Assembly (NCBI GenBank): GCA_030710605.1
Contig: CP092865.1
Span: 139,213,505 to 139,277,504, forward strand
Direction: 5' to 3'
From: Cordylochernes scorpioides
Lineage: Eukaryota > Arthropoda > Arachnida > Pseudoscorpiones > Chernetidae
Length of the DNA: 64,000 nt
Shown: positions 1 through 64,000 of the stretch, piece after piece
How positions within the stretch are numbered: position 1 is the stretch's first letter
Layout of the letters: each line of letters opens with the position of its first letter
The notes under the pieces: model-generated
Seen by the model: only the letters and a program-made list of their open reading frames with translations
Databases searched by the model: none
Told to the model about the DNA's origin: nothing
Translations under genes and position numbers: made by a program

Positions 1-1041
1 AACACAGCCCTCGCGAACGGTATACTTGACAATGGAATGTACCGACTCCACCTGGATGACAACCCCCAAACTCGCACATTCAAAGAAAATGTTGCAAAAC
101 AAAACCACTGCAAGAACAAAAATTGCCTCATGCTCTGGCACGACAGACTAGGACACAGAAATATAGAATCAATTAAGAAGATTCGAAATGAGAACCTAGC
201 AAGAGGACTAAGTCTAAATAACTGTTCGCACAGCACAGACTGCGTTCAGTGCATTCAAGGAAAACTCACCGAAACCCCATTTCCAAAGAAGACAGAGTAC
301 AGAGCAACTGAAACGCTTCAACTTGTCCACAGTGATATCTGCGGTCCATTACCAACTAACTCTCTCAGCGGTAAGAGATACTTCATCACCTTCACTGATG
401 ACTACAGCAGATACACGAAGACCTACCTCCTGAAAGGAAAAGACGAAGCCTATGAAAAAATAAAAGACTACGTCATCTCAGCACACACGGAATTTGGAAA
501 AAATATCCAAACCATACGGACAGACAACGGTCGTGAGTACGTAAACCGACAAGTTGAAGATTTCCTGAACCAAAGCGGAATCAAACATCAGCTAACAGTC
601 CCCTACTCACCAGCCCAGAACGGAGTAGCAGAAAGGAAAAATCGATCACTAATGGAGATGACAAGATGCATGCTGTTTGACTCAGGACTCCCACAGTCTC
701 TATGGGCGGAAGCGGTTACCACAGCTAATTACCTACACAACCGAATACCCTCGAAAGCTACAGACAAGACTCCTTTTGAACTATGGACCAACAGGAAGCC
801 CAGCCTGAAGCATCTAAAAAGATTCGGATGTAAAGCCTTCGCCTATATTCCCAAGATAAAAAGAAACAAGTTGGATAGCAAAGTTATCGAAGGGATTTTT
901 CTTGGATACGATGATCGAAGCAAAGGATACAGAATCCTGCACGACACAGACAACATCACAATCAGCAGATCCGTAAAATTTCTAGAAAAGAAAATGGGTT
1001 TCACCACGCTTCCACAAAAACAACTTCACCACAAGTACTAA
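1..1041 (+). pseudogene. copia pol fragment: GAG-pre-integrase and integrase core
   Basis: The frame is open from base 1, so the N-terminus lies outside; the first methionine at 37 is internal. Counting from that methionine, a zinc-binding HHCC module is visible (H34, H39, C68, C71). It is followed by the DDE integrase core: D99 in HSDICGP, D162 in RTDNGREY and E198 in NGVAERKN. The last two are 35 residues apart, the D35E spacing of copia and retroviral integrases. The enzyme joins element cDNA to the host genome. The frame ends at 1041 in the linker between integrase and reverse transcriptase. The catalytic triad is intact, but the polyprotein is broken downstream. Confidence 0.92.
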
Positions 1042-1346
1042 GTACAGATCTAACTTCCTCCAATCATTTTGGTAATGCAGAGGAAAGTCAGGAACCAGGA
1101 ACACAATCCGAAAACCTTGAGGACTCAGAAACCGAGGATTACCTTCAACCCGGTACAAGCACAGGAACACAAGGGGTCACACAAAGAAGATCCACGAGAC
1201 CAACAAAGGGAATACCTCCCATAAGAAAATGACTACATGCTGTACAAAACTGAAGCTCAGGACATTCTGACCAAGCCGCTACCAAGGCCGACATTTGAGA
1301 AGTTACGCTACAACCTCGTGATGTCTCCACATTCATGCCGGGGATT
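1042..1346 (+). pseudogene. copia pol remnant with RT and RNase H deleted
   Basis: After the stop at 1041 the linker continues in another frame. It reads an acidic E/D/T-rich stretch ending in RRSTRPTKGIPPIR, the usual lead-in to copia reverse transcriptase, then a stop. Only about 50 bases later the frame used by integrase resumes with DILTKPLPRPTFEKLR, the typical last residues of copia RNase H. The whole RT and nearly all RNase H are therefore gone. A purine-rich run (GCCGGGGA) just before the LTR is the likely polypurine tract. Confidence 0.8.
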
Positions 1347-1557
1347 TGTTGGATAACTGAATGCTACGACAGCTAGCGTCACACTGGACCTATCATCATC
1401 ACAACTGTTTTTGTTTACCTTCTTCTCTATACTTCAATAACTGTTCGCTACCATAACTTTGTCTTTTCTTGCTAAATGGATAATAAAGATTATTATCATA
1501 TAATCCTCAACGTCCTCATGCCTTCCTACAAGCTGTAAGTACCCAAATCTTACAACA
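1347..1557 (+). repeat. 3' LTR of copia element (211 bp)
   Basis: It starts TGTTGGATAAC and ends CTTACAACA, giving TGTTG/CAACA inverted ends. It follows the pol remnant and a purine tract. The next five bases, GTACT (1558-1562), are the predicted target duplication. The mirror arm reads the uninterrupted site ending at 49883. Confidence 0.88.
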
Positions 1558-2149
1558 GTACTTATTTTGTAGAAGATGCATAAGACTAAATGTTTAAAAC
1601 GTTATGCTCAGAGTTTATGAATGCATGTTTAAAAAATATTCTATGAATTTATGCTTTTTTTTTTTTTGAAATTTAATAAGCTTTAAAAATAGCAAATATC
1701 GTTAAATAAATTCATTTTTCCAATCAAAAGAAGAAAAAAATTTGTGTTTCGTGCAAAATATTTTAAAAATATATTCTTAACAAAAGTTAAAAAAAAAAAC
1801 TTTCTTTACCTGAAGGAAAAAGTAACTAGGGGAAAAAAAAGAGGTGAAAACTTTCGCAAATAGTAAGTAGATTTCCTTCCCATCTATCTGATTCTAAAGA
1901 CCACCAAAATATCCTCCTTGAAGGTATCTGCTGCATATTTATTTGAAATGGATGGATAGCTAAATCGGGGAAAAAAGCAGGGTCACGTCATGTGTGTGCG
2001 GAGGAAATTCTAAAGTATATGTTGAGAGGGGAAAAAGGAAAGGAATACGCTGCCAAAAGAAACAAACCAGGAAAGAATAACAGCACCTCCCTCAAAATTT
2101 GTCAGACAGGTAAGAAGGATAGAATGAAAACAAATAGGAAAATTCGGGG

Positions 2150-2400
2150 AAAGAATGATGTGGGCGGGGTAGAGCAGAAGGTCAGTCAGTGGAAGCAGAC
2201 GCCAAGTAGGGGCAGGAAACGCATCAGCCGATACTTCCGGATGACCTCGTTCTGTTCTCTCGTCTGCGGAGAAAGTCCTCCATTCTTAAGGAGGGGGTCA
2301 CGAGATGTGGCACAAATAAAAAATATCATTTTTAACATCGTTTGATTTCAAATTGTTTTGGGCGCCATTTTGATTCCCTACTTTTAACTCTCTAAAAATA
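2150..2400. other. GC-richer segment, possible promoter; function unknown
   Basis: A GC-richer island in AT-rich DNA, present almost unchanged in the other arm (49040-49290). It holds an ETS-like ACTTCCGGATGAC and a GGGCGCCATTTTG block resembling overlapping E2F and YY1 sites. A 117-codon open frame crosses it (1992-2345) and is nearly identical in both arms. It shows no recognisable domain, so I do not call it a gene. Confidence 0.25.
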
Positions 2401-2693
2401 AAATAAAAATATACTATTTTTAAAAAACGATTTATGAACGTAAAAAAAAAATATATTTTTAGTGATGCTCTCTTTTTTTTTTTTTTTCTTTCTTTCAAAG
2501 AAGTTTTTCTTTTTGATGAATGAGTTTTATATTTCTATTTAAATTTTCTATATATATATATATATAGTGTAGAAACTATATAACAAAATTATAACAGTGA
2601 TTCTAAATATTTTTCTAAATATTTTTCTAATCTTTAAATGATCATAATAGTGAAGATAATCTTAATACAAACCGGACTATAAAATTAAATAAC

Positions 2694-2750
<57 letters not shown>

Positions 2751-4230
2751 ACATGATTTTGTTTTAAATTTTAAAGGAAGGGTATTATATACCTATACAT
2801 AATTTGTCAAAAATAGGAAAAATAAAATGTTTTTATTTGCATGTATAAGTGCATCTAGTTTTGTGTATTAAAAGACAAAAATATAATTTATAAGATTGAT
2901 AAATTTTAAATGATAAATTTTAAATATTTATATTTTTACGTTAACTATTTTTTTATAGATATAAAATAATTTATTTTTATTACTTTTTCAGCATAAAGAG
3001 AAAGTGATAAAACTATTAATAAAATTATATTATAATAAACTATAAAATACTACATTTTTTAAGTGTATTGTTTTTATTAAGATTATATGCCCCCTTTAAT
3101 TTTTTTTATCAGTATATTGATTTTTATAATAAGATCGTATAATAATATTTTTACATAATTCTTATGATTATAATTTAAAAATCATTTTAATAATAGCTTT
3201 TGCACTTTTAAGACATTTCACACTTTAATTACATTTTATTACTAATCGATATTTTTCGAAAATTTTATAAAAAATTGTAGATATTATTCTCTAGATAATT
3301 TTTAGTTTTATTAGAAAGATATTTTATTTTAATTGAAATTAGTCTATTTTAGACATTTTTATATCCATTTTTATTCAATTAATAGAAATAATACATTTGA
3401 ATTTTTTTTAAATAAAGTTAATTATTGTTTAATATGGCTTTACATTTTTACTATATTATCGCTACACGATATTTACAAAGCCATATACAAAGCCGATACT
3501 TTAGCCATTTTCATAACTGCGTTTTTTTTTAGATTTTTTTTATAGGTTCAAAGTCAACAACACTTAAGTTAGCCTTATCCTTGAGTGCTTCGATATTCAT
3601 TCAGAAATAGGAAAATTAATATTATTCGAAAATTAATAAATATATTCAATTTTGAAAATTTATATTTACTAGAACATTAGCTTATCACACATATGATGGA
3701 GAAATTTCTAAACCAAATGCTAACTTGTATCATGTTTTCATTTAACATTTAAATCTATTCAACAAAATAACCTGTATCGATAATTAATATGAAAACATCA
3801 GATTTCGAGGGATAAACCTTTTTTTTAAATCCGGTTTTTGTATATTCATAGATTTCATTCCTTTGGATAAGAAAGCTTATTCGTCTAGGGTTAAGCTGAC
3901 TTTTATTTTATTTCAATTAAAGCGCTATGTCCCCTTAGGGACACTTGCGCTGTCATACATGTATGTCTTTACATTTGTCTATACATATATATACAATAAT
4001 TTTAGGCCGTGAATAGAATAGCCATATGATGTTAACAATGAGAAAGAGAGAGAAAAAGAACTGTGTACAAAGAAAGAAGTGTTGATAGGTTAACTATTTT
4101 ATTGAGGTTTTCGTTTAGATTTACTTTAGGGTTATTAAATATCAATGCCCAGCTTTTTTTTATTTAAAAAAAGAAACTTATCCCTTGAAGCCTAATGATT
4201 TTATTTTAATTTTTTAAACCAATATTTATG
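2401..4230. other. AT-rich stretch, no gene seen; (TA)n at 2697-2748
   Basis: Very AT-rich sequence with a pure TA dinucleotide run. Around 3920-3990 a short GC-richer block (AAGCGCTATGTCCCC) resembles one at 22018-22050 and may be a shared repeat end. The mirror is 40714-48440 of the right arm, where the LTR element inserted. Confidence 0.7.
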
Positions 4231-4233
4231 AAA

Positions 4234-4860
4234 GTCGGTGGATGAGAGGGTAACACGCTCGATTCCCGACAATAAGTCGGTGGATGAGAGGGTAACATGC
4301 TCGATTCCCGACAATAAGTCGGTGGATGAGAGGGTAACACGCTCGATTCCCGACAATAAGTCGGTGGATGAGAGGGTAACACGCTCGATTCCCGACAATA
4401 AGTCGGTGGATGAGAGGGTAACACGCTCGATTCCCGACAATAAGTCGGTAGATGAGAGGGTAACACGCTCGATTCCCGACAATAAGTCGGTGGATGAGAG
4501 GGTAACACGCTCGATTCCCGACAATAAGTCGGTGGATGAGAGGGTAACACGCTCGATTCCCGACAATAAGTCGGTGGATGAGAGGGTAACACGCTCGATT
4601 CCCGACAATAAGTCGGTGGATGAGAGGGTAACACGCTCGATTCCCGACAATAAGTCGGTGGATGAGAGGGTAACACGCTCGATTCCCGACAATAAGTCGG
4701 TGGATGAGAGGGTAACACGCTCGATTCCCGACAATAAGTCGGTGGATGAGAGAGTAACACGCTCGATTCCCGACAATAAGTCGGTGGATGAGAGGGTAAC
4801 ACGCTCGATTCCCGACAATAAATCTGTGGATGAGAGGGTATCACGCTCGATTCCCGACAG
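4234..4860 (+). repeat. 42-bp tandem array, 15 copies, derived from a SINE head
   Basis: The unit begins GTCGGTGGATGAGAGGGTAA and ends CGATTCCCGACAATAA. Because 42 is a multiple of 3 and the unit has no stop in several frames, long open frames appear on both strands; they are not evidence of protein. A single-copy version of the same sequence heads the SINE-like element at 15598, so the array is an amplified tRNA-like head. Each unit keeps a near B-box (GCTCGATTCC). Confidence 0.95.
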
Positions 4861-5015
4861 TCATGAACCGGGATTGAATCCCGCGTTAAAATTTTGTTTA
4901 ATATGTGAATAACCTTCACATATTATTCACCGTTTCAATTATCATGAACTAGGTTGCTCTTGCTGAGCGGTACCTACGAGGTACCTCGTATTGATGTGAA
5001 TTTGAACCAGGAACC
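4861..5015 (+). mobile_element. SINE-like body following the 42-bp array
   Basis: Directly after the last unit comes an AACCGGGATTGAATCCCGC block (T-arm/B-box-like), then a tail with CATGAACTAGGTTGCTCTTG and a short GGTACC-containing hairpin. The same tail follows the single-copy head at 15598-15780 and its mirror at 27560-27722. The sequence is tRNA-derived; the exact 3' end is uncertain. Confidence 0.6.
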
Positions 5016-5419
5016 AGGAGCTGAAGTTTAAGCTAGGGAGCAGCTTGTAATGGGATAAGAAAAATTCTACTCAATCTCTTATTGTAGAACGATATTTGTA
5101 AATTATCCCGAATGTGTTTCTTTTGAACGAAAAATCGAAATTTATTTAAAGGAGAAATAACGATTATTTCAATCTCTTATACAATAATTAACTTTACTTG
5201 AGATAAAACTAAATTGTAATATTTGTATTTATAAATGTGTGTGTGTTATTGCTATCTATCGATACTATTATTAGTTACAGATTATTTGTATTTCTTGATT
5301 GAAAAATATATAAAATGTCTAATATATATAAGCCAAATTTTAAAATTATTTTTTTTATTTCGAATATAAAATAGGAATCCTATTATTATAGGATTTTCAC
5401 TGTGAATTTAAAAATTTAA

Positions 5420-5712
5420 GGGGGTCGGTGGAAGTGAGAGTCTAAACCGTTGGTTTTGGACCGCTACGACCCGGGTTCGATTCCCGCATTGAGCACTTTT
5501 TCTGATAAATGGCCCCCGATTCTTGCAAAAGTCCAAACCCACCAGCGAGTGCAATTAATCAAACGGGTTCTGGCACATTTGTAAATGCAAAGTCGAACTG
5601 CTTTTCTCATGTGTAGACATGTGGTGCACTTACAGTAAAAACAGTCGCTTACTTCTTCCAACCATGATTATCATGGCCTGTACCACGTGTACTAGGGATA
5701 AGCAAAAAAAGG
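5420..5712 (+). mobile_element. tRNA-derived SINE, about 290 bp
   Basis: The head is tRNA-like and carries a perfect pol III B box GGTTCGATTCC at 5474-5484. A conserved body contains CATGTGTAGACATGTGGTGC, and the element ends near ACTAGGGATAAGC plus an A-rich tail. Copies occur at 39109-39392 (mirror, minus strand) and 63466-63765 (outside the palindrome), which shows a dispersed family. The 65-codon antisense frame across it is a shadow. Confidence 0.9.
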
Positions 5713-7654
5713 TATTTAAAAATGTATTACTAAAAAATGTAAAAGATAATTAAAACATAAACACATTGTTATTTTAAGCCTTATTTATAGTTATTTTACA
5801 TACATTGTTGATTAAACGTTAATAATACTCTGCTTCAAATATATTTACTAATATAGCGAACTTAAAAGTTAGTTTGAAATCTATTTAGAGTATTATTTCC
5901 TTCAGGGTTAGTCAAAACTGACTATAATAGAAACATCGTCTGCTAAATTGAAGGCATTCGTGTTGACTTTGCTTAGAATTATTAATGAAACTGATCCCAA
6001 TAATTATTAATTAAACATTATATTTATTGATTTACAAGAGAGAGAACAAAATATAAAAGGGAAACTAATATTAAACAAAGGAACTTTTTTCTGTTTCGGT
6101 TAGCTCCTATTTACCTGTGAGCTTACACACACTCTATGGTAACAATTAATTAATATATATACAACAATTCGTAAATTTTAGAGAATGAAGATTTGAATAA
6201 AATAATAATAATAAAAGAAATATTATACAGATAAGTTAAAAATGATCTTCAATATTTTATTCAAATTAACAGACTTCAAACGAAGTTTAAAACTCGTGAT
6301 CTGTTTTCTTCATAATGCGTTGTGTCGCTGGAGACCCGCTGGCGATTTTCCACCAAATTCTATAACTGCGAACTTTTGCATATGTTGATAAGATGCAATA
6401 AAATTCTGTTAATTGTCAATTGTCGACGATTTTTTTTATTATATCTGTCAATGCTATTTAAAGAAGGTTATCTATAGACTATGTTTACAATATGTGACCC
6501 ATATCAGTTTATTGCAATTTTTAATTTCATTTTTATCTAAAGACTATAAAATATAAAACTTCAATAGCCTATAGGGGATGTTGGATAGTGATTTTCGCGA
6601 TTCGGTACAGCATATATTCTATTTTTTAAATATTAATAATAGCTCAAATTTATAGGCAAATAGGAATCAAAAGATTCCAATAGATTATAAAGAATATATA
6701 TTTCTTGATTTTTTTTCTTTTCTTCATAATATGTTTGAATATTTTAATGCGTACTTATATTCTATTCATAACAAATAATAATTGCTCAAATATATATATA
6801 TGCAAATAGGAATCAAAGATACCAAAAGATTATAAAGAAGTCATTCTATCTTTATCTTCTTCATAATCTGTTGGAATATTTTATAATGCGTATTTATATT
6901 CTATATTCAGTCTAGGCTTCAGGAAGAACATGGTTATTGCCAGGATTTGGTACCTCAATTTGCATATCACAAAAGCGAGTCTTAACTTTCATTGACTATT
7001 TGTTCAGGGCGAATACAATTTCACAAAATACTGCATTTTGATTTGAGTCAAAAGATCGCCAGAATACACCCTTTTTTGCTGTTACGATATATTTTATGCA
7101 TTTCCTTATGAGAAATAAGGAAATTCACAAAATCTATCGTAACAGCAAAAAAATGGGATATTCTAATAAAGTGAAATAGTAGAACCAATACTCCTTCTGC
7201 ATTTTCCCCATTGAATTAATGTTTACCAATATGCGCGCGCAAATATAGTTTGACAAATGTTTGAACTCTGTCCACTACATCAGCAGGAATTCCCTTGACT
7301 GAAGATCAATCAATATATAAAAAGACAAGACTATAAATATTTTTAAAAAAGAAAGCAAGGAACCCCCGAGCACAACTTGCTAGTGAAACCAACAGACCGA
7401 CAAAAAAAAACTAATTGGTCTTATTTTCCATCTAATCTAATCACTTAATTATAAACAATTTGGAACGGAATTTACAATTAAAATGAGGGAAGAAGAAAGA
7501 GTTAATAAGGCAACATCTTAAGTTTTCATTCCACTGCTCTTTTTGTCTTGATGGCCTCAAAGTACGTTGGCATCAGAGAAGGAAACAGTCTTATTCTGAA
7601 GAGAAGGATTCATCAGTGAATTTTCGAGAAAAAGAGGCAAGCAGATCATGATGA
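5713..7654. other. no gene seen; short hairpin at 7067-7157
   Basis: AT-rich sequence without recognisable coding. At 7067-7157 about 35 bases centred on TTTTTTGCTGTTACGAT are repeated inverted, forming a strong foldback. The hairpin is conserved in the mirror at 37655-37745. Confidence 0.6.
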
Positions 7655-8225
7655 ACGATCTTGTGAAATATCCAGTAATATCTCAACTTAAGTTGTATAA
7701 ACTCGCATAAAATTGAAGTTGTGAGTGTTTTTTAGTAATTCTTAAACAAAATATGTAAATATATCTTGAACGAATAGCTTTGTGCAAAATGTCCAGTAAT
7801 ATCCAAATATCCCAGTTTACGTTGCATAGACTTACATTAACTTGAAGTTGCGCGTGTTCTCTTGATTTCTAATGATTCTTAAACAAAAGAAGTAAACATA
7901 TCTTGAACGTATGGTTTTGTAAAAATGCCCAGTAAATCTCAGCTTACGTTGTAAAGACTTTTATAAACTTGGTGTTGGGCATGTTCTTGATTTCAAATGA
8001 TTCTTAAACAAAAGAGGTAAACACAAGATATTGATGAACGAATGACTTGGTGAAATGTACAGTAATATCTCAGCTTACGTTTCATAGACTTACATGTATT
8101 CAGAGATACGTACATTCATGATTTTCGATAATCTTCAACAAGAGAGATGAAGATGGATCTTGCTGAAGGAATGGTTTTGTAAAATATCCAGTAAATCCCA
8201 ATTTACTCTCCACGGACTTTACAGA
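7655..8225. repeat. degenerate tandem repeat, unit about 125 bp, 4-5 copies
   Basis: Each unit contains a segment like CTTGAACGAATGG, then CCAGTAATATCTCAGCTTACG, then TTCTTAAACAAAAGAGGTAA. The mirror array at 36340-37165 has a similar copy number with different mutations. Confidence 0.8.
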
Positions 8226-8424
8226 TATTCAAAAATTCTTCACTGTATGTGTGTCATAACACGTATTAATATAAGGTAGGAACGCGCCATCTATATAAAG
8301 GAAATGAAAGCTTTATATATAAACACGATTGTTTCTTGTACACATAAAACAAACTTCTAACTGGCCTTGTCCTTATTGTTTTCGAAAGAACATTGCTCGA
8401 TGCAAATATTTATATGTAATTCTA

Positions 8425-8655
8425 CTGTCCTAAAAACTTATATCCATAGTTTACTTGAATAACATTTCTAAGATTCCACACTTCAGTCTAGCCTATATAA
8501 GCAGAATTGTTCAATATAGCATTAGAGCTCTAAGAAGCGGTTTGGTACATATTGGTGTAGATTAAATTGGTGAAACCGCTGGGAAGGTTCACCACTGATG
8601 AGCCAAACCCTCCCTATATATTTTTCATTGCAATAAGGATAATAGAAGTTTGTTT
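8425..8655 (+). mobile_element. element A (foldback, HHR-like core), left copy 1
   Basis: It has eroded ends of the form TTCTACTGTCC...GGATAATAGAAG and the family core at 8536-8606: AGCGGT, TGGT, TTGGT-GAAA, ACCGCT, ACCA-CTGATGA, GCCAA. Compared with other copies a short stretch is inserted between the second and third helix strands. The mirror copy is 35695-35950 (minus). Confidence 0.75.
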
Positions 8656-9990
8656 CATGTGTAAAATAATTGTGCTCTAAATCTTTACTTTCCTATACTA
8701 CGTATGGTAGACGTGCAGTCTCCATTTACGAATTGCGATTATTGTGATCATGTTATGCGTTTTGGATACAACTTGAAAGCTAGTCGGATAAACCAAGCCG
8801 TTACAAGAATCCCAAGTCAGAAGAATTTTACGTCAATCTGATATATCTATCAAATCTTTCATCCAAAATGATAGTTCGATGTTAGAGAGAAGGAATCATG
8901 TCAAGAGGTCAAATTGTACAAAATAATTTCCCCCAAAAGGATCCAATCAAAAGGAAGAGGCATCCTGACCAGAAATGCGGAAGTGGAAGATCCCAAAGAG
9001 TTGATAGATCCTTTAATGACAGTAGGTCAATTGTGGGGATATCAAATTACAATCGTTCTTAGAAACAACGTTTCGTTTTTTTTTTAGCGAGTTTTAATCG
9101 AATATTTATTCACCTATTCCTGTTCTTTCTAAAAGAATAACAATATTCCATCGTATCAGCTAAAGCAATAATTCTATTTCTTTTATTTCAACACACAAAA
9201 CGCGATATCTCGAATAGGGGATAATTGCATCGATTTACATTTTTAAACAGAAACGGTTATAAACATATTATACAAAAATTAAATGAATAAAAAAAAAACC
9301 GATGAGATATATTAGAAACCTGATACTTCCAGGTTAGAAAGATAATCATAAATATAATTACAAAAATAGTTAAACCTATGATAATTCTCTCCGCTATTTA
9401 CAAATTGATATAGATCTACAACATTGTTTACTGTCTGTTGTCTAGCGCTAAAAAGAGTGGACATTCCAACAGTAGGTGTCTCGAGTCCTGGTTTAAATAA
9501 AGCAATATTAGAATTATGAAAATATTGTATCCAAATATTTATATTTTACGAACAGGATATTAAGTTTAATATTTATATCTTGTGCTATTCTGTTTATACT
9601 TCCCTTATTGCTTGTCTTGTATTTTTTAAATTTCAGTTTGTGCTTGTGTCTTAATAAATTGCTGCGTCATCCTTAAGTTTGACTTTCCAATTTTCTACGT
9701 TACAATATTCTTTTTATATTTCGGGAAAGTGATGTTGACATAATCAGAAGAGGTAAATTATTTAAAATACGACACACTTCTACCAGTTTATTTTTTAGAG
9801 TATCTCTCTATTTTATTTTATTTTAATTTTGTTTTAAAACGTGAACAAGATTTTTGTCTCAAATGTCGAAAAAAAAAAAACCTCTTCTGAGGCCTAAGTC
9901 TTTTTTTTATTTTATTTAGAATGCCGGCCAGGCAATATCTATTTTCAGAAGATATGTGCAAATAAGTACCATGTTATCGTCACGTTACTA
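8656..9990. other. no gene seen
   Basis: Unique-looking AT-rich sequence matching the right arm at about 33600-35690. At 9845-9960 lies a fragment of a dispersed family also seen near 15480 and 33600 (shared GCCGGCCAGGCA and poly-T stretch). Confidence 0.5.
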
Positions 9991-9992
9991 TA

Positions 9993-10196
9993 TACACTCA
10001 TGGACAAAACACACATAGACAAGGAAATGGAAAATCTTTGATGTCACCTGTTTGTTTGTTTGAAGGAGACAGAGTCAATTTTGTTCACACTTGGTTATCT
10101 CGTGTGTCTTCAATAAAGGTCTCTGTAATATCTTTCAGAATCCCGATATACATGCTAAAAGGTACAACTTCCTCAAGTTTTGTCTATGAGTGTATA
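9993..10196. mobile_element. Tc1/mariner-type MITE flanked by TA
   Basis: Inverted ends CACTCATGGACAAAAC and its complement (GTTTTGTCTATGAGTG) are flanked by TA on both sides. It is about 200 bp with no coding capacity. The mirror copy (32868-33545) has one inner segment amplified into a 76-bp tandem array. Confidence 0.75.
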
Positions 10197-10261
10197 ATTG
10201 TTGATTTTTAATTATTTTACAATATATTAGCCAAATACCCTTTTTCTTGATTAATCAAGGA

Positions 10262-10320
10262 AACTCAATCAAGCACGCGTTTCAAGCTATTGGATATCAG
10301 CGTGGGGAGGGCCTAGCTCA
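10262..10320 (-). ncRNA. degenerate hammerhead ribozyme remnant
   Basis: On the minus strand it reads CCACG-CTGATA, an eroded stem II, then GAAACGCGT. These pieces match the intact ribozyme at 31588-31629, but the core has lost G8/A9 and a pairable stem II. Not expected to cleave. Confidence 0.5.
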
Positions 10321-10399
10321 TCCGTGGCGAACTCTCCCAGCGGTTTTAGTAGTTTTATCGAAAAGACAGCTCGGGTATTATATTGAGCTATTGTTCCAT

Positions 10400-10905
10400 T
10401 CTAGCTAGTAATTTGAAGGAATTCATTGTACATGTATTTGGGGTTTATGAACCTCCCTTTAAAAAATAAACGATTTATAGCCCGTCAAAGGATTCTATGG
10501 CTATTTTTCCCCGAGGATATCACGGGATTTTGGAACAGCAACCCTTTAAATTGCTACTTCTGCAATGTTGGTATCCAAGACAATTTGGTTCATTATCTAT
10601 TCCATTGCCCATTCCTTCATGAAAAGAGACTGGAAATTCACGAAATTTCGGGGCTAACTCACTATAATGAACAACATGTGTATAAAATCTTCACTACTCT
10701 CCTGCTGGATAAAACATTTGTTTATAAATATTTAAAAAATTTCAAGGCGATTGATAAAATGAGGGAAGAAGTGCTCAACTCCACAGACAACGGCTGATTG
10801 CTCCCCCTCCCCTGTAAATTGCTTTTACTCCTCACTCATGTACATATATAACCTTTTAGGGGAATCCCCTTGTAGGACAATAGTGTCGTAATAAAGGTTT
10901 TGTTG
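10400..10905 (+). mobile_element. 5'-truncated LINE (non-LTR retrotransposon) 3' end
   Basis: A C-terminal coding fragment is followed by a short 3' UTR ending in AATAAAGGTTTTGTTG. The same architecture (last ORF codons, GGGGAATCCCCTTGTA-like hairpin, AATAAAG, GT-rich tail) recurs near 21100 and in the 124-bp array at 56985. The mirror copy is 32155-32650 (minus). Confidence 0.8.
10426..10797 (+). pseudogene. LINE ORF2 C-terminal zinc-knuckle fragment
   Basis: 123 codons with no reverse transcriptase motifs, only the C-terminal tail of a LINE ORF2. Residues about 44-62 contain the knuckle: CYFCNVGIQDNLVHYLFHC has the spacing C-x2-C-x8-H-x4-C seen at the end of many LINE polyproteins. In the full protein this region follows the RT and is thought to bind nucleic acid. 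The methionine at 10426 is only the first in frame; the true N-terminus was lost by 5' truncation. The mirror copy is frameshifted inside the knuckle. Confidence 0.8.
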
Positions 10906-11032
10906 TATTTAGGGTTGATGCGATATATTCCTATTATCCCAAAGCCCTTATGTCCAAAATGTCCTAAATACCAAGAATTCCTCCAGAACATACCAATACA
11001 ATAGTAGAGCGGTTTATTCAAAGTTAATATTT

Positions 11033-11128
11033 ACTTAGGGGTCTGGGTAGACACGAATGGGTGGTCTGAACCGTTGGTTTTCCACCGCTACGAACCGGGA
11101 TTGAATCCCCACATCCCTGGAGGACTTG
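11033..11128 (+). mobile_element. tRNA-like SINE head fragment
   Basis: TCTAAACCG/CTGAACCG, GTTGGTTTTCCACCGCTACG and a degenerate B box in GGGATTGAATCCCC resemble the head of the 5420 SINE. The 3' body is absent. It lies just downstream of the LINE tail, as does its mirror at 31953-32035. Confidence 0.65.
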
Positions 11129-11202
11129 ATATTTTTACTCAATATATCTTTATATCTATTTACTTCCCTAGTATTTAACCTTATAAAACCTTATATCAAA
11201 TA

Positions 11203-11620
11203 CGAAACTATTTTAGACGCGTAATATTCTTTTTAAAATAAAACAATTTCTACTGCCCTTACTGCAATGGAAAAATTGCATATTTGCGGAAGAGCGATTG
11301 CTCGAAGCATATTATATATTTATAATTATATGTAATTCTACTGTCCCCTTAAAGCTTATGTCCATAGTTCATCTAAAATACCCATTCGAAGAGTCGAGCA
11401 TCAGTATCACTATAAAAGGAAGTTCCAAAAAATGCAATATAACAGCGGTTTGGTAGATTAAACTGGCGAAACCGCTGGGAGGGTTCACCACTGATGAGCC
11501 AGGCCCTCCCTTTAATTTTTCTATTGCAGTAAGGGCAGTAGAAATTGTTTTATTTTAAAAAAGAATATTACGCGTCTAAAATAGTTTCGTAATTTGATAA
11601 CAGATGGCGCGCTAGTGTAT
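11203..11620 (+). mobile_element. element A, intact left-only copy with long inverted ends
   Basis: About 75-bp inverted ends (CGAAACTATTTTAGACGCG ... complement) lead into TTCTACTGCCCTTACTGC and its complement. An unpaired tail after the right end contains CAGATGGCGCGCTAGTG. Flanking CCTTATAT (possibly up to 12 bp with the preceding A-run) is duplicated. The other arm has the empty site, so this insertion is younger than the arms. Confidence 0.8.
11444..11502 (+). ncRNA. hammerhead-like motif in permuted strand order
   Basis: In order: AGCGGT-T (11444-11450), TGGT (11451-11454), CTGGC-GAAA (11463-11471), ACCGCT (11471-11476), ACCA-CTGATGA (11487-11497), GCCAG (11498-11502). Helix III is AGCGGT/ACCGCT, helix I TGGT/ACCA and helix II CTGGC/GCCAG. 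All start flush with the conserved CTGATGA, GAAA and NUH boxes. Helix II differs from other copies by a matched change (TTGGC/GCCAA elsewhere). The strand order is not one of the three natural HHR permutations, so activity is uncertain. Confidence 0.5.
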
Positions 11621-11639
11621 CGTAAAACCTTATATGAAA

Positions 11640-11987
11640 GATCTAATAGATATTTCATATTAAATTATTTCGTGTTTTATTCATTTAGATATTTTATATT
11701 ATATATATTTTTATATTTAATATATGAAGTCTCGAGATATATCATTCAACCAGCACGTATCATCCACCACGCACGTATATTTTACAAACAGAAATAAAAT
11801 AATATATTTTTCTCTCAATATATAATAAGTATTTAAAATATGTATATAATAATGTGTATATAAAAAGTGTATTTATTATTAAGTTGTTAACGTTATAATC
11901 CTGTTGAAGGACTGACAAGTCTGAAAGCTTGAAAATAAAAAAGTTGCACAAGAAACTTAACCCTTGAAGCTTTATTTATTTTATAAT
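11640..11987. other. AT-rich, no gene; HHR-like remnant near 11898
   Basis: No coding supported. A recurring phrase CTGTTGAAGGACTGACA followed by AGTCTGAAAGCTTG (11898-11931) resembles a decayed HHR core and recurs near 15070, 15910, 27400 and 28000. Confidence 0.4.
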
Positions 11988-12259
11988 ACACCAATATACC
12001 TCGCTTTGCGTCGTTTTGTTTTGCGTTTTTTTTTTTTTCGAAGTTGCGTCGCTGCTTAATTTTTACTGATTTTCACTGTGCGTCGTTAGATTTTCGAAGT
12101 TGTGTTGTTTTGGATTCGAGTCTTTTAATTTTTTTCCCTAAAATATGGCAACACCTTTGTTTTTGATTGCGCCTTCACATATTTTCACTTTGCGTCGTTT
12201 CAATTTGCGTCGTGTTTTTTTTGGAACGTAACCCCGACGCAAAGCGAGGTATGGGTGTA
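11988..12259. mobile_element. pogo/Tigger-like MITE
   Basis: Inverted ends TACCTCGCTTTGCGTCG and its complement flank about 230 bp rich in GCGTCG/TTGCGT words. Both the end sequence and the internal style resemble Tigger ends of the pogo family. The copy is too short to encode a transposase. The mirror copy is 30788-31063. Confidence 0.75.
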
Positions 12260-12767
12260 CTCCATATATATAAATATATCAACATTTTCATTGCTTTATT
12301 ATTTGACCGATCGTGCACATTGTAATAGCCATCATATTTTCTTCACCGATGATACTGGAGACAATAAAAGTTTGTTTTATATGTAAAAAGAAACACTCGC
12401 TCGCTCAATGATTTCATTTCTTGCAGATAAATGGCGTGTTATTGTATTCCAATGACAAAATGTAATACCAGGTTCCCCGTAGTAAAATAACAGTAAGGAT
12501 CCAATCAGAGATGAAAACAAATGACTAAATACTATTGGATTAAGCAAGAAGTTCATATGATCGGTAAACTGAAGTGCTTCTGAAAAGATTCAAGAAAGAG
12601 AAAATTGTAAGGAATAACAAGGCAGCATTGGACTGACGCATGCTGAGAAGAATCAGGTTTTCATCTTTATTAACAGACGGTTTAGTAAAACCATCAACTA
12701 TCAGGATGATCTAACTACTATACTGCTATGTAATTACTATCCACAAAGTATAGGTATACAATATATA

Positions 12768-13490
12768 TAAATTGAAAGGATTTAAAAGAACGAATGTTTC
12801 TTTTATACATAATACAAACTTCTACTGTCCTTACTGCGATGAAAAAAAAATATATGTCGTAAACCCGGGTAAGCCAACAAGTGAGTTGGAAGCAGTCGGG
12901 GTTGAGTGGCAAAGCGTGCAGAGTGAGAAGTCCGCACGGGACAGTAAGGACAAAGTTTGGGATCAAAAGACGCTCTCCTAGTACGTCTCACGTGGCACCA
13001 GGACCAGGGGAAAGTTGAGGATTAACTGAGGAAAGCTCGGCGTCCTGCATGAAGCCGCGGAGGCAGGGAGGAACCAAAACGGCGGCCACGAGGGCCGCCG
13101 TGAGATGAAAACGGACCTAGACTCAGCGGGCCTGTCCGAAAATATAAACAGTAATCTATCAACATCCGGACCAACGCCCTTTTTGTCCCTCTCTGGATCC
13201 TCCGGGGGTCCGGTGGCAAGCTGGTGTCACTTTGAGACGACTAGAAAAGACGTCATACTTTATTACTTACATATCACATTGTTTAAATTACGATAAATAT
13301 GGGAGGGCTTGGCTCATTAGTAATGAACCCTCCCAGCGGTTTCGCCAATTTAATCCACCAGACCGCTTCTCAGAGCTCTAATACTGTATTAGACGATTCT
13401 GCTTATATACGTAGCACTGAAGGATGGAATCTCAGAAATGGTTTTCAAGAAAACTATGGACATAAGCTTATAGGACAATAGAATTACATT
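12768..13490 (-). mobile_element. element A copy split by a GC-rich insertion
   Basis: The two flanks (12768-12853 and 13295-13490) together match the uninterrupted mirror copy at 29945-30250. The HHR-like core is on the minus strand, but CTGATGA has become CTAATGA and one helix I strand is altered, so this core is broken. Confidence 0.75.
12854..13294. mobile_element. 441-bp GC-rich insertion of unknown origin
   Basis: It is absent from the mirror site. Flanks carry a duplicated AAATAT, and the ends are short inverted TCGTAA/TTACGA. Inside, base composition is far richer in G+C than the surroundings (GGCGGCCACGAGGGCCGCCG forms a strong hairpin near 13080). Short open frames exist on both strands without recognisable domains. 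It could be a small transposon or a captured genomic fragment. Confidence 0.6.
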
Positions 13491-13499
13491 CAATATATT

Positions 13500-14280
13500 G
13501 CCACGTGGAAAATTAGGGAAGACAAAAACTTCAGGAGGAGACAACAATTTATTTCGGGCAAGAACAAACTATGAATGGTAAACAAAAGATAAGCCACGAG
13601 GGAAATTTACAGAGTAGCAAAATATAAACATAAAAATATGACTACTCTGTTAATAAAACTAATAAAATTTTAAAAATACTTTGTTACAATATGAATACTA
13701 AGAAATTACTAACTAGACTTATTTGACATAGTATTATTGTGGTTTTCAACAGAACATCTTTAATTGGTTATTCTGTGATATTATGCATTAGCGCGCCATT
13801 TATTATAAGAAATTACAAATATTTTTGTCGAATGTTTCTTTTGAAATAAATTTTCTACTGCCCTTACTGCAACGGTGAAACCGCTGGAGGGTTGACCACG
13901 AATGAGCTAAACCCTCCCAATATTTTATCATTACAGTAAGGATAGTATGAAATTGTTTTAGAAAATAATCATACGCATCAAAAATAATTTAAATATCTTA
14001 TTCTGGGTTATGTTGACTGTGGTGTATTTAGGTTGATTTAAAAGTAGAAATATATTTTAGGCTTTATTTATTTAAATGGCTTTTATTATATTACACCGTA
14101 TTAGATGCAAGATTAAGAATTACAAGTTAACAATCGAATTATATGATGATAAATTATATGTTATGATATATATACAATATATCGCAGAATCTGTGGATTT
14201 AATATTATTATTATATTAATATATTATATACCTTATTATATTATTAAAATATAAATATACGACATTGACTATTAACGAAT
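13500..14280. other. no gene seen; element A fragment at 13845-13960
   Basis: The fragment has TTCTACTGCCCTTACTGC and its complement around a shortened core that lacks the first helix strands. Its mirror is 29215-29335. The rest is AT-rich with no recognisable coding. Confidence 0.6.
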
Positions 14281-14284
14281 TGTT

Positions 14285-14400
14285 CATATTGAATTCTGCG
14301 TACAACATTCTCATTGTCAAGTTTTTATCCTTTTTCATATGGCTTCCAAAACTGTCTGGTTTATCGACATTTTGATGGTCAACCTCTTTCTTTTTCATTT
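14285..14400 (-). pseudogene. mariner (irritans-like) transposase N-terminal relic
   Basis: On the minus strand the phrase LTMRMLYAEFNMNNSLIV follows the pattern of the second helix-turn-helix of irritans-type mariner transposases (TRMLAEEFNV-like, then STIVRRL). The upstream sequence is shifted out of frame. The mirror at 28640-28950 retains more of the upstream helix. No catalytic domain follows. Confidence 0.6.
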
Positions 14401-14734
14401 GCTAATTAGCTTTTAACCCTTGGTTTGTTTTTTTCTGATAGTTCTTTCGCCAAGAGCTTGCTAATGGTTATGTTTCTATGTTCTAAACTTTCTTGAAGTG
14501 TTAGAGAATATAATGAATATGGGTATGTGGATTTCTGGTATGGTTATTTCATTATCTGAAAGTATAGGATTATTCTCATTGAAAAATATAACAAAAACGT
14601 TGATTTAAAAGAATAAAAAGAGTTGAGGATAAAAAAAAGCCTCAATAATTTTTCACAGACCAATATCGTTTTAATTGCCAAGTACACACATACATATAAT
14701 ACATAATAAAGGACTGCGGGGTATGATTATAAAC

Positions 14735-14990
14735 AATATTTAAAGTTGCACTACATAAGTTTCTTTTTTTTGTGAAAAATCAATATTTATTTCAAAGAGA
14801 AATATCTAGTATTTCTAACTTTTTTGGATGACGTATGAGAGGGTGGAAATATGAAGCGTGATGGTCTATATATAATTGGATGACGTATGAAAGGACGTCA
14901 TCCAAAAAAGTTAGAAATACTAGATATTTCTCTTTGAAATAAATATTGATTTTTCACAAAAAAAGAAACTTATGCGGTGCACCTTTAAGT
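14735..14990. mobile_element. foldback MITE, family B
   Basis: Arms of about 120 bp starting near AAACAATATTTAAAGTTGCA are repeated inverted, containing GAAAAATCAATATTTATTTC. The same arms, more diverged, bracket the gene fragment at 16922-17285. The mirror is 29470-29705. Confidence 0.8.
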
Positions 14991-15084
14991 ATTGTTTACA
15001 CATACATATGTATATAAGATAATTCTCTGAGGGAAAAGTTTCTTTCTATAACGACAATACAAGCTTTCAGGTATAACAACCCTT

Positions 15085-15210
15085 CGACAGGTATATCTAT
15101 TATACTGGTCTGGTAGATTAAATTGGCTAATTCGCTGGGAGGATTCACCACTGAGGACCTAAGCCCTCCCAATATATTTTTCATCGCAGTAAGGACAGCA
15201 GAACCTTTTT
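15085..15210 (+). mobile_element. element A, degenerate copy
   Basis: It contains TGGTAGATTAAATTGGCT, GCTGGGAGGATTCACCACTG and a GCAGTAAGGACAGCAGAA end. The core is mutated (CTGAGGA, no GAAA). The mirror is 28105-28255. Confidence 0.65.
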
Positions 15211-15597
15211 GTATATATAAAAGAAACTTATATATATAGTAATAAAAATTAAGGAGAAAAGATTTTTTATTTAGATAAAGGTGTGACAAGCTTTCGGGCA
15301 GTCACGCCCTTCAACAGGTAGCAAACTAAGGTAACAAAAAGCTTTATATAGGAATCTATTTGAGGTATATTTGCATAAAAGAAACTTACATGTTTAAATG
15401 TTTACTTTTCTCATATATAGATGGCGTGTTATTGTCCAATAACTAAATTCTAGTATCGTAGGTATACCTATCGTAAATATAGGGGCTGCCTGGCCGGCAT
15501 TCATAGTTCTATGAAAACTAGACACTTCGGCCAGTTGGAGTTTTCTATTTTTCCCAACGTTTCGACAAAAATCTTTTGTCTTTGTCTGTATCAACAA

Positions 15598-15780
15598 AGT
15601 CGGTGGTTGAGAGGATAACACGCTCGATTCCAGACAGTCATGAACCGGGATTGAATCCCGCGTTAAAATTTTGTTTAATATATGTGAATAACCTTCACAT
15701 ATATTATTCACTGTTTCAATTATCATGAACTAGGTTGCTCTTTCTGAGCGGTACCTATTAATGTGATTTGAACCATATTA
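15598..15780 (+). mobile_element. SINE-like element with unamplified 42-bp head
   Basis: One copy of the GTCGGTGG...GATTCC head is followed by AACCGGGATTGAATCCCGC and the CATGAACTAGGTTGCTC tail. It represents the state before tandem growth seen at 4234. The mirror is 27560-27722. Confidence 0.65.
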
Positions 15781-16014
15781 GTTATCGATTTTGGTATATA
15801 TATTTTTTGTCTGGAGAAGTAAATAAAAATAAAACATTTGTCAAGACGTTAAAAATAAAATAAAAACTCTAACTGGCCGAATTGTCTATTTTTCATAGAA
15901 GTAGGTATACCTGTTGAAGGAATGTTACACCAGAAAGCTTGTATTGTCGTTATATAAAAAAATAAACTTCTCCCTCAGCAAATTGTATTTTATTTATAAA
16001 TTTACTGAAGGGAT

Positions 16015-16495
16015 TATCATATTAATAAATCTTTAATTAAAAAATCATATATTGGATCAAAATATCATTTATTTTACCAATATTTCAGTTGGCTGAACGC
16101 CAACCTATATCAAGGTGTTATAACATTTTAAAGTGTGTCAACAACAAACTCTGCGCCACATAACGTCAACAGCATTAAGTTTTAAAATTATTTTGTTATA
16201 TTCAATGGGGAGGAAAAATTTTATATATATATTTATATTATGGAAAAATTTATATTTTGTCCATAATATAAATATATATCAATTTTTTTCTTCCCATTGA
16301 ATATAACAAAATATTTTGAAAACTTAATTCTGTTGACGCTATGAGGCGCTGAGTTTGTTGTTGACACACTTTAAAATGTTATAACACCTTGATAAAGGTT
16401 GACGTTCAGCCAACTGAAATATTGGTAAAATAAATGATATTTTGATCCAATATATGCCTTTTTAGTTAAAGATTTATTCATGGATTGCTCTATTT
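16015..16495. mobile_element. foldback element, family C, arms about 230 bp
   Basis: Arms begin AATAAATCTTTAATTAAAAA and include CCAATATATG/CATATATTGG and a GTTGGCTGAACGCCAAC hairpin. They meet at an AT-rich centre near 16240. The mirror is 26825-27300; relics lie at 54575-54830 and 55625-55740. Confidence 0.85.
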
Positions 16496-16921
16496 TCAAA
16501 ACAAAAATATTAATATATGTAGTTGGAAAGATTTCGAACATAGAAAAGTAGCAATGACTTTCCATCAGAGTAACGCTAATGAAAAAGAAAAATCAGACAA
16601 AAAGAATACCAAACGATGTGTTAGAAGAAAGAAGAAAAGTGGGAAAAAGGCAGACGATAGGGTGTTCCAATTCTTAATTTACGGCTTCAGTTTTGGGGCC
16701 ATGCTGATAACTTAGCAGGTCTCGCCCAGCTGCCTCATCTGGCATCGCACAATCCGACAACATGTTAGGAACGATCATACCTGAATAGATCTAGGTGTTT
16801 GAGCATTTTTATGAACATTATTATCAAACTATATAAATTTATTAACGAAACTGGTGTGGTTTGTGGTTAATTTATCATTACTAGTAAAGTGGTTTTACAA
16901 GGGAGAAGAACATAATACATC

Positions 16922-17285
16922 GTAAAACAACACTTGAAGTTACACCGCATGAGTTTCTTTTCAATGAAAAATCTAAATTTATTTCAAGGTGAAATATTGA
17001 CCATTTCTAACCTTTTTGGAGGATTCATAATCTTGTATGTATTTATAAGAACTAAGGCTCTATTTTTCTTTCCATCAGTGATGTTATAATCCATAATTAC
17101 CTTAATTCTTTTGTAGACTTCATCAATTGTAGGGTTTTTATTTGAATTTAAAATGTCTTTGACAACCTTGTCATAAACATCATTTAATATTTAATATTAG
17201 AAATGGTCAATATTTCACCTTGAAATAAATTTTGATTTTTCATTGAAAAGAAACTCATGCGGTGTAACTTCAAGTGTTGTTTTAC
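16922..17285 (-). mobile_element. foldback element carrying a captured gene fragment
   Basis: Inverted arms of family B type (ACTTGAAGTTACACCGCATG ... complement) enclose about 200 bp of protein-coding origin. This is the layout of a MITE that has picked up host sequence. The mirror copy at 26033-26395 has the same content, so capture predates the arm duplication. Confidence 0.75.
16984..17190 (-). pseudogene. farnesyl-diphosphate-synthase-like exon fragment
   Basis: Open for 68 codons on the minus strand with no usable start. The pattern DEVYKRIKVIMDYN then GKKNRALVLINTYKI matches the N-terminal part of short-chain prenyl (farnesyl) diphosphate synthases, where a helix ending in EYN is followed by GGKxNRGL and a hydrophobic helix. 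The first DDxxD substrate motif would lie further downstream and is absent. G-G has become D-G and RGL is RAL. The frame runs past PPKRLEM and stops in the foldback arm. A captured exon piece, not a gene. Confidence 0.65.
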
Positions 17286-17399
17286 AATCACAGGCCGCAG
17301 TGTATTATATTGTATTAATACATCGTTCTAATTAATATTTAAAGGGAGAGGTACATCTCTAGATACATATTATATTTAATTTCTATTTTTTTTTAAATG

Positions 17400-17984
17400 G
17401 TGCTGGTGGTGAGATGAGATTGAGTAGTCGAGGGATTAAAGAAGATCAAAACACTCCACTCTTAACGGGTTTATTTAGTAACCAATCGTCCAAGTTTTAC
17501 AAAATTAATGGTAATAATAAACTTGAGGAATCTTAACAGGTAGAATATCTCAATCTTGAGAGAAAAAAAACTTAAACAAAAATATAGTAAATTTACATAT
17601 TGGATAACAAAAAGAGTCTAACTAACTCGACTAAGCAAAAAAAACAAAACAATATTTATATCTACATCAGCGCCGTCTGGACTTCTCGGCGTCACAGAGT
17701 TACTCTATGAAATAAACAATAAAATAAAAATACAATTTATGTAGAAAATATGGTAAAATTATTTACAACATACATATAACGTTTTATCTAAACAGCCTTT
17801 TGAATATATGCATGCTCGAAAGTCTGCAACATTTCCAAAGATCAACATATCCTTTGTCCAACACACAACTTTTTGTTCCTTTTTTTTTAAGAATTCCTGG
17901 GAGATTTGTATACATTATTGTGTTAAATACACCCCAATCCTATTAAAATGACATCTTATAGTCGTGCATCTGAAAGTTACTGAT
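17400..17984. other. no gene recognised
   Basis: Mirror-conserved sequence (25290-25930) with a GGTGCTGGTGGTGAGATGAG block at one end. No domains, LTR ends or tandem structure were recognised. Confidence 0.4.
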
Positions 17985-18300
17985 CACTTGCGCCATCTGT
18001 CGGAATAACTTATATCAATAAGGATGATTGCAAGAAGTTTCTTTATCAAATTAAAACGGCCAATTTAACTTATTGCAATCATCCTGATATTGATACGTGT
18101 GAACCCCATAAAGGTCGCCTCTCCCGGCAAAATAGAAGCTAAAACAAAGTGCTCTATTGATTGTCACCACGAACTAGCAGACTCAGGTCGATGACAAAAC
18201 CACAACACCAGCTTTGGTAATCTGAGAAGTGTCCACCCATACACCGTAGTTTCGGGCTAATGGTCCTCGTCAGTCTAGGGCGGAGTCTAGGGTCAAAGGT
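17985..18300 (-). mobile_element. HHR-bearing element, left copy
   Basis: It contains the tail word GCGCCATCTGTCGG (complement of the AGATGGCGC tail), a long inverted pair built on ATAAGGATGATTGCAAGAAG, and an HHR core at 18238-18280. The mirror copy is 24900-25290. Confidence 0.6.
18238..18280 (-). ncRNA. hammerhead ribozyme, partly degenerate
   Basis: On the minus strand: CTGACGA (rc of 18267-18273), a stem II reduced to GGA...GCCC, GAAA (rc of 18250-18253), and GTA as the cleavage triplet. The core boxes are intact, but stem II has one mismatch and helix I pairs poorly. Confidence 0.45.
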
Positions 18301-18369
18301 AGCTTACGGTAGCAATGAGGCATTTGTCACGCTTTAATTTTTATAAGATTGAAAGAGGCACAATTTGGA

Positions 18370-18900
18370 TTAAAGATTATAAACACAAGGTTATAAGACC
18401 AAATAAATAATGTGTGATGTTTCTGCAACAGCGTTGTTACCATCTTCAGACAAAAGTACTGAATGATTATAGATTATAAACACAAGGTTATAAGACCAAT
18501 TCCAAATAAATAGTGTGTGATGTTTCTATAACAGCGTTGTTACCATCTTCAGACAAAAGTACTGAATGATTATAGATTATAAACACAAGGTAATAAGACC
18601 TATTCCAAATAAATAAATAGTGTGTGACGTTTCTGTAACAGCGTTGTTACCATCTTCAGACAAAAGTACTGAATGATTATAGATTATAAACACAAGGTAA
18701 TAAGACCAAATAAATAATGTGTGATGTTTCTGTAACAGCGTTGTTATCATCTTCAGACAAAAGTACTGAATGAAAAATTTTACCACAGCATGTGATATAT
18801 TTTCTCATTCAGTACTTTTGTCTGAAGATGGTAACAACGCTGTTACCGAAACGTCACACTATTTATTTGGATTTGGCCTTAATACCATGTGATTTTTATA
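18370..18900. repeat. four tandem units of about 103 bp plus one inverted copy
   Basis: Units start GATTATAAACACAAGG and end CAGACAAAAGTACTGAAT (18376-18775). An inverted copy follows at 18800-18890, giving a foldback with one arm multiplied. The mirror (24560-24890) has the two inverted copies without the tandem growth. Every unit contains an HHR-like core. Confidence 0.8.
18822..18855 (+). ncRNA. minimal hammerhead-like core
   Basis: CTGAAGA (matches CUGANGA), one extra T, stem II GGTAACA/TGTTACC with loop ACGC, then GAAACGTC. Stem III would be only ACGT, self-complementary, as in minimal HHRs thought to work as dimers. Helix I is weak (ACA/TGT). The tandem minus-strand copies have lost GAAACGTC (GAAACATC). 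Confidence 0.4.
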
Positions 18901-19099
18901 AAAAATTCATTCTCTTTCTTAAATGTACTTATAAATTTGAAAAAAAAAAAATGTAAATAAAATGTCTTCACAAAATATTACCACTAACATAATTAGTTTA
19001 CTAAAAGTTCAAGTTTGCTAAATATAAAACATTTTCAGGTGAATTAGTCCCAAGACTAATGTGACTCTTTAAACAGGTTCCTTCAAGACCATTGATGTA

Positions 19100-20212
19100 T
19101 ACTACTCGCTGTTGATAGGTAGACATAACAATCAACTACACTATATTTGTAGGTGTAATGGGGCTTATTTCCACAGTTGTATGAAAAGGTTTTATCTGTT
19201 ATATAATGGGGTCACGCTACAAGGCAATCCGGAACTAAATTCTCGAAAACTGAATTATTTATACAAAGGCCTTCCAACAGAGAGCATAGGACAATCAACA
19301 GTAGTCGACTGTTGAAGAACAAGGTGGTAAAAATGCCTACAAACAGCAAAGTAAACTTATGTTTGAATGGGTTGTTTATGGACAAAAACTGCCCATTCAC
19401 TAGGTATTTTCAGTTCTTGGCTGTAAAATGGTAGAGCCACAGCAGCCAGTTGGTCCTCTCAATCGAACATTTTCATGGGGAAAATTATGCAGTAGGAATG
19501 TCAATTTTGGGCCCAAAGACGTCTTTCTTCACACCAGCTGAACTTGTCGCTTCTGTTTCATGAAGATAGTGGAATTCTTAATAAAGACTGGCGACTACGG
19601 AGTTCTGCTTCGATATATGACGTTATTGATGGTTATTCTAGTCCCATTGTCTTCCGTATTCATATGACATTGACCTACTAGCTGGTTTATTCTCTTCTCT
19701 TGAAGTCATTTCCAACTTCAATGACAAGTGAGTGATATTAGGATGGAGACTTATCTCGGTCTTAGCTCGGCCTGGAAAGCCACTCTGGGTGTAGTCCACC
19801 CTCAGCTAAACGGAAAACAGCCAAGTATGGACTTTCCCTTCCTCGGGGATGGGATCCTATACGTATGAGACCAAAGAATGAAACCAGAGGAATCCTTCAT
19901 CATGACAATGTCATAGCCCACAAAGCTTCAAAAACAATGGATTAAAAAAAGAAAATCGGATTCAGTTGATTCGATACCCACCCTACAGGCCTCATCTTTC
20001 TTCCTGTCACTTTTGTTACCAAAAAGTTAGAAAGTTTGCGTGGAATCAAATTTACAAGTCCTGATGCTGCCGCGAAGTGCTATCTAGAGATACTTGAAGA
20101 CATAAGCCCAGATGAGTGGAAAACAAATTATGTATCCTTTGTTCAAAGGATGGACAAATGTATTGAGTGTATAGGTGATTATTTTAAAAAAATATATGAA
20201 TTTTATCAGTAG
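19100..20212 (+). pseudogene. mariner transposase pseudogene
   Basis: The C-terminal part is clear: HHDN at 19898-19909 (second catalytic Asp in mariner), a PPYRPHL phrase in place of PPYSPDL, and the last residues DEWKTNYVSFVQRMDKC followed by GDYF, stop at 20210-20212. Several stops and frameshifts lie between, and the third catalytic Asp is read as His. The N-terminal region is not confidently recognised. Mirror: 23225-24370 (minus), diverged and also broken. Confidence 0.7.
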
Positions 20213-20280
20213 TAACTTTGCGAAGATCATGTGAGTTGGAAGTACATTCATAGAAAAAATATAAGCTACATTAACCAATG

Positions 20281-20350
20281 AATTTATTATCCTGGGTTCA
20301 AAGGATGGACAAATGTATTGAGTGTATAGGTGAATATTTTATTGAAAAAT
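20281..20350 (+). repeat. duplicate of the mariner C-terminal end
   Basis: It repeats the GTTCAAAGGATGGACAAATG to ATAGGTGA segment of 20130-20180. The mirror arm has the same duplication near 23080-23200. Confidence 0.65.
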
Positions 20351-20459
20351 AAGATTTTGAACAGTAGTAGCTGTAAATCAAATTTAATTGCCATCTATCG
20401 TTAATATTTTACACAAATAAATTTACTGGCAATGCGCTTCTTTTAAATATCATCAAATA

Positions 20460-20575
20460 TTATCTCTACAGACCTTACTGCATTGATATGAGTTATTGAA
20501 TGAAAGGGCTTGGCTCATCAGTAGTGAACCCTCTCAGCAACGGTTTCGCCAAATTAATCGCTAGACCGCTCTACT
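20460..20575 (-). mobile_element. element A, left-only copy
   Basis: An end reading CTACAGACCTTACTGC and the family core are on the minus strand. No counterpart exists at the mirror site near 23060-23240. Confidence 0.65.
20510..20570 (-). ncRNA. hammerhead-like motif, permuted order, best-preserved copy
   Basis: Minus-strand order: AGCGGT-C (20570-20564), TAGCG (20563-20559), TTGGC-GAAA (20552-20544), ACCGTT (20544-20539), CACTA (20526-20522), CTGATGA (20521-20515), GCCAA (20514-20510). The cleavage triplet is the canonical GTC. Helix I has changed at both sides relative to other copies (TGG/CCA to TAG/CTA). Helix III tolerates one G-U. Core boxes are all intact. Confidence 0.5.
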
Positions 20576-20639
20576 AGTAATCTCTAGTAGTAACTGTGCT
20601 AAGATCATTCGTTAGAAGTAGATTCAGAGAAAAACACAG

Positions 20640-20770
20640 CCACATTAAACCTAGATTTATTCAACTCCTGACGTTTCAGTGCCCTGTCACTCTTCATATC
20701 CAAGTTTTGGATTTTACCACAAGTTGAGGATAGTGAAAGAAGGTCACTAAAACGTCGGTAGTTAAATAAA
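20640..20770 (+). ncRNA. two decayed hammerhead-like cores
   Basis: One, minus strand near 20655-20700, reads TGAAGA-GTG...CAC-TGAAACGTC. The other, plus strand near 20720-20760, reads TTGAGGA, stem TAGTGA/TCACTA, then AAAACGTC. Both keep a pairable stem II but have lost core bases. The first is mirrored at 22930-22980. Confidence 0.3.
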
Positions 20771-20839
20771 CCATTGTTTGATATGGCTATATTTTTCTGA
20801 GTATTAACTTTCGTACAGTACATTTCCCACACTACTTAT

Positions 20840-21170
20840 TCATTACCAGTTGCAAATACGACACCGATCTGGAGCTTAAATTGACTTGTTCCATTATATG
20901 TATGTTCCATGTGTAAATACCTGTTTTTTTTTTCCTCTTTTCGCTCTCCAATTCTCCCATCCATATTTCCAAATCCATATTCTTATTTTTCATAGCATCG
21001 TTCAAATAATAATCTGTATATATCTATCATGTGTATACATAAGTATAATCTTACTCCATTTTTACCCCTTTGTATATTTCCCACTTTCATAGGTTTCTCC
21101 GTCTTGTAACCCCAAGGAGAATCCTCTGTAAGACCTATGTGTTTTAATAAAGGTTTGTGTGTGTGTGTAT
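20840..21170 (+). mobile_element. LINE 3' UTR fragment
   Basis: It ends with CCCCAAGGAGAATCCTCTGT, GTTTTAATAAAGG and a GT microsatellite. This is the same hairpin, AATAAAG and GT-rich plan as the LINE tail at 10851 and the repeat unit at 56985. Coding sequence is not seen upstream. Confidence 0.6.
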
Positions 21171-21705
21171 ATATCCGATCTGGATAATTGCGGGTGAAAC
21201 TATTTACAATAATTCATATTGTAGTTGAGTAGGTAACAGAATTATCCAAAAATATTTAAGAAAAAGAACATTGAATAAACATATACATTATACAAATAAG
21301 CAACAACATAAGCAGATAGAAGATATCGCATGGTTCATTACTTTAGAGTGACAATACTATTGTCAACAATACCTATTGTGTTGGTCATAGTGTTGAGAGT
21401 ACTCTACCAACATTGGTTATCCATTGTAAACACATGTTCCTTATTTACATAGTTTAAATACAACTGACATAGGAGTTATGTGACATCTTGGTTTAACCTC
21501 GCCATGGTATCCTTGAGTACCAATGAGGGTAAATTTTACTTTCTTCAAGTAGTTTATTATACGGTATGGATAGAAATTGTGCAAGCGAAAGGACTGATAT
21601 CCAAACTTTACATTGCTGGAAGGGTCGAAGATTAAATCCGACAATATTTTTAATTTTTATTTATTTATTAATAAATCAGGCCGGATATTGAAATATTAGC
21701 GTTTA

Positions 21706-21990
21706 TTACAGAGGAAACAAACAAAACAACAAACAAATTAGAACATAGAATTGTTTACTTACAAATTTACATGTATTATTCGACAGTTCATAAAATGTAT
21801 ATAGACAAAGTGGCTGATGTAAGAGAGTTAAATGATTTATCTCGGGGAACAAATGAAGTTTCACTTCTGTAAAGTTCGGACAGTCATAGATAAGGTGAAG
21901 AACAGTTTGTTCAGTTTCTCCGCAGGAACAATTTGGTGTTTCTGATAGATTTATGTAAGTATTTCTGGAATTTTCCTTGCTTACAATTAC
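21706..21990 (-). pseudogene. second LINE ORF2 C-terminal fragment
   Basis: On the minus strand about 85 open codons end at TAA (21706-21708). They include NCSCGETEQTVLHLIYDC, a C-x-C...H-x4-C zinc knuckle of LINE type, and a hydrophobic Cys-rich end. A run of ACAATT repeats lies upstream. It belongs to a different LINE family from 10426. It lies in the unpaired spacer. Confidence 0.7.
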
Positions 21991-22812
21991 AAATACAATT
22001 ACAATTATTTTATTTCCAAAGCGCTATTTCCCGCAAGGGATACTTGCGCCAAACAAGGAGAAAAGGTTATTTACATATGTTGAGTTTTCTATGATATTAT
22101 TTATTATTAATTTATTTTCTGTGATTATGTATATATTGACCGTTGACTGTTTTGTATATAATTGAGTTTTTTTAAATAAAGTGTGTGTGAATAGTTTTTT
22201 GGTCGTGCTTATTTTCTCTCTTTGGCTGAGGCGTTGGAATCACCATTGGGGTGTCGTTTGGGTAGTTAAAACTTATACAGTCCTCTAAAGAACGGCCTTT
22301 TTCTGTTAAGGACATAGAAACCTTAACAACATAAGTTATTTACATTATTCAACGCATTAAAACATTATAGATCCAGATTTTGTAGAAAGTTTAGAATGTA
22401 TTTACAAAATGAATTGAACTTTAAATATGATTTTTTATCGGAAATCAAATCGTTAAGTTCACAGTTTGTGATATGACTGAGTGACTATAAAATAGTTTTT
22501 CTTCAATATAAAAAGGTAAAATATCCCTATATTTACATACATGCTGCCAAATATTTGCTGCAATATGCCATCACGTTACAAGTTTGTTTCTCCACTTAAT
22601 CCATTTAAAAAATGCAGCAGAATATTCCCTAAATGTGTTTCCATATTTCTCAATAACTTAGAATCTCCAAAGACAATAACAGCATAAACAGAAGATCTAC
22701 CCCAACAGTTCCAGCATATTCAACGCAGATCATGCCAACCCCCATTGAAACTGTACCCACTACAACTGCCACTATTTTTATTTTTGATTTTTTAAATGTA
22801 TTTCTCTGAATC
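21991..22812. other. no gene seen (spacer next to the gap)
   Basis: AT-rich; it has an AAGCGCTATTTCCCGC block like that at 3920. The stretch has no counterpart in the right arm as assembled. Confidence 0.5.
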
Positions 22813-22912
22813 NNNNNNNNNNNNNNNNNNNNNNNNNNNNNNNNNNNNNNNNNNNNNNNNNNNNNNNNNNNNNNNNNNNNNNNNNNNNNNNNNNNNNNNN
22901 NNNNNNNNNNNN
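22813..22912. other. assembly gap, exactly 100 N
   Basis: A run of 100 N is a common placeholder for a scaffold join of unknown length. It falls between the two arms of the inverted repeat. Confidence 0.99.
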
Positions 22913-23224
22913 TCCTCAACTTGTGGTAAAATTTAAAACTTGGATAGGAGGAGTGAGAGGGCACTGAAACGTCAGGAGTTGAATAAATCTAGGTTATTGT
23001 GGCCGTGTTTTTCTCTGAATCTACTTCCAACGAATGATCTTCGTGAAGTTACTACAGATCAAAATCTTATTTTTTTCTTAAAATAATCACCTATACACTC
23101 AATACATTTTTCCATCCTTTGAACCCAAGATATAAAATCATTGGTTAATGTAGCTACATTTTTTCTGTGAATAAACTTTCAACCAAAAAATGATCTTCGT
23201 AAAGTTACTACTGATCGAAATCTT

Positions 23225-24370
23225 ATTTTTTCTTAAAATAATCACCTATACACTCAATACATTTGTCCATCATTTGAACTCAGGATACAAAAATTTGTTT
23301 TCCACTCATCTGGGCTCATGTCTTTAAGTATCTCTTGATAGCTCTTCACGGTAGCATCAGAACTTGTAAATTTGATTCCACGCAAACTTTCAACTTTTTG
23401 GAAACAAATAAAAGTGACAGGGAGAAAGATGAGGGCTGTATAGTGGGCATCCAATCTACTGAATCCGATTTTCTTCTCTTTTTTCAATCCATTGTTTTTT
23501 AAGCTTTGTGGGCTGTGGCATTGTTATGATGAAGGATTCCTCTGGTTTCATTCTTTGGCCCTTCATGCGTATAATATCCAATCCCCTAGGGAGGGAAAGT
23601 CTATACTTGGCTCTTTTCCATTTAGCTAAGGGTGGACAACACCCAGAATGGCTATCCTGGCTTAGCTAAGACTGGGATAAGTCTCCAATGCCATCCTAAT
23701 ATGTTGAAAGGACACTTACTTGTCATTGAAGTTGGAAATAATTTCAAGAAAAGAGGATGAATAGCTAGTAGGTCAATGGCATATGAATACGGAAGACAAT
23801 AGGACTATGAATAACCATTAATAATGTCATAACGAAACAGAACTTCGTAGTCGCCGGCCTTTATTAAGAATTCCACTATCTTCATGAAACAGAAGCGACA
23901 AGTTCAGTTGGTGCGAAGAAAGACGTCTTTGGGCCCAAAATTGACATTCCTTCTGCATAATTTTTCCCATGAAAATGTTCGATTGAGAGGACCAACTGGC
24001 TACTGTGGCTCTATCATTTTACAGCCAAGAACTGAAAATACCAAGTAAATGGGCAGTTTTTGTCTACAAACAACCCATTCAAACATGTTTACTTTGCTGT
24101 CTGTAGGCACTTTTAACACCTTGTTCTTCAACAGTCGACTACTGTTGATTGTCCTATGCTCTCTGTTGGAAGGCTTTTGTATAAATAATTCGGTTTTCGA
24201 GAATTTAGTTCCGGATTGTCTTGTAACGTGACCCAATTATATAACAGATAAAACTTTTCATACAATTGTGTAAATAAGCCCCATTACACCTACAAATATA
24301 GTGTAGTTGATTGTTATGTCTACCTATCAACAGTGAGTAGTATACATCAATGGTATTGAAGGAACCTGTT
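23225..24370 (-). pseudogene. mariner transposase pseudogene (mirror copy)
   Basis: The minus strand keeps KVESLRGIKFTSSDATV, YQEILKDMSPDEWKTNF and then the frame is lost; the corresponding mariner segment runs up to the final DEWK and GDYF region. A second partial copy of the C-terminal end follows at 23080-23200. Stops and frameshifts differ from those of the left copy. Confidence 0.65.
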
Positions 24371-24559
24371 TAAAGAGTCACATTAGTCTTGGGACTAATT
24401 CACCTGAAAAATGTTTTATATTTAGCAAGCTTGAACTTTTAGTATCCTTATTATGTTAATGGTAATATTTTGTGAAGAAATTTTATTTACAATTTTTTTT
24501 TTCAAATTTATAAGTACATTTAAGAAAGAGAATGAAATTCTTATTAAAAAATCACATAG

Positions 24560-24890
24560 TATTAAGGGCCAAATCCAAATAAATAGTGTGACGTTTCGGT
24601 AACAGCGTTGTTACCATCTTCAGACAAAAGTAGTGAATGAGAAATTTTACCACAGAATGTTTTAAATAGTTACTGTTATCAAGTGTGTAAACAAGACTGT
24701 TTAAACTTTTTATCTGTTATCTTGTTTACACACTTGATAACAGTAACTATTTAAAACATTCTGTGGTAAAATTTCTCATTCAGTACTTTTGTCTGAACGC
24801 TGTTACCGAAACGTCGCACACTATTTATTTATTTGGAATTGGTCTTATTACCTTGTGTTTATAATCTATAATCCAAATTGTGCCTCTTTC
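24560..24890. repeat. foldback with HHR-like cores (mirror of 18370-18900)
   Basis: Two inverted copies are separated by a long hairpin at 24650-24770 built on ACTGTTATCAAGTGTGTAAA. The first core (minus strand, 24590-24623) keeps CTGAAGA, GGTAACA/TGTTACC and GAAACGTC. The second, near 24795, has lost half of stem II. Confidence 0.7.
24590..24623 (-). ncRNA. minimal hammerhead-like core
   Basis: Same layout as 18822-18855, on the minus strand. All boxes are intact; helix I is short. Confidence 0.4.
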
Positions 24891-24899
24891 ATTCTTATA

Positions 24900-25290
24900 A
24901 AAAATAAATCGTGACAAACGCCTCATTGCTACCGTATGCTACCTTTGACCCTAGACTCCGCCCTAGACTGACAAGGGCCATTAGCCCGAAACCACGGTGT
25001 CTAGGTAGACACTTCTCAAATTGCAAAGCTGGTGTTGTGGTTTTGTCATCGACTTGAGTCCGCTAGTTTGAGGAGACAATCAATAGATGACGCTTTGTTT
25101 TAGCGTCTATTTTGCCGGGAGAGGCGACCTTTATGGGGTTCACACGTATCAATATCAGGATAATTGCAATAAGTTAAATTGGCCGTTTTAATTTAATAAA
25201 GAAACTTCTTGCAATCATCCTTATTGATATAAGTTATTCCGACAGATGGCGCAAGTGATCAGTAACTTTCAGATGCACGACTATAAGATG
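24900..25290 (+). mobile_element. HHR-bearing element (mirror of 17985-18300)
   Basis: The HHR core at 24961-25010 reads CTGACAA, GGGC-CATTA-GCCC, GAAA and GTGTC. G8 is replaced by A, which should abolish cleavage. The tail CCGACAGATGGCGCAAGTG ends near 25255. Confidence 0.6.
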
Positions 25291-26032
25291 TCATTTTAAT
25301 AGGATTGGGGTGTATTTAACACAATAATGTATACAAATCTCCCAGGAATTCTTAAAAAAAAGGAACAAAAGGTTGTGTATTGGACAATGGATATGTTGAT
25401 CTTTGGAAATGTTGCAGACTTTCGAGAATGCATATATTCAAAAGGCTGTTTAGTTAAAACGTTATATGTATGATGTAAATAGCTTTACCATATTATTTTC
25501 TACATAAATTATATTTTTATTTTATTGTTTATTTCATAGATGAATTCTGTGACGCTGAGAAGTCCAGACGGCGCTGATGTAGATATAAATATTGTTTTTT
25601 TTTTTTTTTGCTGTGTCTCAGAATGCTTACCAGAATAGCATGTAGAAGACGGACTAATTGATACTTTTTTTTTGCTTAGTAGAGTTAGGTAGACTTTCTT
25701 TTATTATCAAATATGTAAATTTACTATATTTTTGTTAAGTTTTTTTTTCTCTCAAGATTGAGGTATTCTACCTGTTAAGATTCCTCAAGTTTGTTATTAC
25801 CATTAATTTTGTAAAACTTTGACGATTGGTTACTAAATAAACCCGTCAAGAGTGGAGTGTTTTGATCTTCTTTAATCAAAAGGCCTCGACTGCTCAATAT
25901 CCTCTCACCACCAGCACCATTTTTTTTTAATATAAATTAAATATAATATGTATCTAGAGAGATACCTCTCCCTTTAAATATTCATTAAAACGATGTATTA
26001 ATACAATACACTGCGGCCTGTGATTGTAAAAC
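25291..26032. other. no gene recognised
   Basis: Mirror of 17400-17984; nothing identified. Confidence 0.4.
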
Positions 26033-26395
26033 AACACTTGAAGTTACACCGCATGAGTTTCTTTTTAATGAAAAATCAAAATTTATTTCAAGGTCAAATA
26101 TTGACTATTTCTAATATTTAATATTAAATGATGTTTATGACAAGGTTGTCAAAGACATTTTAAATTCAAATAAAAACCCTACAATTGATGAAGTCTACAA
26201 AAGAATTAAGGTAATTATGGATTATAACATCACTGATGGAAAGAAAAATAGAGCCTTAGTTCTTATAAATACATACAAGATTATAAATCCTCAAAAAGGT
26301 TAGAAATAGTTAATGTTTCACCTTGAAATAAATTTTGATTTTTCATTGAAAACAAACTCATGCGATGTAACTTCAAGTGTCGTTTTACGATGTAT
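26033..26395 (+). mobile_element. foldback with captured gene fragment (mirror copy)
   Basis: Family B-type arms enclose the prenyl-synthase-like fragment at 26115-26303. Its arms are slightly more diverged from each other than in the left copy. Confidence 0.75.
26115..26303 (+). pseudogene. farnesyl-diphosphate-synthase-like exon fragment (mirror copy)
   Basis: 62 open codons with VYDKVVKDILNSNKNPTIDE, then the RIKVIMDYN and GKKNRALVL motifs, ending NPQKG and a stop. It is nearly identical to 16984-17190 except at the 3' edge, where PPKRLEM is replaced after a one-base change. No start codon, catalytic motif or splice-confirmed ends. Confidence 0.65.
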
Positions 26396-26824
26396 TATGT
26401 TCATCTCCCTTGTAAAACCACTTTACTAGTAATGATAAATTAACCACAAACCACACCAGTTTCGTTAATAAATGTATATAGTTTGATAATAATGTTTTAT
26501 AAAAATCCTCAAACACCTAGATCTATCCAGGTATGATCGTTCCTAACATGTTGTCGGATTGTGCGATGCCAGATGAGGCAGCTGGGCGAGACCTGCTAAG
26601 TTATCAGCATGGCCCCAAAACTGAAGCCGTAAATTAAGAATTGGAACACCCTATCGTCTGCCTTTTCCCCACTTTTCTTCTTTCTTCTAACACATCGTTT
26701 GGTATTCTTTTTGTCTGATTTTCTTTTTCATTAGCGTTACTCTGATGGAAAGTCATTTGCTACTTTTCTATGTTCGAAATATTTCCAACTACATATATTA
26801 ATATTTTTGTTTTGAAAATAGAGC

Positions 26825-27300
26825 AATCCATGAATAAATCTTTAATTAAAAAATCATATATTGGATCAAAATCATTTATTTCACCAATATTTCAGTTGGC
26901 TGAACGTCAACCTTTATCAAGGTATTATAACATTAATGTGTGTCAACAACAAACTCAGCGCCACATAACGTCAACAGCATTAAGTTTTTAAAATATTTTG
27001 TTATATTAAATGGGGAGAAAAAAAATTGATATATATATTTATATTATGGACAAAATATAAATATAAATGTGTCCATAATATAAAAATATATATTAATTTT
27101 TTTCTCCCCATTGAATATAACAAAATAATTTAAAAATTTAATGCTGTTGACGCTATGTGGCGCTGAGTTTGTTGTTGACACACTTTAAAATGTTATAACA
27201 CCTTGATATAGGTTGGCGTTCAGCCAACTGAAATATTGGTAAAATAAATGATATTTTGATCCAATATATGATTTTTTAATTAAAGATTTATTAATATGAT
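26825..27300. mobile_element. foldback element, family C (mirror copy)
   Basis: Arms match 16015-16495. The AT-rich turn is near 27065. Confidence 0.8.
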
Positions 27301-27559
27301 AATCCCTTCAGTAAATTTATAAATAAAAGACAATTTGCTGTGGGAAGAGTTTCTTTTTTTATATATATATAACGGCAATACAAGCTTTCGGGTGTAACAT
27401 TCCTTCAACAGGTGTACCTACTTCCATGAAAAATAGACACTTCGGCCAGTTAGAGTTTTTTTTTATTTTAACGTCTTGCCAAATGCTTTATTTTTATTTA
27501 CTTCTCCAGACAAAAAATATATATACCAAAATCGATAACTAATATGGTTCAAATTACAT

Positions 27560-27722
27560 TAATAGGTACCGCTCAGCAAGAGCAACCTAGTTCATGATAA
27601 TTGAAACAGTGAATAATATATGTGAAGGTTATTCACATATTAAACAAAATTTTAACGCGGGATTCAATCCCGGTTCATGACTGTCGGGAATCGAGCGTGT
27701 TATCCTCTCATCCACCGACTTT
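27560..27722 (-). mobile_element. SINE-like element, single head (mirror copy)
   Basis: Minus-strand counterpart of 15598-15780, with one copy of the 42-bp head. Next to it (27727-27765) ACAAAAGATTTTTGTC is followed by GAAACGTT, a possible HHR-strand remnant. Confidence 0.6.
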
Positions 27723-28104
27723 GTTGATCCAGACAAAGACAAAAGATTTTTGTCGAAACGTTGAGAAAATAAAGAAACTAACTGGCCGAAATGTCTAGTT
27801 TTCATAGAACTATGAATGCCGGCCAGGCAGCCTCTATATTTACGATAGGTATACCTACGTTACTAGAATTTAATTATAGGACAATAACACGCCATCTATA
27901 TTTAAGAAAAGAAAACATTTAAGCATGTAAGTTTCTTTTATGCAAATATACCTCATATAGATTCCTATATAAAGCTTTTTGTTACCTTAGTTTGCTACCT
28001 GTTGAAGGGCGTGACTGCCCGAAAGCTTGTCACACGTTTATCTGAATAAAAATTCTTTTCTCCTTAATTTTTATTACTATTTATATATGTTTCTTTTATA
28101 TATA

Positions 28105-28255
28105 CAAAAAGGTTCTACTGTCCTTACTGCGATGAAAAATATATTGGGAAGGCTTAGGTCCTCAGTGGTGAATCCTCCCAACGAATTAGCCAATTTAATC
28201 TACCAGACCAGTATAATAGATATACCTGTCGAAGGGTTGTTATACCTGAAAGCTT
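28105..28255 (-). mobile_element. element A, degenerate (mirror of 15085-15210)
   Basis: TTCTACTGTCCTTACTGCG end; the core is mutated to CTGAGGA and lacks GAAA. Confidence 0.6.
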
Positions 28256-28305
28256 GTATTGTCGTGATAGAAAGAAACTTTTCCCTTAGTAAATCGTCTT
28301 ATATA

Positions 28306-28481
28306 CAGTTAAACCTGTCTATAAACCCCCTCTAAATAGCGCCTTCCTCTCTATAGCACCCGATTTTAAACATTAAAATGTAAACATTTTACATTAAAAG
28401 TGACCTGTTTATAGCACCCCCTTTCTATAGCACACTATTTTGGTGAGTCCCAAGAGGGGGCGCTATAGACAGGTTTAACTG
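28306..28481. mobile_element. TA-flanked MITE, right-arm only
   Basis: 176 bp with inverted ends CAGTTAAACCTGTCTATA/complement and TA on each side. The left arm retains the empty target (TCTTATATACATATG), so the insertion followed the arm split. Relatives: 52342-52428 and 53978-54222. The ends suggest a Tc1/mariner/pogo-type mobiliser. Confidence 0.9.
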
Positions 28482-28639
28482 TATATGTAAATTAAATTAT
28501 ATTGGTTGGTGCCTAATTATTGAGGCTTTTTTTATCCTCAACTCTTTTTTATTCTTTTAAATTAACGTTTTTGTTATACTTTTCAATAAGAATAATCCTC
28601 TCTATACTTTAAGATAATTAAATTCCATACCAAAAATCT

Positions 28640-28950
28640 ACATACCCATATTCGCCATAGTATTCTCAACCACTTCAAGAAAGGTTGGAACATAGAAACA
28701 TAGCCATTAGCAGAATATTGACGAAAGAACTATCAGAAAAAAACAAGCGTTAAAAGATAATTAGCAAATGAAAAAAAGAAGAGGCTGGCCATCTAAATGT
28801 CAATAACCAGACAGTTTTGGCAGCCATATTGAAGAGGACGAAAACTTTCCAATGAGAATATTGTACGAAAAATTCAATATGAACAATTCGTTAATAGTCA
28901 ATGTCGTATATTTATATTTTAATAATATAATATAATATAATATGGTATAT
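28640..28950 (+). pseudogene. mariner (irritans-like) N-terminal relic (mirror copy)
   Basis: Reads HIRHSILNHFKKGWN, typical of the first helix of irritans-type mariner transposases. NNQTVLAAI and, one frame on, EEDENFPMRILYEKFNMNN follow. A frameshift separates the last two. No catalytic domain. Confidence 0.65.
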
Positions 28951-29214
28951 AATATATTAATATAATAATAAAATATTAAATCCACAGATTCTGCGATATA
29001 TTGTATATATATCATAACATATAATTTATCATCATATAATTCGATTATTAACTTGTAATTCTTAAGCTTGCATCTAATACGGTGTAATATAATAAAAGTC
29101 ATTTAAATAAATAAAGCCTAAAATATATTTCTACTTTTAAATCAACCTAAAAACACCACAGTCAACATAACCCAGAATAAGAAATTCCAACTATTTTTAG
29201 ATGCGTATGATTCT

Positions 29215-29335
29215 TTTCTAAAACAATTTTCTACTATCCTTACCGCAATGATAAAATATTGGGAGAGTCTAGCTCATTCGTGGTCAACCAGCGGTTTCAC
29301 CGTTGCAGTAAGGGCAGTAGAAAATTTATTTCAAA
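29215..29335 (-). mobile_element. element A fragment (mirror of 13845-13960)
   Basis: Shortened core between TTCTACTATCC and GGGCAGTAGAA ends. Confidence 0.55.
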
Positions 29336-29469
29336 AGAAACATTCGACAAAAATAGTTGTAATTTCTTATAATAGATGGCGTACTAATTCATAATACCAC
29401 AGAATAACCATTTGAAGACTTTCTGTTGAAAACTACAATAATACTAAGTCTAATAATATTTAGTTATAA

Positions 29470-29705
29470 AACAACACTTAAAGTTTCACCGCATAAGTTT
29501 CTTTTCTGTGAAAAATCAATATTTATTTCAAAGAGAAATATTTACTATTTCTAACTTTTCTTTTTTCCGTTCGCCATTACTCTTCATATTTTCACCCTTT
29601 CATACTTCATCCAAAAAAGTTAGAAATAGTAAATATTTCTCTTTGAAATAAATATTGATTTTTCACAGAAAAGAAACTTATGCGGTGAAACTTTAAGTGT
29701 TGTTT
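29470..29705. mobile_element. foldback MITE, family B (mirror copy)
   Basis: Arms of about 100 bp with AAAACAACACTTAAAGTTTC and its complement, meeting near 29580. Confidence 0.8.
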
Positions 29706-29944
29706 TATAATTATACGCCGCAGTCCTTTATAATGTATTTAGTTAGTAATTTCTTAGTATTCATATTGCAACAAAGTATTTTTAAAATTTTATTAGTTTT
29801 ATTAACAGAGTGGTCATTTTTATGTTTATATTTTGCTACTCTGTAAATTTCCCTCGTGTCTTATCTTTTGTTTTCCATTCATAGTTTGTTCTTGCCCGAT
29901 ATAAATTGCTGTCTCATCCTGAAGTTTTTGTCTTCCCTAATTTT

Positions 29945-30250
29945 CCACGTGGCAATATATTGAATGTAATTCTACTGTCCTATAAGCTTTTGTCCATAGT
30001 TTTCTTGAAAACCATTTCTGAGATTTCATCCTTCCGTGCTGCGTATATAAGCAGAATCGTCCAATACAGTATTAGAGCTTCTGAGAAGCGGTCTGGTGGA
30101 TTAAATTGGCGAAACCGCTGGGAGGGTTCACCACTGATAAGCCAAGCCCTCCCAATATATTTTTTTTCATCGCAGTAAGGACAGTAGAGGTTTGTATTAT
30201 GTATAAAAGAAACATTCGTGCTTTTAAATCCTTTCAATTTATATGTAATG
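29945..30250 (+). mobile_element. element A, uninterrupted copy
   Basis: Runs from ATTCTACTGTCCTATAAGC through the core to GCAGTAAGGACAGTAGAGG and an outer arm AAACATTCGTGCTTTTAAA. It shows what the left copy (12768-13490) was before its GC-rich insertion. Confidence 0.8.
30087..30145 (+). ncRNA. hammerhead-like motif, permuted order, one core base lost
   Basis: AGCGGT-C (30087-30093), TGGTG (30094-30098), TTGGC-GAAA (30106-30114), ACCGCT (30114-30119), CACCA (30129-30133), CTGATAA (30134-30140), GCCAA (30141-30145). Helices I, II and III are perfect at 5, 5 and 6 bp, and the triplet is GTC. The conserved G8 is A, so this copy should be inactive. Confidence 0.5.
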
Positions 30251-30787
30251 TTTACCTATACATTGTGGATAGTAATTACATAGCAGTATAGTAGTTATAT
30301 CATCCTGATAGTTAATGGGTTTTACTAAACCGTTTTTTAACAAAGATGAAATCCTGATTCTTCTCAGCATGCGTCAGTCCAATGCTGCCTTGTTATTCCT
30401 TACAATTTTCTCTCTCTCTTGAATCTTTTCAGAATAACTTCAGTTTACCGATTAGGATGAACTTCTTGCTTAATCTTCCTGATTAAATATTTTTGCTTTT
30501 GAGATTTATACCAATAGTATTTAGTCATTTCTTTTTATCTCTGGTTGGATCCTTACTGTTATTTTACTACGGGGAACCTGGGATTACATTTTGTCGTTGG
30601 AATACAATAACACGTCATTTATATGTAAGAAATGAAATCATTAAGCGAGCAAGTGTTTCTTTTTACATATAAAACAAACTTTTATTGTCTCGAGTATCAT
30701 CGGTGACGAAAATATAATGGCTATTACAATGTGCACGATCGGTCAAATAATAAAGCAATGAAAATGTTGATATATATATATATGGAG

Positions 30788-31063
30788 TACACCCATACCT
30801 CGCTTTGCGTCGGGGTTGCGTTCCAAAAAAAAAACACGACGTAAATTGAAACGACGCAAAGTGAAAATATGTGAAGGCGCAATCAAAAACAAAGGTGTTG
30901 CTCTATTTTAGGGAAAAAAATTAAAGACTCGAATCCAAAACAACACAACTTCGAAAATCTAACGACGCACAGTGAAAATCAGTAAAAATTAAGCAGCGAC
31001 GCAACTTCGAAAAAAAAAAAAAAACGCAAAACGAAACGACGCAAAGCGAGGTATATTGGTGTA
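30788..31063. mobile_element. pogo/Tigger-like MITE (mirror copy)
   Basis: Ends ACCTCGCTTTGCGTCG and complement. Counterpart of 11988-12259. Confidence 0.75.
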
Positions 31064-31360
31064 TTATAAAATAAATAAAGCTTCCAGGGTTAAGTTTCTT
31101 GTGTAACTTTTTTATTTTCAAGCTTTTGGACTTGTCAGTCCTTCAACAGGATTATCACGTTAACAACTTAATAATAATTTTTATATACACATTATTATTT
31201 ACATATTTTAAATACTTATTATATTTTGAGAGAAAAATATATTACATTATTTCTGTTTGTAAAACAAAATTTTGAAAATATACGTGCATGGTGGATGATA
31301 CATGCTGGTTGAATGATATCTCGAGAATTCGTATATGAAATATAAATATATAATATAAAA

Positions 31361-31824
31361 TTAAGAAAAATATTCCGATAGATGGCGCAAGCCATCAGCA
31401 ACTTTCAGTTGCACAATAAGGAGATGCCTTTTTCTTAATTTATCCACCTTATTCCAGTACAATATCACATTTGTACAATGTTTCACATTGTGTAGCGTCC
31501 TCACGCAATTCTGGCCTTAACTACCCGTTTCATGATTTTTCAGGATGCCTTAATGACCAATTTTTTGGTCGTTGAGGTACAGCTTGCACCACGCTGATGA
31601 GGGCCAACAGCCCGAAACGCGTCCGTGGTTAGCTTTTCTTGATTAATCAAGAATAGGTATTTGGCCAATTCTGGAATAATTAAAAATCAACGAGAATAGT
31701 TGATATTTATTCCGATAGATGGCGCAAGCCATCAGCAACTTTCAGTTGCACGATAAGGAGATGCCTTTTTCTTAATTTATGCACCTTATCCCAGTACAAT
31801 ATCACATTTGTACTATTTTTTCAC
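31361..31824 (+). mobile_element. retrozyme-like insertion: partial dimer of a 337-bp HHR unit
   Basis: The insertion is flanked by an 11-bp duplication ATAATATAAAA (31350-31360 and 31825-31835) and is absent from the left arm. A 106-bp direct repeat (31371-31476 and 31708-31813), offset by 337 bp, shows about 1.3 head-to-tail units. Each repeat starts TATTCCGATAGATGGCGC. One complete HHR lies between the repeats. Head-to-tail units with one self-cleaving ribozyme per unit are the hallmark of retrozymes copied from circular or multimeric RNA. No protein is encoded, so it would depend on another element. Confidence 0.75.
31588..31629 (+). ncRNA. type I hammerhead ribozyme, complete
   Basis: Helix I ACCACG (31588-31593)/CGTGGT (31624-31629), core CTGATGA (31594-31600), helix II GGGC/GCCC with loop CAACA (31601-31613), core GAAA (31614-31617), then a cleavage triplet GTC with the predicted cut after 31623. 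Helix III strands form the self-complementary word ACGCGT (31617-31622). Its hairpin would be too tight alone, as in the minimal HHRs of Penelope-like elements that are proposed to cleave as dimers. Every conserved core position is present. Confidence 0.85.
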
Positions 31825-31952
31825 ATAATATAAAATATCTGAATGAATATAATATGAAATATCTATTAGATCTTTCATATAAGGTTATATATGGTTAAAT
31901 ACTAGGGAAGTAAATAGATATAAAGATATATTGAGTAAAAATATCAGTTCTC

Positions 31953-32035
31953 CAGAGATGTGGGATTCGATCCCGGTTCGTAGCGGTGGAAAACCAACGG
32001 TTTAGACCACCCATTCGTGTCTCCCCAGAACCCTA
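31953..32035 (-). mobile_element. tRNA-like SINE head fragment (mirror copy)
   Basis: Minus strand GTTGGTTTTCCACCGCTACG and B-box-like GGGATCGAATCCC. Counterpart of 11033-11128. Confidence 0.6.
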
Positions 32036-32154
32036 AGTAAATATTAACTTTGAATAAACCGCTCTACTATTGTATTGGTATGTTCTGGAGGTATTCCTGG
32101 TATTTAGGACATAAGGGCTTTGGTATAATAGGAATATATCGCATCAACCCTAAA

Positions 32155-32650
32155 TACAACAAAACCTTTATTAAGACACTATTGTCTTACAAGGGGATTC
32201 CCCTAAAAAGTTATATATGTAAATGAGTGAGGAGGAAAAGCAATTTAGAGGGGAGGGGGGAGCAACCAGCCGTTGTCTATGGATTTGAGCACTTCTTCCC
32301 TCATTTTATCAATCGCCTTGAAATTTTTTAAATATTTATAAACAAATGTTTTATCCAGCAGGAGAGTAGTAAAAATTTTATATACATGTTGTTCATTATA
32401 GCGAGTTAGCCCCGAAATTTCGTGAATTTTCAGTCTCTTTTCCTGTAGAAATGGGCAATGGAACAAATAATGGACCAAATTGTCTTGGTTGACGGCATTG
32501 CATAAAGTAGCAATTAGAAGGGTCGCTGTTCCAAAATCCCGTGATATCCTCGGGGAAAAATAGCCATAGAATCCTTTGACGGGCTATAAATCGTTTAATT
32601 TTCAAAGGGAAGTTCATAAACCCTAAATACATGTACAAGGAATTCCTCCA
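32155..32650 (-). mobile_element. LINE 3' end, frameshifted (mirror copy)
   Basis: Two overlapping frames (32396-32638 and 32245-32478) together match the left ORF tail. The break falls in the zinc knuckle, so only HYLFHC survives in the second frame. The 3' UTR with the CTTTATTAAGAC complement is retained. Confidence 0.75.
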
Positions 32651-32689
32651 AATTACCAGCTAGAATGGCACAATAGTTAAATATGATAT

Positions 32690-32765
32690 CCGAGCTGTCT
32701 TTTCGATAAAACTACCAAAACCGCTGGGAGAGTTCGCCACTGATGAGCTAGGCCCGCCCCACGCT
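32690..32765 (+). mobile_element. element A relic
   Basis: AACCGCTGGGAGAGTTCGCC and CTGATGAGCTAGG are present, but the GUC/helix III strand is altered. The mirror is 10300-10390. Confidence 0.5.
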
Positions 32766-32867
32766 GATATCCAATACCTTTCAAATAGCGTACGTAATTG
32801 AATTTCCTTTATTAATCAAGAAAAAGGGTATTTGGCCAATATTTCGGAAAATAAAAAACACCGATTA

Positions 32868-33458
32868 AACTCATAGACAAAACTTAAGGAAGTTGTACCT
32901 TTTAGCATGTATATCTGGATTCATACAATAACTCTGAAAGATACACTCATGGACTAAACTTAAGGAAGTTGTACCTTTTAGCATGTATATCGGGATTCAG
33001 ATAATAACTGAAAGATACACTCATTGACAGAACTTAAGTTGTACCTTTTAGCATGTATATCGGGATTCAGACAATAACTCTGAAAGATACACTCATGGAC
33101 TAAACTTAAGGAAGTTGTATCTTTTAGCATGTATACCGGGATTCAGACAATAACTCTGAAAGATACACTCATGGACAAAACTTAAGGAAGATGTACCTTT
33201 CAGCATGTATATCGGGATTCATACAATAACTCTGAAAGATAAACTCATGGACTAAACTTAAGGAAGTTGTACCTTTTAGCATGTATATCGGGATTCATAC
33301 AATAACTCTGAAAGATACACTCATGGACTAAACTTAAGGAAGTTGTACCTTTCAGCATGTATATCTGGATTCAGATAATAATTCTGAAAGATATTACAGT
33401 GATCTTTATTGAAGATACATAAGATAACTAAGTGTAAACAAAATTACCCGTCTCCTTA

Positions 33459-33489
<31 letters not shown>

Positions 33490-33545
33490 GATGACCGGCG
33501 ATAACAAAGACTTTCCACTTCCATAAGTTTTGTCCATGAGTGTAT
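32868..33545. mobile_element. Tc1-type MITE with inner 76-bp tandem expansion (7 copies)
   Basis: Ends as at 9993. From 32873 to about 33395 a 76-bp block starting ACTCATGGACTAAACTTAAG and containing AGCATGTATATCGGGATTC is repeated seven times. The left arm has one. The repeat includes the MITE terminal sequence itself. Confidence 0.85.
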
Positions 33546-33849
33546 ATCGTAACATGACGTAAATATAATATAATTTGCATATACCTATCTTCTGAAAATA
33601 GATGTTGTCTGTGTGGCCGACATTCCTAGTTCAGAAAAATAAGACACTTCGGTGGCAGAAGAGTTTTTTTTTTTTTCGACATTCAGAGACAAAAATATTT
33701 TGTTCTCGGTAGGGGAAAAATTGAAAATAAAGCAGAGGGAGACGCAAAAAATTAAATATTGTTTTGATGGAAGTGTGTCGAATTTTTAAGAATTTACCTC
33801 TACTCATTATATCAACATCACTGTCTCGAAATATAAAAAGAATATTAAA

Positions 33850-34145
33850 AATAATGAAGGCATATCCTGACCAAAAGCACATGTGCTTTTTAGATGGCAG
33901 AGCGCCATCTAGTGGAGCAAAAATAAACTAAACGTTTATTTAACTTGCTCCGTGATATTTGGCCAACCCAATTTCTTGATAAATCAAGAAAAGCTATCCA
34001 TGAAAGCGTTTCGCGCTTTTGGCGCTCTTCAGCGTGGATCAGGTTGTACCACTTGAGACCAAAAAGATTTTTGATCCCAGAGGCTTCTTGAAAAACCAAG
34101 AAAGGAGGTATTTAAGGCCAAACTTTCGTAAATACGCTTAATTAT
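33850..34145 (-). mobile_element. HHR-bearing element, right-arm only
   Basis: No counterpart in the left arm between the shared sequences flanking it. It contains AGATGGC tail words, a TTTCTTGATAAATCAAGAAA palindrome and a decayed HHR. The 3' end GGTCAGGATATGCC is shared with 35956-36139. Confidence 0.6.
33995..34040 (-). ncRNA. hammerhead ribozyme, degenerate
   Basis: Minus strand: ATCCACG, CTGAAGA, GCGC-CAAAA-GCGC, GAAA, CGCTTT, CATGGAT. Stem II and the core are intact. Helix I has one mismatch and the G of the cleavage-site GUC is replaced. Confidence 0.55.
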
Positions 34146-34474
34146 TAGGAAAGTCAAACTTAATGATGACGCACCAATTTATTTAAGGAACAATCACAAA
34201 CTGAAATTGAATAAATATAAGTTATTCAATAAGGGAAGTATATAGAATAGCACAAGATATAAATATCAAAATTAATAATCTGTTCATGAAATAAAAATAT
34301 TCGGATACCATATTCTTGTATTTAGAATTTATCTTAATCCAGGCCTCGAGACACCTACTGCTGGAATACCCACTCTTCTTCACCGCTAGATAACAGACAA
34401 TAAATAATGTTGTAGATCTATATCAATTTGTAAATAGCAGAGAGAATTATCATAGATTTAACTATTTTTGTAAA

Positions 34475-34760
34475 TACACCTATCCCCCGATTTACACGGT
34501 GTACTTGTTTTACACGTTTTCGCTTTTACATGGTTTTCCAAATAAGTTTTTTTTTTTTTGTTTTTATCGCACTATACTAAATGCTACTGTGATTGAACAC
34601 ATGCGCTGTGTACACATCTCAAGAGGAATCCCGAGCTTATGTGCTGACTACATATTTTAACCTGTCAATGCGTTTTATTTTTATTTCTGTGTACACCTAT
34701 CCCCCGATTTACACGTTTTTCTCAGAAACGTATCTACCATGTAAATCGGGGGATAGGTGC
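34475..34760. mobile_element. MITE with CACCTATCCCCCGATTTACA ends, right-arm only
   Basis: 20-bp inverted ends with an extra internal copy at about 34691. Absent from the left arm. The end style resembles pogo-type MITEs; the family is unknown to me. Confidence 0.75.
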
Positions 34761-34763
34761 ATA

Positions 34764-35006
34764 TTTATAAAATGAAAGGATTTAAAAGCACGAATTTTTC
34801 TTTTATACAGAATACAAACTTCTACTGTCCTTACTGCGATGAAAATATATATTGGGAGGGTTCACCACTGATGAGCCAAGCCCTCCCATAATTTTTTTTT
34901 CCATCGCAGTAAGGGAAGTAGAAGTTTGTATTATGTATAAAAGAAACATTCGTGCTTTTAAATCCTTTCATTTTATATGTATAGATGGCGCGTTATTGCT
35001 TTGTGT
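34764..35006 (+). mobile_element. element A, short form with strong inverted ends
   Basis: Outer arms ATGAAAGGATTTAAAAGCAC/complement, then TTCTACTGTCCTTACTGC, a reduced core with only CACCA-CTGATGA-GCCAA, and a tail ATAGATGGCGCGTTATTGC. The strands carrying the cleavage site and GAAA are missing. Confidence 0.75.
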
Positions 35007-35694
35007 TAAATATATTTATGATTATCTTTCTAACCTGGAAGTATCAGGTTTCTAATATATCTTATTGTATTTTTTTTATTAATTTAATTTTTTATATAAT
35101 ATGTTTATAACTGCTCCTGTTTAAAAATGTAAATCGATGCAATTATCCCCTATTCGAGATATCGCGTTTTGTGTGCTGAAATAAAAGAAATAGAATTATT
35201 GCTTTAACTGATATGATGGAATATTGTTATTCTTTTAGAAAGAACAGGAATAGGTGAATAAATATTCGATTACAACTCGATAAAAAAAACGAAACGTTGT
35301 TTCTAAGAACGATTGTAATTTGATATCCCCACAATTGACCTACTGTCATTAAAGGATCTATCAACTCTTTGGGATCTTCCACTTCCGCATTTCTGGTCAG
35401 GATGCCTCTCCTTTTGATTGGATCCTTTAGGGGAAATCATTTTGTACAATTTGACCTCTTGACATGATTCCTTCTCTCTAACATCGAACTATCATTTTGG
35501 ATGAAATATTTGATAGATATATCAGATTGACGTAAAATTCTTCTGATTTGGCATTCTTGTAACGGCTTGGTTTATCCGACTAGCTTTCTAGTTGTATTCA
35601 AAACGCATAACATGATCACAATAATCGCAATTCGTAAATGGAGACTGCACGTCTACCATACGTAGTATAGGAAATTAAAGATTTAGAGCACAAT

Positions 35695-35950
35695 TATTTT
35701 ACACATGAAACAAACTTCTATTATCCTTACTGCGATGAAAAATATATTGGGAGGGTTTGGCTCATCAGTGGTGAACCTTCCCGGCGGTTTCACCAATTTA
35801 ATCTACACCAATATGTACCAGACAGCTTCTTAAAGCTCTAATTCTGTATTGGACGATTCTGCTTATGTATGCTACACTGAAAGGTGGAATCAGAAATGAT
35901 ATTCAAGTAAACTATAGACATAAGCTTTTAGGACAGTAGAATTACATATA
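35695..35950 (-). mobile_element. element A (mirror of 8425-8655)
   Basis: CTGATGA and GAAA are retained, but helix III is broken (AGCTGT opposite ACCGCC). Confidence 0.7.
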
Positions 35951-35955
35951 ATTAT

Positions 35956-36139
35956 GACGAGCGCCAACAGCGCGAAATGCGTTCGTGGATGGCTTTTCTT
36001 GCTTTATCAAGAAATTGGGTTGGCCAAATATCAGGGAACAGGCTAAATCAATGAATAGTTGATTTCTGTTCCACTAGATGGCGCTATGCCTTCTGAAAAG
36101 CACATGTGCTCCTGGTCAGGATATGCCATTTTATTTTTA
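35956..36139 (+). mobile_element. 5'-truncated HHR element with 10-bp target duplication
   Basis: ATATAATTAT flanks both sides (35946-35955, 36140-36149); the empty site is in the left arm. The element begins inside the HHR core (GACGA, GCGC-CAACA-GCGC, GAAA, TGCGTT, CGTGG) and ends GGTCAGGATATGCC. A fixed 3' end, 5' truncation and direct duplication point to target-primed reverse transcription. Confidence 0.75.
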
Positions 36140-36339
36140 ATATAATTATTTGCATCGAGCAATGTCCTTTCGAAAACAATAAGGATAAGACCAGTTAGAA
36201 GTTGTGTACAAGAAACAAACGTGTTTAAAGCTTTCATTTCCTTTATATAGATGGCGCGTTCCTACCTTATATTAATACGTATTATGACACGATATACAGT
36301 GAAGAATTTTTGAATATCTGTAAAGTCCGTGGATAGTAA

Positions 36340-37165
36340 ATTGGGATTTACTGGATATTTTACAAAACCATTCCTTCAGCAAGATCCATCTTCATCTCTT
36401 TTGTTGAAGATTATCGAAAATCATGAATGTACGTATCTCTGAATACATGTAAGTCTATGAAACGTAAGCTGAGATATTACTGTACATTTCACCAAGTCAT
36501 TCGTTCATCAATATCTTGTGTTTACCTCTTTTGTTTAAGAATTACTAAAAATCAAGAACATGCGCAACTCTGAGTTCATTTAAGTATATGCAACGTAAGC
36601 TAGGATATTACTGGGGATTCTACAAAGCCATACGTTCAAGATCTTGTGTTTACCCCTTTTGGTTAAGAATAACTAAAAATCAAGAACACGCGCAACTCCA
36701 AGTTCATGTAAGTATATACAACGTAAGCTGAGACATTACTGGACATTTCACCAAGTCATTCGTTCATCAAAATCTTGTGTTTACCTCTTTTGTTTAAGAA
36801 TCACTAGAAATCAAGAACACGCGCAACTCCAAATTTACATCAGTCTATACAACGTAAGCTGAGATATTACTGGATATTTTATAAAGCTATTCGTTCATTA
36901 ATATATGTTTGCCTCTTTTGTTTAAGAAACATTAGAAATTAAGAACATGCGCAACTCCAAGTTAATGTAAGTCTATGCAACGTAAACTGGGATATTTGGA
37001 TATTACTGGACATTTTACACAAAGCTATTTGTTCAAGATATTTTTACATCTTTTGTTTAAGAATTACTAAAAACCAAAAACACTCACAACTTCAATTTTA
37101 TACGAGTCTATACAACTTAAGTTGAGACATTACTGGATATTTTACAAAGAGACATTCTTTCATCA
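36340..37165. repeat. 125-bp degenerate tandem repeat (mirror)
   Basis: Counterpart of 7655-8225, about six units. Confidence 0.75.
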
Positions 37166-37654
37166 AGATCTGTTTGCCTTTTTCTCGAAAATTCACTGAT
37201 GAATCCTTCTCTTCAGAACAAGACTGTTTCCTTCTCCGATGCCAACGTACTTTGAGGCCATCAAGACAAAAAGAGCAGTGGAATGAAAACTTAAGATGTT
37301 GCCTTATTAACTCTTTCTTCTTCCCTCATTTTAATTGTAAATTCCGTTCCAAATTGTTTATAATTAAGTGATTAGATTAGGGGGAAAATAAGACCAATTA
37401 GGTTTTTTTTTTGTCGGTCTGTTGGTTTCACTAGCAAGTTGTGCTCGGGGGTTCCTTGCTTTCTTTTTTAAAAATATTTATAGTCTTGTCTTTTTATATA
37501 TTGATTGATCTTCAGTCAAGGGAATTCCTGCTGATGTAGTGGACAGAGTTCAAACATTTGTCAAACTATATTTGCATATTGGTAAACATTAATTCAATGG
37601 GGAAAATGCAGAAGGAGTATTGGTTCTACCATTTCACTTTATTAGAATATCCCA

Positions 37655-37745
37655 TTTTTTTGCTGTTACGATAGATTTTGTGAATTTCCTTATTTCTCAT
37701 AAGGAAATGCATAAAATCTATCGTAACAGCAAAAAAAAGGGTGTA
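37655..37745. repeat. hairpin (mirror of 7067-7157)
   Basis: Inverted ATCGTAACAGCAAAAAA arms. Confidence 0.7.
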
Positions 37746-39108
37746 TTCTGGCGACCTTTTGACTCAAATCAAAATGCAGTATTTTGTGAAATTGTATTCG
37801 CCCTGAACAAATAGTCAATGAAAGTTAAGACTCGCTTTTGTGATATGCAAATTGAGGTACCAAATCCTGGCAATAACCATGTTCTTCCTGAAGCCTAGAC
37901 TGAATATAGAATATAAATACGCATTATAAAATATTCCAACAGATTATGAAGAAGATAAAGATAGAATGACTTCTTTATAATCTTTTGGTATCTTTGATTC
38001 CTACTTGCATATATATATTTGAGCTATTATTATTTGTTATGAATAGAATATAAATACGCATTAAAATATTCAAACATATTATGAAGAAAAGAAAAGAAAT
38101 CAAGAAATATATATTCTTTATAATCTATTGGAATCTTTTGATTCCTATTTGCCTATATATTTGAGCTATTATTAATATTTTAATGAATAGAATATATGCT
38201 GTACCGAATCGCGAAAATCACTATCCAACATCCCCTATAGGCTATTGAAGTTTTATATTTTATAGTCTTTAGATAAAAATGAAATTAAAAATTGCAATAA
38301 ACTGATATGGGTCACATATTGTAAACATAGTCTATAGATAACCTTCTTTAAATAGCATTGACAGATATAATAAAAAAAATCGTCGACATTTGACAATTAA
38401 CAGAATTTTATTGCATCTTATCAACATATGCAAAAGTTCGCAGTTATAGAATTTGGTGGAAAATCGCCAGCGGGTCTCCAGCGACACAACGCATTATGAA
38501 GAAAACAGATCACGAGTTTTAAACTTCGTTTGAAGTCTGTTAATTTGAATAAAATATTGAAGATCATTTTTAACTTATCTGTATAATATTTCTTTTATTA
38601 TTATTATTATTTTATTCAAATCTTCATTCTCTAAAATTCACGAATTGTTGTATATATATTAATTAATTGTTACCACAGAGTGTGTGTAAGTTCACAGGTA
38701 AATAGGAGCTAACCGAAACAGAAAAAAGTTCCTTTGTTTAATATTAGTTTCCCTTTTATATTTTGTTCTCTCTCTTATAAATCAATAAATATAATGTTTG
38801 TTAATAATTCTTGGAATCAGTTTCATTAATAATTCTAAGCAAAGTCAACACGAATGCCTTCAATTTAGCAGACGATGTTTCTATTATAGTCAGTTTTGAC
38901 TAACCCTGAAGGAAATAATACTCTAAATAGATTTCAAACTAACTTTTAAGTTCGCTATATTAGTAAATATATTTGAAGCAGAGTATTATTAACGTTTAAT
39001 CAACAATGTATGTAAAATAACTATAAATAAGGCTTAAAATAACAATGTGTTTATGTTTTAATTATCTTTTACATTTTTAGTAATACATTTTTAAATACCT
39101 TTTTTTGC

Positions 39109-39392
39109 TTATCCCTAGTACACGTGGTACAGGCCATGATAATCATGGTTGGAAGAAGTAAGCGACTGTTTTTACTGTAAGTGCACCACATGTCTACACA
39201 TGAGAAAAGCAGTTCGACTTTGCATTTACAAATGTGCCAGAACCCGTTTGATTAATTGCACTCGCTGGTGGGGTTGGACTTTTGCAAGAATCGGGGGCCA
39301 TTTATCAGAAAAAGTGCTCAATGCGGGAATCGAACCCGGGTCGTAGCGGTCCAAAACCAACGGTTTAGACTCTCACTTCCACCGACCCCCTT
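39109..39392 (-). mobile_element. tRNA-derived SINE (mirror copy)
   Basis: B box on the minus strand at 39326-39336 (complement GGAATCGAACC). Nearly identical to 5420-5712. Confidence 0.88.
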
Positions 39393-39960
39393 AAATTTTT
39401 AAATTCACAGTGAAAATCCTATAATAATAGGATTCCTATTATATTCGAAACCACAACATTAAAGATGTTTTAGTTTTAAATAAAAAAAAATAATTTTAAA
39501 ATTTGGCTTATATATATTAGACATTTTATATATTTTTTAATCAAGAAATACAAATAATTTGTAAAAAATAAATTGTATTGATAGATAGCAATAACATTTA
39601 TAAATACAAATAATGCAATTTAGTTTTATCTCAAGTAAAGTTAATTATTGTATAAGAGATTGTAATAATCGTTATTTCTCCTTTAAATAAATTTCGATTT
39701 TTCGTTCAAAAGAAACACATTCGGGATAATTTTCAAATGTCGTTCTACAATAAGAGATTGAGTAGAATTTTTCTTATAATCTCATTACAAGCTGCTTCCC
39801 AGCTCCTGGTTCCTGGTTCAAATTCACATCAATACGAGGTACCTCGTAGGTACCGCTCAGCAAGAGCAACCTAGTTCATGATAATTGAAACAGTGAATAA
39901 TATATGAAGGTTATTCACATATTAAACAAATTAAACGCGGGATTCAATCCCGGTTCATGA

Positions 39961-40713
39961 CTGTCGGGAATCGAGCGTGTTACCCTCTCATCCACCGACT
40001 TATTGTCGGGAATCGAGCGTGTTACCCTCTCATCCACCGACTTATTGTCGGGAATCGAGCGTATTACCCTCTCATCCACCGACTTATTGTCGGGAATCGA
40101 GCGTGTTACCCTCTCATCCACCGACTTATTGTCGGGAATCGAGCGTATTACCCTCTCATCCACCGACTTATTGTCGGGAATCGAGCGTGTTACCCTCTCA
40201 TCCACCGACTTATTGTCGGGAATCGAGCGTTTTACCCTCTCATCCACCGATTGATTGTCGGGAATCGAGCGTGTTACCCTCTCATCCACCGACTTATTGT
40301 CGGGAATCGAGCGTTTTACCCTCTCATCCACCGACTTATTGTCGGGAATCGAGCGTTTTACCCTCTCATCCACCGATTGATTGTCGGGAATCGAGCGTGT
40401 TACCCTCTCATCCACCGACTTATTGTCGGGAATCGAGCGTTTTACCCTCTCATCCACCGATTGATTGTCGGGAATCGAGCGTGTTACCCTCTCATCCACC
40501 GACTTATTGTCGGGAATCGAGCGTGTTACCCTCTCATCCACCGACTTATTGTCGGGAATCGAGCGTTTTACCCTCTCATCCACCGATTGATTGTCGGGAA
40601 TCGAGCGTGTTACCCTCTCATCCACCGACTTATTGTCGGGAATCGAGCGTTTTACCCTCTCATCCACCGATTGATTGTCGGGAATCGAGCGTGTTACCCT
40701 CTCATCCACCGAC
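39961..40713 (-). repeat. 42-bp tandem array, 18 copies
   Basis: Mirror of 4234-4860 with three more copies and more variants. Units with GCGTTTTACC and units followed by CGATTGATTGTCGG recur in a non-random order, suggesting block duplication of several units. A SINE tail lies at 39825-39960. Long open frames in four frames are by-products of the 42-bp period. Confidence 0.93.
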
Positions 40714-40962
40714 TTTCATAAATATTGGTTTAAAAAATTAAAATAAAATCATTAGGCTTCAAGGGATAAGTTTCTTTTTTTAAATAAAAAAAAACTGGGC
40801 ATTGATATTTGATAACCCTAAAGTAAATCTAAACGAAAACCTCAATAAAATAGTTAACCTATCAACACTTCTTTCTTTTGTACACAGTTCTTTTTCTCTC
40901 TCTTTCTCATTGTTAACATCATATGGCTATTCTATTCACGGCCTAAAATTATTGTATATATA

Positions 40963-41826
40963 TGTGACAATATCGTTGCGGGGTTTCTTGTTGTTGGATG
41001 CGAATGGTGAGATTTGGTTGAAGCGCAGTCGTTGAGTGGTAAGTGAAGCACACAGTTAGGAATAATCAGGACACATGATGAGATTTGAAAATAAAAGGCA
41101 ACTGGATTGGAGGGAAGAAAGCTTGATAAGAGCTGAGCGATTTGACTTATTAATTAGTTGATCACATGGCGATGATTGGATTTAGATGAAATAAGCGGAG
41201 AGAGAGAGATCTCTAGAGTAGATGTTACCTTGTTGGAAGCGAAGGAGCAACTCTAGGTGTTGTTCCTATGAGAGCTAAGACACTACTGACAATTCTTGTC
41301 TTTCGATTTAACACCAAGCCTCAGTGTCTCTCCGATTGGTCGAGAGATGTCACATGATCTTGTCCTATTGGTTGACCTACTTAAGGTGCGGTCTTATGAT
41401 TGGCCGGCGGCTTCCCTTGATGAAAGCTGTGCCCTGCCTGGTATATCCGATTTCGTCAGGAAGTGTTTGGTGGCTTGACGCTTATAGCTTCGATGGATAT
41501 TAGAGACGTCCTGTCTTTGCCGGAAATGTTGGGCGTTAGCTTAATATTTATAACTTCTGGTCACCGAATACATTCTGCTTTGTCAGGAAGTATCGAGTGC
41601 TTCTGGTCTAATATAACTTCTGCGGTCACTAGAGACGTCCGGTCTCTGCCCCTGCAATGTTGACACAGGGGTGCCAAAATAGTCGTGCCAGCTTTAGTCT
41701 TACTTCCTATATCTTTTGTTACTTTCTTTCCTCCAGTTACCTTGTTCTTTATTAAGTCTTTGAAAATCATACATGATACATACATAGTGGGTCGGGGTTG
41801 CATTTAATTATATACAAATTATGACA
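40963..41826 (-). repeat. 3' LTR (left copy, 864 bp)
   Basis: Starts TGTGACAATATCG, ends AAATTATGACA. The only difference I found from the right LTR is one G fewer in a G-run near 41669. Confidence 0.93.
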
Positions 41827-42059
41827 GATGCGCCCCCTACATGTGAAGAATTCAAGAAGGGGTTAGCCTGAGAGAATTCTGTAAAGTGAAAAATAATTTT
41901 GTGGGAAAATTAGTTGTGGGTATGGAGGGGCTATATACAAACATTGCTGGTAATATAAAAGTAAAATAGAATGGTGTTGATGATATAGGTTGAGTATAAT
42001 TAATAGAAATCAAAAATTTTTAATTGTAAGAAATCAAGGAATGTTATGGTACATAGTGG

Positions 42060-42800
42060 GTAAAAAAGAAAATGTGCCTAAACGAATTCTACTCGAGATA
42101 AGAAATGATATCGAGGGAGTTCTATTAAGGCTTTTGAAATCAAATAAAAATAATATAAAAATAGTTGAATGAAATCAAAATTGAATGTGTTTGGTTGAAA
42201 AAGAAAAATATTTTGTTGCATGGTGACAAAGACAACTGCTTAGTTACTTTTTTGCTCGACTTTTGAGAAAAGAAATCGAGGAAATTTCATAAGGCGCTTT
42301 GAAATCAAAACAAAATAAAATAAGAGTAGTTGAATGAAATCAAAATTGAATGTGTTTGGTTGAATGGTGAGAAAAAAAAAAGGAAAAATGCCTAATTACT
42401 TTTTTGCTTGAATTTTGGAAAGGAATTCGAGGAAATTTCATAAGGTCTTTTGAGAAATCAAAGTAAAATAAAAATAAAAAGTTGGAAGAAATCAAAGTGA
42501 ATGCTTGGTGCGTGGTGAGAAAAAAAGGGAAAATGCCTAATTACTTTTTTGCTTGAATTTTGGAAAGGAATTCGAGGAAATTTCATAAGGTCTTTTGAGA
42601 AATCAAAGTAAAATAAAAATAAAAAGTTGGAAGAAATCAAAGTGAATGCTTGGTGCGTGGTGAGAAAAAAAAGGAAAAATGCCTAATTATATTCTAGCTC
42701 GGAATTGGGAATGGAGACCGAGGGAATTCTATTAGGTCTTTTGAGAAATCAAAAATAAAAATAAAATAAAAGTTTTTTGAACGAAATCAAAGTTGAGTGC
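42060..42800. repeat. imperfect tandem repeat, about 145 bp, 4-5 copies
   Basis: Repeats AAATGCCTAATTACTTTTTT, GGAAATTTCATAAGG and GGAAGAAATCAAAG, with starts near 42388, 42533 and 42679. Internal to the LTR element; no coding. Confidence 0.75.
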
Positions 42801-43733
42801 TTGGAAAAAAAAAAGAAAAATGAAAAATAAAAAGATTTCAACAACAAAGGGTGATTTAATGTTTTTAGTTTAATCGAAAGTCAGTGAGTTTTCGTTGATA
42901 ATTGAGTTGTGGCAATATAAGTCAAGTGGTAAATAGAATGATAATTGATAAGTGAAAATGATAATATAAACTAATTGGTAAATAAAATGATAGTTAATGA
43001 TTAAAATTGATAATAAGTTGAATAAATTGATAAATTGATTAAATATTTAAATTTTAATTGAGAGAAAATAATGGAAATGATTGATATGAAAAATAAGGTG
43101 TATTGGTTTGAACCCTATGGTATCTACATGCCCTGATCTACATGTATTGGTTGCTCCATTTTGCCCTATAAATGTTTTACTTGCTCAATTATGCCCTATA
43201 AATTTTTTGTCTCATCTGTAGCGACACTTAGGTGAAAAACGTGATTCTAGCCCTCAAGTGCGTTTATGCTGTGTGTACAGGAGACATGGAAATCTATATA
43301 ACCTTTATGTGTAATTTTTTGTCTTTGTGTGTGTGTTGTGAAAAATGTTAGAAGTCGGTTGTGTAAGAGATGTGTGAGCTAGTTCTGGGTGTTGTTTCGT
43401 GGATGTGTAATTGGGTGGTAAAAATCGATATGTAGACTCGAACTGGAATCAAAACCGGTGGCATAGTGAGGTTCCCAGTCGACCTCAATAGGGGATCTTC
43501 TCATTGTAATTAGAGATACGGAAGTGGTGTGTGTCGGGCAAACGAGAGGGAGGGAAATTGGAGATCGGACGAAGGCGCTCCGCTTTGTTTACAGAGGCCG
43601 AATTTAACCGCAGCGGACTATACTTCCTGTCGTGGTGTTTCAAATCCTCATTTCCTGCCGTCTATTTATTTTGGGGTGTGGCTCGGGGCTTGTTTTTGGA
43701 GCGTGGTTTCTCCGACATTGTTTGGTCATCTTT

Positions 43734-45752
43734 TCAGTTACTGCTATCTCTTCGGAGTTTATTTAGATTTTCTGCGAAGATGGTTCCTAAAATTATGAGA
43801 AGTTTTATAAATACTTGTCCACAATGAAGAATTGCTTGTCCACAATGAAGAATTGCTTGTCCACAATGAAAAACTGTTTGTCCAAAATTAAAAAATGCTT
43901 GTCCTAAATTAAAAACTACCTCTTGTAGTTCGAAGATTTTCTGATCGGGCATAGCATAGATAAACAAGTAATTAATGAATAAAATTGGAATACAGTTGTA
44001 TGGCAGAAGTAACAAACAAAGGATAAGAATCAGATGAAATATAGGATATTGCTCCATGTTCGTCCATATTTTTGTAACTGGGGACTCTGAAATATTTGCT
44101 TGAACCTTATTAATTGTATAATTTGAATGATTGGTAGGTTCGTAGTTCTCCTGTTTGATATCTTTAGGGGGTGGTGTGATATGATTGAACTGGTTGTCAG
44201 GTTTATAGTTCTCCTGTTTGATCGTCAATGGTTTTATTAGAGATATGTCGGCGGTAATTGGTTTAGGTTGAGATGTGTGATCTTTTCTCTGACGTGGATG
44301 TGGTAATTTTGGCATTGTTTGTGTTGTGTGCACGCTGTGCTTTATGTACGAATTTTGTTTTGTTTGGGTACCTGTGTCGGTATTTTTACGTGCAGGTTGT
44401 TTGTATTCATCGATTCTTCTAGCGAATCGGCAGGTGGGACAGGTTTTTACTTGTTTTGCGATGTCTTGTGTCATGTTCTGCCAATAATATTGTGAAGAGA
44501 TGAGTCTCGTCATCTTGGAGATGTTTGGGTGGTGGTGTTGAGTGTGTACGGATTTAAGAAGTCTGGTTGTAAGTGAACTTGGGACTATAGTTTTAAGTAC
44601 TCCTTTTCGGGAGACGGTGCGCAGTTTATTGTGATTCATAGTCACGCGAGATTTTCCCGGTGGAGAAGACTGTTGGCTCTGTATGAGTGGCGCATCTAGA
44701 AAGCCACAAAATGGGATACGAGTTCCGACGCCCGTTTCATATTGTTGTACTCCATTTATGCTACGGACCTCATATTCGTATCTTGACAGTCTTAACCTCC
44801 ATCGAAACAATCTGCCTGACGGAGCTTTGATCTCTTTCAACCACTGCAATGCGGGATGGTCAGAAAATATTGTAAACTTTCTGCCATTTAGACAGGTGCG
44901 GAAATTATCCACACTTTCCACAATGGCTAGGCATTGTAGTTCCAAGTCTGAATAATTTCGCTCGTGACTACGTAGAGATCGGCTGAAATGTTGAACGGTG
45001 TATGTCTTCCCATCAGGGTAGACTTGTTTAAGAACGCCTGTAATGCTGAATGTTGAGGTGTTACAGTACACCTGGCATGGCAGATCTTCCTGGTAAAGGT
45101 GTAATGTGGGGTGTGTGGTAAGGTTTTCTTTCAGGTTAGTGAACGCTTTCTGGCATTTGTCATCCCAGACCCACACGACATCCTTTTTTAGAAGGTTGAC
45201 AAGTGGTGTCCGCAAGCGGGCGTGGTCTGGAATGAACTCTTTATAGACGTTCACAGCTTTTAGGAAAGATCGCAATGTTTTTCGATTGTGTGGTTGTTTG
45301 GTGGCGTGAATTTTTTCTATGTTTTGTGTAGACGGGATGATTGTATTATCCTTAACGGTTGTGCATGCGCTTGTTTGTTGTTGTTGTCTTTTGGCGTGCG
45401 TGTTGCGTTTGTTGTGCGGGTTGTGCGTGTTTGTTGCGTGGTGGCGTATGGGTGCGTGTATGTTGTGAGGTACATTTGCGTGTTTATGGCGTTGCGAAAT
45501 ATGGTCATGTGTGGATTTTGTGTGGTAAGTGGGTGAGCTGTGTCGGTGTACGGACACTTTTTTGGGCATTATTGGAGTTGTAGGTTGAAGCCGTAGTGGC
45601 TTTATGTGTTGTGGGCATATAGTACTGGTAATTGGGTTGAGTGATAAACATGGTGGTGGGGTCAATGAATGCAGGTAAGGGTTGTCCTGTGTGACAAATT
45701 TGATTGCAGTGCAAGTCCTTTCGGACAGGTTTGGTCTAGCCCGTGCGTGCAT
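43734..45752 (-). CDS. RNase H-like/integrase zinc-finger ORF of LTR element, 672 aa
   Basis: Residues 1-150 are low-complexity H/T/P-rich. Residues 155-345 match the RT thumb and RNase H of gypsy-type pol: RSFLKAVNVYKEFIP, a WVWDDKCQKAF phrase, CNTSTFSITGVL, ELQCLAIVES and FSDHPALQWL. The first catalytic Asp is Asn (231); E271 and D298 remain; the usual ADALSR end is lost, so RNase H is probably inactive. Residues 395-445 hold an integrase HHCC finger ending CPTC. No DDE core follows. The C-terminus has a hydrophobic segment (about 578-608) and FxxGQ repeats encoded by short tandem DNA. The long open frame in a degenerate copy suggests recent age or selection. The start methionine is uncertain. 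Confidence 0.7.
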   Translation of the reverse strand: MHARARPNLSERTCTAIKFVTQDNPYLHSLTPPPCLSLNPITSTICPQHIKPLRLQPTTPIMPKKVSVHRHSSPTYHTKSTHDHISQRHKHANVPHNIHAPIRHHATNTHNPHNKRNTHAKRQQQQTSACTTVKDNTIIPSTQNIEKIHATKQPHNRKTLRSFLKAVNVYKEFIPDHARLRTPLVNLLKKDVVWVWDDKCQKAFTNLKENLTTHPTLHLYQEDLPCQVYCNTSTFSITGVLKQVYPDGKTYTVQHFSRSLRSHERNYSDLELQCLAIVESVDNFRTCLNGRKFTIFSDHPALQWLKEIKAPSGRLFRWRLRLSRYEYEVRSINGVQQYETGVGTRIPFCGFLDAPLIQSQQSSPPGKSRVTMNHNKLRTVSRKGVLKTIVPSSLTTRLLKSVHTQHHHPNISKMTRLISSQYYWQNMTQDIAKQVKTCPTCRFARRIDEYKQPARKNTDTGTQTKQNSYIKHSVHTTQTMPKLPHPRQRKDHTSQPKPITADISLIKPLTIKQENYKPDNQFNHITPPPKDIKQENYEPTNHSNYTINKVQANISESPVTKIWTNMEQYPIFHLILILCLLLLPYNCIPILFINYLFIYAMPDQKIFELQEVVFNLGQAFFNFGQTVFHCGQAILHCGQAILHCGQVFIKLLIILGTIFAENLNKLRRDSSN

Positions 45753-45852
45753 TCATTGAGTACAAAGGTTAGATATGGTTAAAGGGGTAGGTAGGTTAGA
45801 TAGAAGTTCAAAGTCAATTCCTTGACGGCATAGGGTGGGTGCCTACCTCAGT

Positions 45853-46248
45853 TCAACAGGTCTCCTTTGGGACGCCTTGGTTTGGAGTGGTTGGCTTGGG
45901 GCTCGGGACTGCTCGCACCGTCCGCGAAATTGAAGTAAAGTCCGGTACTGGAAGATCATTTTGGGATCGTTTGGGCTGTCCCGGGTCGCGGGGGTTGGTT
46001 TCGGGGACTGTGTACGGCATGGCGGTGGATGACTCCTCGGAGGTCGGTGTCCGGTCTTGGTGACACTCGCCTGGGGTTGGCGGGGGTTGTGTCCGTCGTC
46101 CTCCCCGGGGAATGGTGCTCCGGAATTCCGTCTCACTTTGTGGGGCGTTGACACGTCGGAGGGCCACGGTCATTTGCCATATGATGGCCGCTAGAAGGCG
46201 CCTGGTCGTCTCTCTTCTTGCCCGCTTCTTTCTCGCTGGTTTTGTCAT
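45853..46248 (-). pseudogene. possible gag-region remnant of LTR element
   Basis: 131 open codons just inside the 5' LTR on the coding strand. The start is basic (KPARKKRARRE) and the rest proline-rich. The position fits gag, but there is no CCHC knuckle or other gag hallmark. Confidence 0.25.
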
Positions 46249-46335
46249 TGCCTTTTGATTTGCTGGTGTCTGGGCTAATTTCCATCTTGATCCTGATTAA
46301 GCTCCATAATCTTTATCCTGTCGACTTAACCGTTC

Positions 46336-47200
46336 TGTGACAATATCGTTGCGGGGTTTCTTGTTGTTGGATGCGAATGGTGAGATTTGGTTGAAGCGCA
46401 GTCGTTGAGTGGTAAGTGAAGCACACAGTTAGGAATAATCAGGACACATGATGAGATTTGAAAATAAAAGGCAACTGGATTGGAGGGAAGAAAGCTTGAT
46501 AAGAGCTGAGCGATTTGACTTATTAATTAGTTGATCACATGGCGATGATTGGATTTAGATGAAATAAGCGGAGAGAGAGAGATCTCTAGAGTAGATGTTA
46601 CCTTGTTGGAAGCGAAGGAGCAACTCTAGGTGTTGTTCCTATGAGAGCTAAGACACTACTGACAATTCTTGTCTTTCGATTTAACACCAAGCCTCAGTGT
46701 CTCTCCGATTGGTCGAGAGATGTCACATGATCTTGTCCTATTGGTTGACCTACTTAAGGTGCGGTCTTATGATTGGCCGGCGGCTTCCCTTGATGAAAGC
46801 TGTGCCCTGCCTGGTATATCCGATTTCGTCAGGAAGTGTTTGGTGGCTTGACGCTTATAGCTTCGATGGATATTAGAGACGTCCTGTCTTTGCCGGAAAT
46901 GTTGGGCGTTAGCTTAATATTTATAACTTCTGGTCACCGAATACATTCTGCTTTGTCAGGAAGTATCGAGTGCTTCTGGTCTAATATAACTTCTGCGGTC
47001 ACTAGAGACGTCCGGTCTCTGCCCCTGCAATGTTGACACAGGGGGTGCCAAAATAGTCGTGCCAGCTTTAGTCTTACTTCCTATATCTTTTGTTACTTTC
47101 TTTCCTCCAGTTACCTTGTTCTTTATTAAGTCTTTGAAAATCATACATGATACATACATAGTGGGTCGGGGTTGCATTTAATTATATACAAATTATGACA
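46336..47200 (-). repeat. 5' LTR (right copy, 865 bp)
   Basis: Near-identical to 40963-41826. No tRNA-complementary primer site beginning TGG was recognised next to it. Confidence 0.93.
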
Positions 47201-48455
47201 TATATGTATAGACAAATGTAAAGACATACATGTATGACAGCGCAAGTGTCCCTAAGGGGACATAGCGCTTTAAATTGAAATAAAATAAAAGTCAGCTTAA
47301 CCCTAGACGAATAAGCTTTCTTATCCAAAGGAATGAAATCTATGAATATACAAAAACCGGATTTAAAAAAAGGTTTATCCCTCGAAATCTGATGTTTTCA
47401 TATTAATTATCGATACAGGTTATTTTGTTGAATAGATTTAAATGTTAAATGAAAACATGATACAAGTTAGCATTTGGTTTAGAAATTTCTCCATCATATG
47501 TGTGATAAACTAATGTTCTAGTAAATATAAATTTTCAAAATTGAATATATTTATTAATTTTCGAATAATATTAATTTTCCTATTTCTGAATGAATATCGA
47601 AGCACTCAAGGATAAGGCTAACTTAAGTGTTGTTGACTTTGAACCTATAAAAAAAAATCTAAAAAAAAACCGCAGTTATGAAAATGGCTAAAGTATCGGC
47701 TTTGTATATGGCTTTGTAAATATCGTGTAGCGATAATATAGTAAAAATGTAAAGCCATATTAAACAATAATTAACTTTATTTAAAAAAAAATTCAAATGT
47801 ATTATTTCTATTAATTGAATAAAAATGGATATAAAAATGTCTAAAATAGACTAATTTCAATTAAAATAAAATATCTTTCTAATAAAACTAAAAATTATCT
47901 AGAGAATAATATCTACAATTTTTTATAAAATTATCGAAAAATATCGATTAGTAATAAAATGTAATTAAAGTGTAAAATGTCTTAAAAGTGCAAAAGCTAT
48001 TATTAAAATGATTTTTAAATTATAATCATAAGAATTATGTAAAAATATTATTATACGATCTTATTATAAAAATCAATATACTGATAAAAAAAAATTAAAG
48101 TGGGCATATAATCTTAATAAAAACAATACACTTTAAAAATGTAGTATTTTATAGTTTATTATAATATAATTTTATTAATAGTTTTATCACTTTCTCTTTA
48201 TGCTGAAAAAGTAATAGAAATAAATTATTTTATATCTATAAAAAATAGTTAACGTAAAATATAAATATTTAAAATTTATCATTTAAAATTTATCAATCTT
48301 ATAAATTATATTTTTGTCTTTTAATACACAAAACTAGATGCACTTTTATACATGCAAATAAAAACATTTTATTTTTCCTATTTTTGACAAATTATGTATA
48401 GGTATATAATACCCTTCCTTTAAAATTTAAAACAAAATCATGTCTTATATATATA

Positions 48456-48764
48456 TGTTAGGAATATTTTGGTTGTTGTGGTTAGATAAGGCTTGATAAG
48501 ACAAAGGATCGATAAGATAAAGGGTTGAGGTGCAGTCGTGATAACAAAAAAAAAAGATAAATATTTACCGTCAAGTAGCTTTTATTTTCAATTACTTGAG
48601 GAAAGATTACACATTAGTTAGTTTTCACATTATATAGAATTTATAAGTTAATCCTATATTAGTGATTTAAAAGGATTGATTGGTTAACTACGCATATTTA
48701 CAACAAAATTATACAACGAAACTAAACAACTAAACTAAAAGTCTTTCTAAAAACGATGATAACA
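48456..48764. mobile_element. possible solo LTR, right arm only
   Basis: A block differing from the left arm begins TGTTAGGAATATT and could end at TAACA, giving TGTTA/TAACA ends. No clear target duplication; weak. Confidence 0.25.
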
Positions 48765-49039
48765 AAAATAAAATTATCAATGAATAAAATAAAGTATATA
48801 TTTTTTAAAATATAGAAATATTTGAGGTTTTTAGATTATATAATATTTTTAGATTATATAATATTTTTAGATTATATAATATATATATATATAGAAAATT
48901 TAAATTGAAATATAAAACTCATTCATCAAAAAGAAAAACTTCTTTGAAAGAAAGAAAGAAAAAAAAAAAAGAGAGCATCACTAAAAATATATATTTTTTT
49001 ACGTTCATAAATCGTTTTTTAAAAATAGTATATTTTTAT

Positions 49040-49290
49040 TTTATTTTTAGAGAGTTAAAAGTAGGGAATCAAAATGGCGCCCAAAACAATTTGAAATCAA
49101 ACGATGTTAAAAATGATATTTTTTATTTGTGCCACATCTCGTGACCCCCTCCTTAAGAATGGAGGACTTTCTCCGCAGACGAGAGAACAGAACGAGGTCA
49201 TCCGGAAGTATCGGCTGATGCGTTTCCTGCCCCTACTTGGCGTCTGCTTCCACTGACTGACCTTCTGCCTAACCCCGCCCACATCATTCT
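49040..49290. other. mirror of the GC-richer segment 2150-2400
   Basis: Same ETS-like and GGCGCC motifs. One short substitution (GTTAGGCAG for GTAGAGCAG). Confidence 0.25.
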
Positions 49291-49883
49291 TTCCCCGAAT
49301 TTTCCTATTTGTTTTCATTCTATCCTTCTTACCTGTCTGACAAATTTTGAGGGAGGTGCTGTTATTCTTTCCTGGTTTGTTTCTTTTGGCAGCGTATTCC
49401 TTTCCTTTTTCCCCTCTCAACATATACTTTAGAATTTCCTCCGCACACACATGACGTGACCCTGCTTTTTTCCCCGATTTAGCTATCCATCCATTTCAAA
49501 TAAATATGCAGCAGATACCTTCAAGGAGGATATTTTGGTGGTCTTTAGAATCAGATAGATGGGAAGGAAATCTACTTACTATTTGCGAAAGTTTTCACCT
49601 CTTTTTTTTCCCCTAGTTACTTTTTCCTTCAGGTAAAGAAAGTTTTTTTTTAAACTTTTGTTAAGAATATATTTTTAAAATATTTTGCACGAAACACAAT
49701 TTTTTTTTCTTCTTTTGATTGGAAAAATGAATTTATTTAACGATATTTGCTATTTTTAAAGCTTATTAAATTTCAAAAAAAAAAAAAGCATAAATTCATA
49801 GAATATTTTTTAAACATGCATTCATAAACTCTGAGCATAACGTTTAAACATTTAGTCTTATGCATCTTCTACAAAATAAGTAC

Positions 49884-52341
49884 AATATATATATATGATA
49901 AATTTATATTATAAATACCAGACACACATTTAAAAATGACTTTTCGCATTATTTATTTGTGAAATTACTGTGGCGCTCTATGTATTTTGTTGTTGTTTTT
50001 CTATTTTATAAAATACAAATTTGTTTAACCACTAAACGAAAGAATGAACATTTTAAACAAAAAAAAAACATTATCAATAATTACTCTAAATATCAATTTC
50101 CTAATTAAGAAGCAAAATTCAGACGATATAAGCAAAACAGACGATATAAATAAAACAGACGATATAATATTTGTAGCGATCTGGTAGATCGTATTGAGAC
50201 TGCTGGGAGGATTAATCATTGATGAGCCAATCCACCCCAATATATATCATTCTTTAGTGCTTGTAGAAATATTTACTGTAAAATAGAACAAAAATATACA
50301 GAGGGGATAAATATTATTAATATTTATCACACTAAATATACTCTAGTTTTTATTTATAACCTTTTTTGACACCTAAAATTATAAAATATGAACATATAAA
50401 TGATTATTTTCGTGATAAAATCCACACAAGAACGTAAAATTTTGAGGCAGACATTCTGGCGCCAATGTTGCCAAAAAATAGGAACTAATGTTTACATGGT
50501 ACGGCCGTAGGATAAATACGAACATATTAAATCCTATAATAAAATGCACTTATTAAAATATTTTTGATCAAGATATGCTTTAAAATTCTTATACAACTTT
50601 ATGATAATTTTTAAAGCATACTATAATATAAATTATATTATTTAATTCACGTGAAGAATATTTTCTAATTATAAATTAATCAAGGTAGTGATGTATTTAT
50701 AATAGAGAGATTGAATTTTAACTTTTAATCTTCAAATTCGCTACCTTTGCCCATCTTTTGTAAGGAAAATGACAATGAAGGATTGAATTAGCTATATCTT
50801 AAAGGGTAAAACTATAAGCGCTAGAATTATATTATCAGTTTCAAAATATATACCTTTTACCTAAATGCTACTTGAAATGTATAAGACATAGAATTAATAT
50901 CGAATGTACAATGTATAATTTATATAGTATTATATTAAGTGACAATTGAACACTAAATTTAATTACTAAATGCGTTAATTTTAATTAATTGTTTTATGTG
51001 TATTATATATAGGTTTTTAACTTTTAATTAGACAATTTTAATTTATATTTAGACATTTTTCATTTTAATTTAGACACATGGACTTTTTATAGAAGAGTCA
51101 ATGTGCAATATCTTTGTACCTTCTTATTATCAGAAAACCTTTATTGTCTTTATAATGTCTGATACATCTTTTGTTGTTTATTTGCAAACCGCCAAAAATG
51201 ACAAAAACAAATCAAAAAGGGATGATGATAACCTGCGTCTTGCAGATTAACATTTTCATAGAAACATATATATACATATTTATTACTAGCTATATATCAC
51301 AATGTGTCTAAATTAAAATGAAAAATGTCTAAATTAAAATGAAAAATGTCTAAATTGAAATGAAAAATGTCTAAATTAAAATTGAAAATGTCAAAATAAA
51401 AATGAAAGTGAGTAAAATGAAAAATGTCTAAATTTAAATTAAAATTGTCTAATTAAAAGTTAAAAACCTATATATAAATATATACAATTTAAATATTGAC
51501 TCCAATACGAAAATTGAGAAATAATCAAGAAAAAAATTCCCGTTCTATTTCTTTTATAAATTCATAATTAATGTTTCACCTTTTCTTGACCTTTATTATA
51601 TAAAATAAAATAGTCTAGAAACTCGTATGTCAATTTCTATTCATTTCCACCCCTATTTGCCTTTGCCTTGATTACATTTTTTAGAAAATATTTAATTCTC
51701 TGATAGAAAGGAGACAATTTCTGCTGAAATTGTTACTTTTTTTTGGGGGGGGGGGGGTCGTATTTTCAATTTAATTTTCACATGTTTCAAAATGTTGTGA
51801 AAGACATTGAATATATTGCAATTTACCTTATGATATAAATTTAAAATATATTTGGATTAATAAATTTTAAAAAATATATTTAAATGAAAAATTTTATATC
51901 TAAGACTTTTTTTTATTATTTTGTTAATTATTCTAAGAATATTTTTTTAGAATTGAATCTAAAAATTTTACTCCCAACTTTAATTTTTTTTTTTAAGTTT
52001 CAAAAATGTATAAGTTTACTAGAAATTATTCAAAGAAATCACTTTAAAGATCGCAAAGCGCAAATTACGCGCGCAAATAGTTAGCTAGCGATTGAACATT
52101 ATTTCACCAGTTGACCTAAGTCTGGTGTCTCACCTTTCATCATTATAATCATGAACAACTAGCTGCATGTAACCCGGTCGTCTGAAGCGTACAGAAACTA
52201 TCCGGGTTTGTTTTGTAGAATCGTGCGTTAATTGGGCGCTATAGAAAATCCATCAAATCAACTTCTGCTGGTCAGTATGCATCCCACAAAATCGTCTTAC
52301 GCAGTTCAAACGACCAGTACGTAAAAGACGTCTCAAATATA
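49884..52341. other. right flank, AT-rich, no gene; small repeats
   Basis: A degenerate element A relic lies at 50165-50265 (CTGGTAGATCG, ATTGATGAGCC). At 51305-51465 AAATGTCTAAATTAAAATG is repeated about eight times, with inverted relatives near 51020-51075. No coding recognised. Confidence 0.6.
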
Positions 52342-52428
52342 CAATTAAACCTGTCTATAACACCCCCTCTTCTATAGCATCCTATTTTGGTGAGTCCCAA
52401 GAGGGAGCGCTATAGACAGGTTTAACTG
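52342..52428. mobile_element. short TA-MITE
   Basis: 87-bp internally deleted relative of 28306-28481 with the same ends. Confidence 0.85.
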
Positions 52429-52439
52429 CATCTGTTAGT

Positions 52440-53150
52440 TTCCTGGTTAGTAAATAGGTATATAGATATCCGGTCACCCGGTGCTGCTCACCTGATCTGT
52501 ATGTAAATAAAGATGTCTGGTCACCCGGCGTTGATCAATTGGTCAATTAGGCTTGTAAGTTACTCTGCACTGGTGTAGGTGAGTAGTACTGGCCATTTAC
52601 TACTGGCCAGTGAGTAAAGTGACCCGTTGTCAGTTGGGAGGACTTCTGGTCAATTGGTACTGGTCAGTTAATTAGGACCCCTGGTCACCTAGCACTGGTC
52701 ACTAAGTAAAACTCTGGGGTCATTTGGCACTGGTCATTAAATTAAAAGATCGGGTCGCTGGTCAGTAAGCTAGGACTTCTGGTACTGGTCAGTGAATAAA
52801 AAACTCTGGTCACTTGTGAGCAAGCTATCTGGTCATTTGTCCGTAAGACCTCTGGTAATTTGTCCGTAAGATCTCTGATCACTTGTTAGCCAGACCTCTG
52901 GTTATTTGGTACCGGTCAGTAGGCTAGGACTTTGGTTACTGGTCAGTATATGAATTCTGGCCGCTAGTCACCTGTAATCAAGATCTCTGGTCACTTGTAA
53001 GCAAGATCTCTGGTCACTTGTCCTTAAGATCTCTGGTCACTTGTCCTTAAGATCTCTGGTTGGCACTGGTCACTTGTTCGTAAGATCTCTGGTCGCCTGT
53101 CAGCAATATCTCTGGTCACTTGTCACTAAGAGCTCAGGTTGGCACTGGTC
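52440..53150. repeat. degenerate tandem repeat, CTGGTCACTTG type
   Basis: About 20-27 bp period, e.g. AAGATCTCTGGTCACTTGTC, more than 20 imperfect units. Confidence 0.85.
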
Positions 53151-53470
53151 AGTACGGCCAGAGTGTGGTCAGCGAGGTGGCCGGGAAGTGCCGCTCTAGG
53201 TCACTGGCCGCCCGGCTTCCTTCCTCCTTCCAAAACGGAAAGTTCCGGAAGTTCAGTCGGAACCGGCTCCAGCGTTTCCTTCTCCGTCTGCGGCAGTTGG
53301 CTTCCTCCTCATCCCGCGCAGCAGACATTTACAGTACCTCAAACCTTTATTTCCAGTTTCGTTTGGACTTCTTTCCGGGAAAGAAAGTATTACGACCTTC
53401 ATATGGGTCATGATGAGTTAGTACCTAGCGGTGCTCGCACGAGCTGATATGAGCTGTCAGTTATCCCCGG
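53151..53470. other. GC-rich island, possible 5' exon or promoter
   Basis: Sharp rise in G+C after the tandem repeat, with several GGAA/TTCC words (ACGGAAAGTTCCGGAAGTTC). Open frames of about 100 codons in two frames lack recognisable domains. Could be a gene start or captured sequence. Confidence 0.25.
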
Positions 53471-53977
53471 CATTTCTTGATGTATGGCAGGTCATGGCAG
53501 ACTTCCTTGGTGAACCCATGTTCGGCATATTCAACCACAGAAAAACACGTTTATATCGTATTTATTTCATCTTCACTCGGAAAATATTTAGGGTATTTTA
53601 TTCTACACATGACGGTAGCTCTTATATATATAAATTATACTTGTTCATTATATCAGGAATGATATGTGAGACTTCCACCTTTTCCATTACTGTAAGTGCA
53701 ATCGAAGCAGGAAAAGGTCTTCAATGGTCAAAATAAACATTTTTCAATATAGATAGTACACGTCTAGTATTTATCCGACCCGTCAATCACTCAACAACTT
53801 TCTAATCAAGTATTGTACATCGCATTGGGATTGATAATTTTGAAAACACTGCCTAATCTTTGAGATTATACATTTTCGTTTTTTAGAAATCGCAAATATA
53901 TTCTTTCCTGGAAAAGTCCTTGCGATGATATAGGCCAGTTTGGAGAGCACAAAGCCGCAGAGTATCAAAAATATATA

Positions 53978-54222
53978 CAGTTAAACCTGTCTATAGCGCC
54001 CCCTCTTGGGACTCGCCAAAATAGGGTGCTATAGAGAGGGAATCGAACCCACAATGTTCCGCTTACCGGGCAGATGCCATATCCACTAGGCTACCCTGGA
54101 CTGGAGGGGGTGCTATAGACAGGTCACTTTTAATGTAAAATGTTTACATTTTAATGTTTAATATCGGACGCTATAGAGATGAAGGCGCTATTTAGAGAGG
54201 AAGTTATAGACAGGTTTAACTG
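53978..54222. mobile_element. TA-MITE containing a tRNA-like insertion
   Basis: Same family as 28306. Relative to that copy about 67 bp is inserted at an AGAGGG/GGGTGC junction, with a short GAGGG/AGGG repeat at both edges. Confidence 0.85.
54034..54100 (-). tRNA. tRNA-Arg-like pseudogene inside a MITE
   Basis: Minus strand: A box TAGCCTAGTGG (54083-54093), D stem GCC/GGC, anticodon stem TCTGC/GCGGA with loop CCGGTAA, B box GGTTCGATTCC (54039-54049). The D-arm and anticodon-arm layout resembles tRNA-Arg, but the literal anticodon would be GGT and U33 is C. The acceptor strands do not pair and the T stem has a mismatch, so it is not a working tRNA. Confidence 0.6.
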
Positions 54223-54574
54223 TATATATAAAAATTGAAAATATGTTAATAAAATAATGAATATGCTTCAACATAGCTCCTTCTCTACGGAGGCTGTGAC
54301 TCACAGCTTGCAAATCTTGTTTTTACTGACATGGATCTCACGTATTTTGCCAAAGATTTCCTTGAAGTCTTGGAAATTTTATTCTAGTAGCTTTGCGTCC
54401 ATTTTTTTGCGGCATAAAGTAGAACTTTGTATAATAATATAAAATATTTGGCTACAATATCATCAACTTCTAAAATCCCTGGCATTTTTAATCTATTAAT
54501 GGACTTTAGACTATGAAGAATAGATGCAGGGTCATATCTTTGTTCGAAAATTACTAAAAGATATTATTCTGTTT

Positions 54575-54830
54575 TGAAAATAGAGCAATCCATAAATAAA
54601 TCTTTAATTAAAAAGGCATATATTGGATCAAAATATCATTTATTTTACCAATATTTACCTAAGTCTTTTTAAAAACTTAATGCTGTTGACGTTATGTGGC
54701 GCTGAGTTTGTTGTCGACACACTTTAAAATGTTATAACACCTGGGTAAAGGTTGGCGTTCAGCCAACTGAAATATTGGTAAAATAAATGATATTTTGATC
54801 CAATATATGTCTTTTTAATTAAATATTATT
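54575..54830. mobile_element. foldback family C, short copy
   Basis: Ends AATAAATCTTTAATTAAAAA and complement with one arm deleted; another relic lies at 55625-55740. Confidence 0.7.
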
Positions 54831-55334
54831 CTGTGTAAAATCCAAACGTGAATCAGCGTACGATGTTTAAAAAATAAATACTCCTAGGTAGAAAATTAAT
54901 GATGTTGTATGAAATTTTTCAAACGTTTTTTTTAAAGGAATCATCTAATATTTTTGCTCTAACTATATTAAAAAACAATAATATTTAATCTTACACGTAA
55001 TAAATATATATAAATCTTTCCATTATCGATAATTCTAGAAAAAAAAAATCTAGTGTAAATTATAGATTCAATTATATATTTATTTTAAATAACTTTGTAG
55101 TATTTTATAAGGAATAATGTATTTCTCATAAAGTTTAATTGATTTTAGTTAATTTTTCTTATTTAATTCATCATTTAATTTTTTAAATTAATTGAATAAT
55201 GAACATTTATATGTATATTAAAATAAACGGTATATTTATATATTTATTATATATAAATAGATTTTTTTAAATTTGATTTTTCAATCAAAGCGAAATAAAG
55301 GGGTAAAATTGAACCAAACGAAAATGTCCTGATA

Positions 55335-55440
55335 TTGTTAGCGCATGCGCTACCACCCCTGGTCGTCTGCGGGATAACTTCCGGCTTGACCACTGACCCG
55401 CTAACACTCTGCACACGTGAATGGCTGCCTGCTATATTGG
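55335..55440. promoter_or_regulatory. promoter-like cluster of NRF1, ETS and E-box motifs
   Basis: Within about 100 bp of otherwise AT-rich DNA: AGCGCATGCGCT (NRF1 type), ATAACTTCCGGCTTG (ETS/GABP type) and CACACGTGAATGG (E-box CACGTG). Such clusters mark housekeeping promoters in animals. No downstream gene is visible. A short minus ORF (55247-55444) overlaps and is unsupported. Confidence 0.35.
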
Positions 55441-56761
55441 CCAAGTTGAAATATGATGTTCATTTTGGATTATACATATCGTGTGTATGGGTTGTAAATT
55501 AAAGTGTTTTAAACCTATATTTTATCATAATTTTATTTTATTATAATTGTAGAATAGTGCTTTATAGCGTTGTATATTTAAATAAAATTATATTTTATAT
55601 ATATAAATAATTTTGAAAATAGATCTATAAATAGATCTTTAATTAAAAATGCATATATTGGTTTGAAAATAATTCGTTCAGACAATTGAAATATTGGTAA
55701 ATTATTGTTTTGCACCAAAATATGCCTTTTTAGTTAAATATATAAATTAATGATGATAAGTTGTTCGTTGAATATACTTTATATAGGAAAATTAAATACT
55801 CTTGTGCAAAATTCTAATTTATAAATACATACCAAAATAAAAAATATATATAAATATTGATTTCCCAAGTTTTTTTTGTTTTTTTTTTTTTTTTTTAATA
55901 ATTGATTCCGTAAGAATTTACCATGGTATATATATAATTTATATTATTAAAATATATATATTTATTGTAAATTATATATATAATTTTATCAATCTTTTTT
56001 TTAAAAATATTGTTTTTTTTTTTATTTGAAGACAATAAAATTTGGAAAGTTAAAAGTTCCGAATTAATGGCCTTATTTGAGATAAGTTCAAAATGCAAAA
56101 TTCCTTTTAAAGTTTCGTTTAATGCATAGAAATCTTTTCAAATTTCACTCAAAACTTTTTGTTCAACCTTTTATAAGGGAGTGATATGCGTCTTTGAGTG
56201 ATTTTTGGTAAATAACTCGATATTCATTCAGGCAATTCAGATTCTGTTTGGACTATAGCGTATGAAAAATTTAGAGAAGGTTTAACTGGGTTAGAATTCA
56301 AACTGTTATGCACGACTCCATATAGGTTATATGCCAGCTACGTTAAAGTGCTGGTTTTATCCAGTATTTTCCGGAGGTCACCTACAGAGAGGTGTAACTT
56401 TGACCTGGTATTAAACTAGGATAAGTAAAAAAAAAATTAGAATTCAAACTGATATCTGTTAAGGAACTTGTAGACAAAGATATTGATAATGATAATCTTA
56501 GTGACCTTCTATTTCCAGTAAAAAAGCTTCATTCTTATCTCCACTCAATCATACGAGTAGAGCTTGACTTTTAATGGTGTCTGCTGGGGATTAGTAGAGT
56601 TCATCAATGGATGAATAAATACAGTAAATAATGTGGTTTAGGGTTGCAGGTTTAAAATTTTAGAATTGCTAATAGTAAAACGTTATATATTGCACAAAAG
56701 AGAATACTTCATTAGTTTTTTTATAGGAAAACTACACCAAAATTTTCAGTGAGGGTTATAC

Positions 56762-57043
56762 AATAAGCCATATTTTTCCAAAGAGAAAAAAGAAATTGAA
56801 ATATCTCATTATATCTTTGAGTGCCAGTATATTAGCGAAGAAAGAGAGATGTTTTTCTCAAAAGTAAACGACAGCCAACTTACTTCAGTACAAAGTATTT
56901 TAACCAGCGCCATATCAAGTCGAATGGTTGTTCTGTCCCTGTATAACTTTTACAAAGCAGTAAGTAGGAACTTGATTTATCGTTTTCTCCTCTACTACAT
57001 GATGGTGATTGATCACCGTGAGGATATCGTTGTAAGCCGGTAA
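56762..57043 (+). pseudogene. LINE ORF2 C-terminal tail
   Basis: Open on the plus strand from about 56753. It contains HYIFECQYISEEREMFFSK, corresponding to HYLFHCPFLHEKR of the LINE at 10426 (the H-x4-C half of the zinc knuckle). It ends REDIVVSR and a stop. The first Cys pair is lost. The final codons and 3' UTR are the source of the 124-bp array that follows. Confidence 0.65.
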
Positions 57044-58960
57044 TGAAAGAGGAGAATCTGTATAAGACTGGTGTCTTAATAAAGGTTTTGTGGGTGTTTG
57101 TAACATATAGAGGACATACTACATGATGGTGATTGATCATTGTGAGGATATCGTTGTAAGCCGGCAATGAGAGAGGAGAATCTGTATAAGACTGGTGTCT
57201 TAATAAAGGTTTGTTGTGTGTTTGTAACATATAGAGGACATACTACATGATGGTGATTGATCACCGTGAGGATATCGTTGTAAGCCGGCAATGAGAGAGG
57301 AGAATCTGTGTAAGACTGGTGTCTTAATAAAGGCTTTGTGTGTGTTTGTAACATGTAGAGGACATACTACATGATGGTGATTGATCACCGTGAGGATATC
57401 GTTGTAAGCCGGCAATGAAAGAGGAGAATCTGTATAAGACTGGTGTCTTAATAAAGGCTTTGTGTGTGTTTGTAACATATAGAGGACATACTACATGATG
57501 GTGATTGATCATCGTGAGGATATCGTTGTAAGCCGGCAATGAGAGAGGAGAATCTGTACAAGACTGGTGTCTTAATATAGGCTTTGTGTATGTTTGTAAC
57601 ATATAGAGGACATACTACATGTAATGATTGATCATCGTGAGGATATCGTTGTAAACCGGCAATGAGAGAGGAGAATCTGTATAAGACTGGTGTCTTAATA
57701 AAGGCTTTGTGTGTGTTTGTAACATATAGAGGACATACTACATGATGGTGATTGATCACCGTGAGGATATCGTTGTAAGCCGGCAATGAAAGAGGAGAAT
57801 CTGTATAAGACGGGTGTCTTAATAAAGGCTTTGTGTATGTTTTTAACATATAGAGGACATACTACATGTAATGATTGATCATCGTGAGGATATCGTTGTA
57901 AACCGGCAATGAGAGAGGAGAATCTGTATAAGACTGGTGTCTTAATAAAGGCTTTGTGTGTGTTTGTAACATATAGAGGACATACTACATGATGGTGATT
58001 GATCACCGTGAGGATATCGTTGTAAGCCGTCAATGAAAGAGGAGAATCTGTATAAGACTGGTGTCTTAATAAAGGCTTTGTGTATGTTTGTAACATATAG
58101 AGGACATACTACATGTAATGATTGATCATCGTGAGGATATCGTTGTAAACCGGCAATGAGAGAGGAGAATCTGTGTAAGACTGGAAGCTTAATAAAGGCT
58201 TTGTTGTGTGTTTGTAACATATAGAGGACATACTAAATGATGGTGATTGATTATCGTGAGGATATCGTTGCAAGCCGGCAATGGGAGAGGAGAATCTGTA
58301 TAAGACTGTGTCTTAAAAAAGGCTTTGTGTGTGTTTGTAACATATAGAGGACATACTACATGATGGTGATTGATCATCGTGAGGATATCGTTGTAAGCCG
58401 GCAATGAGAGAGGAGAATCTGTGTAAGACTGGTGTCTTAATAAAGGCTTTGTGTGTGTTTGTAACATATAGAGGACATACTACATGATGGTGATTGATCA
58501 TCGTGAGGATATCGTTGTAAGCCGGCAATGAGAGAGGAGAATCTGTGTAAGACTGGTGTCTTAATAAAGGCTTTGTGTGTGTTTGTAACATATAGAGGAC
58601 ATACTACATGTAATGATTGATCACCGTGAGGATATCGTTGTAAGCCGGCAATGAGAGAGGAGAATCTGTGTAAGACTGGAAGCTTAATAAAGGCTTTGTT
58701 GTGTGTTTGTAACATATAGAGGACATACTAAATGATGGTGATTGATCATTGTGAGGATATCGTTGTAAGCCGGCAATGAGAGAGGAGAATCTGTGTAAGA
58801 ATGGAAGCTTAATAAAGGCCTTGTTGTGTGTTTGTAACATATAGAGGACATACTACATGATGGTGATTGATCATTGTGAGGATATCGTTGTAAGCCGGCA
58901 ATGAGAGAGGAGAATCTGTGTAAGACTGGTGTCTTAATAAAGGCTTTGTTGTGTGTGTGA
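56985..58960 (+). repeat. 124-bp satellite, 16 copies, made from a LINE 3' tail
   Basis: The unit contains TACTACATGATGGTGATTG, GAGGATATCGTTGTAAGCCG, GGTGTCTTAATAAAGG and a GTGTGTTTGTAACATA end. The first unit is continuous with the LINE coding end at 57043. Units differ in small patterns (CATGATGG versus CATGTAAT; GGTGTC versus GGAAGC). Overlapping 92-133 codon minus frames are by-products. Confidence 0.93.
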
Positions 58961-59284
58961 TGATGATGATGCTGTAAAGAAACAGATAACGATAAGAAAA
59001 TATAGAGAGGGATAAGAGAAAGTTGAAGCCTCGTAGTTCAATACATTATCTTGAGATAAACATATGTTTTTAAAAGGACCATTTCGAAATACGCTTGTCA
59101 ACCGTTTGAAAAAGGATAAAGAAAATGGTTAGGAAAACTGATTTAAAATAACACAAGGAAAGAGTAGAATTAAAAAAGAAAGGTACGATGACCCATTTAA
59201 AAAACGGATCTTCTTTTTTTAGGACATTGGGTGAATTCTGAAGGGTTGGGGTGGGGTGGGTGCTGACGTATTTCTGGAGAACCT

Positions 59285-61255
59285 CCCGTGGGGGACATCC
59301 GCTTCCTGACACTATCCCATGTCGTGGTTTGTCATCCATGTGACATCCGCCTTCTGACACTATCCCATGTCGTGGTTTGTCATCCATAAGGACATCCGCC
59401 TTCTGACACTATCCCATGTCGTGGTTTGTCATCCATGGGACATCCGCCTTCTGACACTATCCCATGTCGTGGTTTGTCATCCATGGGGACATCCGCCTTC
59501 TGACACTATCCCATGTCGCGGTGGTTTGTCATCCATGGGGACATCCGCCTCCTGACACTATCCCATGTCGTGATTTGTCATCTATGTGACATCCGCCTTC
59601 TGACACTATCCAATGTCGTGGTTTGTCATCCATGGGGACATTCGCCTTCTGACACTACCCTATGTCGCGGTAGTTTCATCCATGGGGACATCCGCCTTCT
59701 GACACTATCCCATGTCGCGGTTTGTCATCCATGGGGACATCCGCCTCCTGACACTATCCCATGTCGGGGTTTGTCATCCATGGGGACATCCGCCTTCTGA
59801 CACCCTTCCATGTCGCGGTGGTTTGTCATCCATGGGGACATCCTCCTTCTGACACTATCCCATGTCGTGGTTTGTCATCCATGGGGACATCCGCCTCCTG
59901 ACACTATCCCATTGCGTGGTTTGTCATCCATGGGGACATCCTCCTTCTGACACTATCCCATGTCGTGGTTTGTCATCCATGGGGACATCCGCCTTCTGAC
60001 ACTATCCCATGTCGTGGTAGTTTCATCCATGGGGACATCCGCCTTCTGACACTATCCCATATCGTGGTAGTTTCATCCATGGGGACATCCTCCTTCTGGC
60101 ACTATCCCATGTCGTGGTTTGTCATCCATGGGGACATCCGCCTTCTGACACCATCCCATGTCGCGGTGGTTTGTCATCCATGGGGACATCCGCCTCCTGA
60201 CACTATCCCATGTCGTGGTTTGTCATCTATGTGACATCCGCCTTCTGACACTATCCCATGTCGTGGTTTGTCATCCATGGGGACATCCGCCTCCTGACAC
60301 TATCCCATTTCGTGGTTTGTCATCCATGGGGACATCCTCCTTCTGGCACTATCCCATGTCGTGGTTTGTCATCCATGGGGACATCCGCCTTCTGACACTA
60401 TCCCATGTCGTGGTAGTTTCATCCATGGGGACATCCGCCTTCTGACACTATCCCATGTCGTGGTAGTTTCATCCATGGGGACATCCGCCTTCTGACACCA
60501 TCCCATGTCGCGGTGGTTTGTCATCCATGGGGACATCCGCCTCCTGACACTATCCCATGTCGTGGTTTGTCATCCATGGGGACATTCGCCTTCTGACACT
60601 ACCCTATGTCGCGGTAGTTTCATCCATGGGGACATCCGCCTTCTGACACTATCCCATGTCGCGGTTTGTCATCCATGGGGACATCCGCCTCCTGACACTA
60701 TCCCATGTCGGGGTTTGTCATCCATGGGGACATCCGCCTTCTGACACTATCCCATGTCGTGGTTTGTCATCCATCGGGACTTCCTTCTTCTGACACTATC
60801 CCAAGTCGTGGTTTGTCATCCATGGGGACATCCGTCTTCTGACACTATCCCATGTCGTAGTTTGTCATCCATCGGGACATCCGTCTTCTGACACTATCCC
60901 ATGTCCGATGTCGCGGTTTGTCATCCATGGAGACATCCGCTTTCTGACACTATCCCATGTCGTGGTTTGTCATCCATGGTGACATCCACCTTCTGACATA
61001 ATCCCATCTCGTGGTGGTTTCATCCATGGGGACAGCCGCCTTCTGACACTATCCCATGTCGTGGTTTGTCATCCATGGGGACATCCGCCTCCTGACACTA
61101 TCCCATGTTGGATGTCGCGGTTTGTAATCCATGGGGACATCCGCCTCCTGACACTATCCCATGTTGGATGTCGTGGTTTGTCATCCATGGGGACATCCGC
61201 CTCCTGCTACTATCCCATGTTGGATGTCGCGGTTTGTAATCCATGGTGACATTCA
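59285..61255 (+). repeat. 49-bp satellite, about 40 copies
   Basis: Unit GGGGACATCCGCCTTCTGAC, ACTATCCCATGTCG, TGGTTTGTCATCCAT. Variants such as TGGTAGTTTCATCC and CGCGGTGGTTTG recur in the same order in two blocks (about 59640-60000 and 60580-60760), showing block duplication. Confidence 0.93.
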
Positions 61256-61509
61256 CGCGCTGAACTGTGTGCTATTGGAAGCATCCACTAGCAGCAGCCG
61301 GGAAGGGACATCCGCCTTCTGAGACGATTCATGTCGAGATAGTGGGAATATACATCAGTCAGCTTCCAATAGCTCCTGGTTCAAATCAGACAATCCCGGC
61401 GGTAGCAAATGTAGATAAATGTATAGACCTGGATTCATCCCTAGTAGTATTATAAATTTATTTTGTCAAAGATAGTGAATAGTAATGATAAATAGTAATG
61501 AAAAATAAT

Positions 61510-62755
61510 AATGAATCGTAATGAACGGAAGGGAGAGCTACGGGGACGTAAAGGAAGGCTACGGGAACGTAAAAGAGAGCTACGGGGACGTAAAGGAGGG
61601 CTAGGGGAACGTAAAGGAGAGCTAGGGGAACGTAAAGGAGAGCTAGGGGAACGTAAAGGAGAGCTAGGGGAACGTAAAGGAGAGCTAGGGGAACGTAAAG
61701 GAGAGCTAGGGGAACGTAAAGGAGAGCTAGGGGAACGTAAAGGAGAACTACGGGAACGTAAAGGAGAGCTACGGAACGTAAAGGAGAGCTACGGGGACGT
61801 AAAGGAGAACTACGGGAATGTAAAGGAGAACTACGGGAACGTAAAGGAGAACTACGGGAACGTAAAGGAGAGCTACGGGAACGTAAAGGAGAACTACGGG
61901 AACGTAAAGGAGAGCTACGGGAACGTAAAGGATTGCTACTGGAACGTGAAGGAGAACTACGGGAACGTAAAGGAGAGCTACGGGAACGTAAAGGAGAGCT
62001 ACGGGAACGTAAAGGAGAACTACGGGAACGTAAAGGAGAGCTACGGGAACGTAAAGGAGAACTACGGGAACGTAAAGGAGAGCTAGGGGAACGTAAAGGA
62101 GAACTACGGGAACGTATAGGAGAACTAGGGGAACGTAAAGGAGAGCTACGGGAACGTAAAGGAGAGCTACGGGAACGTCAAGGAGAGCTACGGGGACGTA
62201 AAGGAGAGCTACGGGGACGTAAAGGAGAGCTACGGGAACGTAAAGGAGAACTAGGGGAACGTAAAGGAGAACTAGGGGAACGTAAAGGAGAGCTACGGGA
62301 ACGTAAAGGAGAGCTACGGGAAGGTAAAGGAGAACTACGGGAAGGTAAAGGAGAACTACGGGAACGTAAAGGAGAGCTAGGGGAACGTAAAGGAGAACTA
62401 CGGGGACGTAAAGGAGAACTAGGGGAACGTAAAGGAGAACTACGGGAACGTAAAGGAGAGCTAGGGGAATGTAAAGGAGAGCTACGGGAACGTAAAGGAG
62501 AACTACGGGAACGTAAAGGAGAGCTACGGTAACGTAAAGGAGAACTACGGGAACGTAAAGGAGAGCTAGGGGAACGTAAAAGAGAGCTAGGGGAACGTAA
62601 AGGAGAGCTAGGGGAACGTAAAGGAGAGCTAGGGGGACGTAAAGGAGACCTACGGGAACGTAAAGGAGAGCTAGGGGAACGTAAAAGAGAACTACGGGAA
62701 CGTAAAAGAGAACTACGGGAACGTAAAGGAGAGCTACGGGAACGTAAAGGAGAGG
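61510..62755 (+). repeat. 21-bp minisatellite, about 59 copies
   Basis: Unit GGAGAGCTACGGGAACGTAA plus A. The period is a multiple of 3, so it is open as a charged heptad (ERKGELR) on plus and a hydrophobic heptad (LLYVPVA, 402 codons, 61769-62977) on minus. No flanking gene structure supports either. Confidence 0.93.
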
Positions 62756-63460
62756 CGCCACGAAGGAGTTGAATGGCGCAGCTATGTAAATATTGGACTG
62801 CCGCCGCGGGGATCCAAGGACGTGATGTGGAAAAAAATCCGGGTCGTGGTGTCCTGGGTCAAATCTTCCATTTTCTGCCTTCAGTGATTGTTCTCCTGAT
62901 TTCCTTCTTCCCCGCCGAATATCGCTTTTTTCTAGGGACTTATTGATTTTATGGAATCCTATATTTATAGATGCCATTTATAGAAGTCGGAAAAACGACG
63001 AATCCGGCAGTTTATTGGGGATACTGCGACCTGGGGACTATGTGGCATTGTAATTTGGATATCTACCACTGATAACACCTTTAATACGGTCTGTAGCGTT
63101 AATATGGCTATACGGTTTAATACGGTCAATACGGCTATACCGATAAGACCAATTTTCGTGGACCAATTAAAGGAACTCTCTGGCTTAACGGTCATCTAGA
63201 TGGTACATCGAGCTCAAGATAGAGATGGCTGGCGTCGCATCCTGTTTGGGATGTAATAGGTACAATGGGCCACAACGTTCGATCGCGAATAAAATTATAT
63301 TACAGTTAATATAGCTATACTTTTTGAAGATCTTGAAAGAAAGGTAGAGATTCAATAGACCACCTGGAATTTCTTTCTATCAAATCCTATGGCTCAAAAT
63401 GTTACCTCTATGGTATATCAAAATATAGCGGTCTGAGGGGTCATATTTATCAATCCCGTC
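62756..63460. other. no gene recognised
   Basis: Mixed-composition sequence. Short TAATACGG/AATATGGCTATAC words recur at 63080-63150. Confidence 0.5.
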
Positions 63461-63465
63461 AACCG

Positions 63466-63765
63466 GGGGTTCGGTGGAAGGCTGGTTAAACCGTTTGGTT
63501 TTCGACCGCTACGACCCGGGTTCGATTCCCGCATTGGACACTTTTTTTCTGTTAAAAAAAAATGCTCCAATGGTCCCCGATTTTTGCAAAAGTCCAACCC
63601 CACCAGCGAGTGCAAGTAACCAAACGGGGCTTTGGCAGATTTGTTAGTGCAAAGTCGAACTGCTTTTCACATGTGTAGACATGTGGTGCACTTACAGTAA
63701 AAACAGTCGCTAACTATCCCCAATGATTATCATGGTCTGTACCGAGTGTACTAGGGATAATAAAA
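63466..63765 (+). mobile_element. tRNA-derived SINE, third copy
   Basis: B box GGTTCGATTCC at 63529-63539, body with CATGTGTAGACATGTGGTGC, end ACTAGGGATAAT. More diverged from the two arm copies than they are from each other. Confidence 0.88.
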
Positions 63766-63828
63766 AATAAAAATACTTCCGTCAACCCATGTTTATAATG
63801 GGGACACTTTTTAAAGTATATCTATATT

Positions 63829-64000
63829 AATAAAATGCAAATTTCATAAGTGTTGTTCGCTAAAAACTTTCGTTACAATGCATCAATTTCGACCAAATTT
63901 TCAACATTTATGTAAAACGAGATGGAGCAGGTTTTGCTTAACATTAAAATATTTTTCCTAACATTAACATGCGTAACTTCGCTGTTATCGATTAAATACA
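63829..64000 (+). mobile_element. possible Helitron 5' end
   Basis: Starts TCTATATTAATAAAATGCAA after an A, the style of Helitron 5' termini; continues beyond the window, so the diagnostic CTRR end cannot be seen. Confidence 0.2.

Follow-up and report, generated by a model that had tools for sequence, protein, structure and literature searches.

A hammerhead ribozyme has a small set of boxes and helices, and the classical types I to III differ in the order in which its strands are joined. In the window, by which we mean the whole analysed stretch of 64,000 nucleotides from the genome of the pseudoscorpion Cordylochernes scorpioides, all of these parts lie together in an order that none of the three types has. 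Is this a ribozyme, and if so, what is it doing in an arachnid genome? A sequence-only reading of the window had placed the feature at 11444..11502 and had regarded a knotted ribozyme acting in cis, or action within a tandem transcript, among the conceivable explanations.

Fold and identity of the core

All boxes and helices were located on the plus strand in 11444-11510, and the non-circular 5'-3' order of site, GAAA and CTGATGA is read directly in the core, as had been claimed. Block S (11444..11454) consists of the stem III 5' strand AGCGGT (11444-11449, with U16.1 at 11449), H17 at 11450 and the stem I 5' strand TGGT (11451-11454); the NUH site is GTT with H17 = T, and the predicted cut falls at 11450|11451. 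The linker AGATTAAA (11455-11462) connects stem I to stem II at their distal ends, which had been seen as well. Block G (11463..11476) holds the stem II 3' strand CTGGC (11463-11467), GAAA (11468-11471), whose last A is also counted in stem III, and the stem III 3' strand ACCGCT (11471-11476). Next come GGGAGGG (11477-11483), a separating TTC, and block C (11487..11502) with the stem I 3' strand ACCA (11487-11490), CTGATGA (11491-11497) and the stem II 5' strand GCCAG (11498-11502). One G then precedes CCCTCCC (11504-11510). As GGGAGGG pairs with CCCTCCC, a fourth helix of 7 bp, here called the interaction helix, links stems I and II on their other sides, and the core runs beyond 11502 to 11510; the earlier extent was too short, and it missed this helix as well as the mobile element around it.

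All blocks of the core fit inside 67 nt. The core carries the G10.1-C11.1 and A15.1-U16.1 pairs of the hammerhead numbering, and with them the invariant set of CUGAnGA, GAAA with A15.1-U16.1, H17 other than G, and G10.1-C11.1. When only nested pairs are allowed, the RNA folds into two adjacent hairpins, AGCGGT/ACCGCT and GGGAGGG/CCCTCCC (z -3.38), and stems I and II are pairings between the loops of these two hairpins. Self-pairing of the whole-unit RNA is weak (z -1.31, for a copy with a changed G12 base). A custom descriptor for this order, which the sequence-only reading had proposed, gave a single match on both strands of the window with stems of at least 4 bp, and 0 matches when the window, with its N removed, was shuffled 200 times under preservation of dinucleotides; these figures are descriptive only, since the descriptor was written after the site was seen.

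Is the order new? Non-circularly permuted hammerheads were described from environmental RNA by Eckert et al. 2023 (PMC10085705), whose type SGC has the order site-GAAA-CUGAnGA, a short linker between stems I and II, and a helix tying their other sides. The window core shares with it the block order, the three stems, the I-II helix, the intact core and the NUH site. Thus the claim of an order outside the known types holds against types I to III and fails against a published fourth order that fits exactly, and the claim of a new permutation has to be rejected. Judged by its sequence, the window core is a predicted type-SGC, that is, non-circularly permuted and pseudoknotted, hammerhead; the knotted cis ribozyme is the best of the earlier readings. 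The same source reports 583 predicted type-SGC sequences, and all five natural examples that were expected to work cleaved themselves in vitro; in SGC-3, breaking any of four helices abolished cleavage, and compensating changes rescued it. Some details differ. Stem I has 4 bp in the window core and 5 bp in HRIMA-1; the linker has 8 nt where 3 are typical; and the gap between stem III and the interaction helix is 0 nt, of which that paper has few cases.

The setting differs more. The authors of PMC10085705 report type SGC from no known organism's genome, their sole RNA from such a genome being one type-GCS candidate, and almost all of their motifs are exclusive to metatranscriptomes, the exceptions named being other ones; the window core, unlike these, is genomic and repetitive. 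A literature search of open-licence papers found no report of type SGC in a eukaryotic genome or retroelement; two papers other than the original contain the words of its title, and both, to judge by title and opening of the abstract, describe software. The novelty is the genomic mobile-repeat setting, not the block order. Database models give no hint of it: the hammerhead families of Rfam 15 had no match at the gathering cut-off in the window SGC core or in seven loci, and none in 11200-11620 at E up to 10, so that the Rfam hammerhead models are blind to this class. One exact core stretch had 0 matches in viral contigs and 0 in prokaryote genome contigs.

The repeat that carries the core

What kind of sequence carries the core? 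The host genome is eukaryotic and comprises 2.62 Gb in 24 contigs at chromosome scale. A search with the core gave 926 candidates at first look and at least 41 listed matches; among the matches listed, 40 have 98-100% identity over 90-91 of 91 bases and one is partial. The repeat is a non-coding unit of 371 bp, which forms tandem runs of up to at least six copies in the fetched loci. Since units occur in tandem, the classical order could be reached across them: the strands might pair in classical topology between neighbouring units of one transcript, for example the site and CUGAUGA of one with GAAA of the next, in analogy to the amphibian satellite hammerheads that act as dimers. We hold this to be very unlikely. 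The blocks lie within the 67 nt of a single core, where they are held together by the interaction helix; this helix agrees with the cis SGC fold, and its counterpart in the published SGC-3 is required for cleavage (PMC10085705). All blocks are present even where an element has just one ribozyme (the window copy, L013, L021 and L042), and a type I or III order, with loops of up to about 90 nt, was not found in the SGC arrays L009 and L053.

The copies were also surveyed as clusters. Setting aside those shorter than 150 bp or lying within 60 bp of the end of a locus left 47. A head-to-head layout, with a minus array followed by a plus array, is seen in 27 of the 47. A tail of about 30 bp stands at one end only in 23 of these 27, and the outer ends lie at unit positions 137-155 and 164-196, counted from the cleavage site, in 23 of 27 (the exceptions are L025, L029, L038 and L044). 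An exact word of 12-17 bp is common to the two flanks of 20/27 head-to-head elements, or 19/26 if the duplicated pair L040/L041 is counted once, and of 2/20 of the other clusters (L022 and L042). With 200 random places of the same locus set against each left flank, 2-6.5% reached a word of that length. Could the repeat then be a decayed ribozyme relic that now travels as an inert repeat through TIR-like DNA transposition? The long terminal inverted repeats do resemble those of a MITE, and some copies are broken. Yet the one-ended tails, the tandem arrays and the shared flanks fit Penelope-like elements (PLEs) better than cut-and-paste transposition, and at least ten places, the window included, are identical to the window core over 91 bp, so that some copies are young and intact. 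This explanation is the least probable of those considered, close to negligible.

A sample of 20 hand-chosen 5-kb stretches at round coordinates contained one SGC element, in L053, which belongs to a second family, B, and any density estimated from this single element is very rough. The unit of family B is also 371 bp long. At 3806-4253 of the same locus, five 90-bp tandem repeats of a promoter-like stretch (with TATAAAAG) stand between two divergent SGC arrays.

The copy in the window is a mobile element of 426 bp (11197..11622, plus strand), made of a short inverted left arm followed by a nearly complete unit of the 371-bp type in sense. It is bounded by a 13-bp direct repeat, TAAAACCTTATAT, whose left and right copies (11184..11196 and 11623..11635) are read as a target-site duplication. 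The left inverted arm (11197..11277, minus strand; inverted repeats I3 and I4) is the tail-less end. A TATA-box-like stretch, TATAAAAGG (11411..11419, plus strand), lies 33 bp upstream of the ribozyme and may serve as a promoter; its TATAAAAG is retained in family B. The tail is found at the right end only (11597..11622, plus strand), with the motif GATGGCGC at 11603-11610, 152 nt past the predicted cut. The window ORF list has no frame of at least 150 aa near the element, so that the reverse transcriptase and GIY-YIG endonuclease frame of a PLE is lacking there; the element is therefore a non-autonomous parasite at most.

When did this copy arrive? The window itself is a large imperfect inverted duplication, with arms at about 1558-20372 and 23047-49883 and an identity of about 69-99% by segment. 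In the opposite arm, near 31.87-31.89 kb, there is an empty site with one target copy that differs by one base. Once the two flanks of the element are put together at the duplicated target, they match this empty site in a single alignment (165 columns, 79%, with gaps); the filled site needs two. As the opposite arm keeps the empty site, the window element moved after the inverted duplication arose. In that arm a different repeat, the one with the type I hammerhead described below, adjoins the empty site. The window holds 14 core copies, of which 10 form five mirror pairs set in the arms of the duplication, and these pairs are therefore not independent.

Some other features of the window are given for completeness. 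Tandem arrays open in several frames (VGNRACYPLIHRLI repeats) occupy 4201-4922 and 39897-40741 and are mirrored in the inverted duplication, and a low-complexity repeat array with a higher GC content, which has several open frames on each strand, covers 61458-62977. A frame of 672 aa at 43734-45752 (minus strand) has RNase H-like and integrase zinc domains and by these is probably a piece of a Ty3-like retrotransposon. At 54034-54095 (minus strand) there is a weak tRNA match of 32.6 bits (cut-off 29), not found by ARAGORN, which is possibly a SINE.

Conservation and covariation

If the core is used as a ribozyme, is it kept better than the sequence around it? Between families A and B, the 67 ribozyme positions give 63 match, 4 mismatch and 0 gap columns, and the rest of the unit gives 213 matches and 70 mismatches in 283 aligned columns, together with 42 gap columns. 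The ribozyme mismatches consist of an A-to-C change at H17, a change of one base in the linker, and a compensated change of one stem II pair from C-G to U-A.

For the comparison of copies, 93 full-length cores were collected from 39 sources, 54 of them distinct. The strict descriptor is passed by 56 of the 93 and failed by 37; this proportion shows no enrichment over decay, because most loci were fetched by likeness to an intact core, which biases it upward. CTGANGA is present in 83/93 copies and GGYGAAAC in 77/93. At H17, the 78 readable copies have T in 35, A in 26, C in 17 and G in none.

Pairs were counted in 45 distinct rows, the other 9 of the 54, which have insertions or gaps, being left out. 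Standard pairs fill 94.4% of 988 cells, against 35-56% with slid partners, and each of the four helices is paired in 93.3-95.2% of its cells. Changes on both sides of a pair occur in 18 cells, where 5.8 are expected by shuffling and none of 500 shuffles reaches 18; the covariation score is likewise reached by 0/500. By number of two-sided pairs (four) the signal is less rare, being reached by 45/500 shuffles, and the further pair types are reached by 116/500; slid versions give 0-5 two-sided pairs, but only 0-7 cells. Stem I has such changes at a single pair (2 rows), stem II at two pairs (12 rows and 2 rows) and the interaction helix at a single pair (2 rows), and none was found in stem III among the 45 rows. 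As the rows are related, the changes amount to about four events. One stem II change, at columns 30-65, comes from the mirror pair 10304/32685, in which stem I and GAAA are lost; this lineage has only two full-length genome matches among 40 scored of 121 candidates, both in the window. Among the copies left out of the counts, 20501-20578 (minus strand) has TAG opposite CTA in stem I.

Variants of other kinds were seen too. Linker insertions occur in 3/54 distinct copies, as a 12-nt insertion in a mirror pair and as a G-run. In the mirror pair 8528-8615 (plus)/35748-35835 (minus), the 12 nt are inserted in the linker, where the SGC fold should tolerate an insertion. Four copies, namely L027 2065-2141 (minus strand) and three with an identical core, have one base too many at the cleavage site (GGTTATGG); this variant is probably inactive or altered, yet it has spread.

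Might the conserved feature be something other than a ribozyme? A structured RNA or a DNA hairpin pair, for example a binding site of the reverse transcriptase, could be conserved and resemble a hammerhead without cutting. The nested fold is stable alone, and families A and B also agree closely in further blocks of the unit, near AGGACAGTAGAA and TTCTGCTGTCCT. What makes this explanation improbable is that the conservation extends to the unpaired catalytic bases and to the non-nested helices I and II, that G is absent from H17 in the 78 readable copies, and that sibling repeats of the same genome hold type I hammerheads upstream of the same tail motif.

A common tail and the likely machinery

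How do these sibling repeats compare? A candidate type I minimal hammerhead is found in another repeat of the window (31588..31629, plus strand), with GATGGCGC 94 nt downstream; Rfam HH9 gives 26.5 bits at 31594, under its cut-off of 52. In 338,737 bases of the window and loci, a type I descriptor, run without a shuffle control, found 14 sites, the 13 others being in L011, L013, L014, L031, L037-L041 and L058. In 11 of the 14, GATGGCGC stands 91-96 nt past the cut. The same bases contain 58 SGC cores that pass their descriptor; 34 have GATGGCGC 144-154 nt past the cut, and 24 have none within 400 nt. Two type I units, of 338 and 351 bp, are tandem. Type I and SGC units have only short words in common (best E 0.035), the tail motif GATGGCGC among them. 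The simplest reading of these sequences would be that unrelated small elements use one reverse transcriptase by way of a common tail; a common origin of the tail through recombination is possible as an alternative. Copying of the SGC repeat and of the type I hammerhead repeats seems to rely on one kind of retrotransposon machinery.

Is such machinery at hand? At L050 4224-5000 (plus strand), a PLE-like coding fragment adjoins an inverted endonuclease-like piece. We assume it to be a PLE by its motifs; a Pfam search of the fragment found no family. In the genome, it has at least 147 matches scored of 18,536 candidates, and more than 12 of the scored matches are open frames of at least 785 codons, including near-identical frames of 785 codons; some are paired, in tandem or inverted, and examples of PLE-like elements lie around C7:73172530 and C12:86892596. 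With the GIY-YIG model, 146 of 150 scored matches exceed the cut-off, out of 17,015 candidates, GIY-YIG being a general domain whose model also matches in 12/14 control genomes.

Two known systems can be compared with the element. Animal non-LTR retrozymes with type I hammerheads, whose circular RNA was shown, are described in PMC7229834. Like these retrozymes, with their short tandem non-coding units of 150-450 bp and target duplications of more than 4 bp, the repeat has tandem non-coding units of a few hundred bp and target duplications of more than 4 bp, and here as in the retrozyme hosts, PLEs are present in the same genome. The retrozymes differ in having a type I hammerhead instead of type SGC, and the circular RNA shown for them is only presumed for the element here. 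By its sequence, the element probably looks and works like a retrozyme, but as a variant. PLEs themselves, as described in PMC3846280 and PMC11167929, have tandem and inverted copies, target duplications, and pseudo-LTRs with an optional tail at one end (31 bp and 30-40 bp, respectively), which the latter explains by two start sites of reverse transcription; here the one-ended tail and the inverted or tandem pseudo-LTR layout (23/27) agree with this. Target duplications are 8, 9 and 10 bp in those PLEs, compared with the shared flanks of 12-17 bp in 20/27 elements here, the unit here has no reading frame, and PLE hammerheads are type I variants (PMC7229834, PMC11167929), not SGC. The hammerhead was dispensable for insertion in vitro in PMC11167929, and the ribozyme may therefore serve RNA processing, not insertion itself.

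Taken together, the feature is very probably a type-SGC hammerhead, with cleavage predicted, on a non-autonomous, retrozyme-like retroelement that parasitizes PLEs. Transcription would start near the 5' edge of the ribozyme from the TATA promoter TATAAAAGG just upstream, and self-cleavage of each unit at 11450|11451 would produce a 2',3'-cyclic phosphate and, at 11451, a 5'-OH. Ligation might then close the monomers into circles. With a PLE reverse transcriptase acting in trans, copying could begin near the GATGGCGC tail and go round the template several times, which would give the tandem and inverted insertions. The type I retrozymes of animals behave in this way (PMC7229834). We also incline, with less assurance, to a wider scenario in which unrelated small RNA-circle retroelements compete for one PLE reverse transcriptase through the GATGGCGC tail, one lineage of them cleaving itself by the knotted SGC fold instead of type I.

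What does this mean for hammerheads in general? The non-circular permutation of a natural ribozyme dates from 2023 and was found in RNA of unknown owners; here it is given a host, a life cycle and a comparison. The family is genomic, datable and present in many copies, in a eukaryote with chromosome-scale contigs, and sibling repeats with the classical hammerhead, seemingly on the same machinery, provide the comparison. It can now be tested whether making unit-length RNA is the only job of the ribozyme in retrozymes, and whether permuted hammerheads arise by convergence. If the scenario is true, non-circularly permuted hammerheads would not be curiosities of RNA replicons but working genomic parts of mobile elements in complex eukaryotes, and the topology of the ribozyme would be freely exchangeable, provided that the cut is made upstream of the tail.
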